Positions 1 through 47,224 of a stretch of DNA of 47,224 nt are shown here, one piece after another. How positions within the stretch are numbered: the stretch's first letter is position 1; each line of letters opens with the position of its first letter. Where the stretch lies: IMG/VR virus record IMGVR_UViG_3300030329_005016, positions 1-47,224 of that record; one strand, 5' to 3'. The notes beneath the pieces were generated by a model that worked only from the letters and a program-made list of their open reading frames with translations, had not been told where the DNA came from and did no database searches. The position numbers and the translations under genes were made by a program. Source of the DNA: a virus.

Positions 1-28
1 GTCAGTAGCAGAAGTCGCGCGGGGTCAC
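1..28 (-). CDS. 5' end of small phage protein (cut by window edge)
   Basis: A GTG start at 26-28 overlaps the TGA of the upstream gene (GTGA). Nine codons are present before the window ends. The complete copy of this gene lies at 46937-47152 across the circular junction. This is the same gene, not a second one. Confidence 0.85.
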
Positions 29-100
29 GACGCACCCCCTTTGCTCTCCTTCTTTCCACCGAAGAGCGAGTTCAGCGCAGCGAGCACGACGCCGCCCACG
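3..100. repeat. 98-bp terminal direct repeat (left copy)
   Basis: Bases 3-100 are identical to 47127-47224. Base 2 already differs (t against c at 47126). The repeat cuts through two overlapping genes whose reading frames join perfectly across it, so the window is a circular map opened inside the lysis region with a short overlap left on. It is either an assembly overlap or terminal redundancy. Sequence alone does not decide which. Confidence 0.95.
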
Positions 101-240
101 GCTCCGATACCCGCGAGCAGCTGTGCTTGCCCTTCCTCGCTCACGCCAAGCGAGGGGCCGAAGAGGTACGCCGCGCCGACTGCGAGCACGACGACGATGG
201 TTGCGATGGCCGTGGGCCAGTTGATGTCCGTGAGCTTCAT
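25..240 (-). CDS. Small two-helix membrane protein, holin candidate
   Basis: 71 residues. The ATG at 238-240 overlaps the stop of the upstream gene and avoids a long Arg/His-rich run that an earlier start would add. Two hydrophobic segments are visible, about residues 11-28 and 41-61, the second rich in Gly and Ala. A short charged tail follows (GGKKESKGGAS). Small size, two membrane spans, a basic C-terminus and a place a few genes before the endolysin fit a phage holin, which would open the inner membrane to release the amidase. There is no family-specific motif, so the role is inferred. Three other small membrane proteins nearby (1895-2221, 46136-46249, 46437-46943) are rival candidates. 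Confidence 0.7.
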   Translation of the reverse strand: MKLTDINWPTAIATIVVVLAVGAAYLFGPSLGVSEEGQAQLLAGIGAVGGVVLAALNSLFGGKKESKGGAS

Positions 241-542
241 TCTGTTCTCCAGTTGTCGATCAAAACGCCGGCGAGAATGTCGGCGAACAGGTTCAGGTCC
301 TGATGACGGATGCGGACCTCGTACGTGTGCTCGATGGCGTGCATGACCTCGTGCAGCAGCGTGCTCAGCACCCACGACTCGGAAGCGATGCGAGCGACCG
401 TGATGGTGCGCGTGCTCGACTCGCACACGCCGTGCGTCGTGCAGTCGCCGTCGGTCTCGATGCTGTCGACGAAGCGCAGCAGCCACTCGTGCGAGCCGAT
501 GCGGATGCGACGTTCGCCGGCGAGCGGGAGGTCAAGCCGCAT
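237..542 (-). CDS. Small HExxH zinc metallopeptidase-like protein
   Basis: 101 residues with the start at 540-542, overlapping the upstream gene by 11 bases. The core holds LLHEVMHAIEH at about residues 62-72, an HExxH zinc-binding and catalytic motif in a predicted helix. The following acidic segment could give the third ligand. Nothing resembles a signal peptide. Small phage proteins with this motif occur in several families (SprT-like, minigluzincins, ImmA-like), but the rest of the sequence does not let me choose one. It sits between the tail fibre genes and the holin candidate, so it could act in tail assembly or in lysis. Substrate unknown. Confidence 0.75.
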   Translation of the reverse strand: MRLDLPLAGERRIRIGSHEWLLRFVDSIETDGDCTTHGVCESSTRTITVARIASESWVLSTLLHEVMHAIEHTYEVRIRHQDLNLFADILAGVLIDNWRTE

Positions 543-816
543 CGCGTTGCTCCAGTCGGAAGCGAGCCGGCTCGAAGATTTCGCCCGTGCGCCGGCCGTC
601 ACGGTGGAAGCACAACATCGTGGCTTCTTGGAATGCGTCGTAGCCCTCCCACGAGTGCCACGCGTCTTGCGGCGCGAGCGACCGCACCGTGCGCACCACG
701 CACTGGTCGGCGTCTGGGTCCAAGTAGACGACATCGTTCGGCTGAGCATCCGTAGGCGATTTTGCCCGAACCACCCGCAAGACATGGGCGTCCAGCGAGA
801 GTACCTGTGCTGTCAT
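532..816 (-). CDS. Hypothetical late protein
   Basis: 94 residues, not recognised. The start at 814-816 overlaps the end of the phosphoesterase-like gene by 4 bases. The protein is acidic in the middle (DVVYLDPDADQ) and shows no membrane segment, Cys pair or coiled coil. Its place after the fibre genes and before the metallopeptidase-like gene suggests a late protein. Confidence 0.7.
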   Translation of the reverse strand: MTAQVLSLDAHVLRVVRAKSPTDAQPNDVVYLDPDADQCVVRTVRSLAPQDAWHSWEGYDAFQEATMLCFHRDGRRTGEIFEPARFRLEQRDAA

Positions 817-1898
817 CCGTCTAGAAGCTGGCGAACATACGATAGAAGCCCAGGGATCGAGTTCCCGCGCTGCTGGACTCCGGCAACGTCCGACAGCCAG
901 TGAAAGTCGTCTGAATCAGCGAATGCGATCACAAAACCATGCCTACGACTCCAGCTGAACTCCACCTCGCCTTCGTCTTCGCCGAGTGAAATCGAAGGAG
1001 TCCCGATGTCGACGCCGTGGATGATTGCAGTCGAGAGGAACCCTTTGAAGAACCCCATGGCCCCACGGACGTCGTCGCGGTCGGCAAGTTGACTGAAGAC
1101 TTCGTGCCATTCCGATATGGCGTCAGTAGACATAGAACGTGGGAGCAGTTCACTCTTCAAGCCCATCGTCACCAGCTCGTGCTTCGTCAGCGCGTAGTCG
1201 ACGCAGTGGACGAAGGTCTCGTAAATCGCCGTCATGGCGTCGGCGTGCGAACCATCGGTGTCGACAGGTGTCCCCTTCGTCGTGGTCCGCTTGTGCGAGT
1301 CCGCGTGCGACGCATCGCCGACGTTGAGCACAACACACGAGCGTGCATCCGGTCCGCGGTCCACGAGCGCCATCAGCGCCCGCTTGTGCTCCTCAACGGC
1401 CATCGTCGTGTTCCAGTCGCGACCCGCCTCAGCCGCTACCGCGCGCATGCCGATATGTGGGTCTCCGAATGCGATGATGGGGAGAATGTCGTCCGGAAGC
1501 CCCACCTCCGTTTTCGGCGGCGGCACGGTGATCAAGCGTGGCTTGATGTTCGCGTTCAGGTGCTCGGCGAGACGCTCCAGCGCTTCGCGTTCGAGCTCGG
1601 CGCGTCGCTCTGTCTTGAGCCACTGAATCGACCCATCGGGCAGCCTACGCATCGTCGACGCGCCCTTGACTGCGTGGCCAAACGGGATGGACGGTGCGCT
1701 GATTTCGCCATCGCCATCCACCTGCAAAGCCGCGCGTCGCTTGCACTCGCCCCACGCGATGTCCTGCGTACCGAGCACGGGCTCTTTGCGCGCGTTCATC
1801 GCTTCGCGGTACTGGACGCGAGAGAGCGAGAGCGGGTGCGTCCCCGTCTCCTCGCAGAAACGCACGAGCTGCTGCACGGCTTCGTCGGCCTTGGTCAT
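813..1898 (-). CDS. Calcineurin-like metallophosphoesterase, incomplete motif set
   Basis: 361 residues. The N-terminal 110 or so are helical and basic, similar to the DNA-binding N-terminus seen in this kind of phage protein. The centre has IIAFGDPHIG (metallophosphatase motif GDxHxG) at about 140-149 and VLNVGDASHADS (second GD block) at about 191-202. The next two standard blocks, GNH[DE] and the C-terminal GHxH, are not seen in this frame or in the other two minus frames, so the C-terminal third is either strongly diverged or replaced. Phosphatase activity is therefore doubtful. It sits in the late operon with ATGA-type overlap on its upstream side. Confidence 0.75.
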   Translation of the reverse strand: MTKADEAVQQLVRFCEETGTHPLSLSRVQYREAMNARKEPVLGTQDIAWGECKRRAALQVDGDGEISAPSIPFGHAVKGASTMRRLPDGSIQWLKTERRAELEREALERLAEHLNANIKPRLITVPPPKTEVGLPDDILPIIAFGDPHIGMRAVAAEAGRDWNTTMAVEEHKRALMALVDRGPDARSCVVLNVGDASHADSHKRTTTKGTPVDTDGSHADAMTAIYETFVHCVDYALTKHELVTMGLKSELLPRSMSTDAISEWHEVFSQLADRDDVRGAMGFFKGFLSTAIIHGVDIGTPSISLGEDEGEVEFSWSRRHGFVIAFADSDDFHWLSDVAGVQQRGNSIPGLLSYVRQLLDG

Positions 1899-2221
1899 GG
1901 GCGTGACTCGCGGCGTGTGAGCTCTGCTGTGAGCTGGTCGCGCAGGCGTTTCACCTCCGCGCGTAGCTCTACGATCTCCTCGTGTGCGACGTCGCGCGCA
2001 TGCTCGGCGGCGATGCGCTCGCGGCGCTCCTCCTCCAGCTCGCCCGCGAGTCCGTCAACGCGGTCGCTCAGCGTTTTGATCTGCTCGCGCTGCGTCTCGA
2101 TGGCCTCGCGAAGCTCGCGCCGCAGAACGGCCTCGTTGCTCCATCGGCCCTTGATGAGCGCCACGATGCCGCCACCCCCCAAGGCACCGGCGATTGCTGT
2201 GATCACGTCTTCGCCACTCAT
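1895..2221 (-). CDS. Membrane-anchored coiled-coil protein
   Basis: 108 residues. A Gly-rich hydrophobic segment at about residues 6-23 is followed by about 80 residues of charged heptad-like sequence (Arg, Glu, Leu), a long coiled coil. The start overlaps the stop of the upstream gene by 4 bases. An N-terminal anchor plus coiled coil is the shape of an inner-membrane spanin (Rz type) and also of some holin-like proteins. The location between fibre genes and the lysis region makes either possible. No specific motif decides. Confidence 0.7.
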   Translation of the reverse strand: MSGEDVITAIAGALGGGGIVALIKGRWSNEAVLRRELREAIETQREQIKTLSDRVDGLAGELEEERRERIAAEHARDVAHEEIVELRAEVKRLRDQLTAELTRRESRP

Positions 2222-2544
2222 CGCAGCCCCCTTACCTGGTGCAGCGCATCCCGGAGTGCGCCGTTCTCGTTCACGAGAATCGAGTTACGGTGCCGCAGCC
2301 CCTCGTTCTCCAGCTGAAGCTTCGAGCACTCAGCCCGCCAGTCGCGGTCGAGCTGGTCGATGGCCTCGTGTGCCTTGACCGTGTCCGGCTGTACGGACGT
2401 TGGCGTGCGTGTGCTGAACACACCGCTCGGCATGATGCTGTCACGCCGCACGCGAACCGTGTCCTCGTCATCGCGCGACGCGGGCGAGAGTCGGCGCTTG
2501 CGCTTCCCTCGCATGTCGCGGGTGTCGTCGTCGTCGCGGGTCAT
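2218..2544 (-). CDS. Hypothetical coiled-coil protein
   Basis: 108 residues with the start at 2542-2544 (ATGA with the fibre gene). An earlier in-frame start would add an Arg-rich stretch that looks like out-of-frame sequence. The first 35 residues are very charged (Asp and Arg/Lys blocks); residues 60-105 look like a coiled coil. No membrane segment. It is coupled to the fibre gene and could be a fibre chaperone, but this rests on position only. Confidence 0.65.
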   Translation of the reverse strand: MTRDDDDTRDMRGKRKRRLSPASRDDEDTVRVRRDSIMPSGVFSTRTPTSVQPDTVKAHEAIDQLDRDWRAECSKLQLENEGLRHRNSILVNENGALRDALHQVRGLR

Positions 2545-4385
2545 ATCCACCTCTCCTCGCCGGGCCCCCACAACGACCACACGACATCGCCATCCTGGAC
2601 TCCGTCTGTGAGCTGCATCGAGCCGTCCAGTGACAGCGAGCCGAAGGGCGCTGCGGTCCACGAGCAGACGAAGGCTTGGCCGCTCTGCGTTACTACGTCG
2701 CCAATGCGGTAGACGCGCTTCGCTTCCCGCTCGGGCCCGATGCCAAAGGGCTCGGCGGGGTGTAGCTGAGCGCCCGTCTGCGCATGGAACAGCACGTCGC
2801 CGGGCGCGTACGTGCCTCGAGGCATGTCGCCGGGCGTGACACTCGCCAGCAGTGCATCGCCCAGCAGCACACCGCGTGGAAACTGGAGCATCCCATAACC
2901 ACGCTCATGCCCACTCAGCCATCGTCGGCTGGTGTAGCCCGTGTTCCCCGTGTAATCCTCGATGGCGCCGTTGCTCGACCGTCTGTGGTGTCGCAGCTTT
3001 GCTCCGTCGTAGCGACGCAGCAGGTTGCTATAGGCAGAGACGTGATGACCGAACGTTGTGCGCTCGTTTGCCGTACCGAACTCGGCCCAGAGTTGGCTGC
3101 GTCCTACACGCGTCGCGGGCCCAGTTGGGGTTGCTCCGTGCGTACCTCCGAGAACGACGCAGTTTGCGCCGAACTCGGAAGACTGCTGCACGCCGCTCTC
3201 ACTGTAGGGGTGGAGAACGGAGCCGCTCTCGATCTTGTAGGCGCCCTGCGCATTCGCGCTTGTGTGTGGTGCTACCCACGTGTTTCCCAGCAGCGATTCG
3301 TCGAGGACACCCCAGCCACCACACCCAACCGCATCGGCGCCGATGAACGTGCCTGCGTTTGCGTCGCTGCCATCGACGAAGATCCCATGCCCCGTGCATG
3401 ATGTAACGCGCACCTGGTCCATGCGTGAGAGGTTTGCGTTCTCATCGAAGCCGCCCGCTCCCGCAACGATGGCGAGCCCCGATCCGGATGCTCGATCGAT
3501 GCGAATGCGTGTCAGCGATGAGCGCCGCTCCACAAGCACACCTGCGCCATGGAACCACCGCGCAGACGAGCGCGATGGCGCCGCTACGTTGAGCGCTGGC
3601 CACTGGTCTCGTTGAGAGATGGTGATGCTCGTCACCGCAGTGTCGACGCCGCACACACACAACCCTCGGCCGCCCTCGAACACCAGCTCGCTTGCGCCGT
3701 AGAGTCCATCACCCCAGCGCGCGCCGGCGCCTTCGATGTGCTGGCCAATGCCTCCGACCATTACGTCGGTGTGGCAAGCGAAGCGGCCTGGCGGGATGTC
3801 CCCGGCGATAAGTGTCGACGCGTCGTAGCAGAGCAGGCCCTCGGTGCCGTCGTCAGCGTCAATGCCAACGTCGAGCGAAACGGTATCGTTTACGCTCACC
3901 ACAGTGGCAGCGAGTCGGTCACGCGTAGGCTCGTTTGGTGGCTCGTCTGGTACCCACTCAGGCGCAGCAATCGCGCCGACGCTCATGCTCACGGTGAGGC
4001 CGGAGAGGATGCCAAGGCCACGCGGGTTTGCCAGGCATACGCCAGCCGTAGACCACGACGCGCCACCATCGACGCTTGTCCAGGCAACAACCCAGCGAGC
4101 GCCGGGAAAACCCTGCGCCCACGTCACATCGCCGAGAGTTGGCGCAAGCACGGGAGGCGACGCGGGTCCGCAGCCGCATGCATCGCTCATGAGTGCATAG
4201 CGCACAAGCCGTGTCTCATCTGGTGGCCCGTTGAACGTTGGGAGGCTAGGGGTAGTAAGCGCGCACAGTGGGCCCACGCCGTAAACGACGACCGGATCGC
4301 CAGGCACTAGGTCTCCTGCGGGCGCCGTGAGCTGGCCTTCGCGCACAACACAGGTGCGGCGGTAGGATGAGGCGCGCGGGGTCAT
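2541..4385 (-). CDS. Tail fibre / tailspike with beta-helix-like region
   Basis: 614 residues. The start at 4383-4385 overlaps the upstream stop (ATGA). Residues about 210-400 are Gly, Asn, Ser and Val-rich with short repeating strands (GSGLAIVAGAGG, TSCTGHGIFVDGSD, GAGVLVERRSSLTRIRI), the pattern of right-handed parallel beta-helix proteins such as pectate-lyase-fold tailspikes. The C-terminal part has short aromatic-rich strands typical of a binding or trimer-forming tip. The likely role is receptor recognition, perhaps with polysaccharide cleavage; no catalytic residues can be assigned by eye. It is the largest and last fibre-type gene of the tail module, where host-range proteins often lie. 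Confidence 0.7.
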   Translation of the reverse strand: MTPRASSYRRTCVVREGQLTAPAGDLVPGDPVVVYGVGPLCALTTPSLPTFNGPPDETRLVRYALMSDACGCGPASPPVLAPTLGDVTWAQGFPGARWVVAWTSVDGGASWSTAGVCLANPRGLGILSGLTVSMSVGAIAAPEWVPDEPPNEPTRDRLAATVVSVNDTVSLDVGIDADDGTEGLLCYDASTLIAGDIPPGRFACHTDVMVGGIGQHIEGAGARWGDGLYGASELVFEGGRGLCVCGVDTAVTSITISQRDQWPALNVAAPSRSSARWFHGAGVLVERRSSLTRIRIDRASGSGLAIVAGAGGFDENANLSRMDQVRVTSCTGHGIFVDGSDANAGTFIGADAVGCGGWGVLDESLLGNTWVAPHTSANAQGAYKIESGSVLHPYSESGVQQSSEFGANCVVLGGTHGATPTGPATRVGRSQLWAEFGTANERTTFGHHVSAYSNLLRRYDGAKLRHHRRSSNGAIEDYTGNTGYTSRRWLSGHERGYGMLQFPRGVLLGDALLASVTPGDMPRGTYAPGDVLFHAQTGAQLHPAEPFGIGPEREAKRVYRIGDVVTQSGQAFVCSWTAAPFGSLSLDGSMQLTDGVQDGDVVWSLWGPGEERWI

Positions 4386-5098
4386 AGCGCGAACTCCGCC
4401 TCGACAGCAGCCTGCGCCTGCGCGCGTTCGCTCGCACCCCATGCGCCGGACGCAATGGTCACCATTCGGACCTTGCCTACAAACGGCCCGCTTCCGCCAT
4501 GAGCAGAGCCAATGGCCATGCTCACAAGGGTGTCGATTACGCGGGGGTCGTACACCTGAGGGTTGTTTGAGTCGCTGACGTCGTCCTTAAGGTAGCCGTT
4601 TCCGGTGGCCCCGCTGAGCACAAAGACCTCGTAGTGCAGCGTCCCTGGCGCGAACCCCTCGTAGTTCCGGTATGTGCTGTCAAGGATGTCAAAAAGTGCG
4701 CTCCCGGCTCTTGAGCGACCTGTCAGGCGAGATCCCGACTTAAGGAAGTCGAACAAAAAGCGTCCGCTCGTCGACGAGCCATCGTGAAGGACGGCGATCG
4801 TCCAGGATGTACCTGCGTACCCAGTCGAGAACTGGGCGCCCGTCTCGTACCGGTGCGTGCCAGCCAGGCTCACAAATGCGCCAGTTGCGTCAGAACTCAC
4901 GATGGGTGTCCCGGTGCCTTGAAGGGCAAGGTCACCGGCCGTTCCCAGAGAGCCGCGGTTTGCCCACGCGGATGTCGTCGCGTCGCTTGCCCAATAGGAC
5001 AGCAACGAGTCGGGCATCGTCGGCGCACCACCACCCCCACGCGCGCGCATGCCGCTGCGCCCACCGCGACGCATCAGTGCTGGGATGCGGCGGGTCAT
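4382..5098 (-). CDS. Lectin-like (LamG/ConA fold) tail protein
   Basis: 238 residues, coupled by ATGA overlaps at both ends. After a basic, Gly-rich N-terminus, the sequence from about residue 30 follows the LamG-type concanavalin layout: SLLSYWASD, LSGTHRYETG-like strands, SWTIAVLHDG and a final FVGKVRMVTI strand before a helical end. Such domains bind sugars or glycans and occur on tail tips and fibres. Exact family not certain. Together with the neighbouring beta-helix protein it probably forms the receptor-binding apparatus. Confidence 0.65.
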   Translation of the reverse strand: MTRRIPALMRRGGRSGMRARGGGGAPTMPDSLLSYWASDATTSAWANRGSLGTAGDLALQGTGTPIVSSDATGAFVSLAGTHRYETGAQFSTGYAGTSWTIAVLHDGSSTSGRFLFDFLKSGSRLTGRSRAGSALFDILDSTYRNYEGFAPGTLHYEVFVLSGATGNGYLKDDVSDSNNPQVYDPRVIDTLVSMAIGSAHGGSGPFVGKVRMVTIASGAWGASERAQAQAAVEAEFAL

Positions 5099-5397
5099 GC
5101 TGCGCCAGCGCCAGGGCTAGACGGCACGAGGTGCGCGACGTGCGCTGCTCCACCCTCGCCGATGACGGCGACGTACGCGTCGTTCAGGTTGAACGAGACG
5201 ATGCTACCTGCGGCGACGTATGGGTCGTCGGAGTCTGCGGTGATGCTGTCTCCGCCCGACGTCACGCGCACCGCGGTGTCGCCGACGAAAAGTGTGTACC
5301 AGCGACCAACCTTCATCTCTGCGGTCCGCTGGCTGCCGGTGCCGCTTAGGTCTTGTGCGTTGGCGAAGTCATACGTGACTTTCTCTGCGTCGCTCAT
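5095..5397 (-). CDS. Small beta-rich tail-tip protein
   Basis: 100 residues with the start at 5395-5397, preceded by a GGAGA ribosome site about 6 bases upstream. A longer in-frame start would add an Arg/Ser/Pro-rich segment that looks like non-coding translation. The protein has alternating strands and no Cys or membrane segment. It sits between the paralogous tail proteins and the lectin-like protein. Function not recognised. Confidence 0.65.
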   Translation of the reverse strand: MSDAEKVTYDFANAQDLSGTGSQRTAEMKVGRWYTLFVGDTAVRVTSGGDSITADSDDPYVAAGSIVSFNLNDAYVAVIGEGGAAHVAHLVPSSPGAGAA

Positions 5398-5461
5398 GGT
5401 GGTCTCTCCAAACGAGAAAAGCCCCGCCGGATGGCGAGGCTTGGAAGTGGGTTGGTGCGCG

Positions 5462-6487
5462 CTACTCGTGGACGATGGCGCTTGCGAGGTAGATGGTGCC
5501 GCTGGTCGCGCGGATTTGGACGTTGATCTCGTCGTGACCGTCGCTCGCGCTTTCGCCGTCCGAGGTGGCGAAGTCCTCGGCGATGACCGGAACGTCGGTG
5601 AGCTGCGAGCTCCACGCCGCGGTTGTGTTCGAGATGGTGACCGCCGAGCTGACGTCCTTGGTTCCGATGACTCGGATCTGACCCGAGCCGCCGGCACTCA
5701 CCCACGCAAAGAAGCGCGCCTTGCAGTTCGTCACGACGGCGCCGTCGTTGTAGATCTTCCGCGCGAGCGCGAAGTGGTCGACGGGCAGCGCGCTGCTGAA
5801 CGTGCTCGAGCTCGTCGAGGCCGCGTAGCTCGTCGTGGGGCTGCCGTTTCGCAGGTAGGGTACCGCCCAGTGCAGAAGCACGCGCTTGCCGATGTCGACG
5901 TCTTGGGCGACGTCGATCATACGGGCGAAGGCATCAGCGCGAAGCGGCTGTCCTGTGCGCAAAGCCGGCAGGTTCACACCGCGTTCGTTCGTGTCCTCGA
6001 CGAGCACGCGGCGGGGGATTTCGATGCACTCGATGGAGTCGACGTCGACGTCCGCAGAACCAGTAGCCGAGGCATTGATGGTCAGCGTTGCGGCTTCCTC
6101 CGCTGTGGACTGCGACGCAAGCTCCTCCTCGTCGATGAGTCCAGGTGGGAGCTCGTATTGCTCGAGGGTGGTGAAACTTCCAGGACTGACAGCGCGAAGG
6201 GGTGTGCCGCCGTTGACGGTGACAACCACATTGCCCTCGCACCGTGCGGACACGCGCCATCGACGAACGAGGGCGTTGTACGTGGGCACCATGCGGAACG
6301 CGTAGGTGTACGACCCTTTGGTGAGCGTGCCGCCTGGCGGTTTGAACGAAGGAATGAGAACGCGACCACGACCCAGCAGATGGTTCGTCAGGTTCGCGTT
6401 CGTTTCCCATGCTGAGCCGCTGACTGCGCCGCTTGCAAAGATGCCGGCGATGTCCGCGTCGGGGCGCGAGTAGGAGGATTCAGCCAC
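5462..6487 (-). CDS. Minor tail protein, paralogue of the next upstream gene
   Basis: 341 residues from a GTG at 6485-6487, chosen because GGAG lies 7 bases upstream; an ATG at 6503-6505 is the alternative. The C-terminal half (about 190-341) resembles the product of 6480-7055: both have a VLLHWAV / VLVNWAV block, then strands, then an acidic loop and a closing strand. This suggests a duplicated beta-domain. The N-terminal half is Ser/Thr-rich with many predicted strands. Probably a tail-tip or fibre adaptor. No named family recognised. Confidence 0.65.
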   Translation of the reverse strand: MAESSYSRPDADIAGIFASGAVSGSAWETNANLTNHLLGRGRVLIPSFKPPGGTLTKGSYTYAFRMVPTYNALVRRWRVSARCEGNVVVTVNGGTPLRAVSPGSFTTLEQYELPPGLIDEEELASQSTAEEAATLTINASATGSADVDVDSIECIEIPRRVLVEDTNERGVNLPALRTGQPLRADAFARMIDVAQDVDIGKRVLLHWAVPYLRNGSPTTSYAASTSSSTFSSALPVDHFALARKIYNDGAVVTNCKARFFAWVSAGGSGQIRVIGTKDVSSAVTISNTTAAWSSQLTDVPVIAEDFATSDGESASDGHDEINVQIRATSGTIYLASAIVHE

Positions 6488-7055
6488 CGTAGAACTCCGC
6501 GGCATAGACGCCGGTCAACTCGACCTCGTCGACGGTTGAGACGTAGACACGGACCGTGGTCGCCGTGTCATCGAATGTGATGGGGTCGTCGCCAATCCCC
6601 TGGGGTGATGAGACAGTCATGCGGGGAGCGTCCGAGGCTTCGGCGATGAGGCCCGCCACGTTTCCAATACCTGTCGGAGCAAGCCATGCACTCGACGTGC
6701 TCGACGTCGAAAAGGACTCCGTCCCGCGTCCCACGTAGACGAGGAACGTCACCGCAGAGCCAGCGCTCGTGCGACGTCCGCGCAGCTTCACACGGACAGG
6801 AAACAGGGTTCCGTCGCTACGCACGCGACGGTAGATGGGTCCGGACTCCCAGAGCGGTCGACCGCCGCTTGATGTTCCGTTTCTGTCGCGCGTGATGCCA
6901 TCGCCATCACTCACCGCCCAGTTCACGAGCACCTGACCATGGCTCTTCGAGTGGTGCTGAAGGTTCGACGCCGTGATGCGCTTCGCGACGGTGTCGACGG
7001 GGTCGTCCGCAGCGTGCTCGCCCGTGTCGATGCGAATGAGTGTTGACCACGTCAT
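6480..7055 (-). CDS. Minor tail protein
   Basis: 191 residues, start overlapping the upstream stop by 4 bases. It shares layout and short motifs with the C-terminal half of the downstream neighbour (QVLVNWAV, a SAG...TFLVYVG strand and a final acidic-loop-plus-strand unit). The two genes are adjacent and look like an old tandem duplication. Inferred tail-tip component. Confidence 0.65.
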   Translation of the reverse strand: MTWSTLIRIDTGEHAADDPVDTVAKRITASNLQHHSKSHGQVLVNWAVSDGDGITRDRNGTSSGGRPLWESGPIYRRVRSDGTLFPVRVKLRGRRTSAGSAVTFLVYVGRGTESFSTSSTSSAWLAPTGIGNVAGLIAEASDAPRMTVSSPQGIGDDPITFDDTATTVRVYVSTVDEVELTGVYAAEFYGG

Positions 7056-9634
7056 GGCGCGAACTCACCCGCAACGACGTCGCCGCCGCTGAACGAAACG
7101 AACGAATCCGTGTCCGCCATGTAGGCCCATGACTTCTGTGCTTCGGCGGTGACCTCGCTGGCTGCTGCGTAGCGAATATAGCGCGTGCCTGTCAGCGTCG
7201 GCGCCGAGTCGAAGGTGACGTCCATGTCGGAAGGTCCCACCGAAGCGACCGTCGCAGGCTGAGGCGTCTGACTCGAGCTGTCCCATTCCATGACCTCGAT
7301 CCGCGTGCCGGCTGGGAATGCGTCTGCGAGGGTCAATCCGGACGGCGCCAAGCTCACGCCGTCGGGTGACTCGAGGGCGACGGTCAGCGTGTATTTCGTT
7401 GCCGACGTCGGCGAGCTCGCGGAGATCGCAGCGGTAGGCGTGTAGCCGAGTAGCTGCGCATCGCTGACGATAATCGTCAGGGTGCCGACACCGCGCGCGA
7501 GGTCCCACGCACGACCCGTGACCATGCCCTTCACGTTGGATACGCCGCGCACACCAGTTCGCACATTCGGAATGCGGTGGCTCGTGATGCTACACACCGT
7601 GCCAACGAGCGCGGTCGTGCGCAGCGTCCATGGCACTTGCACTGTGAGGATTGAGTAGGGTCGACCAAAGACGCTGAGCGTACGACGTAGAGCGGTGACG
7701 ATTTGGTTCACCGCATCCTCGTCATAGTCGACCGTGTCGCCAGACAGCGGTTCGATCTTCAGCTCTTTCGACGTCTTCACGACACTGAGGCTCGTAACGT
7801 CTCGGACTCGGTAGGTCGGGCCAAGGTGGTCGTCTTCCTGCGGGTTGTAGCCCGTCAGCACTTCAACCGTGTTGATGCTGCCCCAAATGCCGTTGCGCTC
7901 CCACGTCAGCGTTTCATCGCTGGCGAGGATATTCGTCTCGTCAAGCTCGAAGTCTGCGGGCGTCGACTCTGTAGGGAGCTCGAGATACCCGAGCGCGATC
8001 TTGCCGTCGCTGTCGAGGCGCGGGAAGAGCCCGAGAAGCCGGCACTCGTGCGCGATGAGCTCACCGAGCTTCACCGACTGCGCGATGGTGTAGTCGCGTT
8101 GCGCAAGAGATCCTGCAGACGTCGCAGCTCTCTCAACTTCCGCGTCCCAGCTTGCCAGGTCTGTCGACGTAACGAACGGTGCAGCGCCTCGGTTCGCGTC
8201 TGCGGGTGCGTTCGCAATGAGCGCATCGCGGAAGTCTGCGAGCGTGCCGCGAACGTATTTCCCAAACCGTTTGAACGATGGGGTGTTGTCGAGTTCAGGC
8301 GCGAAGAAGGGCGCCGGCCGATCTGGGCCAAGGCTGATCTCGTAGCGCTGCTCGGCGTCGTCGTCGCGCGTGACCGTCCACGATGGTGCGTCGTCGGAGT
8401 CCGACTCGAGCGTCACGATGTCGCCGAAGTTCAGCAGCGTCGTCCCGTCCGGGTAGATCGTGAACTGGTTGTTGTCTTCGGTAGGCGCGGCGTAGGCGAT
8501 GGCGCCCGAGTGCGGCCCCCACACGCCACGCGGAGCGATCATTCCCTTTTCGAACTTGAGCGTCCACAAGGCAGCCGTGCCCAAAGCACCATCCGCGTAG
8601 TAGTCCTGCGTCACGTTGAGCGGGGTCAAGCCACCCCGAACCTCATCAGCGACCACCCAAAGCAACTCGGTTTCGCTCGAGTCCGTCTCGAAGCGCACGC
8701 CCCAGTACCCATCACCAATCGGGACGGCAGCGAAAGAGCTCGAGACAATGGCATCCGTCCATGTCTGCACTGCTGTGGCCTGCGAGTTGATCTCATCGCA
8801 GAGGTCGTCGACTGTCTCGAAGTGGCCAGTGATGATCAGCTGCTCGTGCTCGAGCGCAGGCGTGAAGTCGCCAGGTGTTACCCGGTAGAGATTTAGGATC
8901 AGCGGAGCGAAGAAGCTGTAGTAGTACCCACGCAAACCAAACGGTTTCTCCGCATCGCCGCCGACATCCTGTTGGAAGAGCGCGAAGATGCTGTCGACCT
9001 GCATCGACCACCGCGTCCCGCCCTGCTCGAGCTGAAAGTCGGTGGTGGCGATGCCGCGCCAGATGAGCGTGCCGTCGCCCTGGAGATCGTCGCCGTCTTG
9101 GTACTCGTAGAGGAACACCCGCCGACCTTCGAGGGTCGTTGGGTAGGTCTCGGTGATGACAGGGTTGACGAGGTTGGCGCCGTCCTTGACGTAGTGGGCC
9201 TGCCGCTGCGTGCCCCGTGCCCCGCCCGCGAGCTCGAGCTCGGTGCTCGACGGGATGGAGAAGACCAAAAAGCACTCGGTGCCCATGTGGGCGTACTCGC
9301 CGGCGGTGAAGCTAGCGGAGGAGTCCACGTCGACGGTGACCGGAAAGCTCGTGGCGTCGACGTCCGAGGTCAGCCACGTGCGCACAGAGGGCTGACGCGC
9401 GCAGTGCTCGCACCACTCCTCACCCGGCTGCTCGACGATGGTGATCGTCATTCCGCCCGACTCGGTTTCGCCGGCGGCGAGGTCGCACTGCTCTTCGAGC
9501 ATGAGCCCTTCACGGAGCAGCCCCCGAATGCGGGAGGTACCATCGCTACCCGTGCCCTCCATCGCCGGCGACGTCACCGCCTCAGCTCCCCACCCCTCGA
9601 TCGCCAAGCGGTAGTTCGTGAAGGTTGCTGTCAT
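7052..9634 (-). CDS. Large tail-tip (hub-like) protein
   Basis: 860 residues. The ATG at 9632-9634 faces the start of an opposite-strand lipoprotein gene. The N-terminus has SGGMTITIVEQPGEEWCEHC near residues 60-80 and then a long beta-rich body with strands of about ten residues, Trp/Tyr-rich in the centre and Gly/Thr-rich at the end. Size, fold pattern and position (second gene after the tape measure, before fibres) fit the central tail hub or tail-tip protein of siphoviruses. The family was not identified by motif. The C-terminal 150 residues look like fibronectin-type domains. Confidence 0.7.
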   Translation of the reverse strand: MTATFTNYRLAIEGWGAEAVTSPAMEGTGSDGTSRIRGLLREGLMLEEQCDLAAGETESGGMTITIVEQPGEEWCEHCARQPSVRTWLTSDVDATSFPVTVDVDSSASFTAGEYAHMGTECFLVFSIPSSTELELAGGARGTQRQAHYVKDGANLVNPVITETYPTTLEGRRVFLYEYQDGDDLQGDGTLIWRGIATTDFQLEQGGTRWSMQVDSIFALFQQDVGGDAEKPFGLRGYYYSFFAPLILNLYRVTPGDFTPALEHEQLIITGHFETVDDLCDEINSQATAVQTWTDAIVSSSFAAVPIGDGYWGVRFETDSSETELLWVVADEVRGGLTPLNVTQDYYADGALGTAALWTLKFEKGMIAPRGVWGPHSGAIAYAAPTEDNNQFTIYPDGTTLLNFGDIVTLESDSDDAPSWTVTRDDDAEQRYEISLGPDRPAPFFAPELDNTPSFKRFGKYVRGTLADFRDALIANAPADANRGAAPFVTSTDLASWDAEVERAATSAGSLAQRDYTIAQSVKLGELIAHECRLLGLFPRLDSDGKIALGYLELPTESTPADFELDETNILASDETLTWERNGIWGSINTVEVLTGYNPQEDDHLGPTYRVRDVTSLSVVKTSKELKIEPLSGDTVDYDEDAVNQIVTALRRTLSVFGRPYSILTVQVPWTLRTTALVGTVCSITSHRIPNVRTGVRGVSNVKGMVTGRAWDLARGVGTLTIIVSDAQLLGYTPTAAISASSPTSATKYTLTVALESPDGVSLAPSGLTLADAFPAGTRIEVMEWDSSSQTPQPATVASVGPSDMDVTFDSAPTLTGTRYIRYAAASEVTAEAQKSWAYMADTDSFVSFSGGDVVAGEFAP

Positions 9635-9659
9635 GGAAAGGTGTGGTTACGGTGCAAAA

Positions 9660-9986
9660 ATGCGACGACTATGGATGATGGGTGCGCTGCTATTGGTGGC
9701 GTTGGGTGGGTGCTCCGAAGACATGACGGAGCCTGCGATGTACACAGACACCGTGTCGTTCGTTGCGGACGCAGGAGATCCAGAAACCGAGTGTGGATGC
9801 TTGCCCGGATACGAACCCATCTGCATGGCTGGTGATGCAGAGGTGGTGGTCGTGGCCGCCTGTGATGGCACAAGAGCGCAGTTTGGAGGTCGGCCAATAC
9901 ACGCATGGGACGCCGACATCCTGGCGATGTGCGACGAGTACAACGAGTTCACCAACCCGATCCCCGTCTTCTGCCGGCTCCGCTAA
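9660..9986 (+). CDS. Lipoprotein on the opposite strand (moron)
   Basis: 108 residues from the ATG at 9660. The N-terminus MRRLWMMGALLLVALGGCS is a clear lipoprotein signal: Arg pair, hydrophobic core, lipobox with Cys at 18. The mature part has six more Cys (including ECGC) and would be exported and anchored. It lies between two co-directional tail genes but on the other strand: its start faces the start of the hub gene, and its stop overlaps the stop of 9983-10747. This is the usual layout of a moron, an independently expressed gene acquired by a phage and often active in the lysogen. Surface exclusion of other phages is a common role for such lipoproteins; the function here is unknown. Confidence 0.8.
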   Translation: MRRLWMMGALLLVALGGCSEDMTEPAMYTDTVSFVADAGDPETECGCLPGYEPICMAGDAEVVVVAACDGTRAQFGGRPIHAWDADILAMCDEYNEFTNPIPVFCRLR

Positions 9987-10747
9987 AGCCGCCCGAGCAC
10001 GCGCGTCTTCACGCTGAGGTCGAACAGGTCTCGAAAGTCTGGCTGCACGTGTGCGGGCTTGAAGCGATCCTCGCCGGCCCGCAGCTTGTGCACCGTCTCG
10101 TCACCGAAATCGTCGGACACGAGGAACGGATGCACCACCGCGCAGTGGCGGTAGAAGTGCTGCCACGTCCACGGCACAGCGGCCGTAGCCTCGCGTTCGT
10201 AGACGACCGCGCGCGGCTCCATACGGCACATCCAATCTGCGTAGATGGCGCGCCCAGTCGTCGAGATGCCGAAGGCGCTGCCGTCCTCGGCCTCGGAGTC
10301 CTCGCTGTAGCTCGTGGCCTCGTAGTCGTCGGAGTCGGCGGACTTGCCGCCCATCTCCGAGAGGAGCGAGAAGTAGGGCAAGGCATCACCGTTCTCGGTC
10401 GCTCCGATGGTGCCGGGGCTGGACTGAAAGCCGAGCACCTGCCCCATGCGAGCGTGTGCCGCGTCGGCTTCATCCGCACCGCACGTCACGGACGGCGTGC
10501 CTGAGACGCGGTTGAGGCGGTAGTAGCCGGTCGAGAGGTACTCGACCGTCACCGTCGTCACGCCAGCCGTGGTCAACGCCGCGTTGATGGTGTCCTCGAG
10601 GGCGGTGTACTCGCTCGCGCCGTCGACACTCGAGATGTCCTGATGGCAGAACTTCCCGCTAGAGATGGTCACGTCCGTTGCGTCGACGGTGATTTTCAGT
10701 GAGCCGAACGACGCTACGTTGAAGCCGCATTCGATCTTCAACGTCAT
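9983..10747 (-). CDS. Distal tail-type protein
   Basis: 254 residues, ATGA overlap with the tape measure gene. The first 110 residues are beta-rich, the middle is acidic (about 130-165, Asp/Glu/Ser), and the end has many aromatic residues. It is the gene straight after the tape measure, where siphoviruses usually encode the distal tail protein that caps the tube. No motif was recognised, so the role rests on position. Confidence 0.65.
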   Translation of the reverse strand: MTLKIECGFNVASFGSLKITVDATDVTISSGKFCHQDISSVDGASEYTALEDTINAALTTAGVTTVTVEYLSTGYYRLNRVSGTPSVTCGADEADAAHARMGQVLGFQSSPGTIGATENGDALPYFSLLSEMGGKSADSDDYEATSYSEDSEAEDGSAFGISTTGRAIYADWMCRMEPRAVVYEREATAAVPWTWQHFYRHCAVVHPFLVSDDFGDETVHKLRAGEDRFKPAHVQPDFRDLFDLSVKTRVLGRL

Positions 10748-12552
10748 GTGCCGAACCTTCGGTTTGCCGCGCGCTCGGCGCGACCTTGCTGGCGTCCGAT
10801 CTGAGCCTCGGACGTGGGCGCGTTGAAGTTGACGACGATGGTGCCGCCGTTTCCTCCCCCTCCGTCGTTACCACCCGCAGGTGTCGGGCGCGTTGCCTCT
10901 GCGCCACCGCCAGGGCTTGCGGCGTTCGGGATTGCCGCGCTGGCTCCACCAGCGGCGGCGGCAATCGCGAAGTGTCCGGCAGCCTGGGCAGCCTTCGCCG
11001 CCGCGTGGGGCTGGTTCATGACAGCCGCACCGATGGCTTCCACCGTCGCCGCTGCGCCCTTCCAGGCCTGTTCGATGGCGAGCTGCTTCAACCATTCGTC
11101 GACCGCGGTGCGGAACGCCTCTTTGGTCGACATGGCGCCGTCCTCGGAGAGCTGGATGGTCTTTTGGGTGACCTCGGCGATGCCTTCCAGGCCCGCCATG
11201 CTCATTTCTTGGGCGCGCTTTACCCGTCGCTCGAGGTCGATTTGTTCCTCGCGCGCTTCGGCGATTTCCTGCGCCTTGTCCTTCTGCTCGCGGAGCGCTT
11301 CGCTCTGCGCGTTCATGAGGTCGAGGCGCTCGCGTTCCGCCTTCACGAGCTCGGCGGCCACCTGGGCCTTCGAGGTCTGGTTTTCGAGCAAGCGAACCTC
11401 GGCGGCTTCCTGCTCCGCCATGCGTTGCAGTAGCTCTTCCTTCGCCTTGACCTCGGTGGCGGGTCCTTCGACGCTGGCGCTCTGACGTCGACGTCCGCGA
11501 CCTCCGCCACCACCTGGGCGGTCGTCGTTGGGGTCAAAGGCGAGCATGCCGGCACCCGTGTCCCGGTTACCGCCTGCCATGGCTGCCGCGCGACCCTCCA
11601 TGGTGAGCTGCCCAATGCGATCAATCATGGAGCCGGGGTCTTCGATGGCGTCGAGGCGTTCCCACCGGCTGATGTCGAGCGGGTCGCTGATTGCGTTCGA
11701 GGCGGCGGACATGACGCGGGCGTAATGCTCGACCTGTTCGGCGAGGGCAGCGAATGCCGCCGCGCCGCTGATGGCGAGCTCTTGGCTGAGCGATAGGCCC
11801 GAGTTGGTGTCGTCGAGCTCGTCGAACAGGACGCCGGCAGCCGTGCTCAGACTCTCCATGCCTCGCTCCAAAAGGCCGGAGTCGTTGACGGCCTGGATCA
11901 TCTCCGTCTGGGTGTCCTCCATGCGGTTCGTGAGCACTTGCAGCATGCCGCCCAGGGTGTCGGCGCTGCTTTCGGAGTCCTCGTAACCGCGTGTGAGCTG
12001 ACGGATGGCGGAGTCCTGCTTTTCGGCCATGTCCGTAATGCCCTCGAGCTCCACGCCGTACTCACGGAGTGCACCCGAGCGCCCGGTGGCGAGCGCCTGC
12101 ATGAGCCGGTTCAAGGACTCGGTGGCGTCGCCGCCCGTCTGCGCGGCGAACTCGGCGGCACGCACGCTCAGCGTGGCGAACTGCGAGCTTGTCAGCTCGA
12201 GACCCGCAGCGCTGGCCCGACTCTGCGCCGTCATGAGGTCGATTTGAGTGATCAGCCCGTTGGTGCGCCGTGCCGCCTCCGACACGTCACCGCTGAAGCG
12301 GTTCATGATGCCCGCTTGGCGCTCGAACTCGTTTGCGGCACCCGTTACGGCGTCTTTGAGCTTCGAGAGCATGCCAATCGCGGCTTGGCCCGCGAGCACG
12401 CCGGCCGTGAGGTTCTGCGCGAAGTTCGAGCCCGACGAGCTCGCGCCCTCCATGCCCTCGGACACCTCGCCCAACTCCTTCTCCAAGTCGCGAAGATTGC
12501 GCACGGCCTCGTCGGTCGTGATCTTCACTTCGGCTTCGAAGGCTTCAGCCAC
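10744..12552 (-). CDS. Tail tape measure protein
   Basis: 602 residues. Ala/Glu/Gln-rich helices with coiled-coil character run through most of the protein. Hydrophobic stretches occur at about 50-70 (LTAGVLAGQAAIGML) and 270-285, and a Gly/Pro-rich part lies near 350 and again at 560-580. The block GLELTSSQFATLSVRAAEFA followed by MQALATGRSGALREYGVEL is typical of tape measure proteins. It sits right after the tail chaperone frames, as expected. Tape measure length scales with tail length at about 0.15 nm per residue, which would give a short siphovirus tail of roughly 90 nm, if not processed. Confidence 0.9.
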   Translation of the reverse strand: MAEAFEAEVKITTDEAVRNLRDLEKELGEVSEGMEGASSSGSNFAQNLTAGVLAGQAAIGMLSKLKDAVTGAANEFERQAGIMNRFSGDVSEAARRTNGLITQIDLMTAQSRASAAGLELTSSQFATLSVRAAEFAAQTGGDATESLNRLMQALATGRSGALREYGVELEGITDMAEKQDSAIRQLTRGYEDSESSADTLGGMLQVLTNRMEDTQTEMIQAVNDSGLLERGMESLSTAAGVLFDELDDTNSGLSLSQELAISGAAAFAALAEQVEHYARVMSAASNAISDPLDISRWERLDAIEDPGSMIDRIGQLTMEGRAAAMAGGNRDTGAGMLAFDPNDDRPGGGGGRGRRRQSASVEGPATEVKAKEELLQRMAEQEAAEVRLLENQTSKAQVAAELVKAERERLDLMNAQSEALREQKDKAQEIAEAREEQIDLERRVKRAQEMSMAGLEGIAEVTQKTIQLSEDGAMSTKEAFRTAVDEWLKQLAIEQAWKGAAATVEAIGAAVMNQPHAAAKAAQAAGHFAIAAAAGGASAAIPNAASPGGGAEATRPTPAGGNDGGGGNGGTIVVNFNAPTSEAQIGRQQGRAERAANRRFGT

Positions 12553-13057
12553 GGGTGTGTTTCGCTTTCTTCGCTTCGACCTCGCGGAGCTCCGCGAGGT
12601 TCTGGTTCAGGAGACGCGTGTACAGCTGCACGCCCTCCCAGAGATGCTGGTAGGGGTTCTGTGCACGCAGGCTTGCAAGGTGGACGCTGCCCTCGCGGTC
12701 GACGACGGCGGACGCGTGGAGCGCCAAGACGTCGCGGACGACAGGGTCAATAAATGCACGCCATGGGCACGTGTTGAGCTTCGCGCCGGACGCCGAGCGC
12801 TCGATGACACGCAGGGTGCGCAACGCGGCGTCGCTTCGCGGCGTGTTTGAACGGTGGCTTACTCCGTCGCAGTCGCAGCGGTAGCCTTCTCGCCACCGTC
12901 GGGCGTCGGCGCCTCCGCCTCCGGCTCGCCGGACTTCCGGGACGCTTCGAGCGAACGGGCCTTCTCGATCGCAGCCACACCATGGTGGGCTAGCCTCGCC
13001 GTGTAGGCGGCAAGCAGTAAAGGCGGCGGCGGATAGGAGCCCGCGCTGTTCGGCGGT
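12545..13057 (-). CDS. Downstream (gpT-like) frame of tail assembly chaperone
   Basis: This frame has no good start of its own and overlaps the 3' part of the upstream chaperone gene in the -1 frame. Residues encoded after 12860 look like real protein (basic helix, then LNQNLAELREVEAKKAKH) and end 8 bases into the tape measure gene. The arrangement matches lambda G/GT, where a -1 ribosomal shift fuses the two frames. The coordinates start at the first -1 codon after the TTTTTTA heptamer. The overlapping stretch 12860-13057 has better codon statistics in the upstream frame, so the real shift could also lie nearer 12860. Confidence 0.6.
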   Translation of the reverse strand, partial: TAEQRGLLSAAAFTACRLHGEASPPWCGCDREGPFARSVPEVRRAGGGGADARRWREGYRCDCDGVSHRSNTPRSDAALRTLRVIERSASGAKLNTCPWRAFIDPVVRDVLALHASAVVDREGSVHLASLRAQNPYQHLWEGVQLYTRLLNQNLAELREVEAKKAKHTRG

Positions 13058-13479
13058 AAAAAAGACCGCGCGAACGCCACTGCTCCGATCTCTTCCACAA
13101 AGCCCGGCGCGACGTGAAGAAGGTCGTCGTCGGAGAAGCACGGAATGGTGTTGCCCCAGAGCGTGCGAGAGTCGCTCGGAGCGAAGCGGGGGATCGGCTG
13201 CCCGGTCTTCACGCTCACGAGGTCTTCGATGCCGGTCACGGCAAGGCGGAACGCTTCGCGGTGTCGGCGCACATCCGTCGGCGCGTCCATGACGAACGCC
13301 TGGAACGCGTCGGCGTCGATGTGCTTCAGCGTGAAGACGGTCGGCTTCTCGCCAGGGTGGATCTTCACGAGGGACGCGTCGCGGGTGCGCATGTAACGCT
13401 GTGCGTCGCGTCCCATGCCGATGACGTCGACCGCCATGTCAACGACGGAATAGACCTTGATGGCCTTGGTGCTGTTCAT
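12859..13479 (-). CDS. Tail assembly chaperone, gpG-like
   Basis: 206 residues; the ATG at 13477-13479 is preceded by GGAAGGGAG. It lies between the tail tube and tape measure genes with a second overlapping frame behind it, the hallmark of tail assembly chaperones, which bind the tape measure protein during tail polymerisation and are absent from the finished particle. The first 140 residues are a mixed alpha/beta domain. The last 65 are Pro/Ala-rich and then Glu/Ala/Thr low complexity. No family motif recognised; the call rests on position and frame layout. Confidence 0.75.
   Translation of the reverse strand: MNSTKAIKVYSVVDMAVDVIGMGRDAQRYMRTRDASLVKIHPGEKPTVFTLKHIDADAFQAFVMDAPTDVRRHREAFRLAVTGIEDLVSVKTGQPIPRFAPSDSRTLWGNTIPCFSDDDLLHVAPGFVEEIGAVAFARSFLPPNSAGSYPPPPLLLAAYTARLAHHGVAAIEKARSLEASRKSGEPEAEAPTPDGGEKATAATATE
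13057..13063 (-). promoter_or_regulatory. Candidate -1 frameshift heptamer TTTTTTA
   Basis: On the minus strand the codons TCT TTT TTA at residues 139-141 of the chaperone contain T TTT TTA, the X XXY YYZ form of a slippery site in the correct phase. A -1 slip there enters the frame that runs to 12545. No strong stem-loop is seen just downstream. Confidence 0.5.
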
Positions 13480-13499
13480 GTCTCCCTTCCTCTCTCAGC

Positions 13500-14735
13500 T
13501 CACAAGAAATGGAGCCGAAATGCCGCGTATTGGATGTCGGCGTCGTCCGCCTGGGTCGTGAAGCTGTCGGTGGTCGCCGAGAAGGTGACCGCCTGGTAGG
13601 CGAGTCCGCCCTCGTCGATCAACTGCACGTTCGTCACCTGCGCCTTCGGCACCTCGAGCAACACCACAAAGCCGGCGACCGTTCCGATCTGAATGGTCAA
13701 TCCGTAGTATTCGCCGTCGTCGCGCTCCGTGAACCAACTCGTGTCCTCGTAGGGAATGTGAGCAGTCAGCGTGCAGAATGGCACCGCGCGGTTGCGCCGG
13801 TAGCGCTTGATGGTGTTGGTGCCGCAGCCCGAGCGGACGGGCGTGTACACCGGCGAGTTCATCGCCAGGTTGATGGTCGCCGCGTCGAGGCACACGCCGG
13901 AGATGGAGCCGGACGCAACGCCGTTGATGGCGCGCAGGCTGCCGGTGTACGCGACGGGCGTGAAGGTGCCGTAGTCCGCGACGGTGATCGCGGCGCTCGG
14001 CTCACTCGCCCAGTTCGCGAACGTGATCGTGAACGAGATGGTAGGGATTTCGCCGAGGGCGACGGTGATGGCCGGTGCGCTTGTGACCTGCCCACCCATC
14101 AGAAGCCAGCGGTCGTCCTGCTCGGCGCCCTCAACGATCATCTGAATCGACGTCAGCGGGTTCGCGGTTGGATGAATGGTCGTGCCCGCATAGAGAACAT
14201 CGCTTGCCGTAGGTGTGGCGGAGAGCTGGTCTTTGAGTTGAATCGTGGTTGCCGCCAAGCCGCGGACAGACCTCGCTTCAAAAACACCCGCAGAGTTGAC
14301 CCATCCGATGGACTCACCACCATCCCAGCCAGCAGGGGAGCCGATGAGCTGGTATGAGGCTGCGGCTGATGTGACATCACCACCCGTGTTCTCGTCGTTC
14401 GCCCCGCCGAACACAATCTTCAGCAGGAGCAAGAGCGCTTGGTCGTCGAACGCGGGCGAGTCACTGCCATCGCCCGCAGCCACACCCGTCGCGCCCAGTG
14501 GCACGGTTACCGAGAGCTCGGCGCTCTTCGGACCGAAGACGATCTGATTCCGCGCGTCGATGCGCTGTTGCGCAACCTGCGCGTCGAGCTCCGGAAGGTT
14601 CAGCGTCAGGTTCGCAGTGCCCTCCTGAAACGGAAGGTCGAGATACGTTGCCGAGCCCGTGACGTCGGTGGCGAACGCGCCGTCGGCTTCTTCGGTGAGC
14701 GCAATCCGTCGTAGCGCGTGCAGTTCGATGCTCAT
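13500..14735 (-). CDS. Major tail (tube) protein
   Basis: 411 residues. Beta-rich throughout with Thr/Val/Gly strands and a distinct C-terminal part after about 290 that could be an Ig-like decoration domain. It is placed between the tail terminator-type gene and the chaperones, where the tube protein normally lies. It is long for a tube protein, which agrees with an added domain. The downstream 20-base gap to the chaperone gene contains its ribosome site. Confidence 0.75.
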   Translation of the reverse strand: MSIELHALRRIALTEEADGAFATDVTGSATYLDLPFQEGTANLTLNLPELDAQVAQQRIDARNQIVFGPKSAELSVTVPLGATGVAAGDGSDSPAFDDQALLLLLKIVFGGANDENTGGDVTSAAASYQLIGSPAGWDGGESIGWVNSAGVFEARSVRGLAATTIQLKDQLSATPTASDVLYAGTTIHPTANPLTSIQMIVEGAEQDDRWLLMGGQVTSAPAITVALGEIPTISFTITFANWASEPSAAITVADYGTFTPVAYTGSLRAINGVASGSISGVCLDAATINLAMNSPVYTPVRSGCGTNTIKRYRRNRAVPFCTLTAHIPYEDTSWFTERDDGEYYGLTIQIGTVAGFVVLLEVPKAQVTNVQLIDEGGLAYQAVTFSATTDSFTTQADDADIQYAAFRLHFL

Positions 14736-14741
14736 GGGTCC

Positions 14742-15275
14742 TCAGCTCGTGGGTGTGGTCACGCGGACGACGCCGGTGAATCGGTGGGTGGTGACAAGGC
14801 GCCCGTTCGTGCCGCCGGAAAACTCGATGGTCCCCAGCGCAGACGAGACGTCGTTGAGACAGCCGGACACGAGCCCGGTCGCAGACGCGGCCTCCGTCGC
14901 CGTCAGGTTGCCGGGCCACGTCAACGCTTGCGCGATACTGTGGCCGTCTTCGATGGCGAGCGCAGACAGCGCGGTGCGCGCGTCGGTGCTCAGGTCCTGG
15001 TAACCGCTGAAGTCGCGCACCAAGCGGACGTCGACGGTGATTTCTTCGAGGGTGAATGTGCCCTGGCGCGGTGGCCGTGACGCATGCGGTCGACGGTCCA
15101 CGATGCGTGCCTCGATGCGCGGCGAGGTCAGCGAGCCCACGCTGTCCGCGAGGACGTCGAGGGCCTCGTGCGTCCCCGGCTCGTACGTGTCGGCGGCGAC
15201 CGTGCGCACCGCGCCGTAGCCATCCTCGAGCACCTCACGGATGCGCGTCAGGATGGCGAGGGCGGGAAAGCTCAA
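14742..15275 (-). CDS. Tail terminator-like protein
   Basis: 177 residues; ATGA-type overlap with the upstream gene. The N-terminal helix (ALAILTRIREVLED) followed by strands and the order tail completion protein, this gene, tube protein match the gpU-like tail terminator that stops tube growth and joins the head. No family motif beyond the layout. Confidence 0.6.
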   Translation of the reverse strand: MSFPALAILTRIREVLEDGYGAVRTVAADTYEPGTHEALDVLADSVGSLTSPRIEARIVDRRPHASRPPRQGTFTLEEITVDVRLVRDFSGYQDLSTDARTALSALAIEDGHSIAQALTWPGNLTATEAASATGLVSGCLNDVSSALGTIEFSGGTNGRLVTTHRFTGVVRVTTPTS

Positions 15276-15757
15276 GGTCGGGTGCCGTGGATCACGTAGG
15301 CGATGACGTCAGCGCGCGTCTTCTCGAGCCACGCCGCAGCGGGTCCGCTCGAAAAGTCGGGGTTACCGTCTTCGTCCATGGGGAGGTATGCGCGGCGCGG
15401 CATGGTGCTCGTGCCAGTGACGTGAAACACGCCGTACTTCGCGGGCGCGCCGGACGTGCCGAATACGATGGCCTTACTCCGCACCTGCGCGTTGGACGCT
15501 TGGCGAAGCGCGCCGGTGTCGAGCAGCGGCTTGCTCGATCCCTGCCGTCGCTTCTCGACGGTCGACTCTGCGAGCGCTTGCCAGCCCGCACCGTTCGGCG
15601 AACGCGACGTGCGGAACGACTCGTCAATGACGCTGCCCAGAAGAGCCGCGCGGCGCTTCAGGATGGGGTCGAGGTTCGCGAGCCGCTCGCCGAGGGCTTG
15701 GATGCGCTGCGGGAGTGTGCCGAACGACTTCTCGTCGATGGTGAATCCGTCAGCCAT
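15272..15757 (-). CDS. Virion morphogenesis / tail completion protein (Mu gpG, P2 gpS type)
   Basis: 161 residues. A helical N-terminus, the segment SRSPNGAGWQALAESTVEKR, then LLDTGALRQASN and near the end YGVFHVTGTSTMPRRAYLPM. The L-x-D-TG-x-L-R and H-x-x-G-x-x-x-MP-x-R-x-(Y/F)-L pattern is characteristic of the phage virion morphogenesis family (P2 gpS/Mu gpG-like head-tail joining or tail completion proteins). The stop/start overlaps on both sides couple it to connector and terminator genes. Confidence 0.85.
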   Translation of the reverse strand: MADGFTIDEKSFGTLPQRIQALGERLANLDPILKRRAALLGSVIDESFRTSRSPNGAGWQALAESTVEKRRQGSSKPLLDTGALRQASNAQVRSKAIVFGTSGAPAKYGVFHVTGTSTMPRRAYLPMDEDGNPDFSSGPAAAWLEKTRADVIAYVIHGTRP

Positions 15758-16230
15758 CAGACGAGGTTCGCGAGGTCACGCATGACCGGGCGCCGGAAGA
15801 TGCGGCGCGACGTCGTGCCGGTGGTGACCGTCTCTTCGGTCGGCGTGAACTTCGAGCCGCCTGTCGCTTCGGAGAGGTTCGACACGCTCGTCGACGCGAG
15901 CGGGAGCTCGCCGGAGCGCACGCCCTCGGGGATTGGAGCGAGGATGGCGGCGAGCGACGGCGGGATGTCGCGGGCCTTTCGTCCGTACGCCATGTGCACG
16001 AGGAACGAGAGCGCCAGCGCCTTCACGCTGTCGTCGTCAGTCTCTTCGGCGGGCGCATACCCGGCCTGCTTCGCGCTGGCGAGCGCAAGGCTCGAAGCGA
16101 TTTGCGCGGCGCGGGTAAAGCGAGTGCTGTACTCGCTGCCGCTGTCACCGTCGTCGGTGAAGAGAAACTGACGGACCTTGCCGTCGCACACCGCATCGAA
16201 GTCGGCGGTGTCTACGTAGGCGATGGGCAT
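15757..16230 (-). CDS. Head-tail connector, Mu gp36-like
   Basis: 157 residues. The N-terminal part has a helix-rich fold with small Ala-rich helices (AAQIASSLALASAKQAG) and VHMAYGRKARDIPPSL, the layout of the DUF1320/Mu gp36 family of connector proteins. The C-terminus is Thr/Ser-rich ending in RRIFRRPVMRDL. It overlaps the downstream morphogenesis gene by one base. Confidence 0.7.
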   Translation of the reverse strand: MPIAYVDTADFDAVCDGKVRQFLFTDDGDSGSEYSTRFTRAAQIASSLALASAKQAGYAPAEETDDDSVKALALSFLVHMAYGRKARDIPPSLAAILAPIPEGVRSGELPLASTSVSNLSEATGGSKFTPTEETVTTGTTSRRIFRRPVMRDLANLV

Positions 16231-16258
16231 TCGTCAGTCCTCGAAAGTAGGTGGCGCG

Positions 16259-16295
16259 GCCCCGGAGGGAAGGAAGGGAGAGGTCCCTCCGGGGC
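16259..16295. other. Strong 12-bp hairpin between capsid and connector genes
   Basis: GCCCCGGAGGGA at 16259-16270 pairs perfectly with TCCCTCCGGGGC at 16284-16295 around a 13-base loop. There is no T-run on either side, so it is not a standard intrinsic terminator. It lies in the only sizeable gap (84 bases) of the structural operon and could be an RNA stability or processing element that raises capsid mRNA over downstream mRNA. Confidence 0.75.
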
Positions 16296-16314
16296 GTTGC
16301 CTGAGAGTGACGCA

Positions 16315-16551
16315 CTACGAAGAGGCGTCAGTCGTGGGCGCCTTCGAGCTCGTCGAAGACTTCGCCTGTTCGGCGCTGGCTTTCTGGGGTGCCTTCCCCG
16401 AGTCACGCGACTTGTCGCGGACCTTGCGAGGCTTCACCCACCCGCGCTCAATGGCGCGAGTGAGTGCCTCCGACTCTTCGAGGTCCACCACCGCGTCGGT
16501 GGCGTACCGCCGACCGTTGATGATGCATGCCTCAGCGAATCGAACCTTCAT
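16315..16551 (-). CDS. Small head protein (Mu gp35-like position)
   Basis: 78 residues, start overlapping the capsid stop (TGATG). The first 40 residues look like the small beta-hairpin plus helix unit seen in Mu gp35-like proteins (INGRRYATDAVVDLEESEA). The tail is Lys/Ser/Ala low complexity. It is followed by the hairpin. Function unknown. Confidence 0.65.
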   Translation of the reverse strand: MKVRFAEACIINGRRYATDAVVDLEESEALTRAIERGWVKPRKVRDKSRDSGKAPQKASAEQAKSSTSSKAPTTDASS

Positions 16552-17486
16552 CAGGCGTCGAGGCCAGTCAGAAGGAAGCCCATGTCGTCCTGGACTGTCT
16601 TCTCGTCATCCGAGAAGGCCACCTGAACGTACTCGCCACCGCGCGGGCCCTTGTGGGGCGCGTCGTACACGCGGGCCTGAACCGGCATGCTGGCGGTGAA
16701 GCGGAAGGTCGCAGCGAAGAGACCCACTTCGTTGACGGGTTCGCCGGTTGGGACGCGCACGATCGCGAAGGAGTCGTCGCCCCATACACGCTCATGCGAG
16801 ACGGCTTGGCCGGGGTTCGCGGTGTTCTTGATGGCCGTTCCGATGAAGATCTCATCGAGCCCCAAGATCTCCGCGATACGAGACATCGTCTCGACGCGGT
16901 TTTCGCTGCCTGGGCCACGGAGGTCCGCATGGCGGCGAAGAGCGTTTCCAATCTCGAGACCACCAACGCCGACAAGCTTGCTGTCGCCGATCATGCTCGG
17001 AGGGATGGCCTCGATGGCAGCAGCCACATCCTCGAGAGGAGTGCCCGCGTCCGAGAACCAGTTGGAGCCGTTGGTCGTGTTGGCTGCCGCATAGTTGCCC
17101 GCCGTCAACAGCAAGTTCGCGACACGGATCTCACGGCTCAAAAGAAGCTTGTTCATGACGAGCTTCGCCGCGTATTCGCGTGGCTTCTGCGGGTCATCAG
17201 CGTTGGCGACCTCGTCGACCGTGACGAGACGCCGAAGCGCTCGGTCGGTCACCGAGTAGTTGTCGACCTCGATGGCGTAGGGAACGTCATTCGCTTCGCC
17301 GTCGGTTGCGATGCGGTCGCTCTGTTCGGTCGTCCAGTCCGAAAGCTTGTACTTCCGGTAACTGTCCGAGCGGTGGTCGACCTCGATGATGGGGGCCACG
17401 GTGTCGGCGATGTAGTCGCCGTTGGTGTAGCCCGAGATGAATGTGGAGAGTGGTCCGTCGAGATGGACGTCGTTTGCGTTGCTCAT
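16551..17486 (-). CDS. Major capsid protein
   Basis: 311 residues. The sequence pattern PLSTFISGYTNGDYIADTVAP, then a polar linker, then VTDRALRRLVTVDEVANADDP fits the N-arm and start of the HK97-type capsid core of phages whose capsid gene follows a decoration protein. The C-terminal part contains GDDSFAIVRVPTGEP and short strands as in the P-domain. It is preceded by a small decoration-type gene and a protease/scaffold gene, the normal order of a head module. No delta domain is present; the separate scaffold makes that unnecessary. Confidence 0.85.
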   Translation of the reverse strand: MSNANDVHLDGPLSTFISGYTNGDYIADTVAPIIEVDHRSDSYRKYKLSDWTTEQSDRIATDGEANDVPYAIEVDNYSVTDRALRRLVTVDEVANADDPQKPREYAAKLVMNKLLLSREIRVANLLLTAGNYAAANTTNGSNWFSDAGTPLEDVAAAIEAIPPSMIGDSKLVGVGGLEIGNALRRHADLRGPGSENRVETMSRIAEILGLDEIFIGTAIKNTANPGQAVSHERVWGDDSFAIVRVPTGEPVNEVGLFAATFRFTASMPVQARVYDAPHKGPRGGEYVQVAFSDDEKTVQDDMGFLLTGLDA

Positions 17487-17496
17487 CTTGGCCTCC

Positions 17497-17904
17497 TCAG
17501 ACGATCACGAAGGGGTTGTTGAGAAGGAAGACGGTGAACTGGTCACCGTCCGCTGCTGCGTCCTGCATGGCGCGGCCGACGACGCGAAGGTCGGCGGTCG
17601 TGGTGCCAGGCGCGATCGCAGCGAGCTTGCCCGTGGTCCCCGCGATGGCCACGAGGGCACCGCGAGTGATTGCCGCGCTGGCGATTCCGATGGCCGGACC
17701 CCAGTAGCGGACATCGACGTCTTCGCCGTCAGCTGCAGCGTGTGCAGCGATGCCGACAGGTTCGTCGTTGGCAGCCGTCGGAGGCGAGACCTGGTTGTCT
17801 GCCGAGCCGGCGATCACTGCCATGTGCTTGGTAACGGCCCCATCGGCCTCGAAGCTCTGCGAGAGCCCTTCGGTCATCTGGTAGGCCATGAGATTGGTGC
17901 TCAT
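17497..17904 (-). CDS. Head decoration protein (DUF2190-like)
   Basis: 135 residues with AGGAAAAC ribosome site before the ATG at 17902-17904. Repeated Gly/Ala strands such as AVIAGSADNQVSPPTAANDEPVGIAAHAA and GALVAIAGTTGKLAAIAPG are typical of the small beta-barrel decoration/stabilisation proteins encoded next to capsid genes. Ten bases separate it from the capsid start. Confidence 0.75.
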   Translation of the reverse strand: MSTNLMAYQMTEGLSQSFEADGAVTKHMAVIAGSADNQVSPPTAANDEPVGIAAHAAADGEDVDVRYWGPAIGIASAAITRGALVAIAGTTGKLAAIAPGTTTADLRVVGRAMQDAAADGDQFTVFLLNNPFVIV

Positions 17905-17957
17905 TGGTTTTCCTATTCATTTGGCCGACTGCCCCGGGCCAGCGTGGTTGGGTGTCG

Positions 17958-18004
17958 GTAGCGGGAGCGCGGGGCCGTGCGTCGCTACCTGCCGGCAAGC
18001 CGGC
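17958..18004. other. Two small inverted repeats in a 109-base gap
   Basis: GTAGCG (17958-17963) pairs with CGCTAC (17983-17988), and GCCGG CAAG CCGGC (17991-18004) is a second hairpin. There is no T-run. The pair lies between the protease/scaffold gene and the decoration gene. It could affect mRNA stability. A weak observation. Confidence 0.5.
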
Positions 18005-18013
18005 GTGATTCGT

Positions 18014-18934
18014 TCAGCGGTTGAGCGCCTCGGGGAAGTTGGCCTTCGCGTAGGCGTAGGAGCGGCTGCGCAGATCCTTGCGGCTCAGCGACACGCCCTC
18101 CTTGGCGGCTTCCTTCTTCACGGCCTCAGTGGCCGCGCTCATCGCCTCGTCCTGGGTCATTTCACCGCCCAGGTTTCGCGGAGCATTGCTGGGCTTCGAC
18201 GGCTTGTAGGCCAGCGACTTTGGACGAGCCGAGGGACCAGCAAGGCGCTTCGATAGCGCCTTGGTAGCTACCGTCAGCGCTTGCAAACCATAGTCTTCGT
18301 CCGTCGACATCTCGCGGAACGCCGCAGCCTCAGCGTCAGTGATGTCGCCTTCAACAATGTGCTTTGAAAGCGACACTTCAAACTGAGCGCGCTTCAGCTC
18401 GACCTCACGGGCGGCGTCGCGTGTCTCAAGCTCCGCAACGCGCCTAGAGACCTTACCGAGTTCGTCGATGGTCTTCACATGGCTCTTGCTCATCGCAGCC
18501 ATGGGTGCCTCGCCACCTTCGGATGGCATCGCGTCGGCCGGCGTACCCTCGGCGGGCGCACCACTCAGCGCAGCCATGACGGCGTCGCGCTGTTCTTCGA
18601 GCGAAGCGAGTAGCGCGGGAAGGTCGAGGCCCAGCTCCGTCGCCATGGCTTCGAGAGCGTCAGCAGCGGCACCGCGCGCGGCTTCCGCCTCAGTGTTGGG
18701 TGCGACTTCCTCGGAGGCGTCAGCGGGCATGTCGCTCGCCTGAACCACCTCGGCATCGTCGGACGCGTCGGACGCTTCGACGTCTTCGGCGGGCGCTTCC
18801 TCTTCGGAGGGCGCAGCGCCGTCGAGGGCAGCTTGCTTCTGCTTCTCGGCCTCGACCACCGCGAGCAGCTGCTCGATGGTGAAGTCGTCGCCGAGTTCCT
18901 TCATCGCCTTGGCGATCAGTTCCTTGTCGGTCAT
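18014..18934 (-). CDS. Nested scaffold protein, in-frame internal start
   Basis: An ATG at 18932-18934, in the same frame as the protease, has AAGGA seven bases upstream and begins MTDKELIAKAMKELGDDFTI, where the acidic coiled-coil domain starts. The 306-residue product would be a protease-free scaffold. Nested scaffolds of this kind are known for lambda C/Nu3 and Mu I/Z. Expression here is inferred from the start signal. Confidence 0.7.
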   Translation of the reverse strand: MTDKELIAKAMKELGDDFTIEQLLAVVEAEKQKQAALDGAAPSEEEAPAEDVEASDASDDAEVVQASDMPADASEEVAPNTEAEAARGAAADALEAMATELGLDLPALLASLEEQRDAVMAALSGAPAEGTPADAMPSEGGEAPMAAMSKSHVKTIDELGKVSRRVAELETRDAAREVELKRAQFEVSLSKHIVEGDITDAEAAAFREMSTDEDYGLQALTVATKALSKRLAGPSARPKSLAYKPSKPSNAPRNLGGEMTQDEAMSAATEAVKKEAAKEGVSLSRKDLRSRSYAYAKANFPEALNR

Positions 18935-19507
18935 TTCCTTGTCCTTTCGTGCGAGCGCACGGGGTTGTGCGCGCCCCGCACGGGACGCGGCGAGACGGGT
19001 CATCCCGTCCAAAAACGCGGCGGGGACGATCCCCAGCTCGAGCAGTTCGGGCCCGATGTTGTCGCCCGACACCTCGTCGACGGAGTCGAACGCGATGACG
19101 ACCGAGCAGTACCGGTACTCGTCGGCTTCGATCTTCGAAGCGGTGCGCGGCGTCCACTTGATGCGTGCGAACAGCGCTTGCCGACCCTTCTCGTCGACGT
19201 CGCGGCGGAGCTCTGAGATCCAACCCGCCGCACCGAGGTACGCGGCCTGATCACTGCCCACGCCGGGGTGACCGTGGACGACCGGCACGTCGTCATCGCG
19301 GCGATTGAAGTTCGCGATGACCTGGTCGAAGATGTCGGCGGTCAGCTGAAACTCACCGCTCGAATGGCCGAGCCACTCGCCTTCGTAGGCGATTTGCTGC
19401 CACCGCGAGCCGTCCGCTTCCTTCGCACCGGCAAGCCGTGCGAGCGCACGGATCCCCTCGTCCCCTCGCGCCTTTTCGCGGAGGGGGAAGAATCGGAAGT
19501 CGTGCAT
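18014..19507 (-). CDS. Prohead protease with scaffold domain (Mu gpI-like)
   Basis: 497 residues. The start at 19505-19507 overlaps the upstream stop (TGATG). The N-terminal 180 residues match the Mu gpI-type protease layout: IAYEGEWLGHSSGEFQLTAD, VPVVHGHPGVGSDQAAYLGAAGWI, then EYRYCSVVIAFD and LGIVPAAFLDGM. From about 195 on the protein is acidic, Ala/Glu-rich and coiled-coil, a scaffolding domain, ending in a basic tail (KPSKPSNAPRNL...YAKANFPEAL). The protease matures the prohead and the scaffold shapes it. A second start inside the gene would yield the scaffold alone. Confidence 0.88.
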   Translation of the reverse strand: MHDFRFFPLREKARGDEGIRALARLAGAKEADGSRWQQIAYEGEWLGHSSGEFQLTADIFDQVIANFNRRDDDVPVVHGHPGVGSDQAAYLGAAGWISELRRDVDEKGRQALFARIKWTPRTASKIEADEYRYCSVVIAFDSVDEVSGDNIGPELLELGIVPAAFLDGMTRLAASRAGRAQPRALARKDKEMTDKELIAKAMKELGDDFTIEQLLAVVEAEKQKQAALDGAAPSEEEAPAEDVEASDASDDAEVVQASDMPADASEEVAPNTEAEAARGAAADALEAMATELGLDLPALLASLEEQRDAVMAALSGAPAEGTPADAMPSEGGEAPMAAMSKSHVKTIDELGKVSRRVAELETRDAAREVELKRAQFEVSLSKHIVEGDITDAEAAAFREMSTDEDYGLQALTVATKALSKRLAGPSARPKSLAYKPSKPSNAPRNLGGEMTQDEAMSAATEAVKKEAAKEGVSLSRKDLRSRSYAYAKANFPEALNR

Positions 19508-19929
19508 CAGAGCAACGCAGCGAGTGCTGCGGCCTCCATCTCGTCGCGGGTGTCGGACTCGTCGAGCTCGACGCCAAGCGTCGCAGCCCATGCGGCGAGG
19601 TCCGCTTTGTAGGGTTGGTCCGCCATCACGGCGCGGAGCTCTTGCTCCGTCCACTCCGGCGCGGGGTCCGTCTCGGCGACCGCCTCGTCCGCAAAGACGC
19701 AGTCTTCCGGCTCGGTACCCTCTTCGACGTACTCGCGCGCCATGCGTTCGAGTACACGCGCGATGGCCTTCGTTGGCGCGGGGTTGCTGCCGCGGTCGAA
19801 GTGCAAGCCAGTCTGCGGCTTCATGCGGCCACGGCACGCCACGTAGTCGCCATGGCGGACGACGAAGATGAACCCGTTGCGCAGCTCGGAAGCGTGAGCA
19901 GCGGGCGTGATTTCGAGTTCGTAACTCAT
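19507..19929 (-). CDS. Hypothetical head-module protein
   Basis: 140 residues between the minor head protein and the protease, ATGA and TGATG overlaps at its ends. The N-terminus carries strands (GFIFVVRHGDYVACRG) and the second half is acidic and helical (about 75-140). Not recognised. A head completion or protease cofactor role would be guesswork. Confidence 0.7.
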   Translation of the reverse strand: MSYELEITPAAHASELRNGFIFVVRHGDYVACRGRMKPQTGLHFDRGSNPAPTKAIARVLERMAREYVEEGTEPEDCVFADEAVAETDPAPEWTEQELRAVMADQPYKADLAAWAATLGVELDESDTRDEMEAAALAALL

Positions 19930-20948
19930 TGAGCCTCTTCAATGGCGGCGCCTGGCGCGCCTCGGAATCCGTCGGTGATGGCGCCGTCGAGGTCGACGTC
20001 GCGCGAGAGCTGCGACTCGTCGGGCGGGTCCTCGCTCAACGTCATTACGCAGCGGCAGTTGAAGGAGTTGGGCGGATAGACGCTCGCGCCTTCGGCATCG
20101 CCCACCGGCCATGCCTTGCCCTCGAGGGCGGCGTGTTCCGGTCGCACGCGACTGTCACCCACGGTGCGATAGACCCACCACAGGCCCGAGCCGAGCTCGG
20201 GGTCGGTCTGCTGTCGGAAGCGGCCCGCGTTGTAAGACACGCTGGTCGACGTCCTGAAAACCGCCTCAAGGTACCGGCGAACACCGCCAGCGTACCCTTC
20301 GGCGTCCACGCCGCCTTGCAGGCTCTCGATGAACTCGCCGAGCCCCGGACCTTCCGGAGCCATGGCGCGCTGAATCTGCGTGAATGCCTGTCGGACCACA
20401 CCATCGGCGATGGCGAGTCGGACCGTGAACGCTCGGGAGCGCTCGGCGTCGATGAGCGAGTCGAACTCGTCGGCCGGCATGATAGCGCGCGACTCGAACT
20501 GCTCGATGGCGTCCGCGAACGCGAGGTTGACGAAGTTGCTGGCGGTCTCGCCCGTGGCTTCGAGGCTTCGGCTTTTGCTGCCGACCTCGATGTCTCGGAC
20601 GAAGAGCTGACCGGCCATGTGCGTCTGTGCGTTCGCCTGCCAGATGAGGTTGGCGAGCGCGGGGCTTTTGTCGACGACCTCGCGGCCCCAGCGTTCCACC
20701 ACCTCGCGGGCGGCGGCTTCGCTGGTTACTCCGGAGAGGTCGTAGGCGAGTTGGTCTCGGAAGTCTTCGAAGAGTGCGGCGCCGGTCATGGCACTGCGCA
20801 CGACGAGTTCGCGCGGGCGTCCGATCAGTCGAACGGCACGCTGTCGATCTGCGTCCGACAACGCGAGGAGGTCGGCGAAGTCTGCGACAGCGGGAGACTC
20901 ATTTGTCGGGCCTTGCGTGTCGCTCGCCGGCGTGACCGGCTCGACGCT
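19926..20948 (-). CDS. Minor head protein, Mu gpF-like, continuing the portal by -1 shift
   Basis: 341 residues counted from the first codon after the CCCTTTA heptamer. The first 110 or so look like the C-terminal helical domain of Mu gp29-type portals (ALANLIWQANAQTHMAGQLF). From about residue 120 the protein is the phage head morphogenesis (MuF) family: NLAFADAIEQFESRAIMPAD, ERSRAFTVRLAI, SVSYNAGRFRQQ, WWVYRTVGDSRVRPEHAALEGKAWP, and FNCRCVMT with its Cys pair. There is no start codon with a ribosome site near the frame entry; an ATG at 20787-20789 is too far inside and lacks a site. The protein therefore probably reaches the ribosome as a portal fusion, or the sequence has a one-base error in a C-run. 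Confidence 0.8.
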   Translation of the reverse strand, partial: SVEPVTPASDTQGPTNESPAVADFADLLALSDADRQRAVRLIGRPRELVVRSAMTGAALFEDFRDQLAYDLSGVTSEAAAREVVERWGREVVDKSPALANLIWQANAQTHMAGQLFVRDIEVGSKSRSLEATGETASNFVNLAFADAIEQFESRAIMPADEFDSLIDAERSRAFTVRLAIADGVVRQAFTQIQRAMAPEGPGLGEFIESLQGGVDAEGYAGGVRRYLEAVFRTSTSVSYNAGRFRQQTDPELGSGLWWVYRTVGDSRVRPEHAALEGKAWPVGDAEGASVYPPNSFNCRCVMTLSEDPPDESQLSRDVDLDGAITDGFRGAPGAAIEEAQ

Positions 20949-22225
20949 AAAGGGGGCGGTGCGGCCTCCGGCTTCGCGAACGCGGGAGCGGTCTTGGCCA
21001 GCGGGGTGACAAAGCGTTCGCCCTCGGGGCCTTCGAGCGGCGGAAGACCGCGGCTCTCGAGCAGCTGGTTTACCTTCACGACGCCAGCGTCGATGGCAAT
21101 CTGGTCGACCTCGGGCGGCTCCTCTTGGAGCAACTCGAAGTATGGCGTTGCGACCTTCGGCACAAGCGAGCCGAAGCGGTGCGCGTTCAGTTCGAGCTCT
21201 TGCGCGAACCACTGTTCGGCAAGCGTCTCGGCGATGCTGTCCGCCATGGAGCGGACGCGCGGAAGGATCGTGGTGTCGGCCTGGCTTTCACCAAGCGCGC
21301 GGTTTCCGCCAGTCGAGCCCACGGAGACGTTCAGGTCGGAGCCGAGAATGCCCTTTGTGATCTGCTCCTCGAACTCGCGGATGTACTTGCGGTGCGCCTC
21401 GCCGGCCTGGCCAGACGATGCGTTGATCACCTCGAGCTTGCCGTCGCCAGTGATGACGCCCGACGAGCTCGCGGTGATCTCTTCGAGGGAGTTCAGTGCC
21501 TCTTCGACAACGTCAGCATCCGTGCCCTTGTTGAGCATCATCACGAGCAACGGCTGCGCGAAGCGCTCCAAGGTCTGCACCGAGTAGACGGTCGCGAACT
21601 TCTTGAAGACCCACGGGAGCAGGCATGGAATGAGGATGCCGGCCATCTGCGGACGAAGGCCCACGGAGCCGGGCACGTGCACGAGCCACCGAAGCGGTTC
21701 TTTGTCGACGCGAACCCAGCCGGGTTCGTCGCCATGGGTGCGAACCATCGGGACCCAGTCGTCGTCGAACTTCGTGTCGCGCGGGTCGATGCGGTGCATG
21801 CGAACGACGCGGGTTTCGCCGTTGACGCGGCCCCACTCCTTCTCGAGCACCGCGATGCCGATGCCGTGACCATGCGCGATGTGCATCAGCGCGGTCTCGT
21901 AGTTCGGCAGACGATCAACGCCGCGACGAAGGAAGTCGGCAGACGGTGCCTCCTCGAAGAGCAACGGCGCGCCCACAACGTTGCGCAAAAGCGTTTCGTA
22001 CACACTGCGGACGTGCGAGTCGGTCTCGAGGACGTAGGACACAAGGTCCATGAGGCTCTCGAGGTCGCCGCGTCGCGCGTTCTTGATGTAGCCCAGGACT
22101 TGGGCTGGCGTGATGCCGCCCATGTCGCGACCCATCCAGCGACGGATCGGAGAGGCTTTGGATGCGCGACCCACGGGGGCGCGTCGATTGCCGCCCGACA
22201 CAACGCTGAGAGTCGGGCTGGTCAT
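20825..22225 (-). CDS. Portal protein, Mu gp29-like (DUF935 type)
   Basis: 466 codons in the open frame, of which about the first 425 look like protein. Typical features are PIRRWMGRDMGGITPAQVLGYI near 30, RVVRMHRIDPRDTKFDDDW, then PLRWLVHVPGSVGLRPQMAG and a long helical C-terminal part with SDLNVSVGSTGGNRALGESQAD. The portal ring docks the terminase and carries DNA. The last 42 codons are Arg/Ser-rich and look like out-of-frame translation, while the -1 frame continues with a portal-like C-terminal domain (see the next gene). It starts 3 bases after the terminase stop. Confidence 0.88.
   Translation of the reverse strand: MTSPTLSVVSGGNRRAPVGRASKASPIRRWMGRDMGGITPAQVLGYIKNARRGDLESLMDLVSYVLETDSHVRSVYETLLRNVVGAPLLFEEAPSADFLRRGVDRLPNYETALMHIAHGHGIGIAVLEKEWGRVNGETRVVRMHRIDPRDTKFDDDWVPMVRTHGDEPGWVRVDKEPLRWLVHVPGSVGLRPQMAGILIPCLLPWVFKKFATVYSVQTLERFAQPLLVMMLNKGTDADVVEEALNSLEEITASSSGVITGDGKLEVINASSGQAGEAHRKYIREFEEQITKGILGSDLNVSVGSTGGNRALGESQADTTILPRVRSMADSIAETLAEQWFAQELELNAHRFGSLVPKVATPYFELLQEEPPEVDQIAIDAGVVKVNQLLESRGLPPLEGPEGERFVTPLAKTAPAFAKPEAAPPPLASSRSRRRATRKARQMSLPLSQTSPTSSRCRTQIDSVPFD
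20948..20954 (-). promoter_or_regulatory. CCCTTTA heptamer at the portal/MuF frame switch
   Basis: In the portal frame the codons are CCG CCC CCT TTA, so C CCT TTA fits X XXY YYZ. A -1 slip continues as AGC GTC GAG into the MuF frame. A single missing base in the five-C run would give the same picture, so programmed slipping and sequencing error are both open. Confidence 0.5.
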
Positions 22226-22228
22226 TCG

Positions 22229-23650
22229 TCAGATATCGCGCCAGTTGACGCGCGGTGCTCGGTGTGTGCGGCGAGACGAGCTCGCCTTGATGGTCGTGGT
22301 ACCAGTCGCCAGTCCCGCGTGTGCGGAGACGGCCGCATCCACCATGTCGTCGTTCTTGTCGCCGACACCGGAGAAGGAGGTCAGCTCGTCGAGGAACTCG
22401 TTCGACCAACTCGCGTCCCGCGGGACGATGATGCGGGACTGCGGCTTGTTCCACACCGCCGAGAGCGGCTGCGCGCGAACGAACTTGTCGGCGGTGGCCT
22501 TCACGGTGTCGAGTGGTAGACCCTCGCGGGATAGGCGCTCACCCACTTCGAGGGCCTCGGTACCGCTGGCGTGCCACGTCATACGGACGCCGGGGAAACG
22601 GTTGGTCAGCGCGTGCAAGCGCGCATCGCGCTCGACGGGACTGAGTTGGTATCGCTCGACGTGGGCGACGTAGATGTCGTTCCCATGCTCGACGAGCGTG
22701 ACAGCGGCGGTGTAGTCGGCGCGTGTCTTCGCGCTGTAGGCGAGGTCGATGCCGGTTGAGAAGCGGCCCGTGGTGGGCACGTCGGAAAGGAGGCAGGTGC
22801 GGGGCTGCTCGAAGAGCGCGCCCCCTCGTGGTCGCGGCTCCTGCATGTACATCGACGCCCATCCGTACTCGCCGACGTTTCGGCGGCGCTCTTCGAGGAA
22901 GCCGAGCGGGCGACCTTCGGGCCAGAGGCTTTCGCCCTCCGGCGTGATGGCCGGCAGGTTGACCACGATCCAACCCTCCTCACGGTCGAGGACGCGACCG
23001 ATGAGGTCGTCCACGTTCCAGCGCGTCATGATGATGACGCGGGATGCTTGAGGGTGGAGACGCGAGAGAAACGTGTCCGTGTACCAGTCCCACGTGGTCT
23101 CGCGAGCGCGTGCGCTCTCGGCTTCCTCGCGGTTTTTCACGGGGTCGTCGATGATGCCGACGCCAGAGATGGGCTTACCCGTGAGCGGACCGCCCACGCC
23201 GGTTGCGACGAGACCACCGCCGGCGGGTGTCAGCCACTCTTCGAGGCGGTTGGCGCTTGGGTCGATGGGAACGCCAGCCGCGCTGGCGATGTTCCGGATT
23301 TTGCGCGACTGCGTGCGCGCCAGGTCGGCGGCATACGAGCAGTATGCGGACTGCAGATGCTGGTACCGACCGATGGTGCGCGCGGTCCAGTGATGGATCG
23401 CGGTGCTCTTCCCGAACTGCGGCGGAACGCTAAACGCGATTTTGACCGGCGGACGTTCACCTCGTAGCGCGAGCTCGACGTCTTCAAGCGCGTCGAAGAT
23501 GGGCCGGAGCCAGTACGGGTAAACGAAGCGCGGCGAGACCGCGGGAATGAATGTGGCGAGGGTCTTACGACAGAGGGTCGGAGTCGTCGTCGTCGTGTTC
23601 GTCGCCGTCGCCTGCGCCGATATCCAAGCCGGAGACGGTAGCAAGTGCAC
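22229..23650 (-). CDS. terL: Terminase large subunit
   Basis: 473 residues from a GTG at 23648-23650; no better start exists downstream. The N-terminal ATPase shows a Walker A-like VPPQFGKST at 75-83, a C-motif region and a Walker B GVGIIDDP with Asp168/169. The nuclease domain shows GIDLAYS with Asp302 and a late KNDDMVDAAVSAH acidic block at about 430. It packages DNA into the prohead and cuts it. It overlaps the small subunit gene by 86 bases, and its first 30 residues are Thr-rich and may be dispensable. Confidence 0.95.
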   Translation of the reverse strand: MHLLPSPAWISAQATATNTTTTTPTLCRKTLATFIPAVSPRFVYPYWLRPIFDALEDVELALRGERPPVKIAFSVPPQFGKSTAIHHWTARTIGRYQHLQSAYCSYAADLARTQSRKIRNIASAAGVPIDPSANRLEEWLTPAGGGLVATGVGGPLTGKPISGVGIIDDPVKNREEAESARARETTWDWYTDTFLSRLHPQASRVIIMTRWNVDDLIGRVLDREEGWIVVNLPAITPEGESLWPEGRPLGFLEERRRNVGEYGWASMYMQEPRPRGGALFEQPRTCLLSDVPTTGRFSTGIDLAYSAKTRADYTAAVTLVEHGNDIYVAHVERYQLSPVERDARLHALTNRFPGVRMTWHASGTEALEVGERLSREGLPLDTVKATADKFVRAQPLSAVWNKPQSRIIVPRDASWSNEFLDELTSFSGVGDKNDDMVDAAVSAHAGLATGTTTIKASSSRRTHRAPRVNWRDI

Positions 23651-24086
23651 TGATGAACTCGGCGTATGCAGCCGCGCTCATGTGCTCACGAACGCTTTCG
23701 CATAGCGCCTCGAGACTTCCTCGAAGCTGAACCTCGGTGCGGTCACCGTAGGTCGATGGGTCGAGGACCTTGGCCGTCCAACGCGCGTTGGCGAGACGGT
23801 CCCGCATGGGGAGGTCCTCGAAGTTCTCTGGGTTGTTCGCCTTGTGAATGAGCGACTCGGCGGCAGACAGCTTGTCTGCGTTCGACTCTTCGATCGCGCG
23901 GTACCAGTCCACGAAGCCGTTCGACTGGTTGCGCTCGAGGTCGTACTTGCCGCGGTTCCGCCAGCGGTTGGCGGAGCGGACAGCGATGCCCATCTTCGCG
24001 AGCGCGGGCTTGTAGCCCATGGATTGCATCAGGTCGCGTAGCGCCTGAACCTCCGCTTTGGTGGGCTCGTGGGCCTTCGCTCCCAT
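23565..24086 (-). CDS. terS: Terminase small subunit
   Basis: 173 residues. A helix-turn-helix at about 20-48 (GYKPALAKMGIAVRSANRWRNRG) fits the DNA-recognition domain, followed by helices for ring assembly and a very acidic tail (DEHDDDDSD) for contact with the large subunit. It is the first gene of the packaging/head block and has a 76-base gap upstream with a possible promoter. Confidence 0.85.
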   Translation of the reverse strand: MGAKAHEPTKAEVQALRDLMQSMGYKPALAKMGIAVRSANRWRNRGKYDLERNQSNGFVDWYRAIEESNADKLSAAESLIHKANNPENFEDLPMRDRLANARWTAKVLDPSTYGDRTEVQLRGSLEALCESVREHMSAAAYAEFISALATVSGLDIGAGDGDEHDDDDSDPLS

Positions 24087-24098
24087 AGTTCTCGCAAC

Positions 24099-24135
24099 CT
24101 AGTGAAAACTAGCGCGCGCGAAGGGCGGGTGTCGA
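24099..24135 (-). promoter_or_regulatory. Possible late promoter with palindrome
   Basis: On the minus strand TCGACA (24135-24130) and TAGTTT (24111-24106) are 18 bases apart, a weak sigma70-like pair 12-20 bases before the terminase start. The -10 overlaps a perfect inverted repeat CTAGTGAAAACTAG (24099-24112). The adjacent upstream gene encodes a DNA-binding protein that could act here. The noncoding gap is 24087-24162. Confidence 0.35.
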
Positions 24136-24162
24136 GGGTCCAGGTTTTGACTTTTGCGGCGC

Positions 24163-24378
24163 TTACCGCTCTTGCCGCTCTTTCCACTTCTCAATCATCG
24201 AAAAGATGGCCTGTTTCGCGACACGGATGTGTCCTCCTGGCGGTTTGTACCAGTCGCTCTTCTGGATATACCCACGGTCAATCCAATGCCGGATGGTATC
24301 TGTGCTCACGCCGCAGATCCTCGCAGCCCTCGCCGTCGAGATGTATTCCTTCTCGTCCACCTTCGTCGCTGCGCTCAT
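24163..24378 (-). CDS. MerR/excisionase-type helix-turn-helix protein
   Basis: 71 residues; ATG at 24376-24378 with GGAG nine bases upstream. YISTARAARICGVSTDTIRHWIDRG is a MerR/BldC-type winged HTH, followed by GGHIRV (wing) and a C-terminal helix. It is the last gene before the terminase block, so a late-gene activator is the most interesting possibility. A terminase helper or DNA-binding excisionase is the alternative. The first seven residues match the next upstream gene because of a 23-bp direct repeat. Confidence 0.8.
   Translation of the reverse strand: MSAATKVDEKEYISTARAARICGVSTDTIRHWIDRGYIQKSDWYKPPGGHIRVAKQAIFSMIEKWKERQER
24356..24378. repeat. 23-bp direct repeat, copy 1 (copy 2 at 24544-24566)
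   Basis: The same 23 bases occur at 24356-24378 and 24544-24566. Both copies are the first codons of adjacent genes and encode MSAATKV. The two proteins share nothing else, so the repeat is a duplicated gene start or a recombination joint. Confidence 0.9.
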
Positions 24379-24566
24379 GGTTGGTTCTCCTGCCAGTAGC
24401 GCTTCAGCGCGTCGAACAGGTACTCGGGGATGGGGCGCCAGTGGTGCCCATTCCAGTTCTCGACGCACCACTCACACCCCAACTCGGTCCGCCGAACCTC
24501 GAGACATCCGTAGTAGTTCGACGCATTGTCGAACTCGTACCGCTCCACCTTCGTCGCTGCGCTCAT
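24375..24566 (-). CDS. Small aromatic-rich hypothetical protein
   Basis: 63 residues; ATG at 24564-24566 overlaps the upstream stop. Many Trp and Tyr (NASNYYGCLEVRRTE, CEWCVENWNGHHWRPIPEYL) and a CxxC. Not recognised. It shares its first seven residues with the downstream HTH gene through a direct repeat. Confidence 0.7.
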   Translation of the reverse strand: MSAATKVERYEFDNASNYYGCLEVRRTELGCEWCVENWNGHHWRPIPEYLFDALKRYWQENQP

Positions 24567-24754
24567 CGCCGAAGCCTCGTCATCACGTAGTCCGCTAGCC
24601 ATTCGCGATAGCGCGGAATGACAGTGCACTTTGCAAGCGCACGTGGAGAGAACTCCACGGCATCGCATCCAAAACCCGTAATGAGGTGACCGACTACCAA
24701 GTCGCACTCCTCACCAGGCACACCAATACGCAGCACCCGTCGCTCCTCACTCAC
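24563..24754 (-). CDS. Small hypothetical protein
   Basis: 63 residues from a GTG at 24752-24754 overlapping the upstream TGA (GTGA). A longer start would run into the neighbouring gene. Compact alpha/beta sequence with three Cys. No family recognised. Confidence 0.65.
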   Translation of the reverse strand: MSEERRVLRIGVPGEECDLVVGHLITGFGCDAVEFSPRALAKCTVIPRYREWLADYVMTRLRR

Positions 24755-25221
24755 ATCGCCCCCGCTTTCTTCTTCTGCTCCATGTACTGACGGTGCAGCG
24801 CACGTGCTCGTCGCCGTGCCTCTCGTCGTCGCTTCCGCACCCACGTGCCGACGTCACCCTTCGCGTCGTCGTTCGCGAGCACCCACAGCCAATCCATGCG
24901 CGCCTCGGCGCACCGCTTGTTCGCGCGGTGCATGCGCTGGCGCAGTCGTCCCGAGACGTACTCGGCCCACAGCTCGTTTTGCGAGAGAGGGCGACCACGT
25001 AAGCGGGAGAGGGCGGCCTTAGCGCACTCGTCTCGCACGATGGCGTCAGTCAAGGCGCTCGACTTCCCGAGCTCGTACATCACGAGCGCTCCACCTGGCT
25101 TGTGGAGCATGTCGAAGCCTCGAAGCACCTTCCCCCACGTGAGCGCGCCGCGCATGACACCGACCGAAAAGTCGAGCGCACGCACTGTGCCCGATGTTGA
25201 ATAGACCCGTCCTTCACTCAT
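24751..25221 (-). CDS. Basic hypothetical protein
   Basis: 156 residues, ATGA overlap upstream. The last 50 residues are strongly basic (RKRRREARRRARALHRQ), suggesting nucleic acid contact. The centre has helices and one GGALVMYELGKSS segment. Not recognised; an early or middle-time DNA or RNA-associated role is possible. Confidence 0.65.
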   Translation of the reverse strand: MSEGRVYSTSGTVRALDFSVGVMRGALTWGKVLRGFDMLHKPGGALVMYELGKSSALTDAIVRDECAKAALSRLRGRPLSQNELWAEYVSGRLRQRMHRANKRCAEARMDWLWVLANDDAKGDVGTWVRKRRREARRRARALHRQYMEQKKKAGAM

Positions 25222-26078
25222 CTCCCCAACTCCCTCTCCCGTGTCTCAATCGCCCGCATCTCCGACGTCCATCGCCGAAGCCGCTCGTCGTACCGGTCCG
25301 GGTCTTCGCTCACGACCGGACGCATTGGAGGCGCCACCAGTCCGCGCGCGACGAGCTCGGCCTTGAGCCGGCGGCGCGCCCACTTCCGCAGCCCACCCAC
25401 GACAGGCACCGCGACACCCAGCGGCCCCGCGAGCTCGTTCGCCGTCATCGGCGTCCACGCGCGCATGCCGCCTCGAGGCCGGTACACGCGCTCACCGGCG
25501 CGGCGCTCGGAGCGGTCCACGATGGGGCGCCCGACTTCCATGAGCAGGAACGCGGCTTCCGCCTCCCGTCGCGGCATGTCACCCGCCCAGCGGTCGAAGA
25601 CGCACGCAAGGGACCGGTCCACCTCGGCGACTGACTCGGCCTGCCGCGTCGTGCTCGACGAGCCCCGCCGCTCGTGCTGAATGAGTGTCCCTAGCGAGCC
25701 GAGCGCCTCGTAGCTGCCCGAAACGCTGCCGCCGCTGTAGCCGTCCACCCGAGCGACCATGAGCGCCTCCAGCGCGCGCCCCATACTCGCGAAAAGCGGG
25801 CGCTTCTTCTCGCCGGCGATGCTCTCGTCGATGGCTTGATGGTCGCTGTCCGAAAGGTGGCGTGCACCAACGCGCGCGACCATCTCGGGCGGCGGTGACC
25901 ACGGCTCGTCCTCGGTCATCTCCGACGGCGCAAAGGGGAGCTCTGACAAGCGCCCGAGGCACAGCCGGCAGGTCACCGCTTCGCGGTCGCGTGTCGCGGC
26001 CTTGGCCAGCATGCCGCAGAGCGACAGGGTGCCGACCTTCGTGTCGCGGTCGGCGTAGTGCGTCTTCGTCTTTCCCAC
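25218..26078 (-). CDS. Hypothetical protein with N-terminal zinc-site motif
   Basis: 286 residues. The N-terminus (KTHYADRDTKVGTLSLCG, then VTCRLCLGRL) places His, Cys and a CxxC pair as in small zinc knuckles. The remainder is helical with a basic Arg-rich part at 215-240. The start at 26076-26078 lies 14 bases from the start of the divergent gene 26093-26317. Function not recognised. Confidence 0.65.
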   Translation of the reverse strand: MGKTKTHYADRDTKVGTLSLCGMLAKAATRDREAVTCRLCLGRLSELPFAPSEMTEDEPWSPPPEMVARVGARHLSDSDHQAIDESIAGEKKRPLFASMGRALEALMVARVDGYSGGSVSGSYEALGSLGTLIQHERRGSSSTTRQAESVAEVDRSLACVFDRWAGDMPRREAEAAFLLMEVGRPIVDRSERRAGERVYRPRGGMRAWTPMTANELAGPLGVAVPVVGGLRKWARRRLKAELVARGLVAPPMRPVVSEDPDRYDERLRRWTSEMRAIETRERELGR

Positions 26079-26092
26079 GTTACCCTTCCTCC

Positions 26093-26317
26093 GTGTCTGC
26101 GATTGCCATCGGCTGTGGCTCCTGCCTCGAGCTCTCCGAACTCGCAGGCGAGGTGCCGACCACGTGCCCGGTGTGCGCCACGGTGCTCACGGGTCGCGCG
26201 CCGCGTGTCGTCGTGTGGCTGCGCATCCCCGTGACGGAGCCCACATCACACGCCATCGACTGGCTTGGAGACTGGTCCCCCAACGCGCAGTCGGCGATGA
26301 TTCCGCTCGTTGCGTAG
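26093..26317 (+). CDS. Zinc-ribbon protein on the opposite strand
   Basis: 74 residues from a GTG at 26093-26095. CGSC at 8-11 and CPVC at 25-28 form a zinc-ribbon pair; the rest is a short beta/alpha segment (RVVVWLRIPVTEP, then DWLGDWSPNAQSAM). Third codon positions are strongly G/C only in this frame; the antisense frame 26080-26334 is Ser/Thr-rich and unconvincing. It lies alone on the plus strand inside a minus-strand operon, between a gene that starts 14 bases away and one that ends 1 base away. No clear ribosome site. It may be a moron. Confidence 0.6.
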   Translation: MSAIAIGCGSCLELSELAGEVPTTCPVCATVLTGRAPRVVVWLRIPVTEPTSHAIDWLGDWSPNAQSAMIPLVA

Positions 26318-26318
26318 G

Positions 26319-26462
26319 TCACGCCTGCCCCCACTCAAAGTCCCGCATCGCGTGCCCCAGCGTCAGACGCATGAGCGTCCAGAACTCAAGCTCCACACGA
26401 CAGTCTTCGCCGCATGGCTCCGTCCAGCAGAAGAGGCCGATGTCGGTGCGGTAGTCGGTCAC
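26319..26462 (-). CDS. 47-residue hypothetical protein
   Basis: A GTG at 26460-26462 overlaps the upstream TGA by 4 bases. The product has three Cys (FCWTEPCGEDC) and an amphipathic helix (LEFWTLMRLTLGHAM). Codon third positions are G/C-rich. Not recognised. Confidence 0.6.
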   Translation of the reverse strand: MTDYRTDIGLFCWTEPCGEDCRVELEFWTLMRLTLGHAMRDFEWGQA

Positions 26463-26857
26463 GAGTCGCCGGCCTCCTCCAGGGGAAGGACGGTGACACA
26501 GGCACAGAGGGTTGATAACGAAACAAGGTCGTAAACCTCTCGCTCAAGCCTCTTAGAGAACGGCCTGATTCTTGCCGTTATCTCAATGGCTCCTGGCTCA
26601 TCGGATAGGAAGCAGTGCGTGAGACCAAACCTCCTGCATGCGGTATCCGAAATCCGTCGCGCTCCATCACCAATGCACCACGGCGTGGGTTCTCCAGCGT
26701 CCTCAAACTCAAGCGGAGCGCAGTCTTCACAAAGTGCAGTCTTACGCACCTGCTGGTCTCGAATGCGGTTGATGCGCACCACGCACCAGCGGTCCTCTCC
26801 GCATCGGCGGCAGTTGTCCACGAAGTTGTGCATCTCGTATTTGCCCTGAAATCCCAT
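26459..26857 (-). CDS. Zinc-finger-like hypothetical protein
   Basis: 132 residues; the ATG at 26855-26857 overlaps the upstream stop (TGATG), whereas an earlier start would add an unlikely Arg/Ala stretch. NCRRCGEDRWC and LCEDC give two Cys pairs 25 residues apart, a zinc-ribbon layout. More Cys follow (CIGD, ACRR). Function unknown; one of many small zinc proteins of this phage. Confidence 0.7.
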   Translation of the reverse strand: MGFQGKYEMHNFVDNCRRCGEDRWCVVRINRIRDQQVRKTALCEDCAPLEFEDAGEPTPWCIGDGARRISDTACRRFGLTHCFLSDEPGAIEITARIRPFSKRLEREVYDLVSLSTLCACVTVLPLEEAGDS

Positions 26858-27381
26858 CACCCCACCCGCTCCTCGATCTTGTCCAGCACGCGCCACAACT
26901 GCGCGCACCGCTGCTTCAGTTCGTCACCAAGCTCGGTGTCGCCCACCTCCGCGCGCGAGCGCTTCGACAGACTCGCGTCGAGCTGCACGAGCCAGCCCAC
27001 GACGTCGGCCACCTCCTCGCGCATCTCCCACACGAGCTCCACGGGCGGGCGCTCGCTCGACTTGTCGCCGTACTCTTTTCGGCCTGCTTCGAGGCGGGCC
27101 ATCACGAGTGCGGTGAGGGTTTGGTCGCTCGCCATCAGCATCACCTCGGTTCTCTCGTTGTCGACGTACAGTCGGTGTCCGTCACCAGCCCAGCGGAACT
27201 CGCCCCATGCGTTGCACCATGAGCAAGTTGTGTAGAAGCGGCCCACCTCGCTCGGGTCGAGGGTTTCCATCAGGCAACCGCGGTCCTTCGTCTGCCACCC
27301 ACTGAAGACGCCTGTGTACCCACGCGCGGAGCACTTCGGACACTTCTGCTTTGGAGCGTTGACGTGGTCAAAGAGTCCCAT
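26857..27381 (-). CDS. Zinc-ribbon plus MazG-like helical protein
   Basis: 174 residues. CPKC at 14-17 and CSWC at about 53-56 form a zinc pair. The second half reads ARLEAGRKEYGD, then VELVWEMREEVADVVGWLVQ, like the EExxD helices of MazG/dUTPase-type nucleotide pyrophosphohydrolases, but only part of the metal site can be seen. A role in nucleotide pools is a weak inference. It overlaps the upstream gene by 14 bases. Confidence 0.65.
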   Translation of the reverse strand: MGLFDHVNAPKQKCPKCSARGYTGVFSGWQTKDRGCLMETLDPSEVGRFYTTCSWCNAWGEFRWAGDGHRLYVDNERTEVMLMASDQTLTALVMARLEAGRKEYGDKSSERPPVELVWEMREEVADVVGWLVQLDASLSKRSRAEVGDTELGDELKQRCAQLWRVLDKIEERVG

Positions 27382-28009
27382 GCGCCACCACCTTCGGCAT
27401 CATCAGCACGCCACGCGTGTCCAACTCGTTCCGCAGCGCCGACCGAAACACGACGTGCCGCACATGCGAGCGCAGGTCTTCTGACCACGGCGCAATCGCC
27501 ACCGTCAGCTCGCCTCGTTCGTCGCGCGTGATGTCGCACCGACTCAGCCCCAGTTGCGCGCACAGCCGCTTCGACACGGAGCGGTAGATGGTTGGCGGCG
27601 CACCTCCCGCGCTCGCCTCCCCATGCCCGTCGACGGCGTTCTCGAAGCACTCGAAGTCCTTGAGGCGCTCCTCACGCGGCTTGTGAAACCGCTCGTAAGC
27701 TCGCTGGCTGTACCGCGAGCACGACATTTTGTGGTAGTCGCTCTTGCACTCTGGGCACTCAGTCGCCACCTCCCGACTGTGCTCCTTCACCTCGTCGAGC
27801 GTGTAAACGCCCGTCGCGACCATCACGCCCTGGGCGTAGCCGAGCCTCTGCGTGACCTCGGGCAGGGAGTGCCCGTCATGAATCCACGACGGCATGTTTG
27901 CTACGTGATCGAGCAGCTGGTCGCGAAGTCCCCAGCGTATCGAATACTCCTGCTCCCTTGCCTCCTCCGAATACCGCTCCAGCAACCCTAGCGCCTGGTC
28001 ACGCGTCAT
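27368..28009 (-). CDS. Hypothetical protein with internal Cys cluster
   Basis: 213 residues from the ATG at 28007-28009. The middle has CPECKSDYHKMSC, a zinc-finger-like cluster. The C-terminal part is mixed alpha/beta. Not recognised. The ends overlap neighbouring genes by 11 and 14 bases, typical of this operon. Confidence 0.65.
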   Translation of the reverse strand: MTRDQALGLLERYSEEAREQEYSIRWGLRDQLLDHVANMPSWIHDGHSLPEVTQRLGYAQGVMVATGVYTLDEVKEHSREVATECPECKSDYHKMSCSRYSQRAYERFHKPREERLKDFECFENAVDGHGEASAGGAPPTIYRSVSKRLCAQLGLSRCDITRDERGELTVAIAPWSEDLRSHVRHVVFRSALRNELDTRGVLMMPKVVAHGTL

Positions 28010-28322
28010 CCCGCACCGCCTCATCCGCAATCGCGCGAGCGCGCTCGATGATGTAACTGGGTGACCATGTTGTACTCGCCGCCGAACCCGTCAGGGCGGC
28101 GAGGAAGACGCGGTCGTGGAACGTGAGTTCGCGTGGGGCGTTGACGATGCTGGCGCGAGTGTCCGCGCGAAGCATTAGCAGCGGACTCTTCAGCCGCTCC
28201 TCAACGGTTCGTGCCCACTCGCCTGCGTCCTTTGCAGCAGCGAAGGCAGCGTCTTCCAGCGATGGGTCGCTCATACAGTTGACCGCTTCGATCAACGCGT
28301 CCTCAAGTCGTGTCTCACTCAT
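27999..28322 (-). CDS. Hypothetical helical protein
   Basis: 107 residues, ATGA overlap with the rusA gene. Mostly helical, acidic and Ala-rich, no Cys pair and no membrane segment. Not recognised. Confidence 0.65.
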   Translation of the reverse strand: MSETRLEDALIEAVNCMSDPSLEDAAFAAAKDAGEWARTVEERLKSPLLMLRADTRASIVNAPRELTFHDRVFLAALTGSAASTTWSPSYIIERARAIADEAVRDDA

Positions 28323-28741
28323 CCCGTCCTCCTCACCTTCACCCGCCTCTGCGGCTCTTCATCCTCTGCGGGCTCCACGACCACCACGGTCCGCTCAGCC
28401 CCTCCCGTCACGCGCGAGTCGTGCTTGCGCACCGTCAGCTCCACCACCTGCGCGTCGTCGGTCCACGCCACGGTGTTCGCCGCGTCCAGCACGAGCTTCG
28501 CGTAGTTGTCCGCGTCTGGCGTCGCATCCCGCTTGCGTCGGCGGTACACGTCGATGCGCACACGCAGCGGGCCCTCGAAGGTGTCCAGCATGTGCTCACG
28601 CATCGCGAACCCCACGCACTGCCGCACGAGCGCCTTGGCTTGCCGCATGCCGCGAGGCGTTAGGCGTCGCCCCGTCTTTGGGTCCGTCGTTGTGCGCTTC
28701 CACGACTGCGGGCGTCCGGGGACTACGAAGCGGAGGGTCAC
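28319..28741 (-). CDS. rusA: RusA-like Holliday junction resolvase
   Basis: 140 residues. VVPGRPQSWKRTTT at the start and PDADNYAKLVLDAANTVAW followed by TDDAQVVEL match the RusA family; Asp76, Asp78 and Asp96 correspond to the catalytic acids. RusA cuts Holliday and branched junctions. In phages it resolves replication and recombination intermediates before packaging, which fits the Bet/SSB recombination pair on the other strand. Length is normal (E. coli RusA 120). Confidence 0.9.
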   Translation of the reverse strand: MTLRFVVPGRPQSWKRTTTDPKTGRRLTPRGMRQAKALVRQCVGFAMREHMLDTFEGPLRVRIDVYRRRKRDATPDADNYAKLVLDAANTVAWTDDAQVVELTVRKHDSRVTGGAERTVVVVEPAEDEEPQRRVKVRRTG

Positions 28742-28998
28742 GACTTGTGCCTCTTCAGTTCAGCCTCGAAGCGCTCGCTCCATCGCTCGATGTAGCCGCG
28801 CAGCTGGCTTTGCGTGCTGCTCTCGTCGATGACTTCGAGCGCGCTAGCCTCGGTGTCGAACGCCAACACCGGCCCGTCGTCCCACCACCACCGGGTCGAC
28901 CCTCCGGGCGGCACCTGCTCAGCAAGAAGCCTGATTCGCTCCCAGAAGCGCATCCTCCTCCGCTGCCGACGGATCCGTCGTGAACGTGCGCGGGTCAT
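28738..28998 (-). CDS. Small basic hypothetical protein
   Basis: 86 residues; the ATG at 28996-28998 overlaps the upstream stop. The N-terminus is strongly basic (TRARSRRIRRQRRRMRF). The middle has STRWWWDDGPVLAFDTE. Likely nucleic acid-associated, not recognised. Confidence 0.65.
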   Translation of the reverse strand: MTRARSRRIRRQRRRMRFWERIRLLAEQVPPGGSTRWWWDDGPVLAFDTEASALEVIDESSTQSQLRGYIERWSERFEAELKRHKS

Positions 28999-29276
28999 GA
29001 GCGCACCTCGAAGCACCCCTGCTCAGCTGCCCCCACGCCATCCCACGAGTCGAGGCTTGTGACGCACACCTCGTTCGAATCGCCCTGGATGAACACCTCG
29101 CTCTTCGACGGATGCTGAACGCAGTAGCGGATGACCGCCGCAGGATGGCCGTACTTGGTTTTGTAGTCGTCGTGCCAGCCGTGATAGACGCGGTGCCCCT
29201 CGGGTCGGCGTCGGAACCACCAGCGCCAACCTGGGAACCGCTCGTGCAGTTCTCGGATGATCGATTGCTTTGCCAT
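28995..29276 (-). CDS. Small hypothetical protein
   Basis: 93 residues with GGAG nine bases before the ATG at 29274-29276. Rich in Trp/Arg near 15-25, and a long strand-rich rest. No family recognised. Confidence 0.65.
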   Translation of the reverse strand: MAKQSIIRELHERFPGWRWWFRRRPEGHRVYHGWHDDYKTKYGHPAAVIRYCVQHPSKSEVFIQGDSNEVCVTSLDSWDGVGAAEQGCFEVRS

Positions 29277-29530
29277 CACCACATCTCCTCCTGCCCAACC
29301 GTTTCCGTTTTGGAAACAGTTCGTCGCTGCCGAGCAGTTGCACTTTTTGCAACAACTGCGCTCGCTCCCGCGCAGCTGGCACACAGAGGCACCAGCGCAC
29401 GCTCCATCACTGCCCCACAGACGTCGCACGCGTAGCTCGTCATCATGCGCTGCGAGCCACAGCAGTACGGTGCGGCATACCGCCCGTCGCTCGTAGCAGC
29501 GCAGTCGACGCAAGTGCGGATGATGCTCAT
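29276..29530 (-). CDS. Small zinc-finger protein with four Cys pairs
   Basis: 84 residues. CVDC, YCCG, CDVC and CASC lie within the first 55 residues, enough for two zinc sites. The C-terminus is basic and Thr/Ala-rich. ATGA overlap upstream. Function unknown. Confidence 0.7.
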   Translation of the reverse strand: MSIIRTCVDCAATSDGRYAAPYCCGSQRMMTSYACDVCGAVMERALVPLCASCAGASAVVAKSATARQRRTVSKTETVGQEEMW

Positions 29531-29832
29531 GTCCGCGTCCCCACTGGCCGAATCTCCACACCCGCACGACGCGCGTGCATGAGCACCGACGTCGGCGCGA
29601 GGCCGTAACGCCGGCCCACCTTCACGCTCGACTCACCCGCTGCGTAGGCCGCCACCGCCTTCGCGATGCGTGCCTTGCGTGGGCACGGGATGTCTCGCGT
29701 GTAGCGCTCGACCGTGTTCCAGCGCACGCCGTAGCGGCGCGCAATCTGCGTGCGGTTGAACCCCGCTGCGTAGTCCTCGCGCATCGCGCGGCGCAGGGAG
29801 GTGGTGATGGTGCGGCGGGTGCTAGCCTGCAT
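29527..29832 (-). CDS. Double helix-turn-helix DNA-binding protein
   Basis: 101 residues from the ATG at 29830-29832. Two resolvase-type HTH units follow each other: DYAAGFNRTQIARRYGVRWNT and YAAGESSVKVGRRYGLAPTS. The protein is basic and has no catalytic part, so it probably binds DNA as a regulator or a transposase-like adaptor. Confidence 0.75.
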   Translation of the reverse strand: MQASTRRTITTSLRRAMREDYAAGFNRTQIARRYGVRWNTVERYTRDIPCPRKARIAKAVAAYAAGESSVKVGRRYGLAPTSVLMHARRAGVEIRPVGTRT

Positions 29833-29980
29833 TGAACGACCCCAGCACGATGGTTGGCTCACTGTAGAGCCATGGGTGAGCCTTGCCGATGCAGCGAACG
29901 TGCAGCCGCTCGCTGTCCCACAAGCAGTCGTCAATGCCGTGCTTGAGGTCCCGCGACCCCGTGAAGATCACGACGGTCAT
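29822..29980 (-). CDS. 52-residue protein with SLOG/YspA-like N-terminus
   Basis: ATG at 29978-29980 in ATGA overlap. It begins MTVVIFTGSRDLKHGIDD; VxxxGSRD is the nucleotide-binding start of SLOG/YspA-like folds, which are normally over 120 residues. The product ends after one more strand-helix unit (HPWLYSEPTIVLGSF), so it is a truncated or minimal version. Function unclear. Confidence 0.6.
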   Translation of the reverse strand: MTVVIFTGSRDLKHGIDDCLWDSERLHVRCIGKAHPWLYSEPTIVLGSFNAG

Positions 29981-30123
29981 CGCTCACCTCGCGCCGGCGG
30001 GGAGGTGCGCTTGCACCAGCCAAAGTGCCCATTCGGCACACCACACTCCGGGCACGTGTGGGCGCGCGGCGTGCGGCCCTCACGGTCTTGCGAGAGGCGG
30101 CCGGGTTCGATGGGTTTCTTCAC
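29977..30123 (-). CDS. 48-residue zinc-knuckle protein
   Basis: GTG at 30121-30123 overlaps the helicase stop (GTGA). Contains HTCPECGVPNGHFGWC, a Cys3/His zinc-knuckle pattern, in a basic Pro-rich protein. Not recognised beyond that. Confidence 0.6.
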   Translation of the reverse strand: MKKPIEPGRLSQDREGRTPRAHTCPECGVPNGHFGWCKRTSPPARGER

Positions 30124-31478
30124 GACAGCACCTCCATCATGTAGGCAGACGACTGCTCGCCTGGCGTCTCCCGCCAGCCCATCGTCTCGCCGCGGAACGT
30201 TGCAAGCAGCGGGCTCGTGGGGTCCGTCGGTGCCGTCGAGCGTGACTTAATCACATGGAGCTCGACGACGTTGCGTAGTGCCACCGTCTTCATCGGCTCG
30301 TATCGCGAGTGGCGGTAGAGCGCGATGACCTCGTGCGCATCCTGCTCGAGCTGTCCGGAGTCTCGAAGGTCCGAAAGCAGCGGCCGTCGGTTGTTGCGGG
30401 ACTCGAGGCTGCGGTTCAGCTGCGTGACAGCGATCATCGAGCAGTCGAGGCTCTTCGCGATGGCCAGTAGCCCTTGGCTGATTTCTGCCACCTCACGCTC
30501 GCGCGAGGCTGTTCGCTTCCCCGTCTTCGCCAACTGCGCGTAATCGACAACGACGACGTCCAACCCATGCCGGCGCTTCTGGTTTCGGCAGAGCGATGCG
30601 ATGTCCTCAACGGTCATGCCCGCTTGGTCCTCGATGACGTAGCGGCTCCCGGCGTCTTCGAGGCCAGCGACAGCCGCATCGACGCAGGCTTGCGTGTGGT
30701 CCCCGTTCGTCAGCCCGAGCTCGTGAGCCGTTGCCTTCGACAGCGACTGCACCGTGCGGCGCACCCAGTCGCGCTTGGTCATCTCGAGCGAGAACACAGC
30801 AGCAGAGCCACCGCGGAACACGCACTCAGACCCGATGCTCGAAGCGAATGCGCTCTTGCCCATGCCGGGGCGTGCGCAAACGATGGTCATGTGCCCGCGC
30901 TTCAGGCCGCCGCCAAGCGTTGCGTCGAGTGATTGGATGCCCGTTGTCGAGGCCAGTGCCGAGTCGTCACCAGAGCGCGCTTCGTCAACGCACTTGCGAG
31001 CTTCCTCGCCCATCGTCGTGAATCCCGTGGCGTCATCGTGGTCCACGATGCTGGCCTCGGCGAGCGTTCGTGCTTCTGCGGCACTGCCTGCGCTCTGCGC
31101 CGAGACGAGGGCACGGTGAAGCCGCTCAACCACGCGTCGATGCTCAGCGAGTTCGCCAATGCGGTCGCACAGCGCCGAGACCATTCGAGGGTCCTGCGCA
31201 TGCGCAGACTCCGCCATGCGGTCGCACGCTGCCGCTGCTTTGGGTGCTGCTCGGCGTCGTAGTTCGGCGCTCACCACCTCGAAGCCCGCGGGGATCTCAT
31301 CGGCGTCGAGGTCGAGGACCACTGACCAGATCGACCGATGCTCGCCAGTCGCGAAGTCACCCGCTGATGGGGTCTTCGACACGTGCCGAAGGTCTGACGG
31401 GCGGCGAAGCACGTGCCCAATGAAGGCCCGCTCAAGCTCGATGTCCACGAGCGATTCACGCGACATTGGCGACCCCAT
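30120..31478 (-). CDS. dnaB: Replicative DNA helicase, DnaB-like
   Basis: 452 residues. Start chosen at 31476-31478 because GGGAG lies seven bases upstream. The N-terminal domain (about 1-120, SLVDIELERAFIGHVL) is followed by the RecA-like motor with Walker A ARPGMGKS at 202-209 and Walker B VVVVDYAQL with Asp312, plus IAVTQLNRSLE and DLRDSGQLEQDAHEVIALYR as in DnaB motifs 3 and 4. It is the ring helicase of the phage fork, loaded by the initiator encoded just upstream. Confidence 0.93.
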   Translation of the reverse strand: MGSPMSRESLVDIELERAFIGHVLRRPSDLRHVSKTPSAGDFATGEHRSIWSVVLDLDADEIPAGFEVVSAELRRRAAPKAAAACDRMAESAHAQDPRMVSALCDRIGELAEHRRVVERLHRALVSAQSAGSAAEARTLAEASIVDHDDATGFTTMGEEARKCVDEARSGDDSALASTTGIQSLDATLGGGLKRGHMTIVCARPGMGKSAFASSIGSECVFRGGSAAVFSLEMTKRDWVRRTVQSLSKATAHELGLTNGDHTQACVDAAVAGLEDAGSRYVIEDQAGMTVEDIASLCRNQKRRHGLDVVVVDYAQLAKTGKRTASREREVAEISQGLLAIAKSLDCSMIAVTQLNRSLESRNNRRPLLSDLRDSGQLEQDAHEVIALYRHSRYEPMKTVALRNVVELHVIKSRSTAPTDPTSPLLATFRGETMGWRETPGEQSSAYMMEVLS

Positions 31479-32451
31479 GGCTGTGCTCCCAGGCCACGAG
31501 CTCGTCGGCCGAGATGCCAACCTGCTCGGCCATGCTGAGAACCTCGGACTCGGCTCGGAAGCGGCGTTGTCCGCTCAGGAACTGAAGGTGTTTCTCGCGG
31601 CGCTTGGCGGTCACCACGCCCGCCGGTGGTGGCGCATTCGAGGCCCATCGACCCGCCTTGTCGCACCACCGAAGCCATGGTCGCACGGCGGCTCGCTTGT
31701 CCTCCTCGAGGCTTTGCAGGTAGCGCGAGAACGCCTCGAAGTCAGCGACGAGCGCCTCGGGCCCGAGCTCGTCGAAGATCGCCTGACGCTTCACGTCGTC
31801 GACGGCGCGCTTGTGCTCGGCGAATGGGATCCCAGCTCGGGCGCAGGCCATCTCGAGCAATCGCCAAATGCCATGGCCGCTCGTCGGCGAGAAAGGCTCA
31901 TTCTGAGACGGAGGAGCAGGCTCGCGCGCACGCGCGTCTCCTTCTCCTTCTTTCTCTTTATCTCCTTCTCCTTCTTGTAAATTTCGGTCTAATGATTTCG
32001 GGGGTTTACGCGCGAGTACTTTACCTGTTCTTTGCGCGTAGTCGTCTCGTTCTTTGCTTGTAGTCGACGCCAAGTTGTCGCCAAGTCGCTCTGAAGTTGT
32101 CCTCACCCTGCTCTTTTCTCGACGCGAGCTTTGCGTGCTTTCACTGCCTTGGAACGAAGCGAATCCGGGTGCAGTGAGCATCCAAAAGCCGTCGTCACCC
32201 TGTTCGGCAACAAGGCAGCCGTGGGCGAGCAGGGCGTCCAGCTGCTTCTTCAGCGCCTGTCGTTCGGTTCGCTCGTAGCCGTGCGCCATTGCAAACGCGA
32301 GGTGCAGCTTGGGCTTCTTGGGGAGCGGCATGCGTCCGTCTTCATCGAAGAGCGCAAGCATCCCGCGGAACAGCATGCGAGCCGGTGCTGGCACGCGAGC
32401 CTCAAATGCGCTCCCGTTTCGTGGGCGCCAAACCTTGACCCATGGCCTCAT
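31456..32451 (-). CDS. Replication initiator / helicase loader
   Basis: 331 residues. The N-terminus looks like a winged helix (residues 20-100: FRGMLALFDEDGRM, GYERTERQALKKQLDALLAHGCL). A charged linker (about 150-185, Lys/Glu/Gly) is encoded by purine-rich repeats. The C-terminal domain (about 190-330) resembles DnaD/helicase loader helices. Gene order primase, this, helicase matches lambda O/P-type replication modules. The linker DNA holds a candidate origin. Confidence 0.75.
   Translation of the reverse strand: MRPWVKVWRPRNGSAFEARVPAPARMLFRGMLALFDEDGRMPLPKKPKLHLAFAMAHGYERTERQALKKQLDALLAHGCLVAEQGDDGFWMLTAPGFASFQGSESTQSSRREKSRVRTTSERLGDNLASTTSKERDDYAQRTGKVLARKPPKSLDRNLQEGEGDKEKEGEGDARAREPAPPSQNEPFSPTSGHGIWRLLEMACARAGIPFAEHKRAVDDVKRQAIFDELGPEALVADFEAFSRYLQSLEEDKRAAVRPWLRWCDKAGRWASNAPPPAGVVTAKRREKHLQFLSGQRRFRAESEVLSMAEQVGISADELVAWEHSHGVANVA
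31937..32021. other. Candidate replication origin inside the initiator gene
   Basis: Two perfect 16-bp repeats TCTCCTTCTCCTTCTT lie at 31937-31952 and 31961-31976 (24-base pitch), followed by the least GC-rich stretch of the region (about 31975-32030), with GTAAA...TTTAC facing each other over about 33 bases. Iteron-like repeats beside an AT-rich patch within the initiator gene are the lambda ori layout. Function not tested. Confidence 0.5.
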
Positions 32452-33419
32452 GCTGCCTCCTCGCGGGTCAGGTCCCGCTCCACCGTGATGTCTTCACGCC
32501 GCTCGAGTGAGCGAAGGATCTTGCTCGCGTAGACGTGCCCCGCTGGGTCGTCATCGGTCGCCACGACCACGTGCGTATGCTCGGGCAACGTGTCGGCGAG
32601 CTCGTCTGTCCAGCTGCCGGAGCGGATGCCGATGCATGCTTCGCGCTGCGACTCAAGAAGCCAGTCGCGCTCACCCTCACGAACCACGATGATGCCGCCC
32701 GGCATCTGGTCCCGGATGATGTCACGGGCCGCTGCGTTGGCCATCACGAGCCCGCGGCCGGACACACCTGTCGGCGAGCCGCTCTTTGGAATCCCACGAA
32801 CCGCGCTCGCCGAACGAGCCACGTAGCTCACGGGTCGCATCTGCGGGTCGCGCAACGGGATGATCAGCTCGTAGCAGCCATCGCCCCATTGACGGCCCAC
32901 CGTGCGCGACCATCGGAACCTCGACGGCGCCGATAGTCCGCGAAGCTCGTCAGCAACCGAGGCGGGGTCCACACCCCACGACTCGACGGCAGAGGCAGGC
33001 CAGCCCGTGGCGCGAACGCCAGCACGCCAAAGCGCGAACACCTCGGCGCGTGGCGGACGGGGTGCCTCCTCCTCTTCAATGCGGCGAACGAATGTCTCAC
33101 GAACGTTGTCATGCTCGCGAACTCCAACGAGCGCGGCGAGCTCTCGAATGATCTCACGCGCCCTCTCCGGCTTCACGGGGATTGCATCCGCGCCGCCCTC
33201 GCAGGCTGCGATAAACTCGATGGGCCCGCCCCCTACCTGGCATTGGCTGTGGCAGTACCAGGCCAGCGTGCGATCGCTGACAGACAGGTTGTCCCCACGC
33301 CCGCCATGGATGGGGCAGGCGCCCCGCCACTCGCGACCGTGCTTGCGGATTTTAGCTCGCGACGTGAACACGTCCTCGACGGTCAGACGCGGAAGCACCT
33401 GGTCTCGAAAGAAGCCCAT
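32448..33419 (-). CDS. DNA primase (zinc-finger and TOPRIM)
   Basis: 323 residues from the ATG at 33417-33419 (TAATG overlap). A CHC2-type zinc finger: Cys35-Pro-Ile-His38 and Cys56-His-Ser-Gln-Cys60. TOPRIM: GGIIVVREGERDWL (Glu) and VVVATDDDPAG (Asp cluster), at about 245-295. It makes primers for phage DNA replication. The size is short for a primase-helicase and agrees with a separate DnaB. ATGA overlap with the initiator gene. Confidence 0.9.
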   Translation of the reverse strand: MGFFRDQVLPRLTVEDVFTSRAKIRKHGREWRGACPIHGGRGDNLSVSDRTLAWYCHSQCQVGGGPIEFIAACEGGADAIPVKPERAREIIRELAALVGVREHDNVRETFVRRIEEEEAPRPPRAEVFALWRAGVRATGWPASAVESWGVDPASVADELRGLSAPSRFRWSRTVGRQWGDGCYELIIPLRDPQMRPVSYVARSASAVRGIPKSGSPTGVSGRGLVMANAAARDIIRDQMPGGIIVVREGERDWLLESQREACIGIRSGSWTDELADTLPEHTHVVVATDDDPAGHVYASKILRSLERREDITVERDLTREEAA

Positions 33420-33610
33420 TACAGCGTCTCCTCCCGCCACCGCGAGAACAGCTGCGCGAGCCGCAGGTACTCTCGCGAGACCTCCTCAGCGCGCGCATGC
33501 TGGCCAGCGTTGCGCAGGTCGTGAGCCACACGCGCAATCGCCTCGAGGGCGTCACGCTGGCGAGAGAGCAGGCGCTTGCGCCGCTCGGCGCTGAGGTCGA
33601 TGACGCTCAA
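33419..33610 (-). CDS. Small helical protein with TTG start
   Basis: 63 residues. A TTG at 33608-33610 overlaps the upstream TGA (TTGA). The product is a basic helical hairpin (RRKRLLSRQRDALEAIARVAHDL, with LAQLFSRWREE at the end). Downstream it overlaps the primase start. Not recognised. Confidence 0.6.
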   Translation of the reverse strand: MSVIDLSAERRKRLLSRQRDALEAIARVAHDLRNAGQHARAEEVSREYLRLAQLFSRWREETL

Positions 33611-34095
33611 TGGACTCGCCCCGCATCGATGGCGACCGTCGCGCCGTTCATCACGCGCTGCGCCATGTCGCGCACGTCCCGCGCCTCGTTGCGAATCAGG
33701 TGCAGCTCGTTCGACGCGATCTGACCCGTGCGCAGCGCCTCCGCCATGACGCACATCAGTTCGCCAGACTCACGCGCCATCACCGCCAGCGCTTCGTGCC
33801 AGCAGCTCGCTCCGTCGGTGCCGATGCTCCCGCCGATGACGAGACCCAAGCGCTCGGCGTCGCGCTTCGCGTACCAGGCTTGCATCGCCTCCGGCATGCA
33901 CGCGATGTCCGCGGCATTCGGGAGCTCGGCGCATTCTGGATCCGTCCAGCGCTGTACCTTCGACGCCGCACGCCCAAGGGCCCGCGCCACGTCCTGCTGC
34001 GTGGTCTCGGTCTCGTAGAGCGCGCGTGCAAAGGCGCGGCTCTCATCACGCACGGCCTTGGCCCTGCGCATCTTTGCAGTGTCTCGCGGGCTCAT
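33607..34095 (-). CDS. HTH regulator, CII-like position
   Basis: 162 residues; the ATG at 34093-34095 has GGGAGG seven bases upstream. TTQQDVARALGRAASKVQRW near residues 29-48 is a helix-turn-helix. The rest is helical. It is the first replication-side gene after the Cro-like gene, so it is placed like lambda cII. Its target is unknown. Confidence 0.7.
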   Translation of the reverse strand: MSPRDTAKMRRAKAVRDESRAFARALYETETTQQDVARALGRAASKVQRWTDPECAELPNAADIACMPEAMQAWYAKRDAERLGLVIGGSIGTDGASCWHEALAVMARESGELMCVMAEALRTGQIASNELHLIRNEARDVRDMAQRVMNGATVAIDAGRVH

Positions 34096-34139
34096 CGGCG
34101 CACCTCCCGAACTGGACCGCCAGCCCGCACAGTGAGAGC

Positions 34140-34547
34140 ATGGAGGTGATGAAACGAACGATCCTGATGGTCGCGCTGCTGGTCGGCGCTTGTGGGGATG
34201 ACGCTGCGTGGAGCGTCTTCGACTACTCGTGGGAGCAGACCGTTGTCGCTGGAGACATGCCCTGCGGGCCGCTCGGTGAGCCGCTCTGGGATGGGCCACC
34301 ACCCACGCCGGATTGGGCGACGCAACCAACCGAGGAGTGGCGCGTCATCAGCAGCACACCCGGCGAAGAGTTCACCGTTGAGCGCACACTCCTGCCGGGC
34401 GGTGACACGTACACCGTCTCGTGGACCCGCTACGTACCGCCGTCGGGCTTCGAGCCCGAAGAGATGCGCAGCATCCGTCTCGACGGTCGCATCACTGGCG
34501 ACTCGTGCGACGCAGGCATGCAGTGGCAAGGGACGCTGATCGAATGA
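34140..34547 (+). CDS. Lipoprotein on the opposite strand (moron)
   Basis: 135 residues from the ATG at 34140; a second ATG lies at 34149. MKRTILMVALLVGACGDD is a lipoprotein signal with lipobox LVGAC. The mature part has paired Cys and Trp/Pro-rich strands. It is divergent from the CII-like gene (44-base gap) and converges with the Cro-like gene (2-base gap), so it sits backwards within the leftward early operon. As with 9660-9986, an envelope function in the lysogen, such as exclusion of other phages, is an inference. Confidence 0.8.
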   Translation: MEVMKRTILMVALLVGACGDDAAWSVFDYSWEQTVVAGDMPCGPLGEPLWDGPPPTPDWATQPTEEWRVISSTPGEEFTVERTLLPGGDTYTVSWTRYVPPSGFEPEEMRSIRLDGRITGDSCDAGMQWQGTLIE

Positions 34548-34549
34548 CA

Positions 34550-34798
34550 TCACGCCGCCTCGCCATCGCGCTGCGCAGCAGAAATGCTGCGTTCAAGCTC
34601 GACAGGGTCCATGCCTAGGCCCTCGGCGAGACGGCGAACCATCGCGCGCCCTGGCTCAACGCGGCCGTTCTCGTACTTCCAGAGGGCGCCCAGGGTGATG
34701 CCTGCGCCTCGGGCAAGCTGCGACTTGTTCAGCCCGCGCTCTTTCCGAAGGTCGCGAATCACATCGCCGCTCGGCAACTTGTCTTCGTCTGTCCTCAT
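34550..34798 (-). CDS. Cro-like HTH regulator
   Basis: 82 residues. HTH_3 domain at about 12-66: VIRDLRKERGLNKSQLARGAGI, GALWKYENG and RRLAEGLGMDPVELE. It shares several words with the divergent repressor at 34868-35296 (GAxWKYE), so the two may read related operators. Small size and position make a Cro-type role likely. Confidence 0.8.
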   Translation of the reverse strand: MRTDEDKLPSGDVIRDLRKERGLNKSQLARGAGITLGALWKYENGRVEPGRAMVRRLAEGLGMDPVELERSISAAQRDGEAA

Positions 34799-34867
34799 GC
34801 ATACGCACAGTTGAGGATGGCGCAGGCAATGTCAAGCGTACTCACACAAGATTATTGCGGCGTGGGG
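34799..34867. promoter_or_regulatory. Divergent switch region between Cro-like and repressor genes
   Basis: GCATACGCAC (34799-34808) and GCGTACTC (34836-34843) are both repeated in the second regulatory gap at 36229-36274. On the minus strand a perfect TTGACA is at 34835-34830, and AACTGT is 17 bases downstream. On the plus strand GATTAT (34850-34855) precedes the repressor. Both promoters would be overlapped by the shared words, candidate operators. Confidence 0.5.
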
Positions 34868-35296
34868 ATGGCCCGAACCACTTTTCGTGAGGTGAAGACC
34901 ACCGGAGAGAGGATTCGCGAAGCACGCGCGAGCATCAAAATGAGCCAAGCGGAGCTGGCTCGTCAGCTCGGCATCTCGCCCGGCGCGATGTGGAAGTACG
35001 AGAAGGACAAGGTCCAGATGGGTCCGGAGCGCCTCGCCGACACCGCCAAGGTTCTTCGCGTGTCGATGGAGTGGCTGCTCACTGGTGATGAGCCGGATGC
35101 CCCGCCAGACAAAGGTGCGAAGATCTCCCCGCCCGCCTACCACGAGTTCGTTGAGAAGTTCGGCGAGTTCTTCGACGAGGATGTAGTGAAGCTGCTCGAG
35201 GGTCCCGCTCATAACCGCATGGGGCCATTCGGTGAGCCGACAGCGAAGGAATACTACGAGTTGGCCAGGCTCTGGCAGCAGCGGAAGGACCGATGA
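34868..35296 (+). CDS. CI-like repressor (ImmR type)
   Basis: 142 residues from the ATG at 34868 (GTGGGG upstream). HTH_3 at about 12-66 (GERIREARASIKMSQAELAR, then GISPGAMWKYEK). No S24 autoprotease part; the C-terminal 60 residues are helical. Repressors of this build are removed by a separate ImmA-like protease, and one is encoded nearby. Likely keeps lysogeny by blocking the early promoters. Confidence 0.8.
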   Translation: MARTTFREVKTTGERIREARASIKMSQAELARQLGISPGAMWKYEKDKVQMGPERLADTAKVLRVSMEWLLTGDEPDAPPDKGAKISPPAYHEFVEKFGEFFDEDVVKLLEGPAHNRMGPFGEPTAKEYYELARLWQQRKDR

Positions 35297-35538
35297 GCGA
35301 GCAGGCTGAGCGGCGCTCTGGCGGTGGGTTTGCCCCCAACGGGTGCAGCGGCTTTGTCTCGCTCGTCACGCTCGCCATAGTCCTGTGGGCAATCCATAGC
35401 TGGTACACCGGTGCTCTCGCCGACGAGCATCAGCGTGGTTGGGACGATATGAAAAACGAGGTCCGCTTCTCGTGCCAGCGCCGGGACCCAGAGCGCCGAA
35501 ACCCTGTGTGCCGCGACATGCTAGGGCACTATTGGTGA
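35293..35538 (+). CDS. Small membrane protein coupled to the repressor
   Basis: 81 residues; the ATG at 35293 overlaps the repressor stop (ATGA). One hydrophobic segment at about 20-38 (FVSLVTLAIVLWAIHSWYTGAL) followed by a hydrophilic tail with two Cys. Co-expressed with the repressor, so present in the lysogen; superinfection exclusion is a reasonable guess. Its 3' end overlaps the end of the immA gene by 18 bases. Confidence 0.7.
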   Translation: MSEQAERRSGGGFAPNGCSGFVSLVTLAIVLWAIHSWYTGALADEHQRGWDDMKNEVRFSCQRRDPERRNPVCRDMLGHYW

Positions 35539-36228
35539 ACTCTGCGCCTCCCAGCCCTCCGCCGGAGTGACCACCCAAACGCCATGAGGCGCCCACCACG
35601 CCCGCGCCTCGCCTTCGGTCAGGTGGTAGACGTCTCGCGCGCAGTCCTGCGCTAGCGCACGCTCCCAGGCTGGCACACGACGCCGCGAGAAGCCTCGCCC
35701 CTGAAGCCACGGTGAGCGCCAGCGTCTCGCAAGCTGCGTCCCCTGCCATGAACTGACTACGGCGGCGCGCACCTCTGTCGTCCGGCGTGTGGCCACCTCG
35801 AGGCTCACGCCGTAGCGCTCGGCGAGCTCGACCATGTGCCATCCAGTGCGCCCAAGGTCGCGCTTCCACGCGCCATCCGGCATCAGGATGCCCGAGGCGA
35901 TCCCGTTCGCGATGCGCTCCGAGTGCGAGTTGAGGCCCGCGTGCGCTGCGATGATGTGCCCGAGCTCGTGGGCTGCGTCCCACCGCTGGCCCGCTTCGCT
36001 CTTCCGCTCGTCGATGCACACCAGGCCGCCCCTGTTCATCGATAGCCCGCGGTAGCGGCACCAATGGACGCCCCAGGCATCCAGCAGTTCAAACGGGCAC
36101 ACGGGGCCGCCGCCAGCGTGCACGGAGTCGAGGGCAAACCGGGCTGCGCCGGCGATATCGAGGAGCGTTTCGTCCATGGCGCCCATCGATCCACAGGGCT
36201 GTGACAGACAAAAAGCAACTTTCTTCAT
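35521..36228 (-). CDS. immA: ImmA/IrrE-type metalloprotease
   Basis: 235 residues; start at 36226-36228 with AAGGAG five bases upstream. WDAAHELGHIIAAHAG holds HExxH (His87, Glu88, His91), and SERIANGIASGILMPD gives the third ligand Glu104, the ImmA/IrrE signature. In ICEBs1 and phage phi105 ImmA cleaves the ImmR repressor to start induction. Here it is convergent with the repressor operon and divergent from the rightward operon. The C-terminal 90 residues are Trp/Arg-rich and may sense or bind DNA. Confidence 0.88.
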   Translation of the reverse strand: MKKVAFCLSQPCGSMGAMDETLLDIAGAARFALDSVHAGGGPVCPFELLDAWGVHWCRYRGLSMNRGGLVCIDERKSEAGQRWDAAHELGHIIAAHAGLNSHSERIANGIASGILMPDGAWKRDLGRTGWHMVELAERYGVSLEVATRRTTEVRAAVVSSWQGTQLARRWRSPWLQGRGFSRRRVPAWERALAQDCARDVYHLTEGEARAWWAPHGVWVVTPAEGWEAQSSPIVP

Positions 36229-36274
36229 GCGTACTCCTTGACGCATACGCACTCAGGAGTATCTTGCGTGCCTG
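36229..36274 (+). promoter_or_regulatory. Rightward early promoter with candidate operator
   Basis: TTGACG (36238-36243), 16-base spacer, TATCTT (36260-36265), then ATG at 36275, so the transcript would be nearly leaderless. GCGTACTC (36229-36236) and GCATACGCAC (36243-36252) lie beside and inside the promoter, and TACTCCT/AGGAGTA form an inverted repeat across it. The same two words occur at 34799-34843, which suggests control by one repressor. Confidence 0.6.
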
Positions 36275-36556
36275 ATGACGACGCGGAACAACGAACACAC
36301 CGACTACGACGGCCACACCTACGCAGAGCGAGCCGACGAATGGCCCGTCTGCGAGTGCTGCGGTCGTGCGTTCGCAGAAGTGTTCCTGCCCCGCCGCCTC
36401 GGCGCTGGGCTGGTGCGCTTCCCCGAGCCTCGACTGGAGTCGGCGTGGGGCGCGGCGGTGGCTGGTGAGCCGCACTTCGGCGCGTGCGAGGCGTGCGCGG
36501 TTGTCGTGGTGATGGAGCTCGGCGACGAGCGGGAAGAGGAAGAGGTGGCAGCGTGA
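36275..36556 (+). CDS. Zinc-finger-like hypothetical protein, first gene of rightward operon
   Basis: 93 residues. CECC at about 26-29 and CEAC near 70 form two Cys pairs. The C-terminus is acidic (ELGDEREEEE). Its ATG lies about 9 bases after the -10, so translation may be leaderless. Function unknown; being first in the operon, an early regulator or anti-host protein is possible. Confidence 0.7.
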   Translation: MTTRNNEHTDYDGHTYAERADEWPVCECCGRAFAEVFLPRRLGAGLVRFPEPRLESAWGAAVAGEPHFGACEACAVVVVMELGDEREEEEVAA

Positions 36557-36756
36557 GCGACTGGCAACCAAAGAAGGGGGCGCATCGGCGCTTCACATGC
36601 ACGGACTGCGGTCTGGTGGTGGATGAGATTTGGCACGGCTCGGGAGCCGGCGAGTTCATCACGAAGACCAGCAACGACGACTATGGTGTGCCTGACTGCC
36701 CAAAGGCAAGTGGGCGCCCGTACAACCACGCCTTCGAGAAGGAGGTGCTGTCGTGA
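36553..36756 (+). CDS. Small zinc-motif protein
   Basis: 67 residues from a GTG at 36553-36555 (GTGA overlap). CTDC at about 16-19 and a later Cys. Followed by another GTGA junction. Not recognised. Confidence 0.65.
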   Translation: MSDWQPKKGAHRRFTCTDCGLVVDEIWHGSGAGEFITKTSNDDYGVPDCPKASGRPYNHAFEKEVLS

Positions 36757-36995
36757 GCACGCCTCGACTCCCCAACATCAAATACCGCCACAGCGCTGAG
36801 CAGCTCGGCATGCAGGTGGCGAAGCGCCTAGGCTGGAGCCTGAGCGTCACGCCAGACCGCAACGGCGGGTTCAACTACCTGTGGACCGACGCAGAAGGCA
36901 AGCGCCGCATCAGCGGATGGAGCCACGGCAAGCGTCGTGACGGCATCGAAAGCGCGCTTGAGCACATCCGCGAGATGGCGCAGGGGGCGGCGTGA
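36753..36995 (+). CDS. Small hypothetical protein
   Basis: 80 residues, GTG start at 36753-36755. Contains NGGFNYLWTDAEGKRRISGW and a C-terminal helix, a compact alpha/beta protein. Not recognised. Confidence 0.65.
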   Translation: MSTPRLPNIKYRHSAEQLGMQVAKRLGWSLSVTPDRNGGFNYLWTDAEGKRRISGWSHGKRRDGIESALEHIREMAQGAA

Positions 36996-37171
36996 GCGAC
37001 GAGAGGCGATGCAGCTGCGGCAAGCGCGCGACGTTCCGGTATCTCAGCAGCGCAACGGGCTGGCACCCCGCGTGTGACGAGTGCTGGGTGGCCACCCTAG
37101 GCGTTGCACGTGAGCTGGGCATCCCGTGCCCGTGGGAGCGTCTGATGAACGCAGGCAAGGGGGCGGCATGA
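36992..37171 (+). CDS. Zinc-finger minigene, copy A
   Basis: 59 residues from a GTG at 36992-36994. CSCGKRATFRY, then GWHPACDECW: a Cys-x-Cys-Gly-Lys-x-Ala-Thr start and a CxxC end, as in treble-clef fingers. The next gene has the same layout, which suggests tandem duplication. Confidence 0.65.
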   Translation: MSDERRCSCGKRATFRYLSSATGWHPACDECWVATLGVARELGIPCPWERLMNAGKGAA

Positions 37172-37329
37172 AGGAGCACTGCGCATGCGGGAAGGCGGCC
37201 ACGCACCGCTGCTTCACGCGCAACGGCTGGCAGGTGCTCTGCCACCTCTGCCTCGGCGACACGCTGCGGGCGGAGCGAAAGACGGGGCTGCTGTGCCCCA
37301 CGGAACCCATTGAGAGGAGGGCAGCGTGA
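37168..37329 (+). CDS. Zinc-finger minigene, copy B
   Basis: 53 residues from the ATG at 37168. CACGKAATHRC, then GWQVLCHLCL, parallel to copy A (36992-37171). The pair probably arose by duplication and has diverged. Function unknown. Confidence 0.65.
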   Translation: MKEHCACGKAATHRCFTRNGWQVLCHLCLGDTLRAERKTGLLCPTEPIERRAA

Positions 37330-37526
37330 AGGATTGGAGCAAGAGCGCGGATCGTGTGGAGGCCATCGCAGACCTGCTTGGACTCTGCGTTGAGGAGATG
37401 CGCAGAGATGGGCTCGCTGGTGGTTTGGGCGAAATGCTCATCCGGTCGTTCGAGTCGAACCGCAAGGACCTTGAGCAAAATGTGGCTTACCTGCGCGCAC
37501 GACAGAAACGAAAGGGGGCGAAATGA
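37326..37526 (+). CDS. Small helical protein
   Basis: 66 residues, GTG start in GTGA overlap. Helical throughout with a basic end ([10 protein letters not shown]). Not recognised. Confidence 0.65.
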
Positions 37527-37693
37527 CGCTCGTATCGGAAGCGGTAGAGGCCGCAGGCATCATGGAGCTCACGATGCGCGAAGAGGAAGCGCTCGACCGG
37601 AGCGCGAACCGCGAGTCGGGCGGAGACCCGGTGCGCGCGGACGACGCGATCATTTTGGAGGCGCTCGTGAAGCGCGCAGAGGAGGCAGCATGA
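37523..37693 (+). CDS. Small acidic helical protein
   Basis: 56 residues; ATG at 37523 preceded by AAAGGGGGCGAA and overlapping the upstream stop. Acidic helices ([22 protein letters not shown]). It lies directly before bet; a nuclease inhibitor such as lambda Gam is much larger, so no role is proposed. Confidence 0.6.
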
Positions 37694-38694
37694 GCGGGCT
37701 AGCAGCAGTGAAAGGTGGTGCGCTCGCGCAGCGCGACGACCTCGAAGAGAAACGCGAGCTTATCCGCAACACGGTGGCGGAGGGGTGCAACGACAGCGAG
37801 GTGGAGCTGTTTCTTGCTACGTGCAAGCGAACCGGGCTGGACCCGTTTGCGCGCCAAATCTACGCCATCAAACGCCGCGTGAAGCGGGATGGTCGATGGG
37901 TGGAGCGCATGACCATTCAGACGTCCATCGATGGCTATCGAGTTATCGCCGAGCGGACGGACTCTTACGAGGGTCAGGGAAAAACGGAGTGGTGCGGGCC
38001 GGATGGTCAGTGGCGCGACGTGTGGCTCGACAAGAAGCCTCCAGCAGCAGCACGAGTGTCGGTCTACCGAAAGGGTTTTCGAGAGCCGATGACGGCCATT
38101 GCTCGCTGGGAAAGCTACGCACAGAAAACGCGGGACGGCTACTCGGCGATGTGGTCGAAGATGCCAGACACGATGTTGGCAAAGTGCGCGGAGGCGCTAG
38201 CGCTGCGCAAGGCGTTCCCCAACGACCTCAGCGGCATCTACACGCGCGAGGAGATGGAGCAGGCCGAGAGCGACGGCGAGGAGCCAGCGCAACAGCTCAG
38301 CGTCGTGCAACGCGACGTGCGCGCCGACGACCCCGAAGCGTTCGACGCGGCACGCAAGGCTCAGGCTGAGGACATCGCTTATGCGAAGTCCTGGTGCGAG
38401 TCACACGCTGAAGAGGTTGATGCGATGGCTGCCGAAGGCAAGCGACTCAAGGCGCTCGGTAACAAAGCAGAGCAGGAAGAGCGCGACCGACTGCGTGACG
38501 ACGTTGAGGAGTGGTTGAGTAGGTACGCGCTCGACTTTCGACACCTCACCGGACAGGGCGGCGCACGAAAGCAGCTTTGGAACAAGCTCTTCCGCGCAGC
38601 CGAGGGAGCGGGTTTTGAAGCAGAGCTGAGGCCAATGGCAGCACGGGCTGCTGACGCGATCGAGAAACAGAACGAAGCAGGAGAAGAAGAGTAA
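37690..38694 (+). CDS. bet: Bet-family single-strand annealing protein
   Basis: 334 residues from the ATG at 37690. [38 protein letters not shown] and the [12 protein letters not shown] block match the lambda Bet (Red beta) family; [21 protein letters not shown] is the conserved helix near 190. Bet anneals complementary strands in phage recombination. The C-terminal 130 residues are helical and acidic and may bind SSB. The partner exonuclease was not found in the window. Confidence 0.9.
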
Positions 38695-39131
38695 TGGCAC
38701 GCGAAGGACTCAACAAAGTGACTCTCATCGGCAACCTGGGCGCGGACCCGGAGCTGAAGCACACGCAGGGCGGGCAAGCGGTACTCAAGATGCGCCTCGC
38801 AACAACGGAGACGTTCAAACAGCGCGACGGCCAGCGCGGCGAGAGCACGCAGTGGCACTCCGTCGTGCTCTGGGGCAACCGAGCCGAGGCGCTCGCGAAG
38901 TTTCTGGAGAAGGGCCGCACCATCTGCGTCGAGGGCTCCATCGAGTATCGGCAGTGGGAGGACAACGACGGCAACAAGCGCAACGCCACCGAGATCAAGG
39001 CGCGAAACGTCATCCTGCTGGGTGGCGGAGGCGGCGAGAAGCGCGGCGGGTTCGGTGGTGGCTCGAAGCCGAGCGGCGGGTTCAACGAGTACCCCGCAGA
39101 CGACTTCGGCGATGACGAGATTCCGTTCTAG
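38694..39131 (+). CDS. ssb: Single-stranded DNA-binding protein
   Basis: 145 residues; TAATG overlap with bet. OB fold signature: LNKVTLIGNLGADPELKHT, then STQWHSVVLWGNRAEALAKFL. A Gly-rich linker leads to the acidic tip DDFGDDEIPF that docks partner proteins. It protects single strands in replication and recombination and, next to bet, probably forms a recombination unit with it. Confidence 0.95.
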   Translation: MAREGLNKVTLIGNLGADPELKHTQGGQAVLKMRLATTETFKQRDGQRGESTQWHSVVLWGNRAEALAKFLEKGRTICVEGSIEYRQWEDNDGNKRNATEIKARNVILLGGGGGEKRGGFGGGSKPSGGFNEYPADDFGDDEIPF

Positions 39132-39139
39132 GAGACGCC

Positions 39140-39595
39140 ATGAGCTTCAAAGAGAAACTTGCGATCCTCGAAGCAGCGGTGATTGCCGAAGAGAGAGCCG
39201 AGGTCGCGATGATGTGCCCCGGCTCGGGGCCGATCGAATACGACGCGTGGCAGAAGGCGGTATCACACCTCACCGACACGCGGCATGTGCTGATGTCGAG
39301 CGCACAGAGCGTGGAGAGCCATGCGGCACAATCGTTACCAACGCACGTCAGGTGTCCCGTGTGCGGCTTCGATCACGTGCGTATGAACGCCGTGACCACT
39401 CATGCTCGTGAGCACGAGGACGGTCCGGTCAACATCATGCGAGTCACCTTTGACACGCCGGTTGCGGGTGGTTCCGTAAACCCAAGCCCACGCCGATCTG
39501 GGCTCGTCATTCACTGCGAGTGCGAGAATGGCCACGAGTTCGATATCGCGCTCGCGAACCACAAGGGCCAGCTCGAGATGGGTGTAGAGTTATGA
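39140..39595 (+). CDS. Hypothetical protein with Cys motifs
   Basis: 151 residues. N-terminal helices, then RCPVCGFDHV and HCECENGHEF, two Cys pairs in the layout of a zinc ribbon. Near-end strands. Function not recognised. It follows ssb with an 8-base gap. Confidence 0.7.
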   Translation: MSFKEKLAILEAAVIAEERAEVAMMCPGSGPIEYDAWQKAVSHLTDTRHVLMSSAQSVESHAAQSLPTHVRCPVCGFDHVRMNAVTTHAREHEDGPVNIMRVTFDTPVAGGSVNPSPRRSGLVIHCECENGHEFDIALANHKGQLEMGVEL

Positions 39596-40476
39596 CCCCC
39601 ACCCCACAACCCGGCGACACGTGGACCAACGCCGCAGGAGTCGTGCGCGAGATCGTGCGCCGCTCCGGCGACGGCTGCGAAGTGCGCCACCCGCAGACCG
39701 ACCTCGAGAGCCTCGCGGTCATGTCGTGGCCGCGTGACTTCCACGGCTTCAAGCTGGAGACGCGGATGCGAAAGCCCGCCCCCGGCGACGTCTGGCACCG
39801 CGACGACGCGTTCATGACCGTGCTTGCGGTCTACGTACGCGACGAGCAAGTCGTCGGCGCCGACGTGCAGCACTCCGACGACCGCGATGGCGTGACGAGC
39901 GACGTGCTCTGGCCCGACGGCTTCGATGGGTGGCAGCCCGGCGTGTGTCGTGCGACGGCTCTAGCAGACCGCCCACCCACACCGGAGCGCGACGAGCGTT
40001 CTGAGGTGGAGCGGTTGCGGGAGGAGCTTGCGGAGGTGCAGGCGGCGTTCACGGATGCCTCGGACAGCGCGGATGAACTCAGTAAGGCGATCCAGCACGC
40101 ATGGTTCGCACTCCCCGAAGCGCTCCGCAAGCGCGACAGCGTTACGCTGGCGCAGGCCGTGCGAGCAGAAACCGCGATGCTCGAGCAGGAGCGCGACGAG
40201 GCTTGCACGCAGCTTGAGGCCATCGGCAAGGCACTAAACGCGTGGCCGACGAGCGACATCGTGGAGCTCGCAAAGGCGACGAAGAGGCAGTCGGACCAGT
40301 GGGAGGCAGTGCACGACAAGGACCTCATCCCGCGCGCAGATGTCGTGCGGGCGTTGCGGGAGCTGGGCAAATATCCAAGGCCGTTCGCGTCGTGGACGAA
40401 TGCGCTGCGGCAGGTCGGGCATGAGCTAGGCATCACCGACGACGAACTGCGCGACGCGCGCGAAGGGGGTGAGTGA
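39592..40476 (+). CDS. Hypothetical protein with duplicated N-terminal domain and coiled coil
   Basis: 294 residues from the ATG at 39592. Two units of about 55 residues follow each other: PQPGDTWTNAAGVV and PAPGDVWHRDDAFM, each ending in a W-P-x-x-F-x-G segment. After them come about 150 residues of coiled coil and helices. Unknown function; the duplicated unit is small and beta-like. Confidence 0.7.
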   Translation: MTPTPQPGDTWTNAAGVVREIVRRSGDGCEVRHPQTDLESLAVMSWPRDFHGFKLETRMRKPAPGDVWHRDDAFMTVLAVYVRDEQVVGADVQHSDDRDGVTSDVLWPDGFDGWQPGVCRATALADRPPTPERDERSEVERLREELAEVQAAFTDASDSADELSKAIQHAWFALPEALRKRDSVTLAQAVRAETAMLEQERDEACTQLEAIGKALNAWPTSDIVELAKATKRQSDQWEAVHDKDLIPRADVVRALRELGKYPRPFASWTNALRQVGHELGITDDELRDAREGGE

Positions 40477-40482
40477 TGGAGA
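40458..40482. repeat. 25-bp direct repeat at a gene joint (second copy 40706-40730)
   Basis: The same 25 bases, from GCGCGAAGGGGG to ATGGAGA, occur at 40458-40482 and 40706-40730. Each spans a stop/ribosome site/start joint, so the gene between them (40476-40724) is a cassette flanked by identical ends. Similar AAGGGGG words precede other starts in this operon. Confidence 0.85.
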
Positions 40483-40724
40483 AGGGTGATACCTGCACGC
40501 AGCAACACGAGGCACTGAAGCACCTGCGGTACGACGAAACGGAGGATGGGTATTGGGAGGCGTACGTTCGTGGCGCTCCCGCCTTCAACCTCAACTGGAA
40601 CGACGAATGGTCTCAGAGCCAGCCGGAGGACCTCTGCTTCTTGCGTTACATCGGCGACCTGGTCCGCGACGCCTTCTGCGCCGGCTGGGATGCTGCGAAG
40701 GCTGAGCGCGAAGGGGGTGAGTGA
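40476..40724 (+). CDS. Small hypothetical protein, cassette between direct repeats
   Basis: 82 residues from the ATG at 40476. Aromatic-rich middle (NLNWNDEWSQSQPEDLCFLRYIGDL) and ends AKAEREGGE. It lies between the two 25-bp repeats, so it may have been inserted by recombination. Not recognised. Confidence 0.65.
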   Translation: MEKGDTCTQQHEALKHLRYDETEDGYWEAYVRGAPAFNLNWNDEWSQSQPEDLCFLRYIGDLVRDAFCAGWDAAKAEREGGE

Positions 40725-41122
40725 TGGAGAGGTACTACTCTGTCTATGGTGTTGAGCGCTTCAGCGCAACGACTCCGAAGGAAGCTGCCGAAGAGTATCT
40801 GGAGTGGAGCAACGCCGGATGTTTGCCCGATGTGGTGACAATCGTCGAATGGCGACCACGAGAAGAGTTGCTTGAGTACATCGCCGCAGACATTGGGAAC
40901 TGGATTTGCGAGTTTGTCGACGACGCCTTGCAGGACAACTACCCAGAGGCGCTCGACCCAGAGGGTGAGGTGGAGTTCCTGCACTCGGATGGCCAAGACG
41001 AGCTCCGTGCTGGAATGAAGGCGCTCATGTACCGCGTGTTGCGCCGACACGCGCACATCTTCGACTGCGAAGAAGTGGGGTGTCGCCAATACCTTCGCGA
41101 AGACCTCGAGGCCGACCAATGA
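40724..41122 (+). CDS. Hypothetical protein
   Basis: 132 residues from the ATG at 40724. The N-terminus reads MERYYSVYGVERFSATTPKEA, a short beta unit plus helix found at the start of several unknown phage proteins. The rest is helical and acidic. Not recognised. Confidence 0.65.
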   Translation: MERYYSVYGVERFSATTPKEAAEEYLEWSNAGCLPDVVTIVEWRPREELLEYIAADIGNWICEFVDDALQDNYPEALDPEGEVEFLHSDGQDELRAGMKALMYRVLRRHAHIFDCEEVGCRQYLREDLEADQ

Positions 41123-41352
41123 CCGCCCGCAGCGCGGTGGACTCGGAACCGAGCGTCACCATCTACCTGCACTACGGTTACACGTGCGCGGACTGCCCGT
41201 TGCATTGGTACAACGACGACGGGTGGAGCTGCGGTGCTGACGAGGAGCGCAGGACGTTCCATGCTGGCGAGGGCCGCGACGTGCCGGTGCCACCCGAGTG
41301 GTGCCCGGTGCGTGGGCACGGCAAGGTTGTTGTGGTGCGAGTGGAGCAGTGA
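41119..41352 (+). CDS. Small Cys-rich hypothetical protein
   Basis: 77 residues, ATGA overlap. CADCPLHWYNDDGWSCG, then EWCPVRGHG, four Cys that may bind zinc. Not recognised. Confidence 0.65.
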   Translation: MTARSAVDSEPSVTIYLHYGYTCADCPLHWYNDDGWSCGADEERRTFHAGEGRDVPVPPEWCPVRGHGKVVVVRVEQ

Positions 41353-41570
41353 TGGGTGATGCAGCGGAGCGCATTGCGGCAGCTCTTGAAGGACTGCTGG
41401 AGATTGAGCGCGAGCGCCGCGCGGAGGAACGCATGGATCGACGGAAGGCGCCCAAGCGCAAGAACAAGGGCGGGCGAAGCGTCACGCTTCCGGAGAGGTC
41501 AAACGACGACCTCGCGGCTGCAAGAGCCATCAAGGCGCTGCGGCGCGCTGGTGTAGGGTCGTCACGATGA
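41352..41570 (+). CDS. Small basic protein before the integrase
   Basis: 72 residues from the ATG at 41352; it overlaps the int start by 4 bases. An acidic/basic helix, then KRKNKGGRSVTLPERSNDDLAAARAI: a basic patch followed by a helical pair. Its place before int would fit an excisionase or accessory DNA-bending protein, but no Xis motif is seen. Confidence 0.6.
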   Translation: MGDAAERIAAALEGLLEIERERRAEERMDRRKAPKRKNKGGRSVTLPERSNDDLAAARAIKALRRAGVGSSR

Positions 41571-42985
41571 GAGGTCACCGCAACGGTTCAATAACTCACG
41601 AGTACGGGCGCTTCCGGGTCCGCGTGAGCCTCGACGACGGCACGCGCCTCAGCCTCGGCACATACGCAACCAAAGAGGAAGCGGAAGACATGCTCGCCGA
41701 ATCGCTGCATCGGCTTGAAGAACAAGAAATGATGACCGGCGCTGTGACCGTCGCTGCGTACGGAGAGCGCGTGCTCGATGCGCGCGAGCGGTCCGGCCTT
41801 CGAGGTGTCCGGCGTGAGCGTAGTGCGTTCCGAACGAACGTCGCGTCGTCGTCGCTCGGCACGCTTCCGCTTCGAGCCGTGACCCGACGCGATGGCGACC
41901 GGTGGATCGGAGAGCTGCTCCGCCGACCCTCAACACGTGGCGGCACGCTGGCTCGCGGCACGGTGGTGCGAGCGCTCCGGATTGCCCGCGCAGTCTTCGA
42001 CCAGGCAAGCTCGGAGCTGCTCATCGATGCCAACCCTCTGCGCGAGGTCCGGGTGCCCAGCGTCGCCCGGACTGACGAGCCGTGGACGTTCCTCACCCTC
42101 GACGAGATCGAGCGGGTCACGACCTGCGAAGACATCCCCCTCGAGAAGCGCTCCGCGTACATCGTCGGCATCTACGCCGGATTGCGCGCCGGTGAGCTCT
42201 GGGGGCTCCGGTGGGATGACGTGCGCCTCGATGGTCGCCCCGAGCTCGTGGTGCGCCACTCGTACCGCGGGCCCACGAAGGCAGGCCGGGTAGGGCGCGT
42301 GCCATTGCTGGCTCCAGCAGTCGCAGCGCTGAGGCAGTGGCGCGACGAGGGCACGCCGCATGCGCACGTCTGGCCGGCACCCGGTGGCGGGTGCTTCGCC
42401 GATGGGTACGATGGCGGATGGGCCGATCGCCGGTACCGAACGGGCAAGGGTAAGCTGAAGGTGCGCCCCGGCCACAAAACGGTGGCCAGAGTGTCCCGCC
42501 CGGTCCGGTTCCATGACCTACGGCACACCTGCGCGAGCCACCTCGTGATGGGCTCCTGGGGCCGCGCGTGGCGCCTTGAGGAGGTGCGGGAGATGCTCCG
42601 GCACTCGACCACGAAGATGACGGAGCGGTACGCCCATTTGGCGCCCGATGCGCTCCATTCGGCTGCCGCAGCGACGGCAACCAGCTGGCCGGACGCTGGC
42701 CGGAGGACGGAAGACAAAAAGGCTCCCGAGGGAGCCTCCGTGCCTATTTTTTCGGGGGTGGAGCGACGGGGGATCGAACCCCGGACCTTCGCACTGCCAG
42801 TGCGTGCCAGGGGCGAAGGGTCTCGGGAGGTTAGGGCGCTTTCCGGCCAGCGTCCGGCCAGGGAACTGGCTATCCGCTATTTGCGGGCGTTGGTGGTGGG
42901 AGATCCCATCCGCGATCGCGTTGGTGCTGAGCTCGCAGAGGCGGTGCTCGCCGAGAGCATAGACGATGAGAGCGAGGTGGGGTGA
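41567..42985 (+). CDS. int: Tyrosine integrase with attP inside its 3' end
   Basis: 472 residues. N-terminal arm-binding part (about 1-50), core-binding helices (55-155), catalytic domain with Arg207 (GLRAGEL), Lys238 region, His316-Arg319 (HDLRH), His346 and Tyr355 (TERYAHL). Normal tyrosine integrases end soon after the Tyr; here the frame runs on another 117 codons through a terminator, a tRNA-Ala 3' half and both arm-type repeats, and ends in TGATG overlap with the next gene. Integration would cut the gene near codon 410 and exchange the last 60 or so residues. Mx8 IntP of Myxococcus shows the same design. Confidence 0.92.
   Translation: MRGHRNGSITHEYGRFRVRVSLDDGTRLSLGTYATKEEAEDMLAESLHRLEEQEMMTGAVTVAAYGERVLDARERSGLRGVRRERSAFRTNVASSSLGTLPLRAVTRRDGDRWIGELLRRPSTRGGTLARGTVVRALRIARAVFDQASSELLIDANPLREVRVPSVARTDEPWTFLTLDEIERVTTCEDIPLEKRSAYIVGIYAGLRAGELWGLRWDDVRLDGRPELVVRHSYRGPTKAGRVGRVPLLAPAVAALRQWRDEGTPHAHVWPAPGGGCFADGYDGGWADRRYRTGKGKLKVRPGHKTVARVSRPVRFHDLRHTCASHLVMGSWGRAWRLEEVREMLRHSTTKMTERYAHLAPDALHSAAAATATSWPDAGRRTEDKKAPEGASVPIFSGVERRGIEPRTFALPVRARGEGSREVRALSGQRPARELAIRYLRALVVGDPIRDRVGAELAEAVLAESIDDESEVG
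42685..42704. repeat. Arm-type inverted repeat, left (right copy 42842-42861)
   Basis: CTGGCCGGACGCTGGCCGGA at 42685-42704 is the exact reverse complement of 42842-42861. Each copy is two 9-bp units CTGGCCGGA spaced 11 bases, one helix turn. They flank the attP core symmetrically, as integrase arm sites do. Confidence 0.85.
42716..42737 (-). terminator. Intrinsic terminator after the tRNA-like core
   Basis: On the minus strand AGGCTCC-CTCG-GGAGCCT is followed by TTTTT (42720-42716). It starts 21 bases after the 3' end of the tRNA segment and would end the host tRNA transcript once the phage is integrated. In the int direction it is antisense, with a weaker T-run at 42747-42752. Confidence 0.85.
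42759..42804 (-). other. attP: attP core: 3' half of tRNA-Ala(GGC)
   Basis: Read on the minus strand: anticodon arm (loop 42800-42794, CTGGCAG, anticodon GGC), variable loop, T arm CGGGG-TTCGATC-CCCCG (42783-42767), acceptor strand TCGCTCC and discriminator A at 42759. The 5' half is absent and the first anticodon stem pair is A-A, so identity to a host gene probably begins at 42804. This marks integration into a tRNA-Ala gene, with strand exchange around the anticodon. Confidence 0.88.
42842..42861. repeat. Arm-type inverted repeat, right
   Basis: TCCGGCCAGCGTCCGGCCAG, exact reverse complement of 42685-42704, with two 9-bp units. It lies on the other side of the tRNA-derived core, 37 bases from the end of tRNA identity. 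Confidence 0.85.
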
Positions 42986-43413
42986 TGACTTCGCGTCACG
43001 ACTACATGCGCGACTATCAGCGCCAGTGGGCGCGAAAGCGTCGCGAGGCGTTCTTCGATGGGAAGTCATGCGCTCGCTGTGGCTCGACCGACCGCATGGA
43101 GCTCGACCACATCGACCCGAGCAAGAAGGTTCACCACGCCATTTGGTCTTGGTCGAAGGTGCGCCGCCGAGAGGAGTTGTCGAAGTGCCAGGTGCTCTGC
43201 CATGAGTGCCACTCGGCGAAGACATCAAGGTTCCGACGCGTGCTCACCGACGAGCAGGTGGTGGCGATTCGGGCCGGCTACAGTGCGGGCGACAGCCTTC
43301 GCAAGCTGAGCCGCGACTTCTGCGTGGACCGGTCGACCATCAAGCGAGCGGTCGAGGGCTATGTGCACGAGCGCGTCGAGGGTCAGCGAATCGGCGATGA
43401 GGACGCGGCATGA
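42985..43413 (+). CDS. HNH endonuclease with C-terminal HTH
   Basis: 142 residues from the ATG at 42985. SCARCGSTDRMELDHIDP and CQVLCHECHSAKT form the zinc-bound HNH motif; the C-terminal part (VVAIRAGYSAGDSLRKLSRD, then VDRSTIKRAV) is a DNA-binding HTH as in free-standing homing endonucleases. It is coupled to the end of int, beyond attP, so in a prophage it lies at the other end from the int start. Confidence 0.85.
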   Translation: MTSRHDYMRDYQRQWARKRREAFFDGKSCARCGSTDRMELDHIDPSKKVHHAIWSWSKVRRREELSKCQVLCHECHSAKTSRFRRVLTDEQVVAIRAGYSAGDSLRKLSRDFCVDRSTIKRAVEGYVHERVEGQRIGDEDAA

Positions 43414-43853
43414 CCCTCAAGCTCATCCCCGTCACGCTCCGCGAGGCGCGCGCGTTCGTTGAGCGCCACCATCGGCACCACCCAGCGCCGCGCGGGTGCA
43501 TCTGCTGCGTTGGTGTCGCTCTCGATGACAATGTGGTCGGGGTCGCTATCGTGGGTCGCCCGGTTGCACGCATGCTGCAAGACGGCTGGACCGCCGAGGT
43601 CGTGCGCGTAGCGACCGATGGCACGCACAACGCGTGCTCGAAGCTCTACGGTGCAGCATGGCGAGCAGTGCGGGCGCTCGGGTACCGCAGGCTGGTCACA
43701 TACACGCTGCCCAAAGAGGGCGGTGCGTCACTGCGCGCTTCGGGGTTCACACTTCTCGGCGAGGCCGGTGGCGGATCGTGGTCTCGCGAGCGTCGACCTC
43801 GTGTCGACCTGCACCCAACGCAAACAAAGCTGCGGTGGGAGAAGACCGCGTGA
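43410..43853 (+). CDS. XF1762-family protein (GNAT-like)
   Basis: 147 residues. The order LIPVTLREARAFVERHHRHH, GVAIVGRPVARMLQDG, EVVRVATDGTHNACSKLYGAA, TYTLPKEGGASLRASGFTLLGEAGGGSW is the XF1762 family, which resembles N-acetyltransferases. Common in phages and islands; the substrate is unknown. ATGA overlap with the HNH gene. Confidence 0.85.
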   Translation: MTLKLIPVTLREARAFVERHHRHHPAPRGCICCVGVALDDNVVGVAIVGRPVARMLQDGWTAEVVRVATDGTHNACSKLYGAAWRAVRALGYRRLVTYTLPKEGGASLRASGFTLLGEAGGGSWSRERRPRVDLHPTQTKLRWEKTA

Positions 43854-43909
43854 GCGCGAGCGATTCCCCCGCCGGATATCGCTCACCGAATGAAGGAAAG
43901 AGGTAAGAG

Positions 43910-44206
43910 ATGAACGATCGAGTCAAACGAGCTGGGCAGCGGCTCTCGAACGTGGCCTTCAACCTCGCGCAGCGTGAGGGAGATGCGCTCACGGCCCGTG
44001 ACTGCGAATCGATGCGGACCGCCTGGCAGGAGTGGGATGCAGCCACAGCGGCGCCATCGCCATCGGAGCTGGCTCTCAGAAACGTAATGCTGCTCGCGCA
44101 GAAGATGAAACGGAAGCATCCGGAGCTCGCGGGTCACCTACTGCGCTTCTGCTCGGACGCTGGCGTGCGTCCGACGATCCTCCGAGGCGAGAGCAAGGCA
44201 GGCTGA
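43910..44206 (+). CDS. Hypothetical helical protein
   Basis: 98 residues from the ATG at 43910, with AAAGAGG upstream. Helical, no Cys pair. The 56-base gap before it (43854-43909) has no clear feature. Not recognised. Confidence 0.65.
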   Translation: MNDRVKRAGQRLSNVAFNLAQREGDALTARDCESMRTAWQEWDAATAAPSPSELALRNVMLLAQKMKRKHPELAGHLLRFCSDAGVRPTILRGESKAG

Positions 44207-44286
44207 TGGACTGGTGGGCGGACATGCTGCTGACGCTCGCCGCGTTGGCGTTGGCGGAGCTCATGTTCGCGGCGTGGAAGCGCTGA
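44206..44286 (+). CDS. 26-residue single-span membrane peptide
   Basis: TGATG overlap with the upstream gene. MDWWADMLLTLAALALAELM followed by FAAWKR: one hydrophobic helix with a basic end. Very short; real because of tight coupling and frame quality, function unknown. Confidence 0.5.
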   Translation: MDWWADMLLTLAALALAELMFAAWKR

Positions 44287-44346
44287 CCGTCGACATCCAG
44301 CTTGGGAAGACAACGCCCGAGCCCCAAAAACCACGAAAGCGCGAGA

Positions 44347-44394
44347 AAACACCGGGTTTCTGAACCCTCAGACGCCCCATGTCGGCCGGTGTTT
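44347..44394. other. Inverted repeats in the largest internal gap
   Basis: AAACACCGG (44347-44355) pairs with CCGGTGTTT (44386-44394), and GGGTT-TCTG-AACCC (44354-44367) is an inner hairpin. The gap 44287-44456 has no convincing gene. This may be a processing or attenuation site, or a small RNA. Confidence 0.5.
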
Positions 44395-44456
44395 CGCCGC
44401 AAAAGGATGGACGGAGGTATGGACGCCGCCGTCTTGCTGCAACAAAGGAGTGAGAG

Positions 44457-44678
44457 ATGGTACGCATCGAGTGCAGGACAAACCAGGACGACTTCGGCGG
44501 CGCAGAGTGGCCGACCCACACCTACTACCCTCCCAAGATAGGCGAGCGCGTTAGGGCTAAGGACGGCCGCATGTTGGCAGTGGTCAGTATCGCCCATGGA
44601 ATGACTCGGGCGGATCGCTACTCGGATACGCCACCAGAGCCCGTGCTACTCGTTGAGCTGAACAGGTGGTCGCCCTAA
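44457..44678 (+). CDS. Small hypothetical protein
   Basis: 73 residues with AAAGGAG eight bases before the ATG at 44457, the best ribosome site of this block. Beta-rich (YYPPKIGERVRAKDGRMLAVVSIAHG), with a KOW-like start. Not recognised. Confidence 0.7.
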   Translation: MVRIECRTNQDDFGGAEWPTHTYYPPKIGERVRAKDGRMLAVVSIAHGMTRADRYSDTPPEPVLLVELNRWSP

Positions 44679-44711
44679 GCAACCCCCACCCCCTCCCGCC
44701 GACAAGCGGGA

Positions 44712-44858
44712 ATGACGCACATCCGCACCATCGCCCGCCACGGCCTCGCCTCGTTCCTCTTCCGCACTCCGGACGGCTCCACCGCGGAGCTCATCGTGGG
44801 GCCCTCATGGGGTGTTTGGGTCTACGGTGGGATGCGGGTGCCGGTGGTGCTACGATGA
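44712..44858 (+). CDS. 48-residue hypothetical protein
   Basis: ATG at 44712-44714. MTHIRTIARHGLASFLFRTP, then TAELIVGPSWGVWVYGGMRV, a small beta-strand protein with good third-position G/C. No clear ribosome site. An overlapping frame (44666-44920) is Pro/His-rich and less likely. Confidence 0.5.
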   Translation: MTHIRTIARHGLASFLFRTPDGSTAELIVGPSWGVWVYGGMRVPVVLR

Positions 44859-44862
44859 GCAC

Positions 44863-45096
44863 ATGGCGAACATCTCACAAAAGGAAGCCGACGAGTTCCG
44901 GCGAGCTGTCCAAGAGTTGATCCGGCGCATCGAAGAGGACCCGACCGTGGGTCACGAACTCTTAGATAGAGCGGGCATTCGGTACACCGCCCGTAAAGAT
45001 GGCGAGGCCATCGACATCACAAGGAGCTACGACGCGAAGCTGTTTTGCTCTCACGCAGGCATGTCTGCTCAAATCCGCCTGTCCGACGACCAGTAG
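44863..45096 (+). CDS. Hypothetical protein, last gene of the rightward operon
   Basis: 77 residues from the ATG at 44863. Acidic N-terminal helix, then strands. The codon use is less GC-biased than its neighbours. Followed by a 183-base gap with the two-way terminator (45097-45279 holds no other gene that I can support). Confidence 0.6.
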   Translation: MANISQKEADEFRRAVQELIRRIEEDPTVGHELLDRAGIRYTARKDGEAIDITRSYDAKLFCSHAGMSAQIRLSDDQ

Positions 45097-45236
45097 CACC
45101 TTTGTACGACTGGCATCCTAGCGGCCCTGGCATTTGGTAAATACGGTGCTACGTTGTGGGCTGCCGGTTTTGTGTCGCACCAACTTGCACCATCACAGCA
45201 ACGATAGGGGTCTTTCGTGTTTCGCGAGATGCCAGG

Positions 45237-45269
45237 AAAAGGGCCGCGGTTCCAGCTGTGGCCCTTTTT
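45237..45269. terminator. Two-way intrinsic terminator
   Basis: AAAAGGGCC (45237-45245) pairs with GGCCCTTTT (45260-45268), with T-runs on both strands. It ends both the rightward operon (last stop 45096) and the leftward late operon (amidase stop 45280). Confidence 0.85.
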
Positions 45270-45279
45270 CTTGGGCGCA

Positions 45280-45963
45280 TCAATAGCGCCCCTCGTACGG
45301 CCCCCACCCCGCGGGCAGAGGGCGCCCATCGTCGCGTGTCCACGTCGGGCGCTCCACAAGGCCCAGCGAGAGCCACACGGGCCGCAGCGCACGCCACAGC
45401 GCCGCGCCGGGGTCGCTTCGGCGTGACCCGCTCGCCTGCCGGTGGGCGTACACGTAGCGAATGCGCATGCCCTCCGCCTGTCCCAGCGACACGAGCAGCC
45501 GCAGCGCCTCCGCAGCTGCCGCAACACGTGCGCCGGTGAGCTCCGTTTGCTTGCTGACGTCGCCCCACATGGTCCGCTTCGCTTCGTCCGCGACCGTGTT
45601 GGGGTCGTCGACGAGCCCTGGATAGCGGCCCTCGATTTCGAGCCCCAGTGTGGATCGGTTGAGCGCGTTCGCGTGATAGAGGTACTGCCGCAGCGGAGCA
45701 CCGAGCACGACCACGCCGTCGAGTGCGACCGCATGCGCGGGCACGTCCTCGGCGACGCGGTACGCCGGCGCGAGCTCGGGTGCGCCTTCAGCTGCCGCCC
45801 GCTTCTTGTGCGACGCGCGAGCGCCGAAAACCACTGCCGTCTGGTGCAATGTGATGCCGTCGACGTCGCGCGGGTCCCGCAGAACCGTGCGCCCGCCTGC
45901 GACACGCGAGCGTGCGCGCTTGGCGGGAGCTTCGGCGCGTAGGTCGAGGATGCGTGGCGTCAT
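45280..45963 (-). CDS. Endolysin, N-acetylmuramoyl-L-alanine amidase
   Basis: 227 residues; ATG at 45961-45963. The amidase_2/PGRP layout is visible: GITLHQTA (first zinc His), YLYHANALNRSTLGLEIEG, and YVYAHRQASGSRRSDPG with the second His and the Asp ligand. It cuts the bond between N-acetylmuramic acid and L-alanine to break the cell wall. No signal peptide, so it needs a holin. It is the last gene of the late operon. Confidence 0.85.
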   Translation of the reverse strand: MTPRILDLRAEAPAKRARSRVAGGRTVLRDPRDVDGITLHQTAVVFGARASHKKRAAAEGAPELAPAYRVAEDVPAHAVALDGVVVLGAPLRQYLYHANALNRSTLGLEIEGRYPGLVDDPNTVADEAKRTMWGDVSKQTELTGARVAAAAEALRLLVSLGQAEGMRIRYVYAHRQASGSRRSDPGAALWRALRPVWLSLGLVERPTWTRDDGRPLPAGWGPYEGRY

Positions 45964-46139
45964 TCCGCCGCCTCCGGCCTCGTGGCCTGCTCTTGCAGCT
46001 GCTCCGCGTTCCACGCACGGTTTGCTGCACGCAGCTCTGCGACGCGCTGGAGGTGCTCAGCACGGGGTGTGCCCGGCATCTCATACGCGTTGGCGAGAGC
46101 ACGGCCCGCGTCGAAGATGGCGCGCTCGAGGGGCGTCAC
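45960..46139 (-). CDS. Small helical lysis-region protein
   Basis: 59 residues from a GTG at 46137-46139 (GTGA overlap). Helical, Arg/Ala/Glu-rich (LQRVAELRAANRAWNAEQLQEQ), no membrane segment. A periplasmic or scaffold-like role is unproven. Confidence 0.6.
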   Translation of the reverse strand: MTPLERAIFDAGRALANAYEMPGTPRAEHLQRVAELRAANRAWNAEQLQEQATRPEAAE

Positions 46140-46249
46140 TTGAAGACTCCGCCAATGCCGCGAAGCATCGGCACCACGAAGAGCCACGTCACCACCGCGA
46201 GCGGAATGAGGCCAACCGCGAGACCCACGAAAAAGCCGGTCCAGAACAT
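46136..46249 (-). CDS. 37-residue membrane peptide
   Basis: Start at 46247-46249, overlapping the upstream stop by one base. MFWTGFFVGLAVGLIPLAVV begins one long hydrophobic helix that ends in MLRGIGGVFK. Very small; a pinholin or antiholin-like role is possible only by position. Confidence 0.6.
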   Translation of the reverse strand: MFWTGFFVGLAVGLIPLAVVTWLFVVPMLRGIGGVFK

Positions 46250-46440
46250 CACTCGCCCCCGAACTTCTCGGCGGCCTCTGCGTACGCCGCAGCCTTCGCC
46301 AGCGAGGTCTTCAGCTCACCCGAGAGGATGGCGTCCACCTTCTCGCGGTCGCCGCTCTTCACGGCGGACACGATGGCCTTGCCGATGGAGAATGCCGTCT
46401 CCGCGACTTCGAGCGCGTCTTTGATCCAACCCAGGTTCAT
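46249..46440 (-). CDS. Small helical lysis-region protein
   Basis: 63 residues, start at 46438-46440. Amphipathic helices (WIKDALEVAETAFSIGKAIVSAV, short membrane-active look). ATGA overlap with the upstream gene. Not recognised. Confidence 0.6.
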   Translation of the reverse strand: MNLGWIKDALEVAETAFSIGKAIVSAVKSGDREKVDAILSGELKTSLAKAAAYAEAAEKFGGE

Positions 46441-46943
46441 GGCGTTGCCTCCTCACAAAGCTGGCTCCCAAAGTGGGCGCCAAGGTCGATGGCGGTGTTC
46501 AGCGCTGCCGGCACTTCGAGCCCCGCAGCTACGACGGCATCGCGAAGCCGCCCAAGCGAGCCCATCAGACACTTTGCGACGCGGACGAAGTTGCGGTCGT
46601 CGCCAGTCTCGACCCAAATGTCGAGACCCGCTTGCGTCACGAGCAGCTTGCCCTTTGAGATACGCAGCGCCACTTCGGCGGCGTCGAGCTCGCGCATGGC
46701 TTCGCGAAACTCCGCCATCGAAGACACCTCCTCGAGCGCCTCGCGCGAGCGCGACGTGTACCGCTCCGCGACCTCTACGTCGGTGGCTTCGAGGCCGCGC
46801 GCCGATGCCGTCAGCACGCTTTGCGCAATGTCTGTTGGCTGTGCGGACGCACCACACCCACCGCACAGCGCGACGAGCACGGCTGCGACGATGAGCACAC
46901 CGATGCCTTCAAGGCCGAAGTGGTCGAGTTTTCTATTCAGCAT
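46437..46943 (-). CDS. Membrane-anchored or lipoprotein lysis-region protein
   Basis: 168 residues. LIVAAVLVALCGGCGAS is a hydrophobic segment with Cys residues near 27-30; the lipobox is imperfect (CGGC). The remainder is helical. Position among lysis genes suggests a spanin or other envelope protein; the family is unknown. Confidence 0.65.
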   Translation of the reverse strand: MLNRKLDHFGLEGIGVLIVAAVLVALCGGCGASAQPTDIAQSVLTASARGLEATDVEVAERYTSRSREALEEVSSMAEFREAMRELDAAEVALRISKGKLLVTQAGLDIWVETGDDRNFVRVAKCLMGSLGRLRDAVVAAGLEVPAALNTAIDLGAHFGSQLCEEATP

Positions 46944-47152
46944 CGGTAACTCTCCGGCCTAGTGATGGTGCTGTGAATCTTGTTCAGCTTCTTTTGCGTC
47001 TTCTCGTCGCCCGCTTCGGGGTCGATGGAGTGCACAAAGACGAGCGACAGGTGACGCTGAATCACCTCAAGCTCGGTGGCGCTCAGTCCGTCGGTTGGCG
47101 TCCGAACTTCGAGGGCGCCTTGCAGCCAGTAGCAGAAGTCGCGCGGGGTCAC
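46937..47152 (-). CDS. Small conserved phage-type protein
   Basis: 71 residues from a GTG at 47150-47152. MTPRDFCYWLQGALEV, then LSATELEVIQRHLSLVF is a pattern I have seen in many phage small proteins of unknown role. It overlaps the lipoprotein-like gene by 7 bases. Bases 1-28 repeat its start because of the window overlap. Confidence 0.8.
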   Translation of the reverse strand: MTPRDFCYWLQGALEVRTPTDGLSATELEVIQRHLSLVFVHSIDPEAGDEKTQKKLNKIHSTITRPESYRC

Positions 47153-47224
47153 GACGCACCCCCTTTGCTCTCCTTCTTTCCACCGAAGAGCGAGTTCAGC
47201 GCAGCGAGCACGACGCCGCCCACG
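47127..47224. repeat. 98-bp terminal direct repeat (right copy)
   Basis: Same sequence as 3-100. On the minus strand it holds the last codons of the holin candidate (stop 47149-47151) and the start of the gene ending at 46937, confirming that the map closes on itself. Confidence 0.95.
47149..47224 (-). CDS. 3' end of holin candidate (cut by window edge)
   Basis: Last 24 codons plus stop of the protein encoded in full at 25-240 (ends GGKKESKGGAS). This is a duplicate view created by the terminal overlap, not a second gene. Confidence 0.85.
   Translation of the reverse strand, partial: VGGVVLAALNSLFGGKKESKGGAS

What the first reader, a model, noticed from the sequence alone, without database searches (positions are those of the whole stretch)
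9660..9986. Lipoprotein moron inside the tail module
A single gene with a lipoprotein signal stands on the other strand between the distal tail and hub genes, in a late operon that is otherwise seamless. Its start faces that of the hub gene, and its stop overlaps the neighbour. This is the classic place for lysogenic conversion genes.
Basis: partly seen in the sequence, partly recalled or inferred. Interest (0 to 1): 0.6.

Follow-up and report, generated by a model that had tools for sequence, protein, structure and literature searches.

The report
Phage lipoprotein gene within tail genes
A phage carries, reading the opposite way in the middle of its tail genes, a small gene for a lipid-anchored, cysteine-rich protein that most likely blocks the host's surface so that further copies of the phage cannot attach; the layout is known from E. 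coli phages, but the protein itself is a new sequence.

Summary
Window 9660-9986 (+) encodes a 108-aa lipoprotein precursor. It is divergent from the 860-aa tail gene (7052-9634, starts 25 nt apart), and its stop shares 4 nt with that of 9983-10747 (-). It is real: the only relative found, the complete phage genome IMGVR_UViG_3300040801_002785, has a counterpart in the same place, strand and geometry. The flanking proteins are 79-80% identical, but the lipoprotein body cannot be aligned. What is kept is the start, the signal peptide and six body cysteines in the same spacing (random-placement P about 6e-4).

The window phage has an integrase and repressor-type genes. The sister has no tyrosine or serine recombinase yet keeps the gene, so 'lysogenic conversion' is too narrow. 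The best analogues by anatomy are superinfection-exclusion lipoproteins: T5 llp, divergent from the receptor-binding gene oad, and Rtp45, on the opposite strand near the J-like gene. No sequence similarity links them, and receptor blocking is inferred, not shown. Verdict: a new sequence family of a known kind; moderate interest. A second opposite-strand lipoprotein gene lies at 34149-34547.

The parts
9660..9986 (+). lipoprotein precursor, 108 aa; signal peptide residues 1-17, lipidated Cys18, six further Cys at 45, 47, 55, 68, 91, 105
   Evidence: orthologous counterpart L003:6777-7109 (-)
9635..9659 (.). 25-nt gap between the divergent start codons of the lipoprotein and the 860-aa tail gene
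   Evidence: same geometry in sister
9625..9653 (+). promoter-like TTGCTG (9625-9630), 17-nt spacer, TACGGT (9648-9653), 6 nt before ATG: same geometry as TTGCAG-17-TATAGT in the sister; weak here, inferred only
   Evidence: sister score P about 0.015; window score not above background, P about 0.28
9983..9986 (.). CTAA: overlapping stop codons of the lipoprotein (+) and of 9983-10747 (-)
   Evidence: sister has the same 4-nt overlap
7052..9634 (-). 860-aa tail gene (called 'hub' from its place after the tape measure; no family match)
   Evidence: 79% identical in sister
9983..10747 (-). 254-aa tail gene ('distal tail' by position only)
   Evidence: 80% identical in sister
34149..34547 (+). 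second opposite-strand lipoprotein ORF (MKRTILMVALLVGAC|GDD..., 132 aa), between the CII-like gene (33607 to about 34095, -) and an HTH gene (34550-34798, -); not related in sequence to the first

Best explanation
The gene encodes a secreted, lipid-anchored, disulphide-rich protein that is expressed on its own from the divergent gap beside a tail-tip gene. It most likely works as a superinfection-exclusion lipoprotein of the T5 Llp / Cor / Rtp45 kind. Made in infected (and, in the window phage, possibly lysogenic) cells, it would sit at the outer membrane, bind the phage's own receptor and prevent adsorption of further virions and loss of progeny on debris. Shown here: the gene, its conserved place and orientation, its signal peptide with lipobox, the six-Cys pattern, and the extreme divergence of the body between two phages with otherwise similar tail modules. 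Inferred: lipidation, disulphides, outer-membrane location, expression, receptor binding and exclusion.
For: Lipobox signal peptide. Orthologous place, strand, start and stop overlap in the only relative. The body cannot be aligned (shuffle P 0.19) while six Cys keep their spacing (2-8-13-23-14 against 1-8-18-25-14, P about 6e-4). It is the only gene called in the tail/head module from 5095 to 24086 without a tblastn match in the sister; this fits fast, target-driven change. Beyond the module the adhesin-like genes also differ between the two phages (window 2541-5098 against the sister's SASA-domain protein). T5: oad (-) and llp (+) are divergent with promoters both ways, and Llp blocks FhuA (PMC9586334). 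Rtp: rtp45 is on the opposite strand near the J-like gene, and Rtp45 changes LptD so that the receptor-binding protein cannot bind (PMC12685063). In mEpimmI temperate phages exclusion lipoproteins lie in the structural cluster, and the two types tested exclude phages that use OmpA or LamB respectively (PMC11893012). The sister lacks integrases but keeps the gene.
Against: No sequence match to Llp, Cor or Rtp45 or to any phage record, Pfam, NCBIfam or PADLOC family; the best PHROG match is weak. The mature protein (about 91 aa, six further Cys) is larger than Llp, Cor and Rtp45 (precursors 76-78 aa). The sister's lipobox is imperfect (LCGAC). There is no structure (pLDDT 38), the host and receptor are unknown, and the promoter in the window is weak.
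Confidence: 0.5

Rival explanations
1. Lysogenic-conversion lipoprotein that changes the host surface or fitness but does not exclude phages.
For: The window phage has an integrase and repressor-type genes; a second opposite-strand lipoprotein gene lies in its regulatory region. In the sister a perfect palindrome (CATGTTATAACATG) in the lipoprotein's promoter has a near copy in the intergenic region of an HTH gene, none expected by chance, as if a phage regulator controlled both.
Against: The sister has no tyrosine or serine recombinase. The place beside the tail-tip gene and the divergent body have no clear reason under this reading.
Confidence: 0.25
2. A lysis component (outer-membrane spanin, Rz1-like) or another lysis-regulating lipoprotein.
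For: Small phage lipoprotein; weak PHROG match to an Rz-like spanin family over residues 3-49, E 0.041, much of it signal peptide.
Against: The lysis genes lie elsewhere and on the other strand: Amidase_2 endolysin 45280-46014, a membrane/lipobox protein 46437-46943 with a sister homologue, and a holin-like ORF near 25-270. The gene is not proline-rich and is not nested in another spanin gene.
Confidence: 0.05
3. A virion-associated or tail-assembly protein that happens to be on the other strand.
For: It sits among tail genes in both phages.
Against: Every other gene called in the module keeps 65-97% identity, whereas this body cannot be aligned; it has an export signal.
Confidence: 0.07
4. 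Chance antisense ORF or remnant without function.
For: No homologues beyond the sister; somewhat lower G+C at third positions (0.69 against 0.74-0.86 in nearby minus-strand genes).
Against: Same start, signal peptide, six-Cys spacing and stop overlap in the sister; such ORFs are rare in simulated sequence.
Confidence: 0.05

Closest known systems
Llp (lytic conversion lipoprotein) of phage T5
   Same: Small lipoprotein gene, divergent from a tail receptor-binding gene (oad) with promoters in the gap; Cys-containing body
   Different: No sequence similarity; 77 aa with one disulphide against 108 aa and six body Cys; at the edge of the late region, not between two tail genes; virulent phage, whereas the window phage has an integrase
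Rtp45 of phage Rtp
   Same: Lipoprotein gene on the opposite strand close to the J-like tail gene
   Different: 76 aa, no similarity; another gene (rtp44) lies between it and the J-like gene; target LptD known (PMC12685063)
Cor of N15 / T1 and Lpp of mEpimmI phages
   Same: Lipoproteins encoded in or near the structural cluster that exclude phages using the same receptor (PMC11893012; PMC13164509)
   Different: N15 cor is on the same strand as the tail genes; no sequence similarity to N15 Cor; receptor here unknown
Ltp of Streptococcus phage TP-J34
   Same: Phage-encoded superinfection-exclusion lipoprotein (PMC3952083, abstract only)
   Different: From a Gram-positive host; not compared in sequence here

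Membership tests
Llp/Cor/Rtp45 superinfection-exclusion lipoproteins | lipoprotein signal peptide with lipobox | tested here: met
   LGGC in the window; the sister's LCGAC is imperfect
Llp/Cor/Rtp45 superinfection-exclusion lipoproteins | encoded beside the tail-tip/receptor-binding gene, as an independent unit | tested here: met
   divergent from the 860-aa tail gene in both phages; compare T5 and Rtp. That this gene is the tail tip is inferred from order
Llp/Cor/Rtp45 superinfection-exclusion lipoproteins | sequence similarity to known members | tested here: not met
   BLASTP against Llp, N15 Cor and Rtp45: nothing below E 0.2; known members are themselves only about 20% identical (PMC9586334)
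Llp/Cor/Rtp45 superinfection-exclusion lipoproteins | fold | tested here: inconclusive
   AlphaFold2 with two sequences gave pLDDT 38
Llp/Cor/Rtp45 superinfection-exclusion lipoproteins | blocks the phage's receptor / excludes superinfection | not testable with these tools
   needs host and plating assays
moron (stand-alone inserted gene) | single gene between genes that are adjacent in relatives lacking it | tested here: inconclusive
   only one relative found and it has the gene
moron (stand-alone inserted gene) | own promoter | tested here: inconclusive
   sister TTGCAG-17-TATAGT, P about 0.015; window same geometry but not above background
moron (stand-alone inserted gene) | own terminator | tested here: not met
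   no plus-strand terminator-like site between 9986 and 10674
moron (stand-alone inserted gene) | expressed in the lysogen | not testable with these tools
   no RNA data; window phage has an integrase, sister has none

The most novel reading that the evidence does not exclude
A new family of six-cysteine exclusion lipoproteins outside the well-studied coliphages, whose body is rebuilt between close phages while the start, signal peptide and cysteine scaffold stay, transcribed as a near-leaderless mRNA from the divergent gap by a promoter that the phage's own regulator controls (shared palindrome in the sister), so that receptor locking is switched with the phage's life cycle.
Probability: 0.15. 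Interest if true: 0.5.

Novelty: new member of a known kind. Interest (0 to 1): 0.33.

Why it matters
If right, it shows that placing an exclusion lipoprotein back to back with a tail-tip gene, known from T5 and near that in Rtp, recurs in a phage lineage whose putative tail-tip protein matches none of about 50,000 sequenced phage records. It also gives a simple rule for finding such genes without sequence similarity: look for a lone opposite-strand lipobox ORF beside the tail tip. The fast-changing body on a fixed cysteine pattern would point to the receptor as the driver.

Tried and rejected
No significant family matches in Pfam, NCBIfam or PADLOC and only weak ones in PHROGs. No tblastn match in phages; one weak plasmid hit, E 0.3, not followed. 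Scans of IMG/VR with the lipoproteins, the two flanking genes and the major head protein found only the one sister; genome contigs gave nothing with the hub alignment or the head protein, so host and prophage relatives stay unknown. AlphaFold2 failed for lipoprotein (pLDDT 38) and hub (pLDDT 28); no fold search was run on such models. PDB sequence search: nothing significant. MAFFT misaligned the later cysteines, so the cysteine argument rests on spacing, not on that alignment. Spanin reading rejected because a lysis cassette lies elsewhere. A shared operator between lipoprotein and regulatory region was sought in the window too: none.

Full report
What was checked. The window is a whole IMG/VR virus record of 47,224 bases. 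Its ends share a 98-bp repeat, so it is probably complete. The minus-strand block from about 5.1 to 24 kb holds terminase (22229-23650), portal (20825-22225), head maturation protease (18014-19942), major head protein (16551-17486) and a minor tail protein (13500-14735) by PHROG matches, followed by a 602-aa gene in tape-measure position (10744-12552), a 254-aa gene (9983-10747) and an 860-aa gene (7052-9634). The last three have no significant family match, so 'distal tail' and 'hub' are inferred from gene order.

The gene. 9660-9986 (+) encodes MRRLWMMGALLLVALGGC|SEDM..., a signal peptide with canonical lipobox and a body with six cysteines after the lipidated one. Its start lies 25 nt from the start of the 860-aa gene on the other strand; its stop overlaps the stop of the 254-aa gene by 4 nt. 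In simulated sequence of the same dinucleotide make-up such lipobox ORFs are rare: 0.13 per 47 kb over six frames, 0.017 with a core as hydrophobic as this. G+C by codon position (0.61, 0.49, 0.69) is that of a coding frame, with a somewhat lower third position than its neighbours.

The relative. All scans led to one other phage, IMGVR_UViG_3300040801_002785, 50,211 bases with a 117-bp terminal repeat. Every other gene called in the block 5095-24086 has a match there with 65-97% amino-acid identity; only the lipoprotein has none at E 1e-3. Yet the sister has an ORF in exactly that gap, on the same strand, with the same divergent start and the same 4-nt stop overlap: MRRLRIMGALLALCGACSTEM..., 110 aa. 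The first 25 residues are 56% identical. The bodies align no better than shuffled sequence (P 0.19), but both hold six cysteines with spacings 2-8-13-23-14 and 1-8-18-25-14; random placement gives so close a match about 6 times in 10,000 (the comparison was chosen after seeing the sequences). I conclude that the two are the same gene, changed beyond recognition except for start, signal and cysteine pattern. The sister's lipobox (LCGAC) is imperfect, so lipidation there is less certain.

Expression. Upstream of the sister's ATG stands TTGCAG, 17 nt, TATAGT, 6 nt, ATG, which would put the transcript start at or just before the start codon; its score is reached by 1.5% of random sites. The stretch is one of the most A+T-rich in that genome and holds a perfect palindrome, CATGTTATAACATG, whose only near copy in the genome (12 of 14) lies in the intergenic region beside an HTH gene; none appeared in 20 simulated genomes, though this was noticed afterwards. 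The window has the same geometry (TTGCTG-17-TACGGT-6-ATG), but its score is not above background, and no shared operator was found. No terminator-like site follows the gene. Independent expression is therefore suggested, not shown.

Life style. The window phage has a tyrosine integrase (41567-42985), an ImmA/IrrE-type gene, an HTH gene and a CII-like gene. The sister has no tyrosine or serine recombinase; the same search for the tyrosine family rang in the window and in all 14 control genomes. The sister genes examined are mostly replication, repair and endonuclease genes and one HTH regulator. The gene thus does not go with integration, which weakens 'lysogenic conversion' as its sole reason.

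Comparison with known systems. In T5 the lipoprotein gene is divergent from the receptor-binding gene oad, with promoters in both directions in the gap; Llp binds FhuA from the periplasm and makes two outer loops fold inward so that pb5 cannot bind (PMC9586334). In Rtp, rtp45 is on the opposite strand near the J-like gene, and Rtp45 changes LptD with the same effect (PMC12685063). In temperate mEpimmI phages, exclusion lipoproteins are encoded in the structural cluster, and the two types tested exclude phages with a given receptor (PMC11893012). The window gene matches these in position, size class and export signal, but not in sequence, and it has more cysteines. It works, most likely, like them; membership is not shown.

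Other readings. A lysis role is unlikely, since an Amidase_2 endolysin, a membrane/lipobox protein and a holin-like ORF lie at the other end. A virion role is unlikely given the divergence. A fitness or surface-changing gene for lysogens remains possible, and a second opposite-strand lipoprotein ORF at 34149-34547 in the regulatory region of the window phage leans that way.

Verdict. It is a new sequence family of a known kind, worth a plating test once a host is known.

Noticed in passing
window 34149-34547 (+): Second opposite-strand lipoprotein ORF (MKRTILMVALLVGAC|GDD..., 132 aa) between the CII-like gene (start about 34095, -) and an HTH gene (34550-34798, -); divergent from one and ending 2 nt from the other, the same layout as the finding. 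No homologue found.
   Followed up: partly
sister G001 38266 (lipoprotein promoter, in L003) and 11473 (L004): Perfect palindrome CATGTTATAACATG in the lipoprotein promoter with one near copy in the intergenic region beside an HTH gene: possible common operator.
   Followed up: partly
window 3-100 and 47127-47224: 98-bp direct terminal repeat: the record is probably a complete genome.
   Followed up: yes
window 43410-43853 (+): Mom-like DNA modification protein (PHROG E 9e-38) next to an HNH endonuclease (42982-43413) and the integrase.
   Followed up: no
window 12545-13141 and 12859-13479 (-): Two overlapping frames before the tape measure, both conserved in the sister (89% and 84%): possible frameshifted tail-assembly chaperone pair.
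   Followed up: no
L006:2828-5305 (sister), against window 2541-5098: The adhesin-like regions after the tail module differ between the two phages; the sister's protein carries a SASA (sialic-acid-type esterase) domain.
   Followed up: partly
window 16551-17486 (-): Major head protein distantly related (27-29%) to those of Pseudomonas phages B3 and JBD67, while the 860-aa tail protein matches no sequenced phage.
   Followed up: no

Follow-up and report, generated by a model that had tools for sequence, protein, structure and literature searches.

A probable lipoprotein gene between the cro-like and cII-like genes of a temperate phage, on the strand of the repressor gene

The stretch of DNA analysed here (the window, a virus record of 47.2 kb) is a temperate tailed phage with an integrase and CI-like, Cro-like, CII-like and ImmA-like proteins. 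Between its cro-like and cII-like genes lies a further gene, at 34149-34547 (+), which encodes a probable lipoprotein of 132 amino acids and is read on the same strand as the CI-like repressor gene. This is a real gene, and its position and orientation are likewise established. By analogy with phage 186, it may lead a CII-activated, pE-like establishment transcript, with a product that works in the envelope of the newly formed lysogen, where superinfection exclusion would be its most likely role; this reading is put forward tentatively, as having a little less than an even chance of being right. Within it, the promoter, the lipidation and the exclusion function are the parts that we infer.

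The coding status of the gene is supported by its codon usage, with a log-odds score of +27.9 compared with +0.9 for the antisense ORF at 34092-34553. Its frame is the sole good coding frame in the 454-bp gap separating the cro-like and cII-like genes. In first-order Markov versions of this gap, the observed score was never reached in 3000 trials (best 13.5 vs 26.9), and an ORF of at least 132 amino acids arose in one of 3000. Codon log-odds and Markov-shuffled gaps thus rule out a spurious ORF. An alternative in-frame ATG at 34140 extends the product to 135 amino acids (34140-34547, +). The proposal of an earlier note, made from the letters alone, that a second lipoprotein gene stands between a Cro-like and a CII-like gene is borne out by this ORF and by the Pfam and PHROG matches of its neighbours. 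The same holds for its claim that the leftward early transcript would run antisense to the gene, since the cro-like and cII-like genes are on the minus strand and the lipoprotein gene is on the plus strand.

From left to right, the region consists of the cII-like gene (-), a spacing of 44-53 bp, the lipoprotein gene (+), 2 bp, the cro-like gene (-), operators and the cI-like gene (+), followed by the gene of an 81-residue protein, an immA-like gene (-), operators and a pL-like promoter. The Cro-like HTH repressor (34550-34798, -; 82 aa; Pfam HTH_31, 3e-14) is arranged tail to tail with the lipoprotein gene. The divergent cI/cro control region (34796-34867) carries the operator-like half-sites GCATACGCA and AGCGTACTC, and the CI-like repressor (34868-35296, +; start possibly 34829) ends in a region with a PPAYHEFV motif. 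The 81-residue protein (35293-35538, +) contains one hydrophobic segment and matched no PHROG and no family; as its gene overlaps the cI stop (ATGA), it likely belongs to the cI operon, and the lysogen probably expresses it along with the repressor. Further right lie the ImmA/IrrE-like metallopeptidase (35521-36252, -, start uncertain; Pfam Peptidase_M78, 1.5e-14) and a pL-like promoter of the rightward early operon, TTGACG-16-TATCTT, with two operator-like half-sites (36226-36265, +). The half-sites GCATACGCA / GCGTACTC are present at both the pR and pL regions (34796-34845 and 36226-36254), which fits one repressor acting at both.

On the other side of the lipoprotein gene, the CII-like HTH regulator (33607-34095, -; 162 aa) matches PHROG 101, the family of activators of which 186 CII is a member. 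All four CII-like orthologues, that of the prophage G008 (see below) among them, match this family, the best at 4e-8, and the window protein alone is weak, at 4.5e-4. Its pairwise comparison with 186 CII was not significant, and alignment against viral contigs returned no relatives. Foldseek placed 186 CII first for the structural model but with an E-value of 0.18, which was not taken as proof, and 186 CII was absent among the VIA-align matches listed; both structural searches point to an XRE-type HTH fold. The window thus shares one feature with CII-pE systems of the 186/lambda type, a gene for a CII-family activator that lies downstream of the gene for the first lytic repressor, with the family match being weak.

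The integrase is encoded at 41624-42985 (PHROG 1). All six genome loci found with a relative of the phage SSB belong to Myxococcota or deltaproteobacterial MAGs. Judged from this one protein, a myxobacterium is very probably the host. Elsewhere in the genome, a first lipoprotein-like gene (9660-9986, +) lies antisense within the tail genes and encodes a signal ending in ALGGC; its product is unrelated in sequence to that of 34149-34547. The presence of two unrelated lipoprotein-like genes in one phage therefore stands, both being opposite in strand to the surrounding lytic genes, and selection on the lysogen envelope may reasonably be suggested. The 9660-9986 gene has a diverged counterpart in equivalent place and orientation in the related genome G002 (locus L009, 17919-18251, -), where the global alignment gives z 5.8, reached by 0 of 1000 shuffles, and the signal region is best conserved. 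An additional gene at 46437-46943 (-), near an amidase-like gene, encodes an N-terminal hydrophobic segment and LVALCGGCGASA; its product is a possible third lipoprotein or spanin-like protein.

The product of the 34149-34547 gene begins with MKRTILMVALLVGAC. Its signal ends in LVGAC, the peptide MKRTILMVALLVGA being followed by the candidate lipidated Cys (34149-34193, the Cys codon at 34191-34193), with Gly at +2. The N-terminus (M)KRTILMVALLVGAC comprises a basic n-region, a hydrophobic stretch and the terminal Cys, and agrees with the broad PROSITE pattern PS00013. The strict lipobox [LVI][ASTVI][GAS]C is not matched by VGAC, because residue -2 is Gly, and the protein is for this reason described as a probable lipoprotein only. 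The consensus reported for M. xanthus, L-[AST]-[GA]-C (PMC3222651), is not matched either. Membrane anchoring through a lipid at this Cys is accordingly graded as probable. In M. xanthus, Lys at +2 is found in most inner-membrane lipoproteins (PMC3222651); since the residue here is Gly, the outer membrane is the default guess for the location. The mature domain of 118 residues is acidic (net charge -15); it lacks Lys and has three Cys, one of them the candidate lipid site. The -2 Gly, which departs both from the strict lipobox and from the consensus of M. xanthus (PMC3222651), together with the fact that V-G-A/C could also serve as a signal peptidase I site, would be compatible with a periplasmic, secreted or membrane protein that is cleaved by SPase I or keeps its anchor and is not a lipoprotein. 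We regard this as unlikely, given that the sequence agrees with the broader PS00013 pattern and that the other lipoprotein-like gene of the phage ends similarly, in ALGGC.

No convincing relatives of the protein were found in Pfam, PHROGs, NCBIfam, PDB, phages, plasmids, viral contigs or 379 Myxococcota genomes. The best weak match falls within a myxobacterial lipoprotein-like protein of 433 residues (28% over 101 residues). The weak matches in L027, L028 and L035 were set aside, that in L027 lying in a frame with an internal stop, that in L028 being a segment of a longer lipoprotein-like protein and that in L035 a segment of a 1110-aa open frame; a structure from a single-sequence model was discarded as too poor (pLDDT 39). 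The 433-residue match could be read as a sign that the gene is a passenger, recently acquired from the chromosome of a myxobacterium, that plays no part in the phage. The lack of a convincing homologue in the 379 Myxococcota genomes argues against this origin, as does the occupation of the same slot in a second, different phage (see below), and we consider it quite improbable.

Comparison with related genomes suggests that the gene looks like an insertion between genes that are adjacent in relatives, because the cro-like and cII-like genes are close together in G003, 186 and lambda. In G003, which has orthologues of CI (32%), ImmA (39%) and the CII-like protein (30%), the spacing is about 61 bp and no gene lies between; the equivalent spacings, likewise free of genes, are 30 bp in 186 and 118 bp in lambda. 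The slot is also empty in G354, where the CII-like gene directly follows a Cro-like candidate. G002 is closely related in its structural genes, which are syntenic, and its terminase shows 86% identity, yet its early region differs: a Cro-like gene directly precedes a primase-helicase-like gene, and there is no match to the lipoprotein. It provides an example of module exchange. A terminase match of 99% comes from the virus record IMGVR_UViG_3300030098_006536. Alignment of CI across the phylum gave mostly generic HTH domain matches. For one more CI-ImmA pair, that of G181, the DNA lying upstream is transposase-like, and this case allows no judgement.

One more phage has a gene in the slot, a prophage in a myxobacterial chromosome (G008, a MAG under the name Deltaproteobacteria bacterium HCUG1432-5). 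It is integrated, with an integrase-like gene beside chromosomal-looking genes, and its order, CI (+), Cro (-), a 134-aa signal-bearing protein (+) and CII (-), is identical to that of the window. Identities to the window proteins are 38% for CI, 30-34% for CII and 37% for ImmA. When all window proteins were compared with 36 kb at this prophage, only CI, CII, ImmA and, weakly, the integrase were matched; its structural genes matched no window protein. As the immunity module is shared and the structural genes differ, the slot travels with the module, and on these two instances a module with a filled slot moves between different phages. The G008 slot gene is coding as well; the signal of its protein is very short and does not fit PS00013, and the protein shows no detectable homology to the window protein (mature parts z 0.9). 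Either the two proteins have an ancient common origin followed by fast divergence, or a favourable slot has been filled repeatedly. The distance from the cII start to the slot-gene start is 44 nt in both phages (with the 34140 start in the window), the two 44-nt gaps share a 10-mer (0.13% of shuffles) and an identical 11-mer next to cII that is partly the cII ribosome site, and the slot-gene stop lies 2 bp from the cro stop in the window and 8 bp in G008. In the same prophage (L071), a further gene that encodes a signal and contains Cys lies immediately upstream of the immA-like gene (2565-3077, -; GTG start, VLAVVMAVACGEAG). It also has two genes after cI and on the cI strand (366-1837, +), the first resembling, by eye, HipA-type and the second DUF3037-type proteins, which are possible defence cargo.

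The earlier note called the gene a moron. A textbook moron has its own promoter and its own terminator and is inserted between genes that are adjacent in relatives. The insertion is as expected. No sigma70-like promoter was found at 34060-34148, by a scan with low sensitivity in GC-rich DNA and for promoters that depend on an activator, and no plus-strand terminator-like site was found in 33400-36400, where the 2 bp between the lipoprotein and cro stops leave almost no room for one. The gene is not a textbook moron, failing on the terminator, and with neither element found the label is unsupported in that sense. A classic lysogen-expressed moron would be read from its own constitutive promoter, independently of CII, in the established lysogen, and its adjacency to cII would be incidental. 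For this speaks the first lipoprotein-like gene, which is also antisense within lytic genes and far from the switch, as well as the location of coliphage Lpp exclusion genes in structural clusters (PMC11893012). We nevertheless hold it to be rather unlikely, as neither a sigma70-like promoter nor a terminator was found near the gene, a second phage with different structural genes fills the same slot, and the gene is tail to tail with cro within 2-8 bp.

The location of the gene is more readily related to the establishment promoter of phage 186. In that phage, pE extends over the apl-cII gap and 28 nt into cII, is directed toward cI and, like the CII sites, overlaps the cII start. By position, the corresponding pE-like region of the window is predicted at 34068-34139 (+), made up of the gap and of 28 nt at the start of cII. 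The pE-like model is favoured because the CII-like protein falls in the PHROG of 186 CII, the slot coincides with the 186 pE position and the direction is toward cI. The pE-cI RNA of lambda likewise runs antisense to cro (PMC3349717). The earlier note missed that the gene is co-directional with cI and starts at the 186 pE position; the antisense arrangement thereby follows a known switch layout and is not a hazard.

According to this establishment model, a CII-activated promoter of the pE/pRE type in the short gap between the lipoprotein and cII starts would drive transcription toward cI, starting, by 186 geometry, about 10-20 nt before the lipoprotein ATG. As no plus-strand terminator-like site was found between the lipoprotein gene and cI, the RNA would continue through antisense cro into cI, giving a predicted transcript of lipoprotein, antisense cro and cI. 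In the lytic cycle, leftward transcription from pR would pass antisense through the lipoprotein gene and keep its expression low; upon CII accumulation, the lipoprotein would be made with the first burst of repressor, become anchored in the envelope and most likely block superinfection. In 186, the CII sites form an inverted repeat two helix turns apart, and in lambda they are TTGC direct repeats. Neither a 186-type inverted repeat at the expected spacing nor a lambda-type repeat was found in the window. In G008, AGGTGCG and CGCACCT stand 21 bp apart, within a set of four overlapping matches vs 2.3 expected from shuffles. The missing consensus promoter is what might be expected of an activator-dependent promoter in GC-rich DNA, and this absence is not support for the model. 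Against it count the failure to predict a promoter in the gap, the lack of a 186-type repeat in the window, the weak assignment of the window CII, the non-canonical lipobox, the non-homologous slot proteins and the restriction to two instances.

The pE/pRE RNAs of 186 and lambda have been described as untranslated in the overlap with pR, and in these phages a polymerase survives collisions far better when its RNA is translated than when it is not (PMC6593788). A translated leader could therefore favour lysogeny. This raises a more specific version of the establishment model, possible but doubtful, and slightly more so than the moron reading, in which the establishment transcript is coding: an envelope lipoprotein would be made with the first CI burst, so that surface exclusion would set in with the decision for lysogeny, its translation would tip the promoter collision toward lysogeny, and the lipoproteins that fill the slot in different myxobacterial phages would diverge fast or be exchangeable. 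The same collision results (PMC6593788), together with the untranslated stretch of 454 nt that the leftward transcript has between cro and cII (118 in lambda), would also suit a situation in which the RNA is what matters, with the longer untranslated stretch and the antisense RNA tuning cro and cII, translation helping the polymerase to win pR collisions, and the protein being secondary. The plus frame has the codon usage of a real gene and the G008 copy is also coding, both of which make this a decidedly remote option. The two readings, by RNA and by protein, are not mutually exclusive.

The most likely function within the establishment model, exclusion, is assigned by analogy with Ltp (PMC3952083) and Lpp (PMC11893012) and not by homology, as no sequence similarity to Ltp, Lpp or any other described family was found in Pfam, PHROG, NCBIfam or phage searches. 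Ltp of Streptococcus thermophilus phage TP-J34 is a lysogeny-module lipoprotein acting in superinfection exclusion, and its gene, like that in the window, is part of the lysogeny module and is read on the lysogenic strand (PMC3952083). In contrast to Ltp, the present gene has a Gram-negative host and a slot between cro-like and cII-like genes, and exclusion is proposed by analogy. The Lpp lipoproteins of coliphage mEpimmI, also phage-borne, exclude superinfecting phages and exist in several sequence types; their genes are in the structural cluster (PMC11893012), as is the 9660-9986 gene of the window, whereas the 34149-34547 gene is in the switch. The order of cI, pR, first lytic repressor and CII, with the slot at the pE region and directed toward cI, is that of the 186 pE and lambda pRE circuits. 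Unlike 186 and lambda, which have no established gene in the leader toward cI (PreX of lambda being only a possible ORF; PMC3349717), the window has a 400-bp lipoprotein gene there.

Exclusion lipoproteins are thus already known in lysogeny modules and structural clusters, and the new element is the cro/cII slot at the start of the predicted establishment transcript; no published description of an exclusion lipoprotein between cro-type and cII genes was found in open-access text. If the establishment model is true, lysogenic conversion would be tied to the decision step and not to maintenance, and the phage would offer a clean system for the effect of establishment-RNA translation on promoter collision. 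An anatomical rule for poorly studied hosts would follow as well, namely to search for unknown exclusion genes in the interval from cro to cII and on the strand of cI. The arrangement is real and unusual, and an envelope protein may be made by this phage just as it chooses dormancy.

Follow-up and report, generated by a model that had tools for sequence, protein, structure and literature searches.

An attachment site inside the integrase gene of a myxobacterial phage, with C-terminal exchange on integration in relatives and its prediction for the phage itself

Integrative elements whose attachment (att) site lies within the gene of their own integrase were described in 2016 as 'very few' (PMC4701971), and the kind of system studied here is already known from Mx8 and Mx9. 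On integration of Mx8, 112 residues of IntP are reported to be exchanged for 13, giving a lysogen form that is less active (PMC4701971); a further account describes the specificity of this form as changed rather than the enzyme as inactivated, and reports a similar principle for Mx9 (PMC6070905). For the suicidal archaeal integrases of the SSV1 type, integration is reported to split the gene into inactive int(N) and int(C) (PMC8371274). In BPs, attP is reported to lie in the repressor gene, the part removed from the free form carrying an ssrA-like degradation tag, and BPs Int is stated to carry a C-terminal proteolysis signal too (PMC4557955). Streptococcal ICEs in rumA are reported to have attR inside the integrase gene, with different C-termini in the free and integrated states (PMC4701971), and Islander, as published, explicitly provides for integrases extending across attP (PMC4383910).

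The window, that is, the whole stretch of 47,224 nucleotides analysed here (IMG/VR virus record IMGVR_UViG_3300030329_005016), is a myxobacterial phage. Its two ends share a terminal repeat of 98 bp (3–100 = 47127–47224), by which it closes into a circle of about 47.1 kb; the attP seen here is accordingly that of the free form. Megablast of positions 30000–47224 matched no phage record, and tblastn with the window integrase (Int) gave seven records, all weak, with no close phage record among them.

The int gene (41567–42985, + strand) encodes in its free form a tyrosine integrase of 472 aa (PF00589, E=1.4e-15; PHROG 1, integrase). The catalytic set of tyrosine recombinases is R-K-HxxR-H-Y; in 33 aligned integrases, the window included, R207, K238, R319, H346 and Y355 were invariant and H316 nearly so, and with this set and the PF00589 domain the window Int belongs to the tyrosine recombinases. 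The codon of Tyr355 is at 42629–42631 (+), and every catalytic residue precedes codon 396, where the attP core starts, i.e. lies upstream of the crossover. The predicted fold has a beta domain at the N-terminus and then helical and catalytic domains, with Foldseek matches to Tn1549 Int and lambda Int; this predicted fold and the arm repeats described below fit a heterobivalent architecture, arm-binding and core-binding.

Past Tyr355, the int frame contains in this order a left arm-type repeat, a terminator-like hairpin, the antisense 3' part of a tRNA-Ala, a right arm-type repeat and the stop codon, confirming the layout of an attP inside int given in the initial annotation. The core (42754–42804, − strand; int codons 396–413) is the 3' part of tRNA-Ala(GGC) through the anticodon stem-loop; the match covers the acceptor 3' strand, the T arm and the anticodon stem-loop, and ends at 42804. 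ARAGORN found no tRNA in the window, as expected with a partial gene. When the core was compared with 377 genomes from the phylum of Sorangium, 57 matched at E<=1e-6, and the best seven loci (L284–L290; 91–94% identity over 47–56 bp) were tRNA-Ala(ggc) in 7/7 according to ARAGORN. The anticodon stem-loop (42790–42804, −) is the probable crossover region, and it is in this part of the tRNA that the mapped relatives lose identity. Core ends were placed at a constant distance from the T-loop, a rule checked on the mapped cases only.

The arm repeat CTGGCCGGACGCTGGCCGGA is present in inverted copies at 42685–42704 (left, +; int codons 373–380) and 42842–42861 (right, +; within the swapped tail), which match at 20/20 positions, a score of 20, whereas 60 shuffles reached at most 10. 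The two arms lie in inverted orientation on either side of the core, and each is itself a direct pair of units with 11-bp spacing. The terminator-like hairpin (42718–42739, −), also inside int, would end the restored tRNA-Ala transcript; alone it is not significant (one found, 1.2 expected in shuffles).

Arms and tails were compared over a set of 31 rows, made up of 25 natural free forms (L226 among them), five free forms joined in silico and Mx8. Excluded were L025, L026 and L220 (sense-strand tRNA), L027 and L206 (short tails), L212 and L242 (core not located by the T-loop rule), L034, L215, L218 and L219 (contig ends) and the duplicates L204, L208, L214, L217, L224, L232 and L233. Inverted arms spanning the core beat 60/60 shuffles (0/60 as good) in only 11/31 rows and reached <=3/60 in 14/31, and arm repeats were rejected as a universal mark of the design. 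In 13 of the 14 rows with arms, the right arm started 31–48 nt past the core mark (L148 being the exception, at 82), and the left arm started 49–84 nt before the tRNA 3' end in all of the 14 but G366:C1, where the distance was 28. Arm sequences vary from member to member, as co-evolution of the arms with the N-terminal domains would lead one to expect. In three integrases the tRNA piece appeared to be sense-oriented (L220 from the DNA; L025 and L026 from the peptides, by eye), and the design may also occur with the opposite tRNA orientation.

The window locus fits the Mx8 type, with attP inside int and downstream of the catalytic Tyr. In Mx8, too, attP and the 3' part of an antisense tRNA lie within int past the catalytic Tyr; IntP has a long free-form tail (104 aa past the core mark), and a small gene overlaps the int start. 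Unlike the window, Mx8 lacks an inverted arm repeat in the shuffle test, 59/60 shuffles being as good. The kinship with Mx8 raised in the initial annotation holds for the layout, which may stem from common descent or have arisen independently; the proteins are only remotely similar, a two-sequence comparison giving 29% identity over 204 aa (E=5e-10), and IntP stands on a long branch of the integrase tree, in no starred set. SSV1-type integrases share with the window an att site inside the integrase gene, but all catalytic residues of the window Int stay upstream of the crossover, which sets it apart from the suicidal type. BPs-type mycobacteriophages are similar in that attP lies in a coding frame and integration shortens the C-terminus of a regulator; their attP is in the repressor gene whereas that of the window is in int, so that the window does not belong with integration-dependent immunity systems. 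The streptococcal rumA elements differ in having a serine integrase and a protein-coding target gene.

Genes on both sides of int overlap it. Upstream, a small gene (41352–41570, +; 72 aa from the chosen ATG, open frame from 41298) overlaps the int start with its stop codon and is a candidate directionality factor; its product gave no Pfam family above cut-off and no PHROG match at E<=0.1. Among 12 other free forms, five (L207, L221, L222, L231, L244) have a small gene whose end coincides with the int start, and in L211, L237, L245 and L028 one ends <=16 nt from it. By eye, the small gene of L205 at this position resembles an integrase fragment, and some of the small upstream proteins end in a DLxxARAxxxLxRxG-like motif. 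Downstream, an HNH endonuclease gene with HTH_38 (42985–43413, +) overlaps the int stop with its start (TGATG), and would be parted from int on integration. An ORF of >=60 aa starts at −1 or +2 of the tail stop in 13/25 natural free forms vs 457/2205 (20.7%) nearby control stops; in L244 and L229 the first residues of the coupled product resemble, by eye, a DNA methylase.

No integrated copy of the window phage was found among the genomes scanned. Relatives were sought in genome contigs (best 80 of 452), in viral contigs (best 80 of 227 in one scan) and in the 377 genomes of the phylum, 54 of which matched the integrase scan at E<=1e-20. At 28 loci, near-copies included, int overlaps an intact antisense tRNA, and its stop codon lies inside the tRNA at 21/28. 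With the doubtful L209 excluded, 27 loci remain at nine tRNA kinds (Gly-ccc, Thr-cgt, Arg-acg, Arg-cct, Arg-tct, Arg-ccg, Cys-gca, Lys-ttt and His-gtg), with the stop inside the tRNA in 20/27; for most of these, the int side alone was observed. Selection on the frame for a stop supplied by the tRNA was considered and not adopted: 21/28, near-copies included, is not significant against 16.7±2.4 expected from random frames, and at 7/28 loci int does not stop inside the tRNA.

Both att ends were located in five of the 25 prophage regions examined, with cores of 46, 47, 47, 65 and 145 bp; in the remaining 20 the contig edge was reached, no tRNA was present at int, or no convincing repeat was found. 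Joining the ends in silico kept the int frame open past the core in 5/5. The residues of its own that Int has past the shared part changed from 5 integrated to 47 joined in G003:C8 (5.3 kb between att repeats), from 5 to 122 in G007:C172 (the Polyangium prophage of L030, 33.8 kb), from 27 to 97 in G006:C20 (34.5 kb), from 5 to 97 in G352:C50 (42.7 kb) and from 7 to 91 in G366:C1 (15.8 kb). The comparison of prophage junctions with free forms, which the initial annotation had named as the check, thus gave 5–27 own residues in the integrated state vs 47–122 when joined. G006:C20 is a less clean case, because its left att end repeats 145 bp that include int 3' end sequence, which suggests a tandem prophage or a remnant element. 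G003:C8 stands out as a very small element with an integrase of this kind and may be a satellite or a prophage in decay.

A natural pair is formed by L226, a viral contig with attP, and L022, a Myxococcaceae genome contig with an intact tRNA-Arg. Their DNA is 87% identical over 1300 bp; identity stops inside the tRNA and does not resume beyond. The tail of L226 is present, but frame-shifted relative to int (locus position ~5233), which could be an assembly error, a broken gene or a programmed frameshift. L207 and L209, whose 76% identity breaks off inside tRNA-Trp, were also considered as free and integrated partners and dropped, the same phage-like DNA resuming about 1.3 kb further on in both. 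In L209, int stops inside a complete tRNA-Trp (5138–5211) and phage genes shared with L207 resume at 6503–7783; it may represent either a tandem prophage or a phage in which a tRNA gene is present in full. Because of L209, an intact tRNA beside int need not mean integration.

For the window itself, int was joined to host tRNA-Ala genes (L284, L286, L287, L288), and in 4/4 a lysogen Int of 417 aa, ending in RRSPS or WCSPS, was predicted vs 472 aa in the free form. An exchange of the Int C-terminus on integration was observed in relatives at the mapped junctions and in L226/L022, together with the anatomy of the site; for the phage itself, the replacement of about 60 residues by a short tRNA-encoded end, in line with the initial proposal, is predicted from the joining with tRNA-Ala.

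The swapped tail of the window comprises the 59 residues after codon 413 (residues 414–472; 42806–42982, +), with a predicted helical hairpin at 431–444 and 449–464. In 27/31 post-core tails, GC was lowest at the second codon position, a codon-position bias. The open length past the core averaged 69.5 codons in the 25 natural tails vs 42.9 in shuffled DNA, where the highest of 300 set means was 64.0, and the shortest of these 25 tails had >=33 codons. The short-tailed free forms L027 and L206, outside this set, have only ~10–20 residues past the core; counted as ~10 and ~20, they lower the mean from 69.5 to ~65. In a leave-one-out tail profile, the window tail scored 19.5 bits vs 3.3±2.1 for its shuffles (0/200 as good), 2.0 when reversed and −1.1 and 0.4 in the other frames. 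Over the 30 tails of this test (L226 omitted), nine beat all 200 shuffles, 16 were within the 5% level and 14 missed it; the Mx8 tail showed marginal similarity to the profile (10/200). The L148 tail scored below nearly all of its own shuffles, its reversal reaching 11.6, and that of L221 gave 9.8 forward vs 13.7 reversed. From these two scores and the 14 tails missing the 5% level, it follows that the profile is partly driven by composition and helix content and that the tail is diverse, not one uniform domain. As shown by these sequence statistics, the tail past attP has the properties of a coding module and not of chance read-through.

AlphaFold gave window Int residues 369–427 a pLDDT under 50 (probably disordered) and the helices 431–444 and 449–464 confidence blocks of ~85–87; in L245, residues 388–447 were of low confidence and helices 450–465 and 471–483 were at ~76–80. 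The window tail is accordingly modelled as a linker, predicted to be disordered and encoded by attP DNA, that leads into a predicted hairpin of two helices. None of seven tails matched a Pfam family above its cut-off, none of five matched PHROGs at E<0.03 (best E=0.039), and a profile of six tails gave no convincing match among solved chains (best E=0.11). Stand-alone tail domains beside integrases without the design were not established by a scan of 45,288 open frames with the tail profile at E<=0.5, a scan that missed several divergent tails: its matches were int tails and attR remnants belonging to the members on which the profile had been trained, and beyond these the out-of-frame tail of L226 (E=0.016), a frame on the minus strand in the window region (E=0.021) and L288 (E=0.33).

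One near-identical free-form pair was informative, L231/L232, with no change in 58 tail codons and 36 synonymous plus 4 nonsynonymous changes in the 300 codons before the Tyr; the other five pairs were identical throughout, and L233 was like L232. The pair was not counted as evidence of selection on the tail: synonymous changes are absent there too, and shared origin or exchange of the segment is therefore as likely as selection.

A tree of 85 related integrases was built; att lies inside int in 64 of them and not in the other 21 (hand-labelled, near-copies included); the 85 were chosen by similarity to members, so that 64/85 is not a prevalence. The tree was a quick one with SH-aLRT support only, into which part of the integrases collected was entered, and some of the rows counted as lacking the design yielded no att site whatsoever. 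The design changes state at least eight times, four of these changes being forced by starred branches, and a single origin was not supported. The starred group of the window has nine members, seven of them labelled as lacking the design, and the state therefore changes easily. In close relatives such as L004, L020, L096, L099 and L144, int ends soon after the Tyr, before any tRNA-like sequence. An early int stop in related phages had been named beforehand as evidence against the proposal; it does occur in these relatives, and the design is not universal even in the clade of the window. The integrase family spans at least 11 tRNA targets, nine seen occupied and Ala and Trp as attP.

We consider it probable that the window carries a lambda-type tyrosine integrase with its own attP in the gene, whose tail is swapped by integration, the hairpin favouring integration and its loss leaving an Int for excision. 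Integration at the anticodon region of the tRNA would cut the window int after codon ~413, and the tRNA would be restored on the int side by the phage-borne 3' part. The lysogen Int would end a few residues past the core on an antisense-tRNA stop (417 aa in the window), and the tail hairpin, the right arm site and the next gene would move to the opposite prophage end; precise excision would rebuild the long int. The hairpin may act as an accessory contact domain, in the tetramer or intasome or by bridging to arm sites, and would render the free Int proficient in attP x attB recombination. Once the hairpin had been lost through integration, further integration would be lowered, and the remaining Int would excise with the small coupled partner, so that the att site would record the state of the phage in the enzyme's own sequence. 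That the tail hairpin favours integration, and is hence removed by it, is inferred because of the published work on Mx8, as reported in PMC4701971 and PMC6070905.

Other explanations of the tail have to be weighed against this one. If attP lay at the int 3' end by chance and a GC-rich frame simply stayed open past it, the tail would be functionless. Frames averaging ~43 codons in shuffled DNA of like make-up are in accordance with such passive read-through, as are the existence of relatives without the design, the short tails of L027 and L206, the out-of-frame tail of L226 and the 14/30 tails that miss the 5% level. We nevertheless regard it as very unlikely, given the codon-position bias in 27/31 tails, the resemblance of the window tail to diverged tails in the profile with low reversed and other-frame controls, the length of >=33 codons in 25/25 natural tails tested (L027 and L206 lying outside that set) and the hairpins predicted in two proteins, those of the window and L245.

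The tail could also be a destabilising tag, with a short-lived free Int and a stable lysogen form, the switch operating via protein level. BPs offers the precedent, with the ssrA-like tag of its repressor and the C-terminal proteolysis signal of its Int as reported in PMC4557955, and some tails were seen by eye to end in small residues. However, no terminal motif common to the tails was seen, the part that aligns is the internal hairpin, and the lysogen form of Mx8 is reported to be less active (PMC4701971); a tag of this kind seems unlikely. Somewhat less improbable, though still doubtful, is that compactness or modularity explains the arrangement, int, attP and the tRNA 3' part moving as one cassette and the swap being a tolerated side effect. 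Many tRNA targets in one family and repeated state changes, at least four forced by starred branches, agree with it, and self-targeting compact modules are discussed for the archaeal suicidal integrases (PMC8371274); yet it leaves the shared, predicted-folded hairpin beyond the core unexplained. A tail hairpin that favours integration remains the preferred reading.

In the open-licence literature searched, no report was found of how widely this design occurs among elements of the Myxococcota type, or of a swapped hairpin common to several of them; as far as these searches reach, the breadth of the design, the hairpin that its members share and the placing of arm sites in coding DNA are new. 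The occurrence of the swap in relatives at many host tRNA genes suggests that what appeared a rare oddity is a common design. With the difference between free and lysogen forms lying in a shared hairpin that is predicted to fold, the question posed by the Mx8 tail becomes testable in many natural elements. For annotation, the finding is a warning that an integrase can have one C-terminus in the integrated element and another in the free one. More tentatively, and with rather less confidence than for the phage itself, phages and islands of Myxococcota and their relatives may have directionality partly written in their DNA: an integration-promoting hairpin would be carried by the free integrase and removed by integration, at no fewer than 11 tRNA targets, with the same coding DNA serving as linker, arm sites and core at once.
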